This document shows, one piece after another, positions 1 to 45,451 of a stretch of 45,451 nt of DNA. The notes beneath the pieces are model-generated. The model was not told the DNA's origin, did not search any database, and was given only the letters and a program-made list of their open reading frames with translations. Source of the stretch: Clostridiales bacterium DTU070 (GTDB lineage Bacteria; Bacillota; Clostridia; DSM-8532); the NCBI GenBank assembly GCA_001513105.1, contig LFSH01000045.1, positions 1-45,451 of the forward strand. Direction: 5' to 3'. The translations under genes were made by a program, and so were the position numbers. How positions within the stretch are numbered: the first letter of the stretch is position 1; each line of letters begins with the position of its first letter.

Positions 1-987
1 GTTCAGATCCTTCGGAGCAAAGTCCTTTTCAATAAAGGAAAAATACGCCGCGGACGCAATCATCGCCGCATTATCGGTGCATAATGCAAGGGGCGGGTAA
101 AGAAGCTTTATGCCTGTGTCTGAACAGGTCTTTTCAAAACTTTCACGCAGAAAAGTATTCGCAGCAACACCGCCGGCAAGGCAGATAACTTTGGATTTTT
201 CCTTTACCGCTGCCTCGACGGTGTTGTCAACAAGTACGTCAACCGCAGCTTTCTGGAATGAGGCACAAATATCTGCAACTGGTATTTCTTCATTCTTTTG
301 CCGGAAATGATTGACTGTATTGATAACCGCAGTCTTCAGCCCGCTGAAGCTGAAATCATAGGGCGAATCCTTGAATTTCACCCTCGGAAAATGAAAGGCA
401 TTGGGATCTCCCTCCGCCGCTTTCCTTTCAACCCTTGGTCCCCCGGGATATCCCAGGCCCAGGACCCTTGCTATTTTGTCAAAAGCCTCTCCGGCAGCAT
501 CGTCCCTGGTACGGCCAAGAACAACGGTCTTCCTGTAATCGGCGACATTTACAACATGGCTGTGCCCGCCCGATGCAACGAGACAGGTAAAGGGCGGCTC
601 GAGATCGGTATGGGCGATGTAATTTGCGCAAATATGCCCGTCTATATGGTTCACACCTATTAAAGGTTTCCCAAGGGCAAGGGCAAATCCCTTCGCAGCT
701 GAAAGACCTACAAGAAGGGCTCCCACCAGTCCCGGTCCGTAGGTTACGGCAATTGCATCAACATCTTTGAGCTCAATGCCTGCATCCTTGCATGCCTTGT
801 CAACGACAGGAATTATGGATTCCACGTGCTTCCTTGAAGCAATCTCGGGCACGACGCCTCCGTATTCCGCGTGCAGTTTTACCTGTGTTGCAATAATATT
901 CGACAAAACCTTTCTTCCGTTTACAACAACGGCAGCCGATGTTTCATCACAGCTTGACTCTATTCCCAGAATTACTGTATCTTTCAC
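1..987 (-). CDS. tsaD: tRNA N6-adenosine threonylcarbamoyltransferase TsaD, 3' end cut by window
   Basis: TsaD transfers the threonylcarbamoyl group to A37 of ANN-decoding tRNAs, working with TsaB and TsaE in the cytoplasm. The start is GTG at 987, with GGAGG six bases upstream, and the protein opens with [17 protein letters not shown], the usual TsaD N-terminus. Metal ligands are visible as the SRKHVES segment and HIDGH (a variant of the common HMEGH). The nucleotide-binding SGGHSHVV, the [19 protein letters not shown] stretch, SFSGLKTAV and [11 protein letters not shown] are all present. About 329 residues lie in the window against roughly 335-345 for the family, so only the last few residues are missing. 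It is separated from upstream uppP by a terminator, so it is probably transcribed from its own promoter in the 988-1090 gap. Assignment is secure. Confidence 0.96.
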
Positions 988-1093
988 AAGAACCTCCGGT
1001 TAATTCAACGCATAAAACTATAAGGCACGGTATTATGCCTTACAGTGTAAATTCTATGTTAAAAACACCATTTATTCAAGGGGGACGTCTGAA

Positions 1094-1122
1094 CAAAAAA
1101 AAAGAGCAATTATAGCTCTTCA
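1094..1122 (-). terminator. Rho-independent terminator after uppP
   Basis: Read on the minus strand, GAAGAGC and GCTCTT pair around a TATAATT loop and are followed directly by a run of T (1095-1103 on plus is poly-A). It lies about 115 bases past the uppP stop and ahead of tsaD. The rest of the 988-1235 gap shows nothing else I can name. Confidence 0.8.
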
Positions 1123-1235
1123 AAAAAACAGGAGAAATGCTAATGTTCGATACAATTTTAGCAAATAACTGTAAATTAGAATATAGGCCCATAGGCGGTG
1201 AATATAGGACTTTAGTCCTATTCGCCCGGATTATC

Positions 1236-2030
1236 CTAAAAGAAAACATGGAAGAACAACTGATCCAATAAGACCAATGCTCCTATAATCCACAGGTACC
1301 AGGAAAAATACTTCAGTTTCTGCTTTTGAACAAGGCTTATCATGAATTTCACCGCAATAAAGCCTGTTACTGCCGCAAAAATCATTCCAAGGGCAAAAGG
1401 AAGGGGCCCTATTGACGCAATCTGACTTGTTCCGGTTTTCAGCATTTTGTAAACATCAACAACAACGGCTCCAAGAATCGCGGGAATTGACAAAAGGAAT
1501 GAAAAATCGGCAGCGGTTTTCCGTTCAATGCCAAGAGCCAGGGCAGTGGAAATGGTCATGCCCGATCTTGAAACTGCAGGAAGCATTGCAACTGCCTGTG
1601 AGGTACCTATAAGCAGCGGATCTTTTATATTCATCTGTTCAAGTTTTTTAGTCTTTTCACCTGTGCTGTCGGCATACATCAATACCAGGCCGGTAAAAAT
1701 AAAGCCTGCACCAAGCGTAGCTCCTGTTTCAAAAAATGATTCAATAAGGTCATTGAGCAAAAGCCCGAAAACCGCAACGGGAATTGTGCCGATAACAATG
1801 TACAGCGGCAGTTTCGAAAACGGGTTCTTAAGCATCCCGAGTATCTTCTTTCTGTAAACCAACAGTACGGCAATCAGCGTAGCCAGATGCAAAGCAATAT
1901 CAAAGGTCAGTGCTCCTTCCTCGATATTGAAGATTTTCTGAAGAAGAACAAGATGGCCGGAACTGCTGACCGGCAGAAACTCTGTTAAACCCTGCACAAT
2001 CCCCAGGATGATGGCTCTTATTACAGACAT
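1236..2030 (-). CDS. uppP: Undecaprenyl-diphosphatase UppP/BacA
   Basis: This integral membrane enzyme dephosphorylates undecaprenyl pyrophosphate to recycle the lipid carrier for peptidoglycan and wall polymers; overexpression in other bacteria gives bacitracin resistance. The protein of 264 residues has about eight hydrophobic segments. Both family signatures are visible: GLTEFLPVSSSGHL near residue 15 and PAVSRSGMTIS in the middle, which contain the catalytic Glu, Ser and Arg residues known for the family. An in-frame TTG exists at 2048, but the ATG at 2030 has GAAAGGAAG seven bases upstream, so I use it. It follows the upstream DUF4015 gene by 42 bases and probably shares its transcript. 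A terminator lies downstream. Confidence 0.95.
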   Translation of the reverse strand: MSVIRAIILGIVQGLTEFLPVSSSGHLVLLQKIFNIEEGALTFDIALHLATLIAVLLVYRKKILGMLKNPFSKLPLYIVIGTIPVAVFGLLLNDLIESFFETGATLGAGFIFTGLVLMYADSTGEKTKKLEQMNIKDPLLIGTSQAVAMLPAVSRSGMTISTALALGIERKTAADFSFLLSIPAILGAVVVDVYKMLKTGTSQIASIGPLPFALGMIFAAVTGFIAVKFMISLVQKQKLKYFSWYLWIIGALVLLDQLFFHVFF

Positions 2031-2072
2031 GCAAATACTTCCTTTCAACTGATATTTTATTCAACCGTTAAC

Positions 2073-3446
2073 CTATTCTTCGGGAAGAAAGGCCTCTTCT
2101 ATATAAGTATTCGGAGCATTCCAGAATATCCATTCTTCGTATCCCGCATCATACACTGCCTGTATCTGCGCACGATACTCTTCAACCCCGTACTGTTTCC
2201 AGTAGCCTGACGGCAGATAATCCGCAGTAAAGCCCTGTATATAAGGCCTGACTTTCAGATTGTAGCCTTCAACGGCTTCAATCCTCCGCTTGCCCACGAG
2301 CAGTGTATTATAAACTACTTCATACGGATACAGGTCGGGATGAGTAAACTTGATACCGTTTATAACCTGCCCTTCACCATTGGCCATTGAGCCTTTCGGG
2401 GCGCTGTTGGCAAAGTGTGACGGGTAGATCATCGGTGAAATGTAGTCAAGGTTCCATCCGATGGACTCAAGAGTCTGGCCAATCTCTCCATAGTCCCTTG
2501 ACGAAATCAGCGGCATTCCGAAAACATCCGCAGACAGGATGATATCCTCGGGAACGTTTTCCCTTATGTACTTAAGAAATTCCTCGATATATTCATGCCG
2601 CTCCTTTCCCTCTTCAAGGTTTGAAAGCTCATACTCATACAGTGATGTTTCAGGAAAACGGACATAGTCGAACTGAATCTCGTCAAAACCATAGTATATC
2701 GCCTCCTGGACTATGGCAAGTATGTAATCCCAGCTGTCCCTGTTCGTGGCATCAAGCCAGTATACACCACTGCCATCACGGCTTTGATCAAAGAGTTTTC
2801 CGTTATGATGTATTGCCATATCAGGCCTGTATTTTGTTATCACACTGTCCTTGAATGTGACTACACGGCCTATTACCCTGATATTGTTGTCGTGGAGTTT
2901 TTTGATAATTTTGCGGATATCAATGTTATTGCTGCACGCCTTTGCTGCGATTACGTCATCAATCCCGGATTTGTATGTAATCATGCCCCAGTCGCTCTTA
3001 ATATCAATAACATAGGCATTTATCTCGGTCCTGTTCGCAAGATCTATGTAGTGATCAAGCCGGCTGCTGTCCTGGAAGGAACCAGGTTTAAGATACAGCG
3101 CTTTAACCGGCTGAAATTCAGGTCTGGGCATTGGCGTGACCTCCGGTCTCGGTGTCGGCGAAGGCTTCTTTGTCGGTGCGGCCTCCTGCGTTGGTGTTAC
3201 TGAAGGTATTTCGGTGAGTTCCGCAATTGGAGACAGAGCCTCGGTTGGTTTGTATACAGCAGTGGGTACGGAGATCGGCGTTATTGTCCCTATCGCTGTA
3301 TCAGGACCTGTATCATTGTCATCACCCGTTTTGGGCGGTGCAGCATTTTTCCATGCATACAGACCTAAGAGCAATAATGAAATCAAGACTGCTGCAGTCA
3401 ATAACACAATTGAAACCGGGTTTTTCTTTTGTTTTTCATTTTTCAT
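2073..3446 (-). CDS. Exported putative glycoside hydrolase, DUF4015 family (copy 1)
   Basis: 457 residues. A lysine-rich start and one membrane segment (about residues 9-30) anchor or export the protein; a Pro/Thr-rich linker (about 45-105) follows, then a catalytic-type domain of about 350 residues. The domain has motifs of the DUF4015 putative glycoside hydrolase family: NAYVIDIKSDWG, FDEIQFDYVRFPE (Asp/Glu rich, probable active-site strand), SADVFGMPL, YISPMIYPSHF and the C-terminal EEWIFWNAPNTY. The family is predicted to be a TIM barrel related to alpha-amylases, but its substrate is not known. The chosen ATG at 3446 has AGGGGG nine bases upstream; a TTG at 3470 has no ribosome binding site. 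It is a paralogue of the next gene upstream and lies ahead of uppP, which suggests but does not prove a cell-envelope role. Confidence 0.85.
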   Translation of the reverse strand: MKNEKQKKNPVSIVLLTAAVLISLLLLGLYAWKNAAPPKTGDDNDTGPDTAIGTITPISVPTAVYKPTEALSPIAELTEIPSVTPTQEAAPTKKPSPTPRPEVTPMPRPEFQPVKALYLKPGSFQDSSRLDHYIDLANRTEINAYVIDIKSDWGMITYKSGIDDVIAAKACSNNIDIRKIIKKLHDNNIRVIGRVVTFKDSVITKYRPDMAIHHNGKLFDQSRDGSGVYWLDATNRDSWDYILAIVQEAIYYGFDEIQFDYVRFPETSLYEYELSNLEEGKERHEYIEEFLKYIRENVPEDIILSADVFGMPLISSRDYGEIGQTLESIGWNLDYISPMIYPSHFANSAPKGSMANGEGQVINGIKFTHPDLYPYEVVYNTLLVGKRRIEAVEGYNLKVRPYIQGFTADYLPSGYWKQYGVEEYRAQIQAVYDAGYEEWIFWNAPNTYIEEAFLPEE

Positions 3447-3517
3447 CAGCGGGTTCCCCCTGTTATCCAAGAACTTGTGAATTACTGTTTTCTATATATA
3501 CGTATACATTATATATA

Positions 3518-4795
3518 TTACTCGGGCAGAAATGCATCCTCCACATAATTATTTCCTGAATTCCAGAATATCCATTCGGAATAGCCTGCATCATAAACAG
3601 CCTGGATCTGTTCCCTGTACTGCTCCGCCCCATAATTCATATAATAACCCTCAGGTATATATGTAGCGGTAAAACCCTGGAGGTACGGCCTTACCTTTAC
3701 ATCAACGCCTGCGTTTTCAAGCCTCTTCTTCGTAATAAGCAGGGTATTGTATATAACCTTGTAGGGTTCAAGATCGGGTTTTTCGAACAAAATACCGTTT
3801 ATATTCGTTCCGATGCCGTTTCCCGAATAGTGATTGCTGTTGTTGGCATAATGGGACGGGTAAATCATCGGCGAGATATAGTGTATCCGTTCGCTGATGG
3901 TCTCAAGGGTCTGCCCTATTCCTCCCACATCCCTGCTTTGCAGGCAAACACTCCCGAATATGTCGGCGGATATGGTCACATTCGGCATCTGCTCAATTGC
4001 AGCCTTTACAAAACCATCAATGTATTCGCTTTTCTCCTTTTCGAAATAACTCATGTCGTACTTGAAATTGGTTGTCTCGGGGAAACGGATATAGTCGAAC
4101 TGGATTTCATCAAAATCAAGCTCAACTGCTTCCTTCGAGATATCAATAATGTACTGCCATGCCTCTTCCTTTGTGGGATCAAGCCAGGCCAGGTGGGAAT
4201 TCCCGACTGGAGCCTTGAAAACCCCGCCGCTATTATTTTTAAGAGATATATCGGGCTCTTTCAGCGGCATGTAAGGATCGCTGAAACATACCACCCTGGC
4301 TATGGCCTTTATGTTGTTTTCATGAAGTTTACTGATGACCTCACGTACGTCGTATTTCCTCTCCCAGGCTTCGTGCTTCAGGGCGAGGGGAACCTGGGTC
4401 TCGTAGCATATTTTCCCGTAGTCATCCTTCACATCTATTACGTAAGCATTTATCTCGGTTCTGTTCGCCAAATCAATAAAGTACTGAAGCCTTGAAGGAT
4501 TACCCGCTGTGTTTGCAGTCAGATACAACCCTTTAACCTCAACTGAAGAATAGGGGGCCGGGGTTGGAGCAGGAGTGGGTGACGGAACGGAAGTTGCTGT
4601 TGGTTCCTGTGCGGGGGAAGGTGAAGCAGCCGGACTGTTTTCTGCAACAGCCATGGTTGGTGTGGGTGATGTATGTATATTGTTATCTGTACTGTTACGG
4701 TCCTTAATCAGCTCGCTTAAAAGCAAACCTATGCCGCATCCGGCAATAATAATTATAATTATACCGATTATCGGGTTAAATCGTCTTTCACTCAT
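3518..4795 (-). CDS. Exported putative glycoside hydrolase, DUF4015 family (copy 2)
   Basis: 425 residues with the same plan as its downstream neighbour: N-terminal membrane segment (about residues 8-28, very isoleucine-rich), a Pro/Thr/Ala linker (about 38-85), then the DUF4015 domain. Shared motifs include NAYVIDVKDDYG, FDEIQFDYIRFPE, SADIFGSV, YISPMIYPSHYAN, VRPYLQGFTATY and SEWIFWNSGNNY, so the two genes clearly arose by duplication. Linkers differ much more than the catalytic cores. ATG at 4795 has GAGGTG about six bases upstream. It is the first gene of the apparent copy 2 - copy 1 - uppP run; a promoter-like site with an inverted repeat is found at 4960-4993. Enzymatic activity and substrate are not established. 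Confidence 0.85.
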   Translation of the reverse strand: MSERRFNPIIGIIIIIIAGCGIGLLLSELIKDRNSTDNNIHTSPTPTMAVAENSPAASPSPAQEPTATSVPSPTPAPTPAPYSSVEVKGLYLTANTAGNPSRLQYFIDLANRTEINAYVIDVKDDYGKICYETQVPLALKHEAWERKYDVREVISKLHENNIKAIARVVCFSDPYMPLKEPDISLKNNSGGVFKAPVGNSHLAWLDPTKEEAWQYIIDISKEAVELDFDEIQFDYIRFPETTNFKYDMSYFEKEKSEYIDGFVKAAIEQMPNVTISADIFGSVCLQSRDVGGIGQTLETISERIHYISPMIYPSHYANNSNHYSGNGIGTNINGILFEKPDLEPYKVIYNTLLITKKRLENAGVDVKVRPYLQGFTATYIPEGYYMNYGAEQYREQIQAVYDAGYSEWIFWNSGNNYVEDAFLPE

Positions 4796-4828
4796 ACCGG
4801 CACCTCATGTTTTCTTGCTTTATTAATT

Positions 4829-4851
4829 CAGGTGGAGACTTCCTCCACCTG
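4829..4851. other. Perfect 9-bp hairpin between spoVAE and the DUF4015 gene
   Basis: CAGGTGGAG and CTCCACCTG pair around a five-base loop. No T-run follows on either strand, so it may be a weak terminator for the spoVA transcript or a leader hairpin of the DUF4015 transcript, whose start codon is about 35 bases away. Confidence 0.4.
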
Positions 4852-4959
4852 GAAAACTCAGTCTTTGAATGCCCGGCCCGCATACCGCGGCAGGCCTGCT
4901 TCTGTTTATTAATTCCATGTATGTCATTTACTCTCAGAATTATTTTTTACACTATATTG

Positions 4960-4993
4960 ATTATAATGAAAAGGTTTGGCATGTGCAACATGC
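4960..4993 (-). promoter_or_regulatory. Candidate SigA promoter with inverted-repeat operator over -35
   Basis: Minus strand: TATAAT (4960-4965) lies 17 bases from TTGCAC (4983-4988). The -35 sits inside a perfect inverted repeat, GCATGT-GCA-ACATGC (4979-4993). The arrangement would place transcription about 160 bases ahead of the DUF4015 copy 2 start and suggests a dimeric repressor site, but the -35 match is only moderate. Confidence 0.45.
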
Positions 4994-5016
4994 ACTTATT
5001 GACATTTTCCTCCGGT

Positions 5017-5379
5017 TTATGTCTTGTTTTTTGCCTTCGGCTTTGATACAACTGCCATAATGTATCCAAAGAACACCGCAGCTGCTATTCCTACGGCACC
5101 TGCCCTCACCCCGCCGCTGAATGCACCAATCAGTCCTTTTTTGTCAACGTCTTCAATGACGCCTTTTGCAAGAACATTTCCAAAACCTATGATTGGAACG
5201 CTTGCTCCGGCACCTCCCCATTCGACCAGGCGGGGATATATCCCCAGTGCTCCGAGTACAACGCCGGCTACAACGAAAATAACCATTATTCTTGCCGGTG
5301 TCAGTTTTGTCAGGTCAATCAGCAGCTGTCCTGCAACACAGATTAATCCACCAACAATAAAAGCCTTTAAGAATTCCAT
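5017..5379 (-). CDS. spoVAE: Stage V sporulation protein AE (SpoVAE/SpoVAEb)
   Basis: 120-residue membrane protein of the SpoVA channel, which moves calcium-dipicolinate into the forespore and releases it on germination. Hydrophobic segments occupy most of the chain, and the family pattern GALGIYPRLVEWGGAGASVPIIGFG (spoken in pieces: a Gly-rich loop with WGGAGA followed by PIIGFGN) is clear. It shares that loop with SpoVAC, to which it is related. ATG at 5379 has GAGGTGAAAGG just upstream; the gap to spoVAD is 13 bases. It is the last gene of the cluster. Confidence 0.95.
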   Translation of the reverse strand: MEFLKAFIVGGLICVAGQLLIDLTKLTPARIMVIFVVAGVVLGALGIYPRLVEWGGAGASVPIIGFGNVLAKGVIEDVDKKGLIGAFSGGVRAGAVGIAAAVFFGYIMAVVSKPKAKNKT

Positions 5380-5392
5380 CCTTTCACCTCTG

Positions 5393-6403
5393 TCAAATCA
5401 TTTCAATACCGACCGCATGGGCTATGGCAGGTATACTTTCGCCCTGCTGCACGGTTATCGGACTGTGCAGCGCACCCGTGGCCACAAAAAGAACCCTGTT
5501 CAGCTCACGTCTGGACAGTTTTTCAAGAATGTACCCTGCAAGAACAACCGCTGAACAGGCGCATCCGCTTCCGCCGCAGTCTGTTTTCTGCTTCTCGCGG
5601 TCGTATATCATAACCCCGCAGTCATCGTAGAAATCACTTATTGCTATGCCGTTCTCTTCAAGAAGCTTGAGACAAATATTCCTGCCGTGAATCCCCAGAT
5701 CCCCGGTTACTACCAGTTCATAATGGTTCAAGGGAAGATTTGCTTCCCTGAAATGGGCGGTTATTGTGTCGCAGGCTGCAGGTGCCATCGCCGAACCCAT
5801 ATCGTTTGAATCGGTGATTCCCATGTCAACAATCTTGCCCGTTGTAACATGAACAACTCTTGGTCCGTCGCCCGCCTTTCCAACCATTACTCCGCCCGCA
5901 CCCGTAACAGTCCACTGTGCCGTGGGCGGTCTCTGGTTTCCAAACTCCAGCGGAAACCTGAACTGCTTTTCAGCCGAGCAAAAGTGACTTGATGTTATGC
6001 ATACGCATCTCTCTGCAAAACCGCCTTCCACCATCAGGCTTCCCAATGTCAGGGATTCAGCCATTGTGGAGCACGCACCGTATAACCCGAAAAAAGGGAT
6101 TTCACTTTCCCTTATTCCAAAATTCGCAGCAACACACTGATTCAATAAATCACCAGCAAATACATACTGGATATCGTTAGCCGATACCCCGCCTTTCATC
6201 AGTGTTTTAGCCAGCGTCTCTCTGAGAAACCTGCTCTCAGCCTTTTCAAAGCTTTTTTCGCCGAAATATTCATCCTCTATTATTTCATCGAAGAATCTGC
6301 CCAGGGGGCCGTGACCTTCTTTAGCACCTACAATTGAAGCCCATGACTGTATCACAGGTTTTGTGTCCAGCCGTATTGTCTGCTTTCCCAGCCTCGTACC
6401 CAT
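5393..6403 (-). CDS. spoVAD: Stage V sporulation protein AD (SpoVAD)
   Basis: 336 residues with a thiolase-like fold; the characterised Bacillus SpoVAD binds dipicolinic acid and is needed for its uptake into the forespore. Typical landmarks are the opening MGTRLGKQTIRL, FGLYGACSTMAESL (position of the thiolase nucleophile loop), FRFPLEFGNQRPPTAQWTVTGAGG, HGRNICLKLLEE, YDDCGVMIYD and the Cys-rich GGSGCACSAVV. ATG at 6403 is preceded by GGAGGAGATT. Gap to upstream spoVAC is 38 bases. Expression would be expected from the forespore sigma factor SigG, but I could not identify a convincing SigG promoter upstream. Confidence 0.96.
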   Translation of the reverse strand: MGTRLGKQTIRLDTKPVIQSWASIVGAKEGHGPLGRFFDEIIEDEYFGEKSFEKAESRFLRETLAKTLMKGGVSANDIQYVFAGDLLNQCVAANFGIRESEIPFFGLYGACSTMAESLTLGSLMVEGGFAERCVCITSSHFCSAEKQFRFPLEFGNQRPPTAQWTVTGAGGVMVGKAGDGPRVVHVTTGKIVDMGITDSNDMGSAMAPAACDTITAHFREANLPLNHYELVVTGDLGIHGRNICLKLLEENGIAISDFYDDCGVMIYDREKQKTDCGGSGCACSAVVLAGYILEKLSRRELNRVLFVATGALHSPITVQQGESIPAIAHAVGIEMI

Positions 6404-6441
6404 AATCTCCTCCGTTTCGTGCGATGAATACCTGATATTTA

Positions 6442-6885
6442 TCAGGATACAAGATAGTAAACAATCCCCGCTATGATTGAGGAAAAAATCCCGTAAACAA
6501 GGACGGGTCCTGCAATCAGGAACATCCTTGCTCCTACTCCCATAACGTATCCTTCTTTTTTATATTCCATTGCAGGTGAAACAATTGAGTTTGCAAATCC
6601 TGTTACGGGTATTGCTGCTCCCGCGCCTCCTATTCTTCCGATATCATCATAAACGTTCAGTCCTGTCAGAAACGCTCCTATAAATATCATGAACAGCGTA
6701 GTCAGCGAACCGGCATCCTCTTTTGCCATGCCGGTATTCAGCAAGGCTCTCAGGATAAACTGGCCAATCGTACATATTATCCCGCCGACAAGGAAGGCCA
6801 TAACAAGGTTTTTCGCCTTCGGTGTTCCTGGAGCCTGCTGCTGCGACCATTTCCTGTATTCTTCCTTTGTTCTTTTCTGTTCCAT
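6442..6885 (-). CDS. spoVAC: Stage V sporulation protein AC (SpoVAC)
   Basis: 147 residues. SpoVAC is the membrane channel subunit of the SpoVA complex; the Bacillus protein behaves as a mechanosensitive channel. A hydrophilic N-terminus (about 30 residues) is followed by four hydrophobic segments, with the family motif IGRIGGAGAAIPVTGFAN. The open frame extends to ATG 6906, but the ATG at 6885 has AGGAGG eight bases upstream and gives the usual N-terminal length, so I use it. It lies 31 bases downstream of a 56-residue membrane protein gene. Confidence 0.95.
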   Translation of the reverse strand: MEQKRTKEEYRKWSQQQAPGTPKAKNLVMAFLVGGIICTIGQFILRALLNTGMAKEDAGSLTTLFMIFIGAFLTGLNVYDDIGRIGGAGAAIPVTGFANSIVSPAMEYKKEGYVMGVGARMFLIAGPVLVYGIFSSIIAGIVYYLVS

Positions 6886-6916
6886 TTCCCGTTCCTCCTG
6901 CTGCATTCATATGGAC

Positions 6917-7087
6917 TTATTCCTTTACCGTGTTTGCTTCAGCAAGAACAAATACCCCTTTTTGCGGTATTCGCTCCCTTGGTTTTACCGAATGGACAAG
7001 CAGCGCGACAGCTGCCGCCAGCAGTAGAACAGACAGGATTATAACAATCCATAAGTATCGGATTCGGTTTAAAATCCTTCCTATCAT
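6917..7087 (-). CDS. Small single-span membrane protein preceding spoVAC, function unknown
   Basis: 56 codons from ATG 7087 to TAA 6917, with GGGAGG eight bases before the start. The product starts MIGRILNRIRYLW, continues with one strongly hydrophobic stretch (about residues 13-32) and ends in a basic then polar tail (SVKPRERIPQKG). The positive N-terminus and single membrane helix suggest an inserted protein with the tail outside. It lies 31 bases before spoVAC and after the clpE terminator, so it is likely the first gene of the spoVA transcript. I do not recognise the family. The good ribosome binding site and position are the grounds for calling it. Confidence 0.7.
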   Translation of the reverse strand: MIGRILNRIRYLWIVIILSVLLLAAAVALLVHSVKPRERIPQKGVFVLAEANTVKE

Positions 7088-7187
7088 TGCAAAACCTCCC
7101 TGTCGCTTTTGTTCAGGAAACCATGTTTATTTTTTGATGCTTGATATGAAAATATTCCAATAAGCAATAAAAGAAAAATTTATGTAA

Positions 7188-7216
7188 ATAAAAAAAGATC
7201 CGGTCAATACCGGATC
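7188..7216 (-). terminator. Rho-independent terminator after clpE-type gene
   Basis: On the minus strand GATCCGG pairs with CCGGATC around TATTGA and is followed by seven T residues. It lies about 50 bases past the stop at 7269 and separates this gene from the spoVA cluster. Confidence 0.93.
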
Positions 7217-7268
7217 TCCGATTGTTTATAATTATAGTTTCCCAAAGGTTTCAGCCAAATTGCTCAGT

Positions 7269-9551
7269 TTATTGTATTGCAAAAACAAAATTGTCATTCT
7301 CATAATCAACCGAAACAACCGAACCGCCTGATATCTCACCCTTGAGGTATCTTTCGGCAAGCTCGTCTTCTATATGCTGCTGAATCTTTTTCCGAAGCGG
7401 CCTTGCTCCGTATTTCGGACTGTAACCTTTTTCAACCAGTGCGTCCCTGGCTTTCTGGCTTACCATGATTTCAATACCCTTCTCAAGGGCATTTCTTCTT
7501 ACTTCTTCAATCATCAAATCCACAATCCTGTTAAGCTGATCTTTTGTTAACTCCTCAAATACAATTATATCATCCACCCTGTTTAAAAACTCGGGGCGGA
7601 AAGTATTTTTAACAGCATCCATCACCTGTTTTTCAAGGGCAACGACGGTCTCATTGTTATAGCCTATACCATGGGCACGGTTGCTGGTACCGGCATTTGA
7701 TGTCATGATTATAATAGTATTTTCAAACCCCACCGTTCTTCCCTGGCTGTCTGTAAGCCTTCCGTCCTCCATAATCTGCAGGAGAATATTGAAAACATCG
7801 GGATGGGCTTTTTCTATTTCGTCAAGAAGGATTACCGAATACGGCCTTCTGCGAACTTTCTCGGTCAGCTGCCCGCCCTGATCAAAGCCTACGTATCCCG
7901 GAGGCGCACCGATTAACTTCGAAACGGTATGTTTTTCCATATACTCGGACATGTCAAGCCTTATCATTGCGTCTTCGCTGCCGAACAGTTCCTCGGCCAC
8001 GGCACGGGCAAGCTCTGTTTTCCCGACACCTGTCGGACCTACGAAAATGAATGAACTGGGCTTACGTTTCTTCCTGAAGTCAGACCTGTTCCGCCTGATT
8101 GCCTTTGCTACGCTCTCAAGCGCCCTGTCCTGGCCGACAACCCTTCTGTGCAGGCGGTCCTCAAGGTTAATCAGTTTCTGGGCTTCGGCTTCGGTTATTT
8201 TGCTTACAGGAATCTTTGTCCAGGACTCAATCACATATGCAATGTCATCCTTCGTAACATCCATTGTGCCGAATTTTTCGGTCAGTTCGTTGATTTTTTC
8301 CTGGAGCCTGCACTCCTCCACCTTATAGTCCGCCGCCTTCTTGTAATCATCATGCAGCGCGGCCTGCTCCTTTGCCTCCTGTATCTTTTCGAGTTCATGT
8401 CTCAGCGCTTCCAGTTCAACCAGACCCTGGTTCTTAAGATTAACCCGTGATCCTGCCTCGTCAATAACGTCAATAGCCTTGTCGGGAAGATACCTGTCGT
8501 GAATATACCTGTCGGACAGTATTACGGCATACTCAATAACATCATCGGGAATCCTTACATGGTGATAATCCTCATAATAATCCCGGATTCCCTTGAGTAT
8601 CTCAATTGACTCCGCAACCGTGGGTTCATCCACCAGGACGGGCTGGAATCTTCTTTCCAGCGCTGCATCCTTTTCAATATGCTTCCTGTATTCATCCAGC
8701 GTAGTGGCACCTATTATCTGCACATCGCCGCGTGCAAGGGCGGGTTTCAGGATATTGGCCGCATTCATTGCTCCGCCTTCGGCATCTCCGGCACCTACAA
8801 TATTGTGCAGTTCATCAATAACAAGTATGATATTCCCGTTTTCCTTAGCTTCCTTTAATATTGATTTCATTCTTGCTTCAAACTGGCCCCTGAACTGCGT
8901 GCCGGCAACAATGGCAGCCAAATCAAGCAGGTATATTTCGCTTGCGAAGAACCTTGCAGGAACCTGCCTGTTCACAATACGCACCGCCAGTTCTTCAGCT
9001 ATCGCTGTTTTGCCCACACCGGGCTCGCCGATCAGCACGGGATTGTTCTTTGCCCTTCTGTTCAGAATCTGAACCACCCGATCAATCTCGCGTTCACGGC
9101 CTATAATCCTGTCTATTTCTCCCTTCGCAGCCTTTTCTGTCAGGTTCGTGCCATACATATCCAGGAATTTCCTCTTTCCCTGTTTTTTGGTCTTTACTCT
9201 TACTCCGTCATAGTTGCCGGTTTTTTTGTCGTCTGCCGCCGCGTTTTTATCCTCGGGAATTAAGTTGGCGAAAGGACGCAGAAGCTGATTGCTTTTGCCT
9301 TCCTCGTTGTCGGCGAGGGCTTCTTCCAAACTGTCCATATCCATATTTTCAAATAAACTCATCATCTGGTTGCTTAAGTTTTCAAAATCCTGCTGGGTCA
9401 TTCCTGTCTGCTGAATAATCTGATTCAAAGGAGAAATTCCCTGTTTCTGCGCGCACTGCATGCATAACCCGATGGGTTCCTGCTTTCCGTTTATAATTTT
9501 TGTTATAAAAATCACTGCAATATTTTTCTTGCATATGGAACACTTAATCAT
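7269..9551 (-). CDS. clpE: ClpE/ClpC-type AAA+ unfoldase with N-terminal zinc finger
   Basis: 760-residue HSP100 ATPase that would unfold substrates for ClpP. In place of the Clp N-terminal repeat domain it opens with a four-cysteine zinc finger (Cys4, Cys7, Cys30, Cys33), as in ClpE. The first AAA+ module has Walker A GEPGVGKT near residue 175; a coiled-coil/UVR-like middle region (EALRHELEKIQEAKEQAALHD and following) is short; the second module has GPTGVGKT near residue 504, LDMSEYMEKH and GAPPGYVGF. The C-terminal D2-small domain ends KYGARPLRKKIQQHIED. ATG at 9551 has GGAGATG upstream. Its own extended -10 promoter lies at 9636-9664. ClpE versus ClpC naming rests on the zinc finger; Clp function is secure. 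Confidence 0.93.
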   Translation of the reverse strand: MIKCSICKKNIAVIFITKIINGKQEPIGLCMQCAQKQGISPLNQIIQQTGMTQQDFENLSNQMMSLFENMDMDSLEEALADNEEGKSNQLLRPFANLIPEDKNAAADDKKTGNYDGVRVKTKKQGKRKFLDMYGTNLTEKAAKGEIDRIIGREREIDRVVQILNRRAKNNPVLIGEPGVGKTAIAEELAVRIVNRQVPARFFASEIYLLDLAAIVAGTQFRGQFEARMKSILKEAKENGNIILVIDELHNIVGAGDAEGGAMNAANILKPALARGDVQIIGATTLDEYRKHIEKDAALERRFQPVLVDEPTVAESIEILKGIRDYYEDYHHVRIPDDVIEYAVILSDRYIHDRYLPDKAIDVIDEAGSRVNLKNQGLVELEALRHELEKIQEAKEQAALHDDYKKAADYKVEECRLQEKINELTEKFGTMDVTKDDIAYVIESWTKIPVSKITEAEAQKLINLEDRLHRRVVGQDRALESVAKAIRRNRSDFRKKRKPSSFIFVGPTGVGKTELARAVAEELFGSEDAMIRLDMSEYMEKHTVSKLIGAPPGYVGFDQGGQLTEKVRRRPYSVILLDEIEKAHPDVFNILLQIMEDGRLTDSQGRTVGFENTIIIMTSNAGTSNRAHGIGYNNETVVALEKQVMDAVKNTFRPEFLNRVDDIIVFEELTKDQLNRIVDLMIEEVRRNALEKGIEIMVSQKARDALVEKGYSPKYGARPLRKKIQQHIEDELAERYLKGEISGGSVVSVDYENDNFVFAIQ

Positions 9552-9635
9552 TATATCATCTCCATTCCGGACGGGGCGAGCCCCGCTTCATCTGAAATCT
9601 ATATCAATAAACCTTATTCTCAGCATTGCATATTA

Positions 9636-9664
9636 ATTATATCACACTGTCGGTGTTTTGACTA
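9636..9664 (-). promoter_or_regulatory. Extended -10 SigA promoter for clpE
   Basis: Minus strand: TAGTCA (9659-9664), 17-base spacer, TATAAT (9636-9641) preceded by TG one base away (TGATATAAT). About 85 bases ahead of the start codon. An AGTCAAA heptad overlapping the -35 resembles one half of a CtsR site, but the second half is not there. Confidence 0.6.
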
Positions 9665-9710
9665 CTGAATAGTTTGTCCTTCCCTAACCTTCATGGAAAA
9701 AAAAGTAATT

Positions 9711-10142
9711 TTATAACAGTCTCTTTTTTACTGTAATACAGTTGCCTCTTTGATTAAAGGATATGTCATCACACAGGCTTCTGACTATGTGAAGCCCTCT
9801 TCCGCATTCAGGAAGATCCATAATATCGCGTTCGGTCTGATCGCATTTCCTTTTTAAAACCTTGTCAACATCAAAACCCTGTCCCTGATCCTTAATCGTA
9901 ATGTTTAAAACATCCTCTCCCCTGATGCATACATCCATGTAAACCTTTTTATCGCAGTTTGAAAGATTTCCATGCTCAATTGCATTCTGAAGAAGCTCAT
10001 TTAGTATTATTTTCACATCAAAGGACTGGTCGCTGCTGACACCGAGGGAATTCTCCAAATACGAAACAATGGCCCGCACGGTTTCACAGACAACGTTAGC
10101 ATCGTTGATAATAAAGCCCCTGTATATTTTTTTTACTTTCAT
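9711..10142 (-). CDS. Intact serine-kinase-type anti-sigma ATPase (RsbW/SpoIIAB-like), second copy
   Basis: 143 residues of the GHKL/HATPase_c_2 family. All ATP-site boxes are visible: N box with Glu49 and Asn53 (ELLQNAIEHGN), G1 box DQGQGF (Asp85, Gly87, Gly89), and G2 CGRGLHIV (residues 113-120). Proteins of this family bind a sigma factor or phosphorylate an anti-anti-sigma protein. The start at 10142 has GGAG eight bases upstream. It follows the SigB-like gene by about 60 bases and is probably the last gene of the lysS-to-sigma run. The RsbW at the usual place upstream has lost these residues, so this protein is the best candidate for the working kinase of the module (inference). Confidence 0.85.
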   Translation of the reverse strand: MKVKKIYRGFIINDANVVCETVRAIVSYLENSLGVSSDQSFDVKIILNELLQNAIEHGNLSNCDKKVYMDVCIRGEDVLNITIKDQGQGFDVDKVLKRKCDQTERDIMDLPECGRGLHIVRSLCDDISFNQRGNCITVKKRLL

Positions 10143-10203
10143 CTGACCAGCTCCATCAGCATCACCAGTTATAATTCTGTCTTTTATTTACCACCAAATT
10201 GCT

Positions 10204-10956
10204 TTACTTTCTCAGAATTCTTCTGAATTTCTCGAGAGTTTTTCTTTCAAGTCTCGAAATATACATCTGGGACACGTTAAAACTTGCTGCGATTTCTTTC
10301 TGGGTCCTGTTTTCGAAATACCTGAGCTTTATGAATTCCTTTTCTGTATCATTGAAATGCTGCATGGATTTTTCAAGAAAGTCCCTGTTGTTAATTCTTT
10401 CAAATGACTCATCGTCTTCACCGATGGCTTCATAAAGCTCCAGATCGTCATCATCATAGACCGTCTGGTCAAAGGACTGGATTTTATAGACATTCCACGA
10501 TTCAATGATTTCAAGAATTGTTTCCTCGCTGAGATTCAGGTACTCAGCAATCTCATCAACCCTCGGCACCCTGCCGTTTTTCTGCATGAGCTGTTCCCTG
10601 GCCTGGTTAACCTTCTGGTATATTTCGTATATTCTCCTGGGAACCCGTATAACAGAAGCCTTATCACGAAAATAACGCTTTATTTCGCCTATGATGGTGG
10701 GCGTGGCAAAACTTACAAACTTGACATTTGCGTTGACATCAAAGCGCTCAACAGCGTTTATCAGCGCCATGCACGCAACCTGGTACAAATCGTCATATTC
10801 CACGCCGCGATTGACAAATTTCTTTGCAAGAATCTCTGCCAGATATATGTATCGGGAAACAATTTCATTCCGAATATTCAGATCCCTGGTTTCACGGTAT
10901 TTCTCAAACAACAGATTATCGGAAACTGTATTCTGGTTTTCCCTGTTTTTATCCAT
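10204..10956 (-). CDS. SigB/SigF/SigG-family sigma factor
   Basis: 250 residues with regions 2, 3 and 4 of the group 3 sigma-70 family. Region 2 contains the typical YDDLYQVACMALINAVERFD and FVSFATPTIIGEIKRYFRD; region 3 follows PRRIYEIYQKV; region 4 ends in an HTH with RTQKEIAASFNVSQMYISRLE. The frame is open to TTG 10983, but ATG 10956 has GGGGGA about eight bases upstream and overlaps the stop of the preceding rsbW-like gene by eight bases, a sign of translational coupling. The gene order RsbV - RsbW - sigma matches the SigB arrangement, so I read it as a general-stress type sigma rather than SigF or SigG; no spoIIAA/spoVT-type neighbours are present. Its target promoters cannot be told from this window. 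Confidence 0.9.
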   Translation of the reverse strand: MDKNRENQNTVSDNLLFEKYRETRDLNIRNEIVSRYIYLAEILAKKFVNRGVEYDDLYQVACMALINAVERFDVNANVKFVSFATPTIIGEIKRYFRDKASVIRVPRRIYEIYQKVNQAREQLMQKNGRVPRVDEIAEYLNLSEETILEIIESWNVYKIQSFDQTVYDDDDLELYEAIGEDDESFERINNRDFLEKSMQHFNDTEKEFIKLRYFENRTQKEIAASFNVSQMYISRLERKTLEKFRRILRK

Positions 10957-11347
10957 TAACGGAATCCCCCAAGTTTTTACCAATGGTTATAATGCATTCA
11001 TCATTGCATGTAATACTGAACTCGTCCGTTAAAGAAGATATGATTGCTTTTGCGAATTCGCCCGAATCTCCTTCAAACAGATTTTTCACAAGACAGTCCG
11101 ATACTCTGAAGGATGCCCTGAAACCATCGGAATACAGTTTGAAATTAACATCATAATACCGGCAGGAGTCACATTCTGAAGAAATAATCCTTGTACATAT
11201 CTCGGAAACAACAACCTTTATATCTTCAACGGTATCAATATCAAACCCTATTCTGGAAACCAGCCCTGATACCGCGAGCCTGATAAATCCTACGTATTCT
11301 GCTTTTTTTGGCAGCTTTATGGTAATCTCATCAAAGTTCCCGTTCAT
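10949..11347 (-). CDS. RsbW-like anti-sigma factor with eroded ATP site
   Basis: 132 residues. The N-terminal half matches RsbW closely (EYVGFIRLAVSGLVSRIGF, then VEDIKVVVSEICT). The kinase half does not: N-box Asn is Arg53 (Glu49 kept), the G1 box DxGxG reads D84-C-L, and the Gly-rich G2 segment is replaced by SGEFAKAIISS. These changes predict loss of ATP binding and kinase activity, while the part that contacts sigma in RsbW/SpoIIAB is retained. It overlaps rsbV by four bases (ATGA) and the sigma gene by eight, so the three are translated together. An intact paralogue lies downstream of the sigma gene. Family assignment is firm; pseudokinase status is inference from the missing residues. 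Confidence 0.88.
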   Translation of the reverse strand: MNGNFDEITIKLPKKAEYVGFIRLAVSGLVSRIGFDIDTVEDIKVVVSEICTRIISSECDSCRYYDVNFKLYSDGFRASFRVSDCLVKNLFEGDSGEFAKAIISSLTDEFSITCNDECIITIGKNLGDSVNG

Positions 11348-11664
11348 ACTGCATCCTCCAGGATAAATACTTTGTCGAGTCCTGTAATTCTGAAAAGTTT
11401 TCTGATATTGTCGCGCAGCCGGAGTATATACACATTGTTCTGATGGTTTTTAACCCTTTTCAGTGCTCCGACCAGGATGCCAAGCCCGGTGCTGTCTATA
11501 TACGTCAACCCGTCACAGATGAGTTCAACATTTTTCGTTCCGTCACCGATCAATTCATATAGCCCGGTTTTGAATTCAGGCGCAGTTGATATATCTATTT
11601 CCCCGCTCAGGACTATCCGAACTTTATCGCTGCTGCCATGGTTGTCCACTGTCATTTCAAACAT
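11344..11664 (-). CDS. Anti-anti-sigma factor (RsbV/SpoIIAA-type STAS domain)
   Basis: 106 residues forming one STAS domain. The start segment VRIVLSGEIDISTAPEFK and the loop YIDSTGLGIL carry the family pattern; Ser58 in DSTG is the residue phosphorylated by the partner kinase in RsbV and SpoIIAA. When unphosphorylated, such proteins bind the anti-sigma factor and free sigma. ATG at 11664 has GGGAGG seven bases upstream. It is 30 bases after the J-like gene and overlaps the rsbW-like gene by four bases. Confidence 0.92.
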   Translation of the reverse strand: MFEMTVDNHGSSDKVRIVLSGEIDISTAPEFKTGLYELIGDGTKNVELICDGLTYIDSTGLGILVGALKRVKNHQNNVYILRLRDNIRKLFRITGLDKVFILEDAV

Positions 11665-11694
11665 AACCGTCCCTCCCTGCTAAAACATTATCCA

Positions 11695-12567
11695 CTAGTC
11701 CAAACTTCTCATAAACTCCAGTGCCAGGTCCATTCTCTCGCTGTTCCTTACAATGGCTGCTACCGGGCTGTCTGCATAGATCATGTTATCCTTGATGAAT
11801 TTATTGTCGGATATATCAATACCGTAAATATGTGAAGTGCTTTTAACAGGTTCGCCATCTTCTGTTTCATCAATTATTTCGCTGCCGCTTACATAGCTCT
11901 CTTCGGGGAATTCAAACCCGCCGATCAGGTCATCCAAGGGAAGGAACATTCCTTGGGCCATGTACATTTCAAAGGTTTTCCTGTCCATTATAACAATATC
12001 AACTTCCTTTGCCGCTATCATTGCAACGAATTTCATCTGTATTGTATAAGTATATTGCGGATCCTCAGCCATGCTGGTCAGAAACTGGACCGAAGGAGCT
12101 GTAATTCCGGGTATCCGCTGCTTTATGTCCTCTTCTATCAAACCCTCTTCACTGCTGAACACGTTACCAAAACAAACAATGGTAAAATCAGGCTCCACCT
12201 TGGTTACACAGCTTCGTACCGTGAAGAACAGGAAAACTATCAGTACAACGCCAATAATCATATGTATCTTGTAATAATGGAAAAAGTTTTCCAGTTTCAC
12301 GGGATCCACCTTAAGAATCCTTGCAAGGAAAGGAGGATTCTCCCTTAATGCCTTCTGCCGTTCTTCCTCGGCCTTGTCGACATAGGTTATTCCCATCAGC
12401 AAATTGTACGCCTCTGTAACATCTTCTATGGTATAGCCTCTTTCATCCCTTTCGGTGTTTCTGAACTTCCTGGTTAAAATGCCATACCTTCTTGACACAT
12501 CATCCTTTGTTGCATCCGGGTTAAGTTCCAGGATCTCCAGCGCCTTTTCCCTGTCCAGCTGTTGCAT
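11695..12567 (-). CDS. Membrane protein with J-like N-terminus, function unknown
   Basis: 290 residues. Residues about 1-60 resemble a DnaJ domain in helix pattern (EKALEILELNPDATKDDVSRRY, later EDVTEAYNLLMG) but have no HPD tripeptide, so DnaK stimulation is not expected. One membrane segment follows (about 100-120, IIGVVLIVFLFFTV). The remaining 165 residues, probably outside the cell, have no motif I can name; the layout of short strands and the phrase VDIVIMDRKTFEMYMAQG resembles the ligand-binding fold of solute-binding proteins, but this is weak. AAAGGAGG precedes the ATG. It sits between lysS (21 bases) and rsbV (30 bases), so it could be a sensor feeding the partner-switch module; that link is inference from position. 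Confidence 0.7.
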   Translation of the reverse strand: MQQLDREKALEILELNPDATKDDVSRRYGILTRKFRNTERDERGYTIEDVTEAYNLLMGITYVDKAEEERQKALRENPPFLARILKVDPVKLENFFHYYKIHMIIGVVLIVFLFFTVRSCVTKVEPDFTIVCFGNVFSSEEGLIEEDIKQRIPGITAPSVQFLTSMAEDPQYTYTIQMKFVAMIAAKEVDIVIMDRKTFEMYMAQGMFLPLDDLIGGFEFPEESYVSGSEIIDETEDGEPVKSTSHIYGIDISDNKFIKDNMIYADSPVAAIVRNSERMDLALEFMRSLD

Positions 12568-12588
12568 GTAAGCCCTCCTTTATAAAAA

Positions 12589-14085
<1,497 letters not shown>

Positions 14086-14162
14086 TTATAGTCCTCCTGC
14101 AATTATATTTATATTTTCCCGGATAATGACAGGAAAAACAACCAGATATTAACACTGAAACA

Positions 14163-14200
14163 TATACAAAAACAGCTTACACTTTAATGTAAACTGTTTT
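14163..14200 (-). terminator. Terminator between greA and lysS
   Basis: Minus strand: a 12-bp stem (AAACAGTTTACA with TGTAAGCTGTTT, one G-T pair) around a six-base loop, followed by TTTTTG. It would end the greA transcript about 40 bases after its stop. Confidence 0.82.
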
Positions 14201-14240
14201 ACTTAAAATATTATACCCCATGAAACCGCTGATAACAATA

Positions 14241-14717
14241 TTATTTGTATATCTTCAGTACCTTAAACTGTATCGAGCCGTCAGGAACCTGAACAGTTAC
14301 AATATCGCCGGGCTTTTTTCCGAGCAGTGCGCGTCCGACGGGTGAGTCATTTGAAATCTTGTGCTCCAGCGGATCAGCTTCGGTAGAACCCACGATATAA
14401 TAATCCACCTCTTCATCAAGCTCCATGTCATGTACTTTCACGCGGGTTCCCAGCCGGACGGAATTAGTGTCTATTTCTTCATCATCTATCACAGTTGCGT
14501 TCTTCAGCATATTTTCAAGCTGCACTATACGGAGCTCATTCTTGGCCTGTTCGTTTTTGGCTTCGTCATACTCTGAATTTTCCGAAATATCTCCAAAAGC
14601 TAAAGCCTGCCTTATTCTTTCTGCAATTTCCCGTCTTTTTTCCCCTTTAAGACGCTCCAGTTCATCTTCCAGTTTTCTAAGTCCTTCATAAGTCAAGAAT
14701 ATCTCTTTGCCACTCAT
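14241..14717 (-). CDS. greA: Transcription elongation factor GreA
   Basis: 158 residues, usual length. GreA enters the RNA polymerase secondary channel and stimulates cleavage of backtracked RNA. The N-terminal coiled coil (about residues 10-75) has the acidic tip at [16 protein letters not shown], and the C-terminal FKBP-like domain contains [19 protein letters not shown] 14717 has AAGGAG nine bases upstream. It is followed by a terminator and then lysS, the common greA-lysS neighbourhood of Firmicutes. Confidence 0.97.
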
Positions 14718-14920
14718 GCAATGCTACTCCTTCTTTTTATTTTCTCTCTGTATTCCCCCATAAATCAAGTAAGAGTTATAATAATTTATCCATTTCAAAT
14801 ACTTTTATTCATGTAACATAAGCCCTGATGCCATGATTTATGCGGGTGTAACTGATACCTGCAAAATCTCCCTTACATGTCTGAAATACGCTCATATCAG
14901 TATTTTGCGCAAACGCTATA

Positions 14921-14947
14921 TAATGGGAGAATATACTTCCCCCATTA
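14921..14947. other. Inverted repeat downstream of the unknown 298-residue gene
   Basis: TAATGGG and CCCATTA form a perfect 7-bp stem with a 13-base loop. It is 35 bases past the stop at 14983 on the minus strand. No T-run follows, so it is only a possible terminator. The rest of the 14718-14982 gap shows nothing I can name. Confidence 0.35.
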
Positions 14948-14982
14948 CAATGCTAACATTATAAAGCACGCATTTTATTATG

Positions 14983-15879
14983 TCAAGAACATTGACTTTG
15001 CGATTCAACTGATATAATGGAAATTTTCAGCCCCAAAATTTCTTCTGCCTCTGCCAATGAAACATCCATGCTATTAACCACCATATCAAGCAAAAACTCC
15101 GTCAATTCCAAATTATTAAACCTCTGCACCGTTTTTGTGCCAAGTTTGCTCATAAGTTTCTTCCCTAAAGAATAGCCTATCCGGTATTGCCTGCTGCCGC
15201 CGGGATATATTATGCATTTTGAGCCGGCATCCACCTTTATTCCACTAAAAGGATAATCAATGCCGGTTTCTTCATATGAAATCCAGACATGGCTCCTGGA
15301 AAGGACACCGAAGTCTTCCGTAATACAAACAGGAACACCTGTTTCAGCCATGAACTCGTCCCACATTTCCTGCATTCCGCTGTTTGCATCTATCACATTG
15401 ACAATCTTAAAATTTTTAAGTACATGTACAAGTTTTGGCCGGATATATTCCTTTCGGGCTCCAGACAGTGTAATGGTCATGGTCCGCATTTCAATTCTCC
15501 TCAGCGGTTCGGCCGAAAACAGCAAATACATGTTTTTTCTGATGCTTTCTGAAAGAAAGCCGCTGTTATTCATTGACCATTCACCGGTAATATAATCCCT
15601 TAACGTTTCTTCGGCAAGATAATGATCAATAATATTACGGTTTAAAACAGATGCCCATTTCCCAAGGGTCCTCCTTTTCCCCGTTCTGTTCAGGGAATGG
15701 AATATCTCAGGCCGGGGTATCGTGATAATGTACAAAATAAGGTTTTTGTCAATTTCGATATAACTTGCCTGAACGGGCGCGGATCTGAATCCCCGAAACC
15801 AGCCGCCTGTTTTCCGAAAAAGACGGTTCCCACCGTTATCCGTTGATTTTTCAGATGCCAGTACAAGCGCATAAGCCAT
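14983..15879 (-). CDS. Conserved-looking protein of unknown function next to uvrC
   Basis: 298 residues, soluble, no signal peptide or membrane segment. I do not recognise the family. The N-terminal 100 residues are rich in basic residues and aromatic positions (GGWFRGFRS). The middle (about 140-220) has alternating strand/helix segments with FKIVNVIDANSG and GVPVCITEDFG, which look like a Rossmann-type alpha/beta fold. The C-terminal part (YSLGKKLMSKLG, then LAEAEEILGLKISI) is helical. The ATG at 15879 has GAGG six bases upstream; a TTG at 15891 would overlap that site. It lies 130 bases after uvrC on the same strand and may be the last gene of that run. Codon usage resembles its neighbours. 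Confidence 0.7.
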   Translation of the reverse strand: MAYALVLASEKSTDNGGNRLFRKTGGWFRGFRSAPVQASYIEIDKNLILYIITIPRPEIFHSLNRTGKRRTLGKWASVLNRNIIDHYLAEETLRDYITGEWSMNNSGFLSESIRKNMYLLFSAEPLRRIEMRTMTITLSGARKEYIRPKLVHVLKNFKIVNVIDANSGMQEMWDEFMAETGVPVCITEDFGVLSRSHVWISYEETGIDYPFSGIKVDAGSKCIIYPGGSRQYRIGYSLGKKLMSKLGTKTVQRFNNLELTEFLLDMVVNSMDVSLAEAEEILGLKISIISVESQSQCS

Positions 15880-16009
15880 AACAAACCTCAATGCATTTTC
15901 ACGTGTTTTGTCAGCAGCACTGTGTATTCTATTCTTATGGCTTAAGATTCCGGAATATTACAATAATTGGGTTTATAAGAACGAAGAGTAATGTGAATGG
16001 CAAATAATG

Positions 16010-17836
16010 TCAGCCGAGTGCTTTCTTTATTTCCTTCGCAAGTTTCGGACTGATGCCCCTGACCCTGCAAAGTTCTTCCTCCGTTGCCTCCCGGATTCTT
16101 TTTACAGAGCCGAACTCTTTCAAAAGGGCCTTTTTCCTTTTAGGACCTATGCCTTCTATGTCATCGAGCAGAGATTTACTCTGGGCTTTTTTTCTTTTCA
16201 GCCGGTGAAAACTTAACGAGTACCTGTGGACTTCCTCCTGTATGGCGGCAACCAGGGAGTATAATACGGGTTCATCACGAAGTTCGATATCAAAATTGTC
16301 ATTTACAAGCCTTTCGGTTCTGTGCCTGTCATTTTTCGCCATGCCTATTACGGGAAGATCCATTTCAAGCTCCGAAAGAACTTCCAAGGCAGCGTGAACA
16401 TGGCCTATACCGCCGTCCACCAGTATCAGATCGGGGCTTTCGGCAAAACTTTCGTCCCCTGTTGACTCTTTCAGGCGCCTGAGCCTTCTGAACAGGACTT
16501 CCTGCATGCAGGCATAATCATTCTGTTCATCCACATTTTTTATCGTAAATTTCCTGTAATGGGATGTATTCCTGGCCCCGTCCTCAAACACAACCATGCC
16601 TGCCACCATGCCCTGTTTTCCGGTATTGGAAATGTCATAGGCTTCAATTCTGTGAGGGCTGTCAGGCAATCCGAATATTTCCCTGAGCCTTTCCAGGCCC
16701 TTTTTGATATTGTCATCCCTGCCCGAACTGCTCAGCTTGTATTTAATAAACTCTTCCTCTGCATTCTTCACCGCAAGATCTATCTGGGCCTTCTTTTCGC
16801 CTCGGACAGGCAGATGCAGTTTCACAGCTCTTCCGCGTACCTCTTTCATCCATTGTTCCAGGATCTCAAAATTGGACGGGAGATGGGTCAACAGTATTTC
16901 AGGCGGAATTTCCCTGCCGTTCCCGTAAAACTGCGTCAGGAATGTTTCCATTACTTCCCCATCGGACATGCTGTACGTTTTTTCCATGATATTGACATTT
17001 TTGCCCATAAGTTTGCCGTTACGGACAAAAAGCACAATTACAAGACTGTTTATTTCATCCCGGATTAACGCACACAAGTCCCTGTCTTCAAATTTTGTTG
17101 ACAATACCTGCTGCTTTTCGGCTATTCCCTTTATGCTTCTGATTTTATCCCGTATGGCTGCAGCTTTCTCAAATTCCATATTCTCCGCATATTCCCGCAT
17201 CCTGTTCTGAAGCTCGTTCAGCACTTCGTCCTGCCTGCCCTCAAGGAACCTGCAGGCCTCCCTGACAATTTCGCCGTAATCCCTGCTGCTGATAAATCCC
17301 GCGCATGGGGCAGAACAAAGCTTAATATGATAAAACAGGCAGGGACGCTGGCTGTCGCCCTCTGCGATTTTACGGCCGCATGTCCTTAGCGGAAATATTT
17401 TTCTTATTACTTCAATGGATTTCCTGGCATCAGACACTTTAGTATAAGAACCGAAATACTTCGAACCGTCTTTTTTTATGGTCCGCGTCAGCTCGATTTT
17501 AGGAAACAGCTCCTGGGCGGTAATGCGTATATACGGATATGTTTTGTCATCTTTAAGAAGTATATTGTATCTTGGCTTATGCAGCTTAATAAGAGTATTC
17601 TCAAGTATTAATGCTTCCGACTCGGTTTTTGTGACTATTGTCTCAATTTGGTTTATTTTAGATACGAGAGTCCGTGTCTTGGGATCTTTTTCCTCAGGGT
17701 TTTGAAAATACTGTCGGACACGATTCTTCAGAACCTTTGCCTTGCCAACATATATAATCCTGCCCGACTTATCCTTCATCAGATAAACACCCGGTAACTC
17801 CGGGATATTTTCCAAAATCTCCTTTATTTTCTCCAT
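16010..17836 (-). CDS. uvrC: Excinuclease ABC subunit C
   Basis: 608 residues, usual length. UvrC makes the two incisions around bulky DNA lesions after UvrA/UvrB recognition. In order: GIY-YIG nuclease (PGVYLMKDKSGRIIYVGKAKVLKNR, residues about 14-40), a Cys cluster (CGRKIAEGDSQRPCLFYHIKLCSAPC), UVR domain that binds UvrB (about 205-240), the RNase H-like nuclease with AYDISNTGKQG and LILVDGGIGH, and tandem helix-hairpin-helix motifs at the C-terminus (DIEGIGPKRKKALLKEFG, RGISPKLAKEI). The start ATG 17836 has only a weak ribosome binding site; the upstream HPr-like gene stops 14 bases earlier, so coupling is likely. Confidence 0.97.
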   Translation of the reverse strand: MEKIKEILENIPELPGVYLMKDKSGRIIYVGKAKVLKNRVRQYFQNPEEKDPKTRTLVSKINQIETIVTKTESEALILENTLIKLHKPRYNILLKDDKTYPYIRITAQELFPKIELTRTIKKDGSKYFGSYTKVSDARKSIEVIRKIFPLRTCGRKIAEGDSQRPCLFYHIKLCSAPCAGFISSRDYGEIVREACRFLEGRQDEVLNELQNRMREYAENMEFEKAAAIRDKIRSIKGIAEKQQVLSTKFEDRDLCALIRDEINSLVIVLFVRNGKLMGKNVNIMEKTYSMSDGEVMETFLTQFYGNGREIPPEILLTHLPSNFEILEQWMKEVRGRAVKLHLPVRGEKKAQIDLAVKNAEEEFIKYKLSSSGRDDNIKKGLERLREIFGLPDSPHRIEAYDISNTGKQGMVAGMVVFEDGARNTSHYRKFTIKNVDEQNDYACMQEVLFRRLRRLKESTGDESFAESPDLILVDGGIGHVHAALEVLSELEMDLPVIGMAKNDRHRTERLVNDNFDIELRDEPVLYSLVAAIQEEVHRYSLSFHRLKRKKAQSKSLLDDIEGIGPKRKKALLKEFGSVKRIREATEEELCRVRGISPKLAKEIKKALG

Positions 17837-17850
17837 AACATGATCGCTTT

Positions 17851-18123
17851 CTATTTATTCTGTTCCGTCATACCCCTTTCCACAAATAATTCAAGCTCTT
17901 TTATCGCAAGCTGTTCATCCGCACCGTCGGCAATCAGCAGCACCTTCTCGCCCTTGCCGATGCCAAGGGACAAAATTCCCAGCAAACTTTTGGCATTTGC
18001 CCTGCGGTCATTCTTCTGAATCCATATATTGGATTCATAACCTGATGCTTTCTGTATCAACCGTGCAGCAACCTTTGATTCCAATCCTGATTCATTCTTA
18101 ATCATAATTTCCTTACTGATCAT
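17851..18123 (-). CDS. HPr-fold protein lacking the phosphotransfer histidine (Crh-like)
   Basis: 90 residues of the HPr family. Starting from ATG 18123 (GGGGG seven bases upstream; an adjacent GTG at 18126 is the alternative), the numbering matches HPr exactly: position 15 is Glu instead of His, position 17 is Lys rather than Arg and 18 Val rather than Pro (GLESKVAARL against GLHARPA), while the regulatory-serine loop is intact (NAKSLLGILSLGIGKGE with Ser46). Such a protein cannot carry PEP-derived phosphate in the PTS, but could still be modified on Ser46 by HPr kinase, as is Crh of Bacillus, which has Gln15. It is directly upstream of uvrC. Family firm; regulatory role inferred. Confidence 0.88.
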   Translation of the reverse strand: MISKEIMIKNESGLESKVAARLIQKASGYESNIWIQKNDRRANAKSLLGILSLGIGKGEKVLLIADGADEQLAIKELELFVERGMTEQNK

Positions 18124-18358
18124 CACAGTTCCCCCTGATAAACCTGAATTCTCTTTACAAAGCCGACAAAAGCCTGTTCATTGTTTTGTCATACCTATTA
18201 TACAATGATAGTGCCGGGTTTTCAAATAATTTATTTGACTTTGGAAATACATGCATAATTGCCCCGCAGCGTGAAAGAACCGGCCGTATATTGCCACGCA
18301 CCTTTCCGCACGACCTGAATAACTGAAATGATAACCTGTTTTTGATTAAAATATTAAG

Positions 18359-18396
18359 GCAAGGCTTTTTCCGACTGTTTCAACGTCAAGCCTTGC
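18359..18396 (-). terminator. Hairpin overlapping the stop of the anti-sigma gene
   Basis: GCAAGGCTT and AAGCCTTGC form a perfect 9-bp stem with a 20-base loop; the TGA stop lies in the 5' arm. The 3' flank on the minus strand is T-rich but interrupted (CTTAATATTTTAATC), so termination may be weak. Nothing else is recognisable in 18124-18358. Confidence 0.55.
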
Positions 18397-18910
18397 GCAC
18401 CGATTTCCTGTTTGCAGTAAAGTAAACGCCCCCTGCTATTAATATGATGCATGCAGCCAAACCTGTCATTTCCAGGGATTTTAACATCTCAATAATATCC
18501 ACTGCCTCCCACTTTGCAGTATTGATAAGCTCAAGGCCTTCATCAAGCATAAGAGTCATGGTATTCCTGCAGAAATCGCCAAGCCTGTTGAACACCGGCT
18601 CAAAAATCAGGTTGAGTACAAAAACAATAAATGAAACAAACAAAACGGCTGTTACCGGTATCCTGTAAATTCCTTTATAAACGGGCTGATTCGGCTGATG
18701 GCTTTTTATTTTTCGCATGACCCTGTCTTCAAGGCCGTCAAGCTCAAAATCATACTCAAGCAGCTCAAGGGAAGAATAAAAACTTTGCCACCTGGTAAGC
18801 TTCTCCTTGCATTTCGGGCATACAGCAAAATGTTCTTCAATCATTTTTCGTTTTCGGGGACTAACCGAGTTGTCAAGGAACAATGAAATATCCTTTTCTT
18901 TAACATGCAT
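18386..18910 (-). CDS. Anti-sigma factor with zinc-finger (ZAS/HC2) domain
   Basis: 174 residues. The N-terminal domain has the zinc-binding HxxxCxxC pattern (EEHFAVCPKCKEKL, residues about 26-39), typical of membrane anti-sigma factors that hold ECF sigmas. Two hydrophobic segments follow: about 78-98 (TAVLFVSFIVFVLNLIF) and 148-166 (LAACIILIAGGVYF), which give an extracytoplasmic loop of about 50 residues between them. ATG 18910 lies two bases after the stop of the sigma gene, the standard co-transcribed arrangement. The signal that releases the sigma cannot be told from the sequence. Confidence 0.88.
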   Translation of the reverse strand: MHVKEKDISLFLDNSVSPRKRKMIEEHFAVCPKCKEKLTRWQSFYSSLELLEYDFELDGLEDRVMRKIKSHQPNQPVYKGIYRIPVTAVLFVSFIVFVLNLIFEPVFNRLGDFCRNTMTLMLDEGLELINTAKWEAVDIIEMLKSLEMTGLAACIILIAGGVYFTANRKSVRKA

Positions 18911-18912
18911 AC

Positions 18913-19455
18913 TTATGCCTCCTTGTAATATTCAGCCATCTTTTCCTTCAACATTTTTCTCGCCCTGTATATCCTGTTTTTCACAATACTTAATGGTACA
19001 TTCATACTTTTTGCAATTTCCTCGTAACTTAGTCCTGCCTGGTGAAAAAGCAGCAGCGGTGTTTTATACCCGGGTTTAAGCTGTCTTATCTGCTCTTCCA
19101 GCCATTGCTTTTTTTCTTTTTTAACCACTATCTCGTCAGCCGACTCTCCTGTATCTTCTATAATCGGATCCTCACTTGCAGCAACTGAGTAGTTCTTGTC
19201 CTTCCTTATGGCATCTATGCATGTGTTGTGGGTTATTCTGCCAATCCAGGCCGAGAACTTCATGCTGGTATCATACATGTCCAGTTTTCTGTATGCCTTG
19301 AAAAACACTTCCTGTGTAATATCCTCGGCAAGGTACGGATCCTTGAGGAAACGAAAAGCGATGGAATACACAAGTTTCTTGTACTTGGCAACAAGATACT
19401 TGAAAGCATCGGTATCACCTTTTAAGCACATTTCTACAACAGCTTTATCTTCCAT
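18913..19455 (-). CDS. ECF-type sigma factor (SigW-like)
   Basis: 180 residues with sigma-70 regions 2 and 4. Region 2: FKYLVAKYKKLVYSIAFRFLKD and EDITQEVFFKAYRKLDMYD, WIGRITHNTCIDAIRK. Region 4: LLFHQAGLSYEEIAKSMNV and SIVKNRIYRARKMLKEK. ATG 19455 is preceded by GGAAGGAAAAAGC; a TTG at 19470 overlaps the ribosome binding site and is less likely. It is followed immediately by its zinc-finger anti-sigma gene. Upstream, minus-strand TATAAT at about 19508-19513 could be a -10, but the -35 is poor. Autoregulation, common in this family, is not shown by a clear site. Confidence 0.93.
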   Translation of the reverse strand: MEDKAVVEMCLKGDTDAFKYLVAKYKKLVYSIAFRFLKDPYLAEDITQEVFFKAYRKLDMYDTSMKFSAWIGRITHNTCIDAIRKDKNYSVAASEDPIIEDTGESADEIVVKKEKKQWLEEQIRQLKPGYKTPLLLFHQAGLSYEEIAKSMNVPLSIVKNRIYRARKMLKEKMAEYYKEA

Positions 19456-19661
19456 GCTTTTTCCTTCCAAATAATCATATTATGGTACAGGATCATCCTC
19501 ATTATTATACTATATAATAAAGGACAATAAATCTCACTTAACTAAATATATACGTACGTTAAACACAAAAGTCTGAAACCACAGTATATTATGTCATTGT
19601 TTGATCCATAATTCAATGACTACGTATTAAAAACAACAAATACTCCCCCGTTTCGAAATAA

Positions 19662-19689
19662 TAAACAAAAATCAGCAACTTGCCGATAA
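19662..19689 (+). promoter_or_regulatory. SigD (sigma-28) motility promoter for the chemoreceptor
   Basis: TAAA (19662-19665), 16-base spacer and GCCGATAA (19682-19689). The -10 is a full match to the sigma-28 consensus and the spacer is within range. It lies 66 bases ahead of the chemoreceptor start. The remainder of the 19456-19754 gap is AT-rich with no other clear element. Confidence 0.82.
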
Positions 19690-19754
19690 CATTATAAATG
19701 ATTTAGGATAAAGATATGAGATCTTCAATCTGTTAAGAACTGTGGGGTTAGAAT

Positions 19755-21893
19755 ATGGTTGAAAAATTAAAACAGGTTTTATCGTCAATTCCGAAACTTT
19801 TCAGAAAGAGCGCCAATCTTAAAAAGGCAGAAATCGGGGAGCTTTCATCGGATATCAAAGGGCAGACCTCCAGTAAGAAGGTAAGCGTCCTGAGAAAGAT
19901 AAAAATACGGCAGCGGCTGATAATCTCTTTCCTCATAATATCAATACTGCCCATTTTCCTGGGAATAACATCTTACAACAGTGCAAGAACACTGGTATCA
20001 GGCATTATCAAGCAATATACAGTGGAGGCGGTTAAGCAGTACGGAAATAATGTCATAGCGGAAGTAAACAAAGTAACGGATACCGTAAGTTCTTTTCTGT
20101 TCTCAACACTGCTGCAGGAGAACTTTACTGATTATGACAGCCTTGAGATATTCGACAAGGGAATGGTATTAAACGATATTCAGAAAGAATTGAGCGTTGT
20201 ATTGTCTCAAAGCAAAGGCGTCCTGGAAATGAGACTGGTATCCCCCGCCGATTCTGAAATATATGTGGGGAATCCGGTAAAATCGGTAGACTACATAGAG
20301 CTGAGCAAATCTTTTATCGAAAGAGGAAATGCATATGAATGGTATATTTCAGAGGACAATAACATTATTTACATCAGAAAAGTGGTAAATATCAGGTCAA
20401 ACAAGCGTATCGGCACCTTTTTCACAACCCTTGACATAGGCAGGATGAAGCAGCTGTTTAGTTCGCTTAACCTTGGAGACAGGGTTGAGTTACTGTTCAT
20501 AACCAATGACGGAACTGTATTGTATTCCAGCGATTCTTCAAGAACACCCGGCACTGAATATCCTCATAAGAATCTGATGGAAAGCATTGTGAATGAAAAA
20601 AACAGTACCAGCAGGGATTTCTCAAGTATCGATCTCCAGCTGGATGAATACTCATACTGCAATTACTACAGCATAAGCAACACGCCTTTCTATATCGTTA
20701 CTATAACCCCGTACTCTTTCCTGAATTCCGCGGCAAATGCAATCGGAACATCCATTCTTTTCACTGTGATCATAGGCGTGGCATTGTCACTGCTTCTTGC
20801 ATTTGTTATTTCAAACAGTATCTCAAGGCCGCTGACCAATCTTGTCGGCCTTATGAGAAAAGCCAGGCAGGGAGATTTTACAGAAGCGGTAACCGACGGC
20901 AGTAACGATGAAATTGGTGAAGTCCTTACAAACTATGATGATATGATTCAAAATATCAAGAAACTGGTTGAACAAGTGCAAGTTTCGGTAAATAATGTTA
21001 TGACCGGTGCAGAAAAAATATCCTCCTCATCGGAGCACACGCTTGCTTCATCTCAGCAGATAGCAATGACCCTTCAGGAAGTGTCGAAAGGGTCTTCAGA
21101 GCAAGCCCAGGAAGTTGCACAGACAGTTGAATATATGAATGACCTTTCTGACGGCATTAACAATATGACCAGGAAACTTTCGAATATGTCCGACCTGATA
21201 TCCAATACCGAGGAAATAAGTACTGAAGCATTATCCGCCGTTGAACTGCTCAACGACCGGGCCAACCAGACAAAAGAGGCTTCACAGAAAATCGTTGATC
21301 AAATAAACAGCCTAAACAATGATATGAAGCAGATTAGTAAAATAACCAAACTCATCGTCGGTATTTCGGAACAGACAAACCTGTTATCGCTTAACGCGGC
21401 AATTGAGGCTGCGCGTGCCGGTGAAGCAGGCCGCGGTTTCGCTGTTGTTGCCGATGAGGTTAAGAAACTTGCCGATCAGACAAAGGATGCCTCCATTATG
21501 ATTAATAACATAATAAGCACCATAAACAAGAAAACCCAGCAGACCGTGCTTGAAGCAAGCAATACCAGCAGCATCGTCAATGAGCAGATGGCTGCTGTTG
21601 AACAGACCAATAACACGTTTAATACAATTTCCTCTTCAATGAAGGAAATAACAGAATACATGAACGATGTGGAGAACTCTGTAAACGACATGCTTACGCT
21701 CAGGCAGAAAACCCTTTCATCGATTGAAAACATCTCGGCAGTATCACAGGAAGCGGCAGCCACTTCGGAAGAAGTATCGGCAAGCACACAGGAACAGATG
21801 GCAAGTGCCGAGATTCTGGCCAACCTTGCCAAAGAACTTGACAGTATGGCCAAGGAACTTCAAAATGCCGTATCCATGTTTAAGATTAAGTGA
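19755..21893 (+). CDS. Methyl-accepting chemotaxis protein, dCache-type sensor
   Basis: 712 residues. A cytoplasmic basic N-terminus (about 50 residues) precedes TM1 (about 56-78). The extracellular part to about residue 325 has a length and pattern typical of double Cache sensors ([44 protein letters not shown]-like end). TM2 lies at 330-350, HAMP at about 350-405 and the signalling hairpin with its conserved tip [23 protein letters not shown] near residue 540. It relays ligand information to CheA/CheW. The ligand is unknown. The ribosome binding site is weak (GTGGGG), but a good SigD promoter is upstream. The only plus-strand gene in the first 33 kb. Confidence 0.94.
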
Positions 21894-22004
21894 TAAAGGA
21901 TAACCGGCAAACAAATTTACGCGAAGCGAAATAGGAACGGTGTCAAAAAAGTTCTTTTCTAAGGTTATGACAGTTTTGAAAGGGCGGAAAAAAGCAGAAA
22001 AGGA

Positions 22005-22043
22005 CATGAAAAAATCAGGCGGAAATATTCATACCGCCTGATT
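22005..22043 (-). terminator. Terminator after rnfB, shared with the chemoreceptor side
   Basis: AATCAGGCGG and CCGCCTGATT form a perfect 10-bp stem with an 11-base loop. The minus strand continues with TTTTTT, so it is a strong terminator for the rnf operon; on the plus strand it follows the chemoreceptor gene but has a weaker T-tract. Confidence 0.9.
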
Positions 22044-22075
22044 CTGTTATTCCAAATGCTTTTCCTGCATGTATT

Positions 22076-22873
22076 CTACATATGGCCTTTATATTTCATT
22101 ATTGCGGTTGTCGGGCAAACCTTTATGCATGCGCCGCAATTCTCGCATTTTACAGGATCTATTACCGCGCGCTGGTTAATAATTGAAATAGCACCTACAG
22201 GGCATTCCTTCACGCATTTTCTGCACGCGATACATGCCACTGTACAGTTTTTGCGCGCCACGGCGCCTTTTTCCTCGTTGCTGCATGCAACCGAATACTC
22301 GGATTTCGAAGGAACCATTTTTATTATCATTTTGGGGCATTCAGCCACACATTTACCGCATCCGCTGCATTTTTTCTCGTCTATTCTTGTAAGGCCGTTC
22401 TCCACCACAATTGCGTCAAACGCACATACCTTCTTGCAGCTTCCCATGCCGACGCATCCATAAACGCAGGATGAAGGACCGCCCGCCATCGTCGCAGCAG
22501 AGCGGCAGTCAATAATGCCGTCGTAATCAAATTTTACAGTAACTTTATCCCATGAACCGTTGCACATTACCCGAGCAACCGTCTTTTCACCTATTTGGGC
22601 CTCAACACCCATAATTTCGCTTAGCCTTGTTACAAGCTCACTTCCGCCTACAGGACACAGATTTATTTCAGCTCCGTTTACAATAGCCTCTGCATAATTA
22701 TCACAGCCGGTGAAACCACAGGCTCCGCAGTTTGCCCCCGGGAGAGCTTCACGTACTTTTTCCGTCCTGTCATCGCCCTTCACTTCGAATTTCACCGAAG
22801 CATACGAAAGTATAATACCGAAAACAAGCCCAAGCCCGGATACTATTGCTACGGGAATAAGAATCGCACCCAT
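22076..22873 (-). CDS. rnfB: Rnf complex subunit B (ferredoxin-type, multi Fe-S)
   Basis: 265 residues. RnfB is the entry point for electrons from reduced ferredoxin into the ferredoxin:NAD+ oxidoreductase. An N-terminal membrane helix (about 5-25) is followed by a 4Fe-4S domain (CGACGFTGCDNYAEAIVNG, near residue 48), and then several four-cysteine ferredoxin motifs: CVYGCVGMGSCKKVC, CSGCGKCVAECP, CIACRKCVKECP and CENCGACIKVCP. GAGGTG precedes the ATG at 22873. There are 105 bases between rnfA and rnfB, the widest spacing in the operon. It is the last rnf gene and is followed by a terminator. Confidence 0.97.
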   Translation of the reverse strand: MGAILIPVAIVSGLGLVFGIILSYASVKFEVKGDDRTEKVREALPGANCGACGFTGCDNYAEAIVNGAEINLCPVGGSELVTRLSEIMGVEAQIGEKTVARVMCNGSWDKVTVKFDYDGIIDCRSAATMAGGPSSCVYGCVGMGSCKKVCAFDAIVVENGLTRIDEKKCSGCGKCVAECPKMIIKMVPSKSEYSVACSNEEKGAVARKNCTVACIACRKCVKECPVGAISIINQRAVIDPVKCENCGACIKVCPTTAIMKYKGHM

Positions 22874-22978
22874 GCTGCCACCTCACTTTCAAACAAAATT
22901 CAGAATTTCCGCTTTTGCCAAAAACCGTTATTATACATTTATGCTTTTACCAAAAAACATTTAATGCAGTTAACATCA

Positions 22979-23560
22979 CTATATACCGAATAAGCCCTGG
23001 AACCCGAAGAACGCCACCGACACCAGCGCTGCCGCAACAAGCGTAATAGGAAGCCCCTGAAATGCAGGCGGTATATCATTCGTCTCAATTCTCTCCCTCA
23101 CGCCTGAAAACAGTACGAGCGCAAGTGTAAATCCAACTGCGGACGCGAATCCAAAAACCACAGCTTTTGCCAGGGTGTACTCTCTTTCCACAATGAGCAG
23201 TGCAGAACCTAAAACGGCACAGTTTGTCGTAATCAGCGGCAGATAAATCCCAAGCGCCCTGTAAAGCGGAGGCATGAACTTCTTCATAACCGTTTCCACC
23301 AACTGTACAAGCGCCGCTATGACAAGGATAAAAACTATCGTCCTCAGATAGGTAAGATCATACGGCTTAAGCAAATACTCATAAATAGGCCAGGTAACAA
23401 GAGACGATATTGTTATAACAAAAATTATGGCACCGCCCATGCCTACAGCAGTAGATGTTTTCTTGGATACACCCAAAAAAGGACAAATGCCCAGGAACTT
23501 TGACAAAACAAAATTCTCAACAAAAATTGCAGCAATGGCAATCAGTATTATTTCTTTCAT
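22979..23560 (-). CDS. rnfA: Rnf complex subunit A
   Basis: 193 residues, six hydrophobic segments; membrane subunit that forms the pseudo-symmetrical core with RnfE. The family segment FVENFVLSKFLGICPFLGVSK is near the N-terminus and contains the Cys of the membrane-embedded Fe-S site seen in Rnf/Nqr structures; the second half has PLITTNCAVLGSALL. ATG 23560 (GGAGGTG upstream) overlaps the rnfE stop by four bases (ATGA). The open frame continues further upstream, but those residues belong to the rnfE reading region. Confidence 0.96.
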   Translation of the reverse strand: MKEIILIAIAAIFVENFVLSKFLGICPFLGVSKKTSTAVGMGGAIIFVITISSLVTWPIYEYLLKPYDLTYLRTIVFILVIAALVQLVETVMKKFMPPLYRALGIYLPLITTNCAVLGSALLIVEREYTLAKAVVFGFASAVGFTLALVLFSGVRERIETNDIPPAFQGLPITLVAAALVSVAFFGFQGLFGI

Positions 23561-24243
23561 TGACAGCCACCTCCGTTGTTTCCTGCGGCACAACCGGCAC
23601 AGTTCATGCTGCATCCACCGGCAATTTCCTTGTTCCTGGCTTTAAGAACGGAAAATTTCTGGATGGCAGCAACCACAAAACCAAAAGCCAGAAAGCCTCC
23701 TGGAGGAAGAATCATAATAATTGCAGGATCAAACAGTTCCCTTGTAACGGGAATTCCCATCCATGTGCCTGCACCTAAGATTTCGCGAACCGAACCGATT
23801 ATCAGCAGTGCCAATGTAAAACCGGCACCCATTCCGAGGGCATCAAGAATGGAGCTTCCGACACCGTTTTTGCTTGCAAACATTTCGGCTCTTGCAAAGA
23901 TTATACAGTTTACAACAATAAGCGGAATAAATATTCCAAGTTCCTTGTATATATCCGGAAGATATGCATGGAGAAGCATATCTGCTATTGTTGTAAATCC
24001 GGCTATTACAGTAATAAATACCGGTATTCTCACCTTATCGGGAACTATCTTTCGAATCAGTGAAATAACTATATTTGAGCCCAACAGGACAAATGTAGCC
24101 GCTATTCCCATACCAATCCCGTTTTTCGCCATTGTTGTAACAGCAAGGGTGGGACAGGTACCAAGCACCAGTTTTAAAACCGGGTTTTCCCTGATAATTC
24201 CGTTGGTGAGGACTGAAAGCGTGTTTTTTGAAGACTTGGCCAT
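23557..24243 (-). CDS. rnfE: Rnf complex subunit E with Cys-rich C-terminal tail
   Basis: 228 residues, related to RnfA in its first 195 residues, with NPVLKLVLGTCPTLAVTT carrying the membrane Fe-S cysteine and PLIVVNCIIFARAEMF in the second half. Unusual is the end: after KARNKEIAGG come four cysteines spaced C-x3-C-x2-C-x7-C in a Gly/Asn-rich tail, which looks like a metal or Fe-S site and is not part of the core RnfE fold. GGAGGGGGG precedes the ATG. The gap to rnfG is two bases and it overlaps rnfA by four. Confidence 0.95.
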   Translation of the reverse strand: MAKSSKNTLSVLTNGIIRENPVLKLVLGTCPTLAVTTMAKNGIGMGIAATFVLLGSNIVISLIRKIVPDKVRIPVFITVIAGFTTIADMLLHAYLPDIYKELGIFIPLIVVNCIIFARAEMFASKNGVGSSILDALGMGAGFTLALLIIGSVREILGAGTWMGIPVTRELFDPAIIMILPPGGFLAFGFVVAAIQKFSVLKARNKEIAGGCSMNCAGCAAGNNGGGCQ

Positions 24244-24245
24244 TT

Positions 24246-24815
24246 TTAGTATCCCCCCTCCGTTATTGACTTAACCAGGTCCAAAGCAACCTGTACTCCT
24301 CCTGCAACAGCGCGGGACGTTATTGTTGCGCCGCTGATGGTCTCTATTTCATTGGCAGATTTTTTATTCTGCTTTACAACACTTAACGTATCGTTCACAG
24401 TGACTTCCTTGAACTGGCCTGTAAAACCAGGCTCTTTTGCTTTTGAACCCAGTCCGGGGGTTTCATTATTGTCACCGATAACAACTCCGGTGACCTTGCC
24501 CTCGGTATTTACTCCAACCGTCAGTTTCATCTCACCGCCATAACCCTTGGTTACAACATCAACTACATAACCTTTCAGGGTGTCTCCGCTGTAGGCTTCG
24601 TAAATACCGGATACCTGTTCAGGTTTTCCTTCGGTGTCTTTTTTAACAAACCTGTCAGCCTCACTCATCACTTCCTGCCTGAACTGTTCCTGTGCCTCTT
24701 CGGTCCTTTTCTGAATGATGTCTTTGGTTATACCGTTGACATATGCCAGCGCACCGGTTATTACCGCACATACCAGGAAAAGAATCAGCGTCGGCTTAAC
24801 AATACTATCCCACAC
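24246..24815 (-). CDS. rnfG: Rnf complex subunit G (covalent FMN)
   Basis: 189 residues. One N-terminal membrane helix (about 8-28) holds an extracytoplasmic FMN-binding domain. The flavinylation motif SGATITS is near residue 160; its threonine carries FMN through a phosphoester bond in the family. The start is GTG 24815, because GGAGG lies eight bases before it; this overlaps rnfD by 11 bases. A TTG at 24857 in the same frame has no ribosome binding site. It passes electrons between RnfD and the rest of the complex. Confidence 0.95.
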   Translation of the reverse strand: MWDSIVKPTLILFLVCAVITGALAYVNGITKDIIQKRTEEAQEQFRQEVMSEADRFVKKDTEGKPEQVSGIYEAYSGDTLKGYVVDVVTKGYGGEMKLTVGVNTEGKVTGVVIGDNNETPGLGSKAKEPGFTGQFKEVTVNDTLSVVKQNKKSANEIETISGATITSRAVAGGVQVALDLVKSITEGGY

Positions 24816-25773
24816 CTTTCTCACCTCCAAAAGCAACGGGTATGGTATGCCTGTCAATCAGCGGTGTTAAAATATTCATAAGAATTATTGCAAAGGAAAC
24901 TCCTTCGGGCATGTTCCCGTAAAGCCTGAACAGAACGGTAAGCAGCCCGCAGCCGGTTGCGTATATGACCGTTCCTTTCCGCGTCATCGGACTGGTTGCA
25001 TAGTCGGTAGCCATAAACACGGCCCCAATCAACAGCCCTCCCGCAAGAACGTGGTATAACGGATCTCCCGTAAACAGCCCTTCCGGTCCCAATACCCATG
25101 TCAATAAAGCCACCGTACCGGTATATATTACCGGGATATGCCAGGTAATGACCCCCCTGGCAAGCAGGTACACAAAACCCAGTAAAATGGCCAAAGCTGA
25201 AGTCTCTCCGATGCATCCGGGGATTTTACCCAAAAACATATCCATATATGAATACCAGTCAGTTCCACCCACCGGGGTAGCAGTAGCAGTCGCATCCAGC
25301 AGGCTAAGGGGTGTTGCCGAAGCAACAGCATCCGCAAGGGGTTCTGTCCATGTGGTCATCTGCTTTGCCCATGCAACAACGAGAATAACTCTTGCACCTA
25401 AGGCCGGGTTCATAAAGTTCTGGCCTAAACCGCCGAATAACTGTTTTATAAGACCTGTTGCAATTACAGCTCCGACAATGGCTATCCATACGGGAATTGA
25501 CGGGGGAAGGTTAAGAGCCAGTAAGAGTCCTGTTACAACCGCACTTAAATCCGAGATGGTCTGATCCCGTTTTAATCCCTTCCTCATAAGGTATTCGGTC
25601 AAAACCGAAGCTGCAATCGTAACGGCAATTATCAGTGCCGAGCGCAACCCAAAATATATGATTCCCGCCGCTGCTGGGGGGAGCAATGCAATTATCACAT
25701 CCAGCATTATTCTCTGGGTAGTGGCATTATCCCTTAAATGCGGAGATGAACATACAAATAACCTGTTTTCCAA
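24805..25773 (-). CDS. rnfD: Rnf complex subunit D (covalent FMN, membrane)
   Basis: 322 residues with about nine hydrophobic segments. SSPHLRDNATTQRIMLDVI is the family N-terminus. The motif ASATPLS, around residue 150, provides the threonine that binds FMN covalently. QNFMNPALGARV and FMATDYATSPMTRKG are conserved family segments. TTG 25773 has GAGGTGA five bases upstream and gives the usual MENRLFV start; GTG 25782 is the alternative. It overlaps rnfG and follows rnfC by about 45 bases. Confidence 0.95.
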   Translation of the reverse strand: MENRLFVCSSPHLRDNATTQRIMLDVIIALLPPAAAGIIYFGLRSALIIAVTIAASVLTEYLMRKGLKRDQTISDLSAVVTGLLLALNLPPSIPVWIAIVGAVIATGLIKQLFGGLGQNFMNPALGARVILVVAWAKQMTTWTEPLADAVASATPLSLLDATATATPVGGTDWYSYMDMFLGKIPGCIGETSALAILLGFVYLLARGVITWHIPVIYTGTVALLTWVLGPEGLFTGDPLYHVLAGGLLIGAVFMATDYATSPMTRKGTVIYATGCGLLTVLFRLYGNMPEGVSFAIILMNILTPLIDRHTIPVAFGGEKGVG

Positions 25774-25818
25774 TGTTTTCACCTCGATTTCTGTTCTTCG
25801 AAAACTTCTTGAATACCG

Positions 25819-27129
25819 TCAGGCCTTTTTCAACCTTCTGACCGCATCCTTGCCAAGGCGAATGGATTGCACAAGGTGCCTTTTTGACGGACATGAATAG
25901 GAACAGCTTCCGCATTCAATGCAATCAAGAATATGGTACCTGTTCAGTTCGTCAATTTTATTGGCCATTACAAGACGGTTTATTTCCAAAGGCAATAAAT
26001 TCATTGGACAGGCATCAATACATCTGCCACATCGAATACATGCCCATTCAGCCGGAAGGTCTCCTTCCTTTTTATCGAATGCCAGTATCGCATTGGTATT
26101 CTTTATCACCGATGTCTCAAGGGAGTACTGGGCAATGCCCATCATCGGTCCACCCATTAAAACCTTGTACGGGGTTGAACTGAAGCCCCCGCAGAAATCA
26201 AACACATCGCGTAAAGACGTTCCGATAGGCACATCAACATTTTTCGGCCGGTTAACCACCGGTCCGTCCACCGTAACCCGTTTCCGGATAAGAGGCATGC
26301 CTGTTTCAATGTAAGACGCTATAAACGAAACGGTGTTGACGTTCAGAACAATGCACCCTACATCCGCAGGCAGTTTACCCGAAGGAACCTTCCTTCCGGT
26401 AACCGAGTAAATCAGTGTTTTTTCTGCCCCCTGGGGATACCTCGAACGAAGGCTTTGAACTGATATCCTTTTATCTTCCTCAGCCAGCCCGGTCAAAATC
26501 ATAATTGCATCAGGCTTGTTGTTCTCAATGCCTATAACGGCCCGGGGAATATCAAGATAATCCAGCACAAGCCTGATGCCGTTGATTATGCCTGACGGAT
26601 TCTCAACCATTTCCCTGTAGTCAGAAGTAATATAAGGTTCACATTCTGCACCGTTTATGATTAAACAGTCAATCTCCTTGTCCTTTGGAGGATTCAGCTT
26701 AACATGAGTTGGAAAACCCGCCCCGCCCAGGCCGACAAGTCCCGCCTGCCGTATGGCTTTAAGAAAGTCATCCCTGTTTCTTACTTCCGGGGGAGAAATA
26801 TCCTCAGATATTTCCTGCTTCCCGTCTGTTTTTATTTCCACAGACATAACCAGCTTACCACTTGCATACAGCATGGGTTCAACTTTTGTCACCGTTCCCG
26901 AAACACTGGAGTGAACAGGTGAAGATACATATGCCTCGCTGTCGCCGATTTTTTGTCCGACCTTCACCGTATCACCCTGCTTAACAAGGGGCGTGCAGGG
27001 TGCACCTATATGTTGAATCATCGGGATTACTACCTTTTCAGGGGTACCGATAGCAGAAGTTTCCGACCCGGCAGTATTTTTGCGGTGCGGTGCAGGTACG
27101 CCGCCGCGAAATACCCATTTTAATGCCAT
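25819..27129 (-). CDS. rnfC: Rnf complex subunit C (NAD+-reactive)
   Basis: 436 residues. RnfC holds the site that reduces NAD+ with electrons coming through the complex. The N-terminal barrel-sandwich domain (VIPMIQHIGAPCTPLVKQGDTVKVGQ) is followed by the NuoF-like FMN/NADH fold (GLVGLGGAGFPTHVKLNPP, INGAECEPYITSDYREM) and two ferredoxin-type motifs (CIRCGRCIDACPMN, CIECGSCSYSCPS). ATG 27129 has GAGGTG six bases upstream; the open frame continues to 27186 but those codons run through the promoter region. First gene of the rnfCDGEAB operon, behind a good SigA promoter. Confidence 0.96.
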   Translation of the reverse strand: MALKWVFRGGVPAPHRKNTAGSETSAIGTPEKVVIPMIQHIGAPCTPLVKQGDTVKVGQKIGDSEAYVSSPVHSSVSGTVTKVEPMLYASGKLVMSVEIKTDGKQEISEDISPPEVRNRDDFLKAIRQAGLVGLGGAGFPTHVKLNPPKDKEIDCLIINGAECEPYITSDYREMVENPSGIINGIRLVLDYLDIPRAVIGIENNKPDAIMILTGLAEEDKRISVQSLRSRYPQGAEKTLIYSVTGRKVPSGKLPADVGCIVLNVNTVSFIASYIETGMPLIRKRVTVDGPVVNRPKNVDVPIGTSLRDVFDFCGGFSSTPYKVLMGGPMMGIAQYSLETSVIKNTNAILAFDKKEGDLPAEWACIRCGRCIDACPMNLLPLEINRLVMANKIDELNRYHILDCIECGSCSYSCPSKRHLVQSIRLGKDAVRRLKKA

Positions 27130-27176
27130 ACCATCACCTCGTTTCTTAAAAAAGTATAATAGAAGCACACAGATTA

Positions 27177-27205
27177 ATAATAGCACAAGACTTCTTAATT
27201 GTGAA
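27177..27205 (-). promoter_or_regulatory. SigA promoter for rnfCDGEAB
   Basis: Minus strand TTCACA (27200-27205), 17-base spacer, TATTAT (27177-27182); each hexamer matches five of six consensus positions. It is about 48 bases ahead of the rnfC start. A TTCACAA half-site over the -35 resembles half of a Rex operator, but the other half is missing. Confidence 0.68.
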
Positions 27206-27231
27206 TACGAAAAATGTTTTTTGTATACAAT

Positions 27232-27265
27232 ATAAAAACCGGCAAAACCTTATATTATGCCGGTT
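27232..27265 (-). terminator. Terminator after the hydrogenase-related cluster
   Basis: Minus strand AACCGGCA and TGCCGGTT form an 8-bp stem with a 13-base loop, followed by TTTTTATA. It sits four bases past the stop of the NuoCD-like gene and separates this cluster from rnfC, so the two are neighbours but probably separate transcripts. Confidence 0.87.
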
Positions 27266-27268
27266 CCC

Positions 27269-28642
27269 CTATTTTTCCATTCCTGAAAAATCAAGATCCA
27301 GGCTTGAAATCGCCAGAGGCAGTTCATTTAATTCTGTTCCCTCCAGGATATGACTTATGAACGAGAAATTAACCGAAGATGAATTCCTTATTTTTATATC
27401 CGTAACAATACCTTCATCGACACTCACATAAACAACCAGTTCTCCAAAAGCCTCCGGTTCGCGGACAATCAGTTCGCCTTTGTTCCTCATACCGGTAAAG
27501 GATTTCACGTCGCCTTTCGGCAGAACTTCAATTGCCTGATCAATCAGCGACAGCGACAGTAATGAATCGTCAAAAATAAGCATTGTACGTGTAAAACAGC
27601 TGCTTTCGCTGTATACGGGTGTTTTATAGGACAGTACGTAATAGGGCAGCCTTGACAGTTTACGTACATCCTCGGCAAAACCTGCCGAACGGGTAGCCCT
27701 GCCGGTCATAATCCTTGCAATGTTTTTGCCGGTTTTTCCGACAGAACTCATTCTTTCCGCAATGGACGGCGCGGCATTCCACCTGTCCCTTATGGCCGAT
27801 AATTCATGGACCATTTCCTGGAGAATGACATTAACCTGGAGTAATGTTTCCCTGTCGATATCACGGTTCAGGCCGCCCGGTACAAGGATACCCTTAAGCT
27901 GCGGGTCATCGGCTATCAGTGACGCTGCTTCGTTGAACAGCGTAATCAGCCTGAAAATGGCCGAATTGTCCGACAGAAGACCGAGACATTTTGTAATATG
28001 ACTTAACCTGTAAAGATTTGCGCGCAAAAAGCTCATTTCATTCAGGACAAGCCTTATATAATTTGCCTTGTCGGGAACGGCAATGTCGTTTATTTTCTCA
28101 ACCGCGTGTAAAAAAGCCAGCCCGATTGAAAATCCGTTCACTGAAGAAATCCTCTCCAGCATGTCCAGCACATGGGGTACCTTTTCCCCGATGCACAGTG
28201 CCTCAACTCCGCGGTGATTGTAGCCCGTTTCGGCATGAACTTCCCTGACGATATCATCCCTTATTGAAAAGCTGAAGAAAACCGGTTCCTGGAGCAGCGG
28301 ATGAAAGGGGCCCAGCTCAAAAATCAAATCATCGCTGTTTTCCTTTTTCCCGGCTTCCCCGTTTTCCGGTACGTAAAACTTTACAGGGAATGAATCGGCA
28401 ATTTCCTTCTGCATTTGGGCACCTTCGGAAAATATTCCCGTAACCGACGGAATTATGCTGTTTTTCGGAATATCGACATCCACCGAATCAATAAAACCGT
28501 CTTTTTCAAGCACATACGTCAGCCTTACAAAATCCTCCTCGCAGGCCCCCTTCATGAGCAGAAGCCTGTAATCCATGGACTTGTAGCCGTACAGCGTACC
28601 TGCTAATGCTCTTTTCTGTTTTTCACCAAAAGAACTGCTCAT
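27269..28642 (-). CDS. NuoC-NuoD-like fused subunit, hydrogenase-large-subunit family without NiFe cysteines
   Basis: 457 residues. The first 100 residues resemble NuoC/30-kDa subunits (IPSVTGIFSEGAQMQKEIADSF). From residue 109 the protein follows the group 4 hydrogenase large subunit/NuoD pattern (ELGPFHPLLQEP, then ETGYNHRGVEAL). The place where hydrogenases have RICGIC reads RISSVN (about residues 163-168), and the C-terminal DPCxxC is replaced by LDLDFSGMEK. All four nickel-iron cysteines are therefore absent and hydrogenase chemistry is ruled out by known requirements. NuoD also lacks them, but NuoD binds quinone. Best described as an energy-converting-hydrogenase-related (Ehr-type) subunit. 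It follows the NuoB-like gene by three bases. Partner reaction unknown. Confidence 0.82.
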   Translation of the reverse strand: MSSSFGEKQKRALAGTLYGYKSMDYRLLLMKGACEEDFVRLTYVLEKDGFIDSVDVDIPKNSIIPSVTGIFSEGAQMQKEIADSFPVKFYVPENGEAGKKENSDDLIFELGPFHPLLQEPVFFSFSIRDDIVREVHAETGYNHRGVEALCIGEKVPHVLDMLERISSVNGFSIGLAFLHAVEKINDIAVPDKANYIRLVLNEMSFLRANLYRLSHITKCLGLLSDNSAIFRLITLFNEAASLIADDPQLKGILVPGGLNRDIDRETLLQVNVILQEMVHELSAIRDRWNAAPSIAERMSSVGKTGKNIARIMTGRATRSAGFAEDVRKLSRLPYYVLSYKTPVYSESSCFTRTMLIFDDSLLSLSLIDQAIEVLPKGDVKSFTGMRNKGELIVREPEAFGELVVYVSVDEGIVTDIKIRNSSSVNFSFISHILEGTELNELPLAISSLDLDFSGMEK

Positions 28643-28645
28643 TGT

Positions 28646-29089
28646 TCATTCCTGCCTTTTATCATTACGATAATCGGGTTCCTTTACGCTCTCCATTGCC
28701 CTGACAACAGCTTCAAGTATTTCTGCAGAGCCGGGCGTGCAGCCGCGTATCCACGAGTTAACCGGCAGTATATCCTCTGCAGTATATAAACCATTGCCCT
28801 CCCTGCGGAACAGGCTGCCTGAACACGCACAGGCTCCCACGGCTATAACGGCTTTCGGGTCGGGCATTTTTCCGTATACTTCCAGGATCCTGTCCCGTGA
28901 TTTCCCGTTAATACAGCCGCATATAAGCAGGCAATCGGCATGTTTCGGATTCCCGGTTACAGATATGCCCTTTATTTCATTGTTACCGGACAAAGCCAAG
29001 AGGAACTGATGGGCGCAATCCATGCATCCGCCGGCTTGTATTGCAAATACCGATATCGACTTCGTCCGTATTTTGCTGAACCAGTTCAC
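28646..29089 (-). CDS. NuoB/EchC-like Fe-S subunit
   Basis: 147 residues. The family carries one proximal 4Fe-4S cluster next to the active site of the large subunit. Cysteine positions resemble group 4 hydrogenase small subunits: AGGCMDCAHQ at the N-terminus, VGACACSGSLF and IRGCTPGS later; an extra LLICGC is also present. The family word GNPKHADCLLI matches GNPRHADVL of EchC. The start chosen is GTG 29089, eight bases after AAGGAG; a GTG at 29098 would overlap that site. It is 45 bases after the NuoH-like gene. Cluster binding appears intact, unlike the large subunit's metal site. Confidence 0.82.
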   Translation of the reverse strand: MNWFSKIRTKSISVFAIQAGGCMDCAHQFLLALSGNNEIKGISVTGNPKHADCLLICGCINGKSRDRILEVYGKMPDPKAVIAVGACACSGSLFRREGNGLYTAEDILPVNSWIRGCTPGSAEILEAVVRAMESVKEPDYRNDKRQE

Positions 29090-29134
29090 ATCAAGCACTC
29101 CTTCTGCTACTTCAGATCCCTGACCTGACGTTGA

Positions 29135-29983
29135 TTATATCAGGTAAAACAGGCATATAAAGTTTATAACCGACATACTGCCTGCCCATCCCCAGGAATA
29201 CCTTGCTGCCTTCTTCCATTCCACCGTTGAAACAAACCTGTCGAAAAGCAGGAAGGAAAAATACAACAGTGAAACAATTATATATGATACAGGTTTCGGC
29301 AGGGGCAGGAAAACAGATATAATCCTGAGCCATACGCCAATTTCTGTCCATTGTGCAAGCTGGATTACCGCAAGACTCCACCCACTGTACGGTGTATAAA
29401 GGGCCGCGCCCAAAACAGTCTCTTCGTCTCCCGATACTCCAAAATTGAAGTATAAAAGGTTGCCCTTCATTAAAAGTATTACAAACAGCGATATAAGAGT
29501 AAACGGCAGGCTGATGACAAGACCGTTGATTTCCGAAAGGCCGGCAATTTCTTTAAGCCTGAGCGTACTGGCGGCTTTATAGATTGATGCGCCGGCAACA
29601 ATCGAAGCAAACAGCCAGATTATAAACCTTGAAATGCTTCTCCTTGCCGACATTCTGCCCGAAAACTCACCGCTGCTGAAAGCCCCGGTGATAACAAACA
29701 AATCCATCATCGAAAGAACCGAAACAACAAAAAGGAAATTATATCCGGCTACGGCCATGTACAATGCTATCAGGGAAAACAGGCACGAACCGGCGGCAAA
29801 AAAGCAGGCAAAGAAATTGGTATCCTCATCTTTCTTTTCGAACAGCTTCAACAGCCTGTAAACGGGCTGAAGAATGTATGTCCTGCTTTGACCGGGCATC
29901 AAGGATTTTATATAGTCATATGCAATGTACAAAAGCGGAACCGACAGGATTATGGCAAGAAACCAGGCAGTCACTTCAAGCAC
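29135..29983 (-). CDS. NuoH/EchB/HyfC-like membrane subunit
   Basis: 282 residues, about seven to eight membrane segments. The loop GQSRTYILQPVYRLLKLFEKK corresponds to the GRxGPxxxQPxxDxxKLxxK loop of EchB/HyfC, with the conserved Asp replaced by Arg. The second loop reads GDEETVLGAALYTPYSGW where relatives have E-E-x-x-G and EYSG; here Pro replaces that Glu. The C-terminus (ARYSWGWAGSMSVINF) is like EchB. GTG start at 29983 has GGGGGTGAG upstream and overlaps the upstream NuoL/M-like gene by 13 bases. NuoH links redox change to the membrane arm; the altered residues suggest changed coupling. Confidence 0.8.
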   Translation of the reverse strand: MLEVTAWFLAIILSVPLLYIAYDYIKSLMPGQSRTYILQPVYRLLKLFEKKDEDTNFFACFFAAGSCLFSLIALYMAVAGYNFLFVVSVLSMMDLFVITGAFSSGEFSGRMSARRSISRFIIWLFASIVAGASIYKAASTLRLKEIAGLSEINGLVISLPFTLISLFVILLMKGNLLYFNFGVSGDEETVLGAALYTPYSGWSLAVIQLAQWTEIGVWLRIISVFLPLPKPVSYIIVSLLYFSFLLFDRFVSTVEWKKAARYSWGWAGSMSVINFICLFYLI

Positions 29984-31302
29984 AATAAACTCACCCCCAA
30001 GGCAAGAGCAGTTGTTGTTATCCAGCTTATTCTTATTATCAGCCTGTAATTCATCCTGAACGGGATAATCGAAGAAATCACATGCTCGTCACAGATCTCC
30101 GGGGCCTGGCTTGTGTGCGTGAATATCGAAGAAATCCACATAATGATGTATGCTATTGTCAAAACCATTCCTGCAATAACCATCAGCACCGGCAGCGGAT
30201 TACCCGACAAAAAATCCCTGCTGGTATGTACATCATTGAAAACGGTGGCCACTGCCAATCCCGATATGCTCATAATCATACTTAAAATACTGTGCCTGTT
30301 CCTGTAATGCAGCAGGGCAAAACAGGCACCCGAGAAAACCAGGAGGCTTCCGTAAAAAATCATAAGCGTAATTATACCCCTGTACAGAACATGAAAGAAT
30401 GGACGGAATTTCAACAAAACCCCATATGGCACAATCAGCGAAAAAATGATCAGGTACAGTCCTGCTATCGGAACGGCCTTCGAATAGTCAAACCACGGGA
30501 CATAATTTTCCGGGATCAGAAGTCCCATTGAAACGACAGACATAATTATTACCAGTGCAGCAATCTCCGATACCTTTCCGAAACCTTGTGCAAAATCCTG
30601 CATTGCGAGGGAACCTGTTGCCCTGTAAGCAATAATGCTTACAATAAGAAACAGTGTAAGAGCAGCCTGCTGAATACAGGGAATTGCACGCGGGAAATAT
30701 CTCTTCGTTTCATCTTTCTCAAATGCTTTCAGGAACAAGAGGCCCGACAGATACTGCCATTGCCAGAACAAAAACAGGCCGGTCATGCTTTTAGCCGATA
30801 TCAACCCGGCAAAGGATGAAAGGAGAAGGGCAAATCCCATTCCAAAACGCTTAAGTACAACCGATGAGTTCCTGCTGTACTTTTTAAGGCAATAGATTAT
30901 AAACGGAACAAATGATATGACAATTACCGCGCCCGATACCAGCAGCAGCTTCTCCCTTAAATCGGAATACAGGAAGATATCAGGCTCTTCCGGGGAGATA
31001 AATATTTCGAAACAAACCAGAATAACAGCCTGGATAAAGGTAAATACCGATATTATATACTGCTTGTCCCTCAGTGAAAGCAAAAAAATAAAAAAGACGG
31101 TCACTGGAGATATTATTTTCCAAAACAGCGAAGGTACGGGAAAAACCGCTGAACTTTCATTTATACTCATAACAAAAGAGCATACGGCAAAGAAACATCC
31201 TGTTCCTGTTATTATAAGCATTGCCCCTTTTCCTTCAAGAAGCATTGCAACAAAGAATAAAACCAGCGGTACGAGCACAAGGCTTAACATTAATAAATCC
31301 AT
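29971..31302 (-). CDS. NuoL/M/EchA-like antiporter-type membrane subunit, divergent
   Basis: 443 residues with roughly 13 membrane segments. The region LFLFWQWQYLSGLLFL aligns with the family segment FxFWExMxLxSxxL, but the Glu that takes part in proton transfer is Gln. In the segment where relatives have K-x-A-x-x-PxHxWLPxA, it reads GLLIPENYVPWFDYSKAVP, so the usual Lys and His are absent. Weak resemblance to NuoL/M remains, and position in the cluster with NuoH-, NuoB- and NuoCD-like genes supports the call. ATG 31302 follows GGGGG by eight bases; the ATG at 31320 has none. First gene of the four-gene cluster. Confidence 0.7.
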   Translation of the reverse strand: MDLLMLSLVLVPLVLFFVAMLLEGKGAMLIITGTGCFFAVCSFVMSINESSAVFPVPSLFWKIISPVTVFFIFLLSLRDKQYIISVFTFIQAVILVCFEIFISPEEPDIFLYSDLREKLLLVSGAVIVISFVPFIIYCLKKYSRNSSVVLKRFGMGFALLLSSFAGLISAKSMTGLFLFWQWQYLSGLLFLKAFEKDETKRYFPRAIPCIQQAALTLFLIVSIIAYRATGSLAMQDFAQGFGKVSEIAALVIIMSVVSMGLLIPENYVPWFDYSKAVPIAGLYLIIFSLIVPYGVLLKFRPFFHVLYRGIITLMIFYGSLLVFSGACFALLHYRNRHSILSMIMSISGLAVATVFNDVHTSRDFLSGNPLPVLMVIAGMVLTIAYIIMWISSIFTHTSQAPEICDEHVISSIIPFRMNYRLIIRISWITTTALALGVSLLCLK

Positions 31303-31358
31303 AACCCTGTCCCCCAGCATAATGTATCTTTATTTAGTATATTCGTTTTTGCAATATT

Positions 31359-32180
31359 CTACAAGGACTTTTTTCCAGTCTGCGCTCCGCCCCTTTTTTC
31401 TGCAGCCCTGAAAGCAATTAATGCAACCGCAACCGCGGCATTAAGGGAATTAATTTCCCCATACATCGGAATTCTTAACAGTATATCGCAGTTTTCCCGG
31501 ACCAGGCGGCTGATTCCTTCTCCCTCGCTTCCGATTACAACTGCCAGGGGACTTTGGTAATCATAGTCGTAATACCGGGTCTCGCCTTCCATATCCGCTC
31601 CCGCTATCCATAAACCTTTTTCTTTTAAATCCCGGATTGTACCTGTAAGATTTGCTACCCTTGCAATTAAAATGTGTTCTGCAGCTCCTGCCGCAACCTT
31701 TGCAACCACGGGAGTCATGGCTGCAGAGCGCCTTTTTGGAATTATTATACCGTGCACTCCTGCACATTCTGCTGTTCTGATTATAGAGCCGAGGTTGTTC
31801 GGATCTGTAATACCGTCAAGTATGAAAATAAGCGGAAGCTGTGCCATATCTTCAGCTTTTTTCAGTATATCTTCAACTTCAGCGTACGAATAGGGTGATA
31901 CATCGGCAATTACTCCCTGGTGATTCCTTGTTTCCGACATCTGGTTCATTCCGGCTTTATCAAGGTATGAAACAACAATTCCTTTACTCCTTGCAACGGC
32001 GTATATCTTTTCCAGAACAGGATCTTTCAGCCCTTTTTCAATATAAATCCTGTTTATCGTGTGTTCCGCCTTCAGCGCTTCAAGGATCGGGTTTCTGCCT
32101 TCCAGCCTGCCTGTTGCGCCACCTGTTTCGTTTATGTTTTCACCGTTGTATTTTCTGTTTTCATTCCTCTTTCTTCCCAT
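31359..32180 (-). CDS. rlmB: 23S rRNA 2'-O-methyltransferase RlmB (SpoU/TrmH family)
   Basis: 273 residues. SpoU-type enzymes methylate ribose 2'-OH; RlmB acts on a guanosine of 23S rRNA. After a basic N-terminus comes the substrate-binding domain (GRNPILEALKAEHTINRIYIE) and then the knotted SPOUT domain with three motifs: ILDGITDPNNLGSIIRTAEC, VIGSEGEGISRLV and IPMYGEINSLNAAVAVALI. ATG 32180 lies inside the end of mrnC (20-base overlap) with AGGAAGGAG in range. rlmB directly after mrnC is the standard Firmicute order. Confidence 0.95.
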   Translation of the reverse strand: MGRKRNENRKYNGENINETGGATGRLEGRNPILEALKAEHTINRIYIEKGLKDPVLEKIYAVARSKGIVVSYLDKAGMNQMSETRNHQGVIADVSPYSYAEVEDILKKAEDMAQLPLIFILDGITDPNNLGSIIRTAECAGVHGIIIPKRRSAAMTPVVAKVAAGAAEHILIARVANLTGTIRDLKEKGLWIAGADMEGETRYYDYDYQSPLAVVIGSEGEGISRLVRENCDILLRIPMYGEINSLNAAVAVALIAFRAAEKRGGAQTGKKSL

Positions 32181-32595
32181 CGGGGTCTTCTCCTTCCTGT
32201 TCTATAATATCAGCGGCCATGTTGAGAATTTCTTCCAGGCGGTCGTATTTCCCAAGGAGGTACAGGTATCCAAGAACGGCTTCAAAGGCAGTTGCCCTGC
32301 GGTAATCCAAAACATCGGCATGCTTCGGAACGGTGGCCGATTTTGAGTTTCTTCCTCTTCTGAAAATAATTTTCTCATCATCATTAAGCCGGTCATACAG
32401 TTCACTTACAATCCTGCTCTGGGCCGAAGCCCTGACATAGTTTATCGCCTTTACATGCATCCTGTGTGCTGATTCCTTCCTTTTCATGACAAGGCGGCTT
32501 CTTACAAACAAATCAAACACCGAATCCCCCACAAAGGCCAGGACCAGGGGGGATAACTGGTTGACAAACTGGATATCCGCTTTTTCGGTTTTCAT
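32161..32595 (-). CDS. mrnC: Mini-ribonuclease 3
   Basis: 144 residues, a lone RNase III catalytic domain without a dsRNA-binding domain. MrnC trims 23S rRNA precursor in Bacillus. The acidic signature AFVGDSVFDLFVRSRLV corresponds to the family A-Y-I-G-D-A-x-Y-E, and the second half has YRRATAFEAVLGYLYLLG. ATG 32595 is preceded by AGGGAT eight bases away and gives the usual N-terminal length; ATG 32625 is the alternative. cysS, which normally lies just upstream, is not there. Confidence 0.93.
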   Translation of the reverse strand: MKTEKADIQFVNQLSPLVLAFVGDSVFDLFVRSRLVMKRKESAHRMHVKAINYVRASAQSRIVSELYDRLNDDEKIIFRRGRNSKSATVPKHADVLDYRRATAFEAVLGYLYLLGKYDRLEEILNMAADIIEQEGEDPDGKKEE

Positions 32596-32701
32596 ATAAT
32601 CAATCCCTGCTCTTATTATATCCATGAACCCGGAGCTTATTTCTCAAATGAATTATCGGGCCCAATAAGCATTCTGTTGCATCTTTATGCTCATATACAC
32701 A

Positions 32702-32730
32702 ATTTTACTGTAACGCAGGCAATCAATCAA
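32702..32730 (-). promoter_or_regulatory. Candidate SigA promoter for mrnC-rlmB
   Basis: Minus strand TTGATT (32725-32730), 17-base spacer, TAAAAT (32702-32707). It would give a leader of about 100 bases before the mrnC start. Confidence 0.5.
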
Positions 32731-32739
32731 TACAGGCCA

Positions 32740-32985
32740 GCGCGATACAGGGTTTACGGGGTTCTTGCGGACATTTCCTGTGACAAATGGATTCTGCGTG
32801 TGCTTCTGATGGTGCCTTTTTCCTTCTGCCCGGTATCCAGAACCGCTGAAAATCAAGGTTTAAGAGATGTTAATAAGCCGGCTTAAAGTCGGGATCAAAA
32901 TATCTGCAAAATTGAACAAACATTTTGTCCATATTCATTATAAATTAGTTTATTTTGTCTCTTGTTATACCGGATTAAAAATTTT
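32740..32985. other. Intergenic stretch without a recognisable gene
   Basis: Part of the 650-base gap between mrnC and the thioredoxin-reductase gene. Open frames here are short, lack ribosome binding sites and give compositionally implausible proteins. A perfect 12-bp palindrome TAAGCCGGCTTA lies at 32874-32885. No remnant of cysS could be made out. Confidence 0.5.
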
Positions 32986-32997
32986 TATAATTATTAC

Positions 32998-33097
32998 TGT
33001 ACACTGATACTTTTTAACATACTTTTACCTCCTTTCTTTTATGACTATATAAAAAAGATTTTCTAATGCGCGGAGCTGTCAAGCTCCTGTTTTTTTG
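32998..33097 (+). ncRNA. Candidate small RNA with anti-Shine-Dalgarno tract
   Basis: A promoter-like TTGTTA (32962-32967), 18-base spacer and TATAAT (32986-32991) is followed about 80 bases later by a hairpin terminator (33072-33097). No open frame with a ribosome binding site lies between on the plus strand. The would-be RNA has a largely unpaired 5' part that contains ACCTCCTTTCTTTT at 33027-33040, which is complementary to strong ribosome binding sites and resembles the 3' end of 16S rRNA. That layout (single-stranded pairing region plus terminator) fits a trans-acting small RNA. Expression is not shown by sequence. The alternative reading is a minus-strand 8-codon frame using AAAGGAGG as its own ribosome binding site. 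Confidence 0.35.
33072..33097 (+). terminator. Terminator of the candidate small RNA
   Basis: GGAGCT and AGCTCC pair around GTCA and are followed by TGTTTTTTT. No plus-strand protein gene ends nearby. Confidence 0.75.
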
Positions 33098-33250
33098 CAT
33101 TTTTTCGTGTCTTTCCTGGTTCCGGCCGAATTATGTCGGTTTCGGGAACAGTCCCATAAATTTTTACAGGTTTATTTTTGCCTGTGTGGGTATATAAATA
33201 ATAGCAATTCCCTGAGTGCAGGATAATTTCGGTGCAAAGGGGGTATTTTT

Positions 33251-34540
33251 ATGAGCAGGGTTATTGATATCCGGGAAAAAGAATTCGAAAGCAGGGTGCT
33301 TAAAAGCGGTTTGCCCGCTGCGGTTATTTTTTACGGCAGCGACTGTCCTGTTTGCAGTTCCGTTATGCCGGTTTTCGAGCACCTGTCATCCGAGTACGGC
33401 GACAGAATGCTGTTTGCCAGGGTAAACAGGGACATAAACCGGGAGCTGGCCAAAAAGTACCATGTAAAGGCAAGTTCCACAATTGTGTTTTTCAGGGACG
33501 GCAGGGAGTTTTGCAAAACCCTTTCGGGATACACACGCAGACCCGAACTGAAGTGTGTCATTGAAGATGTTATAGGAAACAAATGTGAATGCCTCGAAAG
33601 AAATAAAACCGAATGCGATGTCCTGATACTCGGCGGAGGTCCTTCCGGTTTAACTTCCGCTATATATGCGGCGCGTTCAAAACTTTATACCGTGGTGGTA
33701 GACAACAGCATGGCCGGCGGACAGGTCGCAAGCACGTACCAGGTTGCGAATTACCCGGGAACAAACGGTATCATCAGGGGAATTGACCTTGTAAACAATA
33801 TGAAAAAACAGGCATTGGACTTCGGCGCCCGGATAGACGACATGCAGGATATTGTCGGAATAGATCTTTCAGGAGAAATGAAGAAGCTGACCACGAAGAA
33901 AAACGATTATTACGCCCGTTCAGTGATTATTGCAACAGGGGCCACCCCGCGCAAATTAAACGTTGAAGGTGAGGAAACATTTGCAGGGAAAGGTGTCCAT
34001 TACTGCGCAACATGTGACGGCGCATTCTATTATGACGCGGACGTAATCGTTGTGGGCGGCGGTGACGCAGCAGTTGAAGAGGCTGTATTCCTTACCCGCT
34101 TTGCCAGGAAGGTTACCGTCGTGCACCGCCGGGATCATTTCACAGCTTCAAAATTAGCCCAGGAAGAACTTTTTAAAAATCCGTCAATTGAAGTACTGTT
34201 TAATACCGAGGTAAAATCCATAAACGGAAAGGATTTTGTTACAGGTGTCACATTAATGGATAATAATAATAACAGAACATATGAAAAGGATACCGACGGA
34301 ATTTTCATCTATATCGGCTCACAGCCTCAAAGCGCCCTGTTTAAGGGACAGATAGAAACCGACGATAATGGTTACATTATAACCGATGAAAATTTACAGA
34401 CCTCGGTAAAAGGGGTTTTTGCCGCCGGTGATGTCAGGAGAAAAGCTGTAAGGCAGATTACAACCGCCGTAGCAGACGGTTCGGTTGCGGCAATCATGGC
34501 AGAACGCTACCTGGCGGCAGCCGGACATGAAAAAACATGA
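33251..34540 (+). CDS. trxB: Thioredoxin domain fused to thioredoxin reductase
   Basis: 429 residues. Residues 1-108 form a thioredoxin fold with a CPVC redox pair (Cys32-Cys35). From about residue 118 a complete low-molecular-weight thioredoxin reductase follows: FAD motif LGGGPSGLTSAIYAAR, active site CATC (252-255), pyridine-nucleotide motif GGGDAAVEEA and the C-terminal FAD motif GVFAAGDVRRK. The phosphate-binding motif HRRxxxR is HRRDHFT (292-298): the last Arg is Thr. That could alter NADPH preference, but two Arg remain. Fusion puts the electron donor and first acceptor in one chain. AAAGGGGG precedes the ATG. It is 22 bases ahead of a glutaredoxin-like gene. Confidence 0.93.
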   Translation: MSRVIDIREKEFESRVLKSGLPAAVIFYGSDCPVCSSVMPVFEHLSSEYGDRMLFARVNRDINRELAKKYHVKASSTIVFFRDGREFCKTLSGYTRRPELKCVIEDVIGNKCECLERNKTECDVLILGGGPSGLTSAIYAARSKLYTVVVDNSMAGGQVASTYQVANYPGTNGIIRGIDLVNNMKKQALDFGARIDDMQDIVGIDLSGEMKKLTTKKNDYYARSVIIATGATPRKLNVEGEETFAGKGVHYCATCDGAFYYDADVIVVGGGDAAVEEAVFLTRFARKVTVVHRRDHFTASKLAQEELFKNPSIEVLFNTEVKSINGKDFVTGVTLMDNNNNRTYEKDTDGIFIYIGSQPQSALFKGQIETDDNGYIITDENLQTSVKGVFAAGDVRRKAVRQITTAVADGSVAAIMAERYLAAAGHEKT

Positions 34541-34562
34541 TTAACTGAAAGGAGTGCATGGT

Positions 34563-34793
34563 ATGAAAGTTACAGTTTATTCCACACCCACCTGTCCTTA
34601 TTGCGTTATGGCAAAGGATTATCTTGCGGAAAAGAATATACCTTTTGAGGATATCGATGTTTCAGCCGATCCCGCAAAAGCACGGGAAATGATCCAGAAA
34701 TCCGGGCAAAGGGGAGTTCCGGTTATTGATATTGACGGAAATATCGTAATCGGTTTTGACAGAAACAGGATCGATGAACTGATTAATCAATAG
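34563..34793 (+). CDS. Glutaredoxin-like / NrdH-type redox protein
   Basis: 76 residues with a thioredoxin-like fold. Active site CPYC at residues 11-14, cis-Pro loop RGVPVIDIDG, then a short C-terminal helix. Proteins of this size and pattern (NrdH, clostridial glutaredoxin-like YruB type) are often reduced by thioredoxin reductase rather than glutathione, which agrees with the gene's position 22 bases after the thioredoxin-reductase fusion. ATG 34563 is eight bases after AAAGGAG; the in-frame ATG at 34554 is too close to it. A terminator follows. Confidence 0.92.
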   Translation: MKVTVYSTPTCPYCVMAKDYLAEKNIPFEDIDVSADPAKAREMIQKSGQRGVPVIDIDGNIVIGFDRNRIDELINQ

Positions 34794-34815
34794 TTTTGAA
34801 CTTGAATGTTCCTGC

Positions 34816-34850
34816 AAAAAGGGGCTGCCAAAACAAGGCAGTCCCTTTTT
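34816..34850 (+). terminator. Terminator after the redox gene pair
   Basis: GGGGCTGCC pairs with GGCAGTCCC (one G-T pair) around a seven-base loop, with AAAAA before and TTTTT after. It is about 25 bases past the glutaredoxin-like stop. Confidence 0.92.
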
Positions 34851-34865
34851 ACATGCAGGATTTGC

Positions 34866-34892
34866 TTGCGAAATTCCTTTGGTTGCTATAAT
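34866..34892 (+). promoter_or_regulatory. Extended -10 promoter for the flippase gene
   Basis: TGCTATAAT at 34884-34892 is a perfect extended -10; TTGCGA at 34866-34871 is a poor, short-spaced -35. A small hairpin (CCTCAT-CCTGA-ATGAGG) lies around 34909-34925 in the resulting leader. Confidence 0.55.
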
Positions 34893-34994
34893 ATTAAAAC
34901 GTAAGTCTCCTCATCCTGAATGAGGCGGATGATAACGGCCGCGAGGAATAATGAGCCTCAGGATAACATTACCGGGAAATTACAGGTGAAGCAA

Positions 34995-36491
34995 TTGAAT
35001 ACACATGAAGTAAAGAAAACAATGGTCAAAGATACCCTGTTGTATCTTCCGGCAAGAGTAATTGAAGGTTTGATAGGACTTGTTACAATAACTTTATATA
35101 CCAGGTTTTTTGCACCCGAGGTATATGGTTACTATGGTCTTGTCACCACCACGATAAATATTTCCTCGTTTTTGCTGGTTGGATGGCTGATCCAGTCTGT
35201 TTTCCGCTATGTAAATGCTTTTGACAGCAATAAAAAGCGCATTCTTTTTTACTCCACTTCTTTCACGCTGTGGCTGTGTACAAATGCGGTTGTTTTAGCT
35301 GCAGGATTTGCGGGCATATTTCTTATTAACCCGGGAAGGGAGAAATACCTTACAGAGTTACTGGTTCTCGGCCTTATTATGTTTGTCACTTTTAATACAA
35401 ACCAGGTTTTGACAAGCCTTCTTGCCGCAACAAGGAAAACAAAGCTGTATCTTTTCCTTTCCATCTTCTCTGTGTCAGCGAAGCTTTTGCTTACAATATT
35501 CCTCGTTAATAAATACCGGACCAATCACTATACTCCTGCTTCGGCCGTTATAAGCAACATTGCCGTGGACGCCGTTGTTGCAGCAATAATTGTACTCAGG
35601 ACCGGAATATTCAGGTACTTTTCTTTCAGGTATTTTTCAAAAAGGGTTTTCAGGAAGTTTATGATATACAGTCTTCCCCTTGTCGGCGTGAATATCACAA
35701 TGAGTATCCTGAACCTATCGGACAGGTATGTAATAACGCCGATACTCGGTACCGAACAGATGGGGATATATCACGCGAACTATACCATTTCATCCACCGT
35801 TTTCAACCTGATACTGGTTGCGGTAATGCGCGGTGTTTATCCTTCAATCCTGAAAACATGGCGCCAGAACAACAAAGCCCGGACCGAAGATCTTCTGTCA
35901 CAGGCAGTAAGGTATTATTTACTGGTGTCATTGCCGGCCCTTACCGGGCTGAGCATTCTGTCGGGCACAATTTCAAAACTGTTTCTTGATGCCGCATACT
36001 TCGAGAACGGGTTTGTCATAATATGGGTTGCCGCGGGAATGTTCCTGTACGGGCTTGCTGAATACAGCAATAAGGCCTGGGAGCTGACATCGAATACAAA
36101 ACCCATGTTTTACAATACCGTTGTAAGTGCGGTATTGAACCTCGGGCTGAATGTCATATCGGTAAAAATGTACGGGTACAGGGCGGCGGCGGTAAATACG
36201 GCACTGGCATACCTCGTGTATTTAGCCCTTTCACTTGTAAGAAGCAGGAAGATCATGAAGATAAATTTCAACCTGCCAAGCATCGAGCGGATTGTACTAA
36301 GCTGCGCTGCCATGGGCATTGTTGTCTGGACAGGAAACCATTATTTGAAACTTTCGGTTCTGAACCTGGTACTTATTGTATTTACAGGTTGCATTGTATA
36401 CTTTGGAAGCCTGGTTCTTACAGGGGAATTAAAGGCAGAGATAAACTACCTGCTGAACTGGATAAAAAGCATGAAAAAGCAATCTCACTGA
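34995..36491 (+). CDS. Polysaccharide flippase (MATE/Wzx superfamily)
   Basis: About 498 residues with 12-14 membrane segments spread over the whole length. It belongs to the polysaccharide transporter group: TLLYLPARVIEGLIGLVTITLYTRFF at the start matches the family opening, and FGSLGINITMSIL-like and AGMFLYGLAEYSNKAWELT segments are conserved in lipid-linked oligosaccharide flippases. It would turn undecaprenyl-linked wall polymer units to the outer face. Start is uncertain: TTG 34995 has AGGTGA five bases upstream, GTG 34986 and ATG 34920 lack a good site and the latter lies in a hairpin. The GT4-CsaB gene follows by 28 bases. Confidence 0.88.
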   Translation: MNTHEVKKTMVKDTLLYLPARVIEGLIGLVTITLYTRFFAPEVYGYYGLVTTTINISSFLLVGWLIQSVFRYVNAFDSNKKRILFYSTSFTLWLCTNAVVLAAGFAGIFLINPGREKYLTELLVLGLIMFVTFNTNQVLTSLLAATRKTKLYLFLSIFSVSAKLLLTIFLVNKYRTNHYTPASAVISNIAVDAVVAAIIVLRTGIFRYFSFRYFSKRVFRKFMIYSLPLVGVNITMSILNLSDRYVITPILGTEQMGIYHANYTISSTVFNLILVAVMRGVYPSILKTWRQNNKARTEDLLSQAVRYYLLVSLPALTGLSILSGTISKLFLDAAYFENGFVIIWVAAGMFLYGLAEYSNKAWELTSNTKPMFYNTVVSAVLNLGLNVISVKMYGYRAAAVNTALAYLVYLALSLVRSRKIMKINFNLPSIERIVLSCAAMGIVVWTGNHYLKLSVLNLVLIVFTGCIVYFGSLVLTGELKAEINYLLNWIKSMKKQSH

Positions 36492-36519
36492 TAAAAAACA
36501 GTGTACAGGGAGCTAATTT

Positions 36520-38760
36520 ATGAAAGTATTGCATTTAATAGGCGGAGGCGACGAAGGCGGGGCCAAAAGCCACGTATTGTCGCTGGTACAACAGCTTGGA
36601 AACCATATAAGTGTTAAACTGATAAGCCTGCGTCCGGGCCCTTTTGCCGATGATGCAAAGAAAATGGGCATTGACGTGGAAGTAATACGCACCGGCAATA
36701 TTTTCAGGGACATCAGCCTGGTCAGGGAAATTGTTGTCAGCGGGAAATATGATATTCTTCACACCCACGGTGCGAAAGCCAATATGATTGGTGTTTTTAT
36801 CAAAAAGCAGACAAAAATCCCGGTTGTCTCCACCATACACAGCGATTACCGGCTGGATTACCTGAACAGTATCCTGAAAATGTATTCATTCGGCCTGATT
36901 AATACGGTGTCCCTAAGGTTTTTGGATTATTACATCGCCGTTTCGAACAACTTCAGGGAGATGCTTATAAAAAGGAGTTTTCCGCCGCAGCGGATTTATA
37001 CCGTGTATAATGGCATTCCCTTTGATAATACTATAGATATAATGCCGAAGGAAGACTTTGCAAAAAAATACGGGTTCACCGTCGAACCAGGCGATATTTT
37101 CATTGGTATCCTTGCAAGGCTGGACCCTGTTAAAGGCCATACAGTTTTCATCGATGCAGCGGCAAAGGTACTGAAGAAGTATCCGAGGGCAAAATTCCTT
37201 ATAGGCGGACCGGGTGATGACCTAAGGCCATCCCTTGAAAAAAGGGCAGCAAGGCTTGGAATCTCTGACAATGTATTCTTCCTTGGCATGGTAACCGAGC
37301 CGTTTTCGTTCCTGAGCCTAATAGATATAAACGTTCTTGCGTCCTACAGCGAAAGTTTTCCGTATGCCATACTTGAAGGCGCCAGGCTTGGAAAAGCCAC
37401 GGTATCAAGCAGAGTTGGCGGCCTTGAGGACCTGTTTGTCCACAGTGAGAACGGGTACCTGTTCACCCCGGGAGACAGCGATGCCCTTGCAGGTTACCTG
37501 ATCGAGCTGATAGGCAGCGAAGACAAAAGACGGATATTCGGAGAAAGGCTTTATAACACCGCCAGGGAGAAGTTTTCATTAAAGTCAATGACAGAAACCC
37601 AGCTGAACATATATAACAGGATATTATCACAGGTGAGACAGTCGAAGGCCGACGGAAAAACATACGATATTGCGATACTGGGCTATTATGGTTACCGCAA
37701 CAGCGGCGATGACGCAATTTTGAAATCCATAATAGAACAGCTGAGACAGAAAAACGATGAATTGTCCATTGTGGTTTTGTCAAATAACCCTTATGAAACC
37801 CGTACCCTTTACAGGGTGCAGTCGGTACACCGCTTCCACCCGTTCAGGGTTCCCGCCGTACTGTCAAAAACAAGGCTGTTTATCGCCGGCGGAGGAACCC
37901 TTATACAGGATGACACAAGCAGCAGATCACTGTGGTTTTATCTCTCCATGCTGCATCTTGCTAAGAAAAAAGGAGCCCGGACCGTGCTTTTTGCAAACGG
38001 CCTGGGTCCGCTTACGGGGAAAAGGAACCGCAGGGCGGCATCAAGGATACTTAACAGGATGGACGCTATAACGCTGAGAGATTCCTATGCCTACCAGGAG
38101 TTATCGTCCCTTAATGTAACAAAACCCGTTATAAGAATTACCGCAGACCCTGCTTTAACCCTTACTTCCTGCGATCTGTCAAAGGGTTACGGGATCCTTG
38201 AAAAGGAAGGTATTCCGACCGACAGGAAACTGGTAGCGCTGTGTTTCAGAAAGTGGAAAAAAGTAAAGAATGCCGTACGCATCCTGGCATCGCTTGCTGA
38301 CAGAATAGCAGCCGATTTTAATGCCACACCTGTATTCATATCAATGCAGTATCCGAACGATCTGCGCTTTGCTAAAAAAGTCCTTGGCAGCATGACACAA
38401 AAAGGCTATATCCTGTCCGAAAGATATACCGTCGATGAAACCCTTTCGGTTATAGGCAATACAAGCCTTGTCATCGGCATGCGCCTGCATTCGCTGATAT
38501 ACGCCGCCAATCTGAATATACCCATGGTAGGGCTTGCTTATGAACAAAAGGTGGGCTTTTTCATGCAGTCAATAAACCAGCCCTACGTGGACTGGAATGA
38601 AAACTTCAGCATGGATGAGCTTATGGAAAAACTGAACAGTGTATGGAATAACCATGACGGAATAAAGGAGGAACTGAAGAAATCCAAGCCGCTTCTTGAA
38701 AAGAAGGTGACCGATTCGGTGGAGCTTACCCTTTCTTTTCTGCCCCGGAAGCCGAAGTGA
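36520..38760 (+). CDS. csaB: GT4 glycosyltransferase fused to CsaB polysaccharide pyruvyltransferase
   Basis: 746 residues in two domains. Residues 1-370 form a GT-B glycosyltransferase of the GT4 type: IGGGDEGGAKSHVLSL at the start, the nucleotide-sugar segment GILARLDPVKGH and the acceptor helix SYSESFPYAILEGA. From residue 381 a full pyruvyl transferase of the CsaB family follows: LGYYGYRNSGDDAIL, FIAGGGTLIQDDTSSRSL, ANGLGPLTGK and GMRLHSLIYAANLNIP. CsaB adds pyruvate ketals to secondary wall polymer, which SLH-domain proteins bind. Both enzymes are usually separate. AGGGAG precedes the ATG. The 3' end overlaps the convergent ligase-like gene by 35 bases. Confidence 0.92.
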   Translation: MKVLHLIGGGDEGGAKSHVLSLVQQLGNHISVKLISLRPGPFADDAKKMGIDVEVIRTGNIFRDISLVREIVVSGKYDILHTHGAKANMIGVFIKKQTKIPVVSTIHSDYRLDYLNSILKMYSFGLINTVSLRFLDYYIAVSNNFREMLIKRSFPPQRIYTVYNGIPFDNTIDIMPKEDFAKKYGFTVEPGDIFIGILARLDPVKGHTVFIDAAAKVLKKYPRAKFLIGGPGDDLRPSLEKRAARLGISDNVFFLGMVTEPFSFLSLIDINVLASYSESFPYAILEGARLGKATVSSRVGGLEDLFVHSENGYLFTPGDSDALAGYLIELIGSEDKRRIFGERLYNTAREKFSLKSMTETQLNIYNRILSQVRQSKADGKTYDIAILGYYGYRNSGDDAILKSIIEQLRQKNDELSIVVLSNNPYETRTLYRVQSVHRFHPFRVPAVLSKTRLFIAGGGTLIQDDTSSRSLWFYLSMLHLAKKKGARTVLFANGLGPLTGKRNRRAASRILNRMDAITLRDSYAYQELSSLNVTKPVIRITADPALTLTSCDLSKGYGILEKEGIPTDRKLVALCFRKWKKVKNAVRILASLADRIAADFNATPVFISMQYPNDLRFAKKVLGSMTQKGYILSERYTVDETLSVIGNTSLVIGMRLHSLIYAANLNIPMVGLAYEQKVGFFMQSINQPYVDWNENFSMDELMEKLNSVWNNHDGIKEELKKSKPLLEKKVTDSVELTLSFLPRKPK

Positions 38761-40138
38761 ACGAAGCGGGTTCCTGTTTTCTCTCAACATTGTCCTGCCC
38801 GTATGCAAGGAACATTATTATCCCTGCAAACATCCAGAAATACGATGACAAAAGGGGTATTTCGAGCATGTTTTCGGTGAGGTTGTACAGTATCACGCAA
38901 ACGATGCCGGAGAGGATACCCATCGCCCAGTTCTGCTGTTCGGGGTCGGATATTCTTGATAAAGCCCTGTAGCACCACTTAAAGGTATTATACAGAAGTA
39001 CAAGAAGTGCAATGAGGCCAACCAGGCCCATTTCCACGGCAGTCTTCAGGTAATAGTTGTCCATTGAGAAAGTATTGTTCAGTTTGTGGCTTAAGGCCAC
39101 TGATCCTCCAAACTGGCCAAGCCCCATTCCGAACACCGGGTACTGACTGAACAGTTCAAAGCCCTTGACGGCACGGAATATTCTTCCTCCGGCGCTGCTG
39201 CTTGCATAATAAGCCGGTGAAAACAGGTACAGTATTCTGTTTGCGACCGAAGGCATGAAAATAACCGACAGGATAAACAACACGCCCATGCATAACAGCA
39301 TCGGAACGATAAGTTTCCTGTTCTTCAGCCAGACATAGAACAACAAGGCACAGAAACAGAAAATCCAGCCGCCTCTTGACAGCGTGAAAAGCAGTGCCAG
39401 ACCCATGCATGCAATTACTGTACCGTAATATAGTTTTCTTAACGTGTTCTTTTCTGCAAAAAACATTCCCACGGCAACGGGTATGAGCAGTGAAAGATAG
39501 CCGGCGAGCATGTTCGGTGACGTAAATATTGAGAATGAACGGGTACGCACCGCTCCCTCGGCCTGGTCCACCCAGTTGGCCGGGATCTCCACGCCTATAA
39601 TGAACTGGTATATCCCGTATAACGCCACAAACAAGGCAGTCAACAGGACAATGTTTATGATCCTTTTTGCGCCTCCAGGAGTTTTCAGGAGCTGTGTTAC
39701 AACAAAAAACCAGAACATGTACTGAATTACAACCCTGAGCCCTTCAATCCCGATAGCCAAATCGGGGGCCGCTATGAAAAGCAGTAAAGTACTTACTGCC
39801 ATGAAAAAGATTATTGATTTGTCCAGCGGGCTTACACGGTAAGGTGTCTCGCCCCTGCAACGGAACCATTTGTAAAACCATATTCCGAAGCATAACAAAA
39901 GCGCAAGCTCATCCCATATACTTGAAATCAGCGGATGGCCAATCAGGGTTCTGAGCACGAATTCAAACACCGTGAACAGGGCTACAATTATAGTTGCTTT
40001 CTGATAATCTGCAAAAAGCATTATTACAGCTGCCGCACAAACTATAACCGCCGCAACGGGCAGCATACCCAGGTATGATGACAAAACACCCAATATCAGA
40101 ATCACTGCAAAAAGAAGCGCCAAATACAGTTTATTCAT
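38726..40138 (-). CDS. O-antigen-ligase/polymerase-like membrane protein (Wzy/WaaL type)
   Basis: 470 residues with about 12 membrane segments and the large loop typical of the O-antigen ligase family. The segment RTRSFSIFTSPNMLAGYLSLLIP corresponds to the conserved R-x-x-S-x-F-x-x-P-N-x-x-A-x-x-L pattern; GMGLGQFG and SMDNYYLKTAVEMG follow in the large loop. Such proteins polymerise or transfer undecaprenyl-linked glycans outside the membrane. AAGGTG precedes the ATG 40138. Its last 35 bases overlap the convergent GT4-CsaB gene. Polymerase versus ligase cannot be told. Confidence 0.88.
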   Translation of the reverse strand: MNKLYLALLFAVILILGVLSSYLGMLPVAAVIVCAAAVIMLFADYQKATIIVALFTVFEFVLRTLIGHPLISSIWDELALLLCFGIWFYKWFRCRGETPYRVSPLDKSIIFFMAVSTLLLFIAAPDLAIGIEGLRVVIQYMFWFFVVTQLLKTPGGAKRIINIVLLTALFVALYGIYQFIIGVEIPANWVDQAEGAVRTRSFSIFTSPNMLAGYLSLLIPVAVGMFFAEKNTLRKLYYGTVIACMGLALLFTLSRGGWIFCFCALLFYVWLKNRKLIVPMLLCMGVLFILSVIFMPSVANRILYLFSPAYYASSSAGGRIFRAVKGFELFSQYPVFGMGLGQFGGSVALSHKLNNTFSMDNYYLKTAVEMGLVGLIALLVLLYNTFKWCYRALSRISDPEQQNWAMGILSGIVCVILYNLTENMLEIPLLSSYFWMFAGIIMFLAYGQDNVERKQEPASFTSASGAEKKG

Positions 40139-40148
40139 TTAATACACC

Positions 40149-40697
40149 TTATCCCAACACCAGTAAATATAATTTATAAAACAAACTGTTCCTGAAATAA
40201 GTCTTCAGTTTTTCAGGATTAACAAGCAAAACCGCACCGGCAAAAAACGTAAGCGACAAGAAAAGGATATCCCGTATCATCAGCCTGTTCTGAATCAGTC
40301 TTCCGGCAAAATACCCTATACCGAAAACCGGTGCCGCAAGTGCGAAAATTCTTTCCTTCGAAGCCGCTATAATAAACCCGGATAAACCGCACAGCAAACT
40401 TCCGAGTGACCATTTCCGGAGTAAATCCGAAAGGCACAGAACCACCCTGTCGACCCATCTGCCGGCACGTACCAGGATCTTTTTAACATATCCTGCAGGG
40501 CGGCTGATTGCACGAACAACCAGTGAGTACTGTGAAACACCCCTGATTCCGGCAACAGCACGAAAGAAACCCGCGGTACGGCTGTTTTTCCAGCACATTG
40601 CCAGCGCGGACAAAAACCTTTTCAGCGTACTTTGTTCGTAGCACCAGAACAGTTTTTTAACAAAACCGTATACAATGCTTCCTTCCAAGACCTGCAT
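40149..40697 (-). CDS. Membrane-associated protein of unknown function in polysaccharide locus
   Basis: 182 residues. The N-terminal 95 residues are basic and amphipathic with several aromatic positions (FVKKLFWCYEQS, VKKILVRAGRWVDRV) and may lie on the membrane surface; the second half contains two or three membrane segments (CGLSGFIIAASKERIFALAAPVFGIGYFAG, then ILFLSLTFFAGAVLLV). I do not recognise the family. GAGG lies about eight bases before the ATG. It is 11 bases after the DUF4330 gene and 10 bases before the O-antigen-ligase-like gene, so it is surely co-transcribed and probably serves the same polymer pathway. Confidence 0.75.
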   Translation of the reverse strand: MQVLEGSIVYGFVKKLFWCYEQSTLKRFLSALAMCWKNSRTAGFFRAVAGIRGVSQYSLVVRAISRPAGYVKKILVRAGRWVDRVVLCLSDLLRKWSLGSLLCGLSGFIIAASKERIFALAAPVFGIGYFAGRLIQNRLMIRDILFLSLTFFAGAVLLVNPEKLKTYFRNSLFYKLYLLVLG

Positions 40698-40708
40698 TTT
40701 CAGTACCT

Positions 40709-41191
40709 CTATTTCGTGATCCCGGTAATAACACCAGGAACTTCAACATACTGTGTTTTCAATACAAGTTCCTTTCCGACGGTGGCATGCAGCTGCCCGA
40801 TCCAAAGCATGGGATCGTCGGGTTTGCTGGTTACCTTTACAGTAACATATATGTCTTTCAGTTCGGGATGAGTGGAAACGGTTATAGTACCATCATCACG
40901 CACAACATCAATCTTTGCGGGTTCAACAGTTACCCCGGTAATAGCCACGTCTGTGAAACCGCCGGAATAATAAAGCCTGTCGCCTACATGCAGGTAATCG
41001 GCAACTTTCTCGTCAAGCCCCGCACATTTTATTGTCACCTGGTATACTTCTGTGGGCACCGGTTCGGTGGTATCCTTTCTTGAAAAATACCATATACCGC
41101 CCGCTACAACTGCCGCTACCAGCAACAGAACAAACAGGTCGATAATATTGATAATACCAAACAGTCTTCCCTTATTATCCAAGATTTTCAT
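40709..41191 (-). CDS. DUF4330-family membrane-anchored protein
   Basis: 160 residues. The start MKILDNKGRLFGIINIIDLFVLLLV is the family signature and continues into one membrane helix (about 15-38). The rest (about 45-160) is a beta-rich extracytoplasmic domain with KCAGLDEKVADYLHVGD and ending VEVPGVITGITK. The family is uncharacterised but is often found in polysaccharide clusters. GGGGAAC lies upstream of the ATG, with an AGGAG further off. It lies 101 bases after the glycosyltransferase gene and 11 before the next membrane protein gene. Confidence 0.85.
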   Translation of the reverse strand: MKILDNKGRLFGIINIIDLFVLLLVAAVVAGGIWYFSRKDTTEPVPTEVYQVTIKCAGLDEKVADYLHVGDRLYYSGGFTDVAITGVTVEPAKIDVVRDDGTITVSTHPELKDIYVTVKVTSKPDDPMLWIGQLHATVGKELVLKTQYVEVPGVITGITK

Positions 41192-41292
41192 TTTCAGTTC
41201 CCCGCTCCTTTTACTTAATATCCTTTATCGGTGTGTATGACATAACGCCGGAACACAAACCAGTGCTTAACCTGCAAACAGATATTTAAATT

Positions 41293-42537
41293 TTAACATA
41301 ATTCGTTAAATATGTCTGCAAGTTTTTTTGTAAGTTCCCTTCTTTCATACATTAAAATTTTCTGCCAGTCGGGATTAAAGAACCCGGTTCCCTGCTTCCA
41401 GTGGTCATACAGGATTTTAAAATTCTTCGCAGTAGTTTCAACATCGTCACAGTCAGCAACAAAACCAGTCCGGGTTTCAGCAATCAGCTGCGCTGCCGCA
41501 CCGTTTACGGGCACTGTTGCAAGAATGGGTTTTCCGGTGTTTATATACTCCATCAGTTTTCCGGTGTATATTGCCTCGGTGCCTTTTCCGAGCAGCAACA
41601 GCACGGCATCTGACTGCATAAGGCTTGCAACGCTTTCCCTGTGAGGCATGTACGGGAGAATCCGGACCGATTCGGCAATATTATGCGCTTCAGCCATTTT
41701 ATTCAGTTCCCCGGTCTTAAATCGCCCTATAAAACGAAGCCTGATATCCGACAGGTCTATAAGACCCTCACGGTTAAGTTTTTCAACTGCCGAAAAAACA
41801 GTCTCAGGACTGGTATTCCCGTAAATCAGTCCGGTATATGTCACGGTGAACCTGTCATTCCTCCCTCCCGGCTCTATTCCTTCAAAATCCTCGCGGTCAA
41901 ACCCGTTGGGTATCACATGAAACTTATGCTCCAGGTCAGGGTTATCCCTTACCGAATTGTCCCGCATAACCGGTGTATTCATAATAATTGCATCAGACAT
42001 TTCAAATACTTTTCTCTCAAGGGCCTTTTCCGTTTTAATCCTGTAAGGCCTGTAATTATAAGCCTTAACAAAGGCATTGTTGGTCCATTCATCCCGGAAA
42101 TCCGAAACCCACGGGATATCGGGAAATGCCTCCTTAACTTTCATGGCCAGAAGATGGGTGCTGAAAGGCTGCGAAGTGGAATAAATCAGGTCAACCTTCT
42201 CGTCCTTTACTGTTTCAATCGCCTTTTTACGCGAAAATATTTCCCACAGCCTTTCGCCGTCGGGGATAAGAATCCTGCGCCTTACATACTTGCCCGCAAG
42301 ATTAAGGGGAAACGGCAATTCTGAAAAGTCCCACGCGGCAGTACGGTAAATTTTCGTATTTTCGGGTATATCATTCATTAATGTATTGTCGGTAAGCTGA
42401 GCCTTTTTTGCGCTGCGTGTAAGCACAATTCCTTCCCAGTCGTATTCGGGAAGGTATTTTACAAACTTAACGGTACGCTGGACGCCTGACCCGCCTATCG
42501 GCGGAAACTGGTGCGCTATCATAAGAACCTTTTTCAT
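41293..42537 (-). CDS. Glycosyltransferase, GT-B fold (GT4-like)
   Basis: 414 residues. The start MKKVLMIAHQFPPIGGSGVQRTVKF carries the Gly-rich donor/acceptor loop common in GT4 enzymes; VSDFRDEWTNNAF, the mid-part VIPNGFDREDFEG and FTVTYTGLIYGNTSPET are typical; the C-terminal half has GRFKTGELNKMAEAHNI and LMEYINTGKPILATVPVNG, the region that binds the sugar nucleotide. Sugar specificity cannot be told. ATG 42537 (weak GGATGG site) is preferred over ATG 42561, which has none. First gene of the minus-strand polysaccharide run. Confidence 0.9.
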   Translation of the reverse strand: MKKVLMIAHQFPPIGGSGVQRTVKFVKYLPEYDWEGIVLTRSAKKAQLTDNTLMNDIPENTKIYRTAAWDFSELPFPLNLAGKYVRRRILIPDGERLWEIFSRKKAIETVKDEKVDLIYSTSQPFSTHLLAMKVKEAFPDIPWVSDFRDEWTNNAFVKAYNYRPYRIKTEKALERKVFEMSDAIIMNTPVMRDNSVRDNPDLEHKFHVIPNGFDREDFEGIEPGGRNDRFTVTYTGLIYGNTSPETVFSAVEKLNREGLIDLSDIRLRFIGRFKTGELNKMAEAHNIAESVRILPYMPHRESVASLMQSDAVLLLLGKGTEAIYTGKLMEYINTGKPILATVPVNGAAAQLIAETRTGFVADCDDVETTAKNFKILYDHWKQGTGFFNPDWQKILMYERRELTKKLADIFNELC

Positions 42538-42662
42538 AGTCCATCCAACCTTAAGAATCATTTAAAAGTGAGATTATTTCTGCTTTATATTATCATTTTT
42601 ATACCTGTAAATCAAACCATTTCTCTTTCAGCCGGAAAACCGGGCCCAAAAACGCTGTGTAT

Positions 42663-42700
42663 AAAAAACCCGCGGATTTGCATAACCCGCGGGCGTTTTT
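42663..42700 (-). terminator. Terminator after the 162-residue membrane protein gene
   Basis: CCCGCGG and CCGCGGG form a 7-bp GC stem with an 11-base loop; minus strand continues with TTTTTT. The plus strand also has a T-run but no gene ends on that side. Confidence 0.85.
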
Positions 42701-42728
42701 TCAGTTTTCACCATTGAACTATTATGTA

Positions 42729-43217
42729 CTATTGGGCATTATTATCTGTTCCCACTGATTCTCCCGATTCCACCGGGCTCATCTTTGACAGTTTCAGTAA
42801 CAGGAACGGTATTGTAACTGCAAAAATACTTATTATTGTGTAGGCAACAGCTTTATCAGGCAGATACTGTTTGTAAAGGGTATACAGGGTCAATAACGAC
42901 AGTGCGTAGTAAGCAAGCGAAATAATTGTACCCAGTACAGTAACACCGCCAAGTACAAAATACACTACCATTGAAGCAGGTAAAACGATTTCGAGCATGG
43001 GTATCTCAAAAGTACTGATTTTAACGGACTTAACCATTTTGCCCAAAAGATACATCTGTGCAACCGGTATCCACGCCAACCACGGCATTTCTTCGTTTCT
43101 TGCCTGCGCCAGTTTGAAAAGCGTAAATGAGAAGAAAATGTAAAACGCAATTCCGATGATTATCCCAATAACAGCAAATACAATCCCTGCAGCCAAAATC
43201 ACTCCTAAATCGCTCAT
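42729..43217 (-). CDS. Small integral membrane protein, function unknown
   Basis: 162 residues with four membrane segments: about 5-35, 78-100, 102-118 and 128-145. A short loop, LFKLAQARNEEMPWLAWIPVAQMYLLGKM, is strongly patterned and recurs in clostridial membrane proteins I know only as uncharacterised. No catalytic motif is seen. AGGAGG lies eight bases before the ATG at 43217. It stands alone between a terminator and the divergent flavoprotein gene. A minus-strand promoter candidate (TTGAAA at 43282-43287, TAAACT at 43259-43264, spacer 17) lies just upstream. Confidence 0.78.
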   Translation of the reverse strand: MSDLGVILAAGIVFAVIGIIIGIAFYIFFSFTLFKLAQARNEEMPWLAWIPVAQMYLLGKMVKSVKISTFEIPMLEIVLPASMVVYFVLGGVTVLGTIISLAYYALSLLTLYTLYKQYLPDKAVAYTIISIFAVTIPFLLLKLSKMSPVESGESVGTDNNAQ

Positions 43218-43366
43218 GCTCCAAACCTCCTATAAATTATACCAATAATTTCTCATTTAGTTTATACTATTTTTATCGGTATTTCAATATTTTTTCTGTA
43301 TATTTATATTCTTAATGCAAAAATAAAATGTCATGTTACACTGAAAAAGCATCAGGAAGACTGTTG

Positions 43367-43396
43367 TTGCGGTTTTATGCCCCGCTGTGGTATAAT
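43367..43396 (+). promoter_or_regulatory. Extended -10 promoter for the flavoprotein gene, structured leader
   Basis: TTGCGG (43367-43372), 18-base spacer, TGGTATAAT (43388-43396) with extended -10. The leader of about 95 bases contains a 9-bp hairpin (GCCTGCTTT with AAAGCGGGC, 43402-43432) before the ribosome binding site. Confidence 0.65.
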
Positions 43397-43494
43397 GAAT
43401 TGCCTGCTTTATGCGTCACCTGTAAAGCGGGCTTATGTATGCAATCAGCATAAAAGCGAAGTTAACAGGGTTTTGATCGGAGAGGATGAATTTA

Positions 43495-44892
43495 ATGAAG
43501 AAAACTTCGTATGACATTGTAATCATCGGCTGCGGCACTGCGGGTATTTTTGCCGGGTATGAACTTGACAAACTCGTTCCCGGTGCAGATATCCTGATGC
43601 TGGAGCAGGGTAACGACATATACCACAGGAATTGCCCGATAGTCAGCAAAAAAGTACCTTCCTGCATCCAATGCAGAAGTTGTGATATTATGAGCGGGTT
43701 TGGCGGAGCCGGGGCATTTTCGGACGGGAAATACAATTTCACAACCAATTTCGGAGGCTGGCTCACCGATTACCTTGATGCTGAATATATAATGGACCTT
43801 ATTGAATACGTCGACGAAATAAATGTCAGCTTTGGAGCTACCACCGAGAGGTTCTCAACCGAAAGCGAGGAAGCGAAAAAAATATCCAAACTGGCTCTCG
43901 GCTATGATCTCCACCTGTTGTCCGCATCGGTTAAACACCTGGGTACCGAAAACAACAGGCAGATCCTGTACAGGATTTATGACTACCTAACCGAGAAAGT
44001 TGAGGTTGTCTGCAATGCACCGGTGGAATCCATTAAAAAAACCGACTCCGGGTATTCCCTTGTAATGAGTGATGGCCAGGAAATTTCATGCAAATACCTG
44101 ATTGCAGCACCGGGCCGTACAGGAGCCGAGTGGTTTTCCGCCCAGTGCAGAAGCCTTGGGCTTTCGCTTATAAACAACCAGGTTGATATCGGTGTGCGGG
44201 TTGAACTTCCTGCCAAAGTGTTTGAACACATTACAGATGTTGTATATGAGTCCAAGTTCCTGTACAGGACAAAGCAGTACGGGGATGTTGTCAGGACGTT
44301 CTGCATGAATCCGTATGGTCATGTCGTAAGTGAAAATGTAGACGGAATCATAACGGTTAACGGCCACAGCTATACGGACAAGGCTTTGAGAAGTGAAAAC
44401 ACAAACTTTGCGCTGCTGGTCAGCAACCGTTTTACAGAACCATTTAATGAACCATACCAGTACGGAAAATCAATTGCATCGCTGTCCAATATGCTGGGCG
44501 GCGGTGTCCTTGTACAACGCTTCGGGGACCTGATCCAGGGTAAAAGGACCAATGAACACAGGCTTGGCCAGAGCTTCACAAAGCCGACACTGAAGGCCAC
44601 ACCTGGCGATTTGAGCCTTGTTCTCACAAAACGGCACCTGGATAATATTATTGAAATGATTCATGTTCTTGACAATATAGCTCCGGGTACGGCGAATTAT
44701 GATACCCTTCTTTACGGGGTTGAAGTCAAGTTCTACAGCTCACGGCTCGAACTGAGCAATGAATTTGAAACCAGGCTGAAAGGATTCTTTGCAATCGGGG
44801 ACGGCGCCGGAATTACCCGCGGCCTTTCCCAGGCTGCAGCAAGCGGTGTTCACGCAGCACGTTCGATAGCAAAACGCCTGAAGCAGGCATGA
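43495..44892 (+). CDS. FAD-dependent oxidoreductase, COG2509 type
   Basis: 465 residues. The N-terminal FAD motif is YDIVIIGCGTAGIFAGYEL, followed by an acidic strand end (LMLEQG); the C-terminal part has the second FAD contact FFAIGDGAGITRGLSQAAASG. Between them is a four-cysteine cluster, NCPIVSKKVPSCIQCRSC, with GFGGAGAFSDGKYN after it, both characteristic of the COG2509 uncharacterised dehydrogenases. Substrate unknown. ATG 43495 lies nine bases after AGAGG; ATG 43486 is directly against it. It has its own promoter and ends six bases before a repeat-type promoter. Confidence 0.85.
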   Translation: MKKTSYDIVIIGCGTAGIFAGYELDKLVPGADILMLEQGNDIYHRNCPIVSKKVPSCIQCRSCDIMSGFGGAGAFSDGKYNFTTNFGGWLTDYLDAEYIMDLIEYVDEINVSFGATTERFSTESEEAKKISKLALGYDLHLLSASVKHLGTENNRQILYRIYDYLTEKVEVVCNAPVESIKKTDSGYSLVMSDGQEISCKYLIAAPGRTGAEWFSAQCRSLGLSLINNQVDIGVRVELPAKVFEHITDVVYESKFLYRTKQYGDVVRTFCMNPYGHVVSENVDGIITVNGHSYTDKALRSENTNFALLVSNRFTEPFNEPYQYGKSIASLSNMLGGGVLVQRFGDLIQGKRTNEHRLGQSFTKPTLKATPGDLSLVLTKRHLDNIIEMIHVLDNIAPGTANYDTLLYGVEVKFYSSRLELSNEFETRLKGFFAIGDGAGITRGLSQAAASGVHAARSIAKRLKQA

Positions 44893-44897
44893 TTTTG

Positions 44898-44948
44898 TTG
44901 TAACATAATTGTAATGTTATTGTAATATTTTATTTTGCCGATTATGAT
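44898..44948 (+). promoter_or_regulatory. Promoter with three TTGTAA repeats spaced 11 bp
   Basis: TTGTAA occurs at 44898, 44909 and 44920, exactly 11 bases apart. The third copy is 17 bases from TATGAT (44943-44948) and so can serve as -35. Read in reverse the units are TTACAA-N5, similar in layout to response-regulator direct repeats of the PhoP/OmpR type. About 60 bases remain to the start of the 49-residue gene. Confidence 0.65.
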
Positions 44949-45007
44949 ATATTCTTATTAATATAGAAATATGGAAGCTGTTCTTTAATTTGGGAGAGAT
45001 GTGGGGT

Positions 45008-45157
45008 ATGAAACTTGGTGAGAAAATCAAGTTTTTGGGACGAGATGCTATTGTTCTCGTAGAAAAAAATCATGAAGTGCTTGTCCAGATTGACCGCAAC
45101 AGCGTAAAATGGATCGACAAGGAATTAATCGATAAGAATGAAGAAGTTCAGAATTGA
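45008..45157 (+). CDS. Small protein of unknown function (49 residues)
   Basis: Begins MKLGEKIKFLGRDAIVLVEKNHE and ends in an acidic tail (DKNEEVQN). The pattern of short beta strands with charged turns (VLVQIDRNSVKWIDKEL) suggests a small SH3-like or KOW-like fold, but no family is recognised. Charged residues make up over a third of the protein and there is no membrane segment. GGGAGAG lies nine bases upstream; ATG 44999 in the same frame is too close to it. It has a good promoter upstream and a terminator downstream, so it is a single-gene transcript and very likely real. Confidence 0.75.
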   Translation: MKLGEKIKFLGRDAIVLVEKNHEVLVQIDRNSVKWIDKELIDKNEEVQN

Positions 45158-45163
45158 AATCGG

Positions 45164-45198
45164 AAGAGCAAGGGCTAAGTTCTCTTGCTCTTTCTGTT
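45164..45198 (+). terminator. Terminator after the 49-residue gene
   Basis: AAGAGCAAG and CTTGCTCTT form a perfect 9-bp stem with an 11-base loop, followed by TCTGTTTC. It is seven bases past the stop codon. The remaining 45200-45451 stretch holds no gene I can support. Confidence 0.75.
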
Positions 45199-45451
45199 TC
45201 AGTCGTATTTTGTCTGTCCGGACGCATAATTGTCGGATATAGTTGTTTTTTTCTTTTTTTGCATGGAATCTTATGTTAACCGTCATGTTTTTCCTGGTTC
45301 GGCGTTATGCACCAACCTGCCTTATGTAAAGACTACCGGCTTTTTCCGTAATCCTCATACGGCTGTGAATCAATAACTTCACGGTGATACTGCATGAGAA
45401 TTTTCAAAAAATTTAAAAATAGCCCTTGTATTTTTATACAATGTTCTGTAT

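Follow-up and report, generated by a model that had tools for sequence, protein, structure and literature searches.

What can a relative of complex I do beside the rnf genes once it carries no NiFe site? The question is raised by positions 27269-31320 (minus strand) of the window, the 45,451-nucleotide stretch of Clostridiales bacterium DTU070 DNA analysed here, where four intact genes encoding NuoL-, NuoH-, NuoB- and fused NuoC/D-like proteins (hereafter L, H, B and D) lie between rlmB and rnfCDGEAB (Table 1). An initial annotation, made from the sequence alone, gave the order of these genes and of the rnf genes correctly and read the set as an Ech-related, Ehr-type complex, acting either as a minimal electron-driven ion pump or as a module working with Rnf or a soluble ferredoxin.

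Results

Locus, distribution and transcription

Within the GTDB family of the window, 11 of 32 genomes carry the four-gene set at the same place, between rlmB and rnfC in every case, a position kept across the divergence of four genera. Wherever the large subunit is found the other three genes accompany it (11/11 genomes), and no comparable hit was obtained among 391 Clostridia outside the family, the next best match scoring 227 bits versus at least 744 in the set-bearing clade; a phylum-wide search with a B profile gave 263 bits in the family and 123 bits for the next best match. The frames are intact in the 11 genomes, except for a split L in one draft genome/MAG, and the dN/dS between the window and its nearest genome (about 0.10-0.16) indicates purifying selection; the set proteins evolve faster than the rnf proteins. 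Sequencing error, chance or a pseudogene are ruled out by the intact frames, this dN/dS and the recurrence of the same substitutions in 11 genomes.

In the window, the L and H frames share 13 bases, H and B are separated by 36 bases and B and D by 3. The gap between rlmB and L measures 38 bases and holds no terminator; rlmB, mrnC and the set probably share one transcript. The immediate neighbours are mrnC-rlmB and rnfC, confirming the reported lack of a NuoI/EchF subunit and of an NADH module next to the set, and no EchF gene was found at any of the loci examined, which have rlmB and rnfC as neighbours in 11/11 genomes. The terminator that had been placed behind the D stop is a real hairpin in the window; however, it is not obvious in the other ten genomes, nor is it among the hits of a consensus scan. 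The core TTGTATACAA is found in the D-rnfC gap of 11/11 set-bearing genomes, and the 15-base operator-like site occurs in one to three copies per genome (12 genomes searched; reversed control, 0) and was not found upstream of the four-gene set itself. With a putative operator in front of rnfC and, in the window, the hairpin as well, co-transcription of the set with rnf would be conjectural.

Already in genomes devoid of the set, rlmB lies 7-11 kb upstream of rnfC, and other genes of the window are also partly syntenic, so that the adjacency of the set and rnf may be a single inherited event. The rnfC sequences of set-bearing genomes fall into a single clade (100/98), consistent with one origin. 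What would tie the set to Rnf is its position only.

Table 1. Features of the locus in the window.
Feature	Position	Strand	Basis or remark
EchA/NuoL-like antiporter subunit L, degenerate	29971..31320	-	family-conserved, probable start at 31302
EchB/NuoH-like membrane anchor H, E-channel glutamates lost	29135..29983	-	Pfam, hhalign, residue mapping
EchC/NuoB-like small subunit B, complete [4Fe-4S] motif	28646..29098	-	best PDB match, Cys conservation
Fused EchD-EchE (NuoC/D)-like large subunit D, NiFe ligands replaced	27269..28642	-	Pfam, alignment, fold
Terminator-like hairpin and T tail directly after the D stop	27231..27268	-	-15.8 kcal/mol
TTGTATACAAAAAACA, conserved putative operator upstream of rnfC	27215..27230	-	core TTGTATACAA
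rnfCDGEAB, conserved neighbour outside the complex itself	22076..27186	-	synteny
rlmB and mrnC, conserved upstream genes	31359..32625	-	synteny

The large subunit is close to Ech and has lost the NiFe ligands

D matches Complex1_49kDa (3e-20, Pfam/NCBIfam) and its structure model has the NuoD/HycE fold (Z about 23); the match to chain L of PDB entry 6u8y, which bears on a relation to Mbs/Mbx, is weak (2.7e-9). The words GPFHP, NHRGVE and RISSVN are all present, as first described. The C-terminal Cys motif, listed as missing, has indeed lost its cysteines but is replaced residue for residue, DPCISCTER having become DLDFSGMEK. The four NiFe cysteines thus correspond to S166, N169, D451 and G454 in the window, and the ligand positions read S, N/S, D and G/A/S in 11/11 set-bearing genomes (Cys in 25/25 Ech). 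The canopy residues R478 and S283, invariant in 25/25 clostridial Ech, are lost as well, while a family-specific C150 is invariant. Building a NiFe site requires HypD. Ten of the 11 set-bearing genomes lack it, which argues against a hydrogenase with unusual ligands, and the sole genome that has it also carries a separate, canonical Cys-bearing hydrogenase.

In a tree from which the long-branch rows L042 and L182 were left out as distorting, the D subunits are monophyletic (100/100) and sister to Ech (98/96), placed next to the active enzymes and not among them as sequences misread at the Cys positions. Placement in a HycE-related Cys-less clade was rejected (AU p 0.035), as was placement in a second Cys-less clade (AU p 0.024). 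The designation as Ehr-type accordingly holds insofar as D is a group 4 relative without NiFe ligands, but not as to kinship: D groups with Ech, apart from the Cys-less HycE-related clade, and the NiFe ligands were therefore probably lost independently. Gene order and phylogeny identify the set as a derived Ech hydrogenase with the order echABC-D/E and without echF.

The membrane subunits have lost nearly all known ion-path residues

No Pfam or NCBIfam family matched L. Profile-profile alignment with hhalign nevertheless identifies it as an EchA/antiporter homologue (probability 98.9, E 3e-17, 493 columns); its model has 14 helices (pLDDT 56), and the best-ranked PDB matches are NuoL/MrpA, albeit weak ones (E about 0.1). 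In the window's genus the segment covering TM11-TM12 is deleted, and L falls about 170 residues short of its length in sister genera. H matches NADHdh (3e-8, Pfam) and aligns to EchB (hhalign probability 99.9).

As read from alignments at low identity, L has lost Glu-TM5, Lys-TM7, Lys-TM8, the TM11 His/Lys pair and Lys-TM12: by HycC position, E135 is replaced by Q and both Lys-TM7 and Lys-TM8 are lost in 11/11 genomes, the TM11 His and Lys are lost or deleted in 11/11, and Lys-TM12 is kept in one. In H, the E-channel residues E130, E138 and E203 (by HycD position) are lost in 11/11, and some charges are retained (K46, K50, R115 and an acidic residue at 94). Each of the lost path residues is present without exception in clostridial Ech (25/25). 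In FHL, mutations of HycD E138 and E199/E201/E203 lowered H2 production by 98-99%, and HycC E135A, K239A, H328A and K336A caused no significant loss of H2 in vivo, in an assay of H2 and not of pumping (PMC9474812). That nearly all the ion-path residues of complex I, Mbh and FHL have gone from both membrane subunits while clostridial Ech keep them speaks against the minimal electron-driven ion pump of the initial annotation.

A quinone reductase is argued against by the absence of a NuoD-type quinone motif, the D motif being GPFHPLL(Q/P)EP, and by menA (quinone synthesis), for which nothing above cut-off was found in the family.

The small subunit keeps its cluster cysteines

B matches Oxidored_q6 (3e-16, Pfam/NCBIfam), and its best PDB match is MbhJ (2e-22). 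As had been noted in the single sequence, the [4Fe-4S] cysteines are kept, here in 11/11 genomes (CxxC...C...C, that is C25, C28, C90 and C120), alongside an invariant family-specific C62. These ligands may have been retained for folding instead of electron transfer. In a B-D model, whose linker was obtained by reading through the B stop, which is in frame with D, pLDDT is 72.5 and pTM 0.53, with low confidence at the D C-terminus.

Discussion

The reading we prefer, to which we give about even odds, is that of a membrane-anchored, one-cluster redox module that neither pumps ions nor makes H2 and would serve Rnf or ferredoxin; a module working with Rnf or a soluble ferredoxin, as initially suggested, is our best guess from these comparisons. 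An Ech hydrogenase would have given up two of its functions and retained another, the single [4Fe-4S] cluster at the B/D interface serving as a redox centre anchored in the membrane. Without EchF, soluble ferredoxin or RnfB/RnfC could swap electrons directly with the B cluster. Docking, or the reduction of a small molecule, would take place in the former NiFe cavity, where polar residues (S166, N169, D451) now stand and to which the new cysteines D-C150 and B-C62 may lie close. In this way the complex may supply electrons to the ferredoxin/NADH couple on which Rnf acts, withdraw them from it or adjust its balance.

Other readings deserve consideration. The complex may be a pseudoenzyme scaffold or a redox sensor that holds or regulates Rnf or membrane ferredoxin enzymes with no net electron transfer: catalytic and pump residues are lost while the fold, the membrane anchors and one cluster motif are kept, the neighbourhood is conserved, and the set evolves faster than rnf. 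We regard this as a doubtful though serious candidate, as the retention of all four cluster ligands and of the B/D core favours a redox role. Rather unlikely, in our view, is that a new B/D redox site, made of the cluster, D-C150 and B-C62, has evolved, with no pumping or H2 production, and makes the complex an accessory module of Rnf for electron entry or small-molecule reduction. Slightly less credit goes to a new reductase proper, in which a small substrate (e.g. a sulfur species or a disulfide) would be reduced directly at the B cluster in the former NiFe cavity, without ion pumping. The two invariant new cysteines and the presence of S166 and D451 at former ligand positions are in line with it, and Mbs, for which reduction in the same pocket has been proposed, offers a precedent (cited in PMC9474812); however, the D C-terminus is modelled with low confidence and no substrate-linked gene adjoins the set. 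Least probable by far is that ferredoxin electrons passing to some acceptor drive H+ or Na+ through H and L. While two complex-I-type membrane subunits persist in all set-bearing genomes, H has a few charges left and a divergent, non-canonical path is conceivable, the antiporter Glu/Lys/His and E-channel Glu are gone from 11/11 genomes and kept in 25/25 Ech, L lacks TM11-TM12 in the window's genus, and no quinone acceptor is evident because menA falls below cut-off.

Among known systems, clostridial EchABCDEF is the closest: the gene order A-B-C-D-E and the homology of all four proteins are shared, and the D clades are sisters. Unlike Ech, the set has EchD and EchE fused, has lost EchF (2[4Fe-4S]) from the locus together with the NiFe ligands and pump residues, mostly occurs in genomes that lack HypD, and has a truncated L in one genus. 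It resembles the Mbs/Mbx complex of Pyrococcus furiosus in being related to complex I and in having a changed NiFe site. In Mbs, several Mrp-type subunits are joined by a ferredoxin-like one, whereas the set has two degenerate membrane subunits only and no ferredoxin-like subunit at the locus. FHL (HycBCDEFG) likewise combines one antiporter-like and one ND1-like membrane subunit with a fused C/D large subunit, but it forms a separate clade, with an active NiFe site, a HycB and HycF electron chain and an intact E-channel (PMC9474812). Unlike Nuo, B has CxxC as in Ech and not the tandem-Cys N2 motif of NuoB, D lacks the NuoD quinone-site motif, and no NuoEFG stands beside the set. Ehr are defined as group 4 relatives without Ni/Fe-coordinating residues, of unknown reaction, and the large subunit of the set agrees with this definition; compared by description only, published Ehr differ in having Mrp antiporter-like subunits and a suspected charge translocation (PMC6349859). 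In our sample, the Cys-less HycE-related clade branches apart from the set.

Ehr-type relatives are usually still regarded as ion pumps. New in the present case is a natural set of conserved complexes that have neither the hydrogenase site nor the known pump path; if functional, the complex shows that the architecture of complex I can be retained for a non-pumping role. Four genes beside rnf make a simple system for learning that role, and knock-out tests would in principle be feasible in a relative that is in culture and whose genome is closed. Our search of the open-access literature found no paper describing the four-gene module as such. A second stand-alone Cys-less L-H-B-D set (L182) occurs in another Clostridia family, in one incomplete genome only.

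In Clostridium stercorarium DSM 8532, a 'dimeric Ni-Fe hydrogenase' has been described as co-located with Rnf (PMC4102724). Very probably this is the same locus, and in a closed congeneric genome of 2.97 Mb the set, beside rnf, holds the only Complex1_49kDa gene. The published name presupposes a NiFe site, which the sequence does not have, and is probably a misannotation; hydrogen production in this biofuel candidate should probably not be ascribed to the 'Ni-Fe hydrogenase' near Rnf.

Identity of the four genes

The genes L, H, B and D occupy the positions originally assigned to them, as the gene coordinates confirm. Database family models place D in Complex1_49kDa, B in Oxidored_q6 and H in NADHdh and recognise no family in L; the NuoL/M-like character proposed for L is borne out because its profile matches clostridial EchA (probability 98.9, 493 aligned columns). 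The best PDB sequence matches are HycE, MbhL and Nqo4 for D and MbhJ for B. The NuoD/HycE fold is retained in a B-D read-through model (pLDDT 72.5, pTM 0.53; unreliable at the interface and C-terminus), which reaches a best Z of 23.8 with 243 residues aligned at rmsd 2.2. For L the model is of low quality (pLDDT 56); it predicts 14 long helices and matches NuoL/MrpA weakly.

Features of the window and of a second locus
Feature	Position	Strand	Remarks
Operator-like site TTGTATACAAAAAAC	27215-27230	-	In the D-rnfC gap of set-bearing genomes; further sites at L192-L213 (loci in other genomes)
H, B and D in one common reading frame	27272-29983	-	Single stop codons and short linkers between; most relatives differ
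Thioredoxin domain fused to thioredoxin reductase-like protein	33251-34540	+	
Glycosyltransferase (family 4 type) fused to polysaccharide pyruvyl transferase	36520-38760	+	
Second stand-alone L-H-B-D set (L182)	525-4529		Incomplete genome, another Clostridia family

Function and origin of the set

Judged by its sequence, the set is not a hydrogenase. At the four NiFe cysteine positions, Cys in 25/25 clostridial Ech, D carries S166, N169 (S in two), D451 and G/A/S454 in all 11 set-bearing genomes. The initial annotation correctly saw RISSVN but took the C-terminal motif to be absent; DLDFSGMEK stands exactly at the position of Ech DPCISCTER. Among residues with roles described for HycE (PMC9474812), the canopy residues R478 and S283 are lost, the D529 equivalent is D, E or N, and the loop Glu (E193) position holds E or Q. 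HypD is missing from 10/11 set-bearing genomes, the closed congeneric genome included, and the remaining one also has a second, Cys-bearing group 4 set; family-wide, every genome found to encode HypD has a separate group 4-like large-subunit match as well. In C. stercorarium, Rnf was reported to be co-located with a "dimeric Ni-Fe hydrogenase" (PMC4102724). Since just one Complex1_49kDa gene, that of the set, is present in the closed congeneric genome (2.97 Mb), that hydrogenase is very probably the B/D pair, misnamed. The pair is possibly expressed; peptides were reported for some, not all, components of both clusters (PMC4102724).

Nor does the set appear to be an obvious pump, and a true ion pump, as first suggested, is improbable. 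In 11/11 genomes L has Gln at the Glu-TM5 position and has lost or deleted Lys-TM7, Lys-TM8 and the TM11 His and Lys; Lys-TM12 is retained in one only, by the alignment used, and in the window's genus a deletion of ~170 residues spans TM11-TM12. The Glu/Lys/His ion-path residues are invariant in the 25 Ech. H has lost the equivalents of HycD E130, E138 and E203 in 11/11; in FHL, mutation of HycD E138 or E199/E201/E203 lowered H2 production by 98-99% (PMC9474812). In contrast to these residues, the four cluster Cys of B are retained in 11/11, and two new Cys, B-C62 and D-C150, are invariant. The set proteins are under purifying selection (dN/dS 0.10-0.16, window versus nearest genome); the corresponding values are 0.09 in rlmB and, in rnfC and rnfD, about 0.06-0.07. 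The reading favoured, with middling confidence, is a redox module that is anchored in the membrane, holds one cluster, does not pump and works with Rnf or ferredoxin. A role as scaffold or sensor is a close rival of distinctly lower probability, and a new reductase, also close, is rather less probable again.

The gene order matches that of the ech operon, but in the set D and E are fused and F is gone. The large-subunit tree makes the family sister to Ech (98/96), on a long stem of 2.7 changes per column that calls for caution, and AU tests separate it both from the clade that unites Hyc/Hyf with Cys-less HycE-related proteins (p 0.035) and from a second Cys-less clade (p 0.024). The L182 set, also without NiFe cysteines, has WQ for WE in L, is not near rnf and may have decayed in the same way independently. 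A further group 4-like large-subunit clade (L176, L177, L178, L180, L184, L186) carries GPxHPGMHGN and has its Cys motifs altered (RICV... and, towards the C-terminus, VC or IC), with two antiporter subunits at most loci read.

Distribution and regulation

The draft genome that holds the window measures 2.89 Mb. In its GTDB family 11/32 genomes, spanning four genera, have the set, and the arrangement is invariably mrnC-rlmB-L-H-B-D-rnfCDGEAB except where a contig end cuts it short. Outside the family, scores were far lower (large-subunit profile, 391 Clostridia; small-subunit profile, 398 genomes of the phylum); a named genome collection yielded nine MAGs labelled Clostridiaceae, Clostridiales, Ruminiclostridium or Thermoclostridium and one remote Omnitrophota match. 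The 11 rnfC form one clade (100/98), and the set was therefore probably acquired or retained once, then inherited vertically. In family genomes without it other genes adjoin rnf. The adjacency, though conserved, may go back to one event, because the stretch is generally fairly syntenic and, in the genomes without the set that were checked on a single contig, rlmB lies 7-11 kb upstream of rnf on the same strand.

All 11 set-bearing genomes carry the palindrome TTGTATACAA in the D-rnfC gap, and in most of them an A-rich stretch and, farther along, TTCACA come after it; in the window, the 15-base site does not precede the set itself. It occurs in 1-3 copies per genome in the 12 genomes searched (reversed control, 0). 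Elsewhere the site precedes pta-ack-like genes, in many genomes of the family, and, in three genomes from the window's genus, a NuoE-like gene; both names were assigned by reading of translations. These operator-like sites would define a putative small regulon and, as they precede both rnfC and pta-ack-like genes, rnf of the set-bearing clade may share a regulon with acetate formation.
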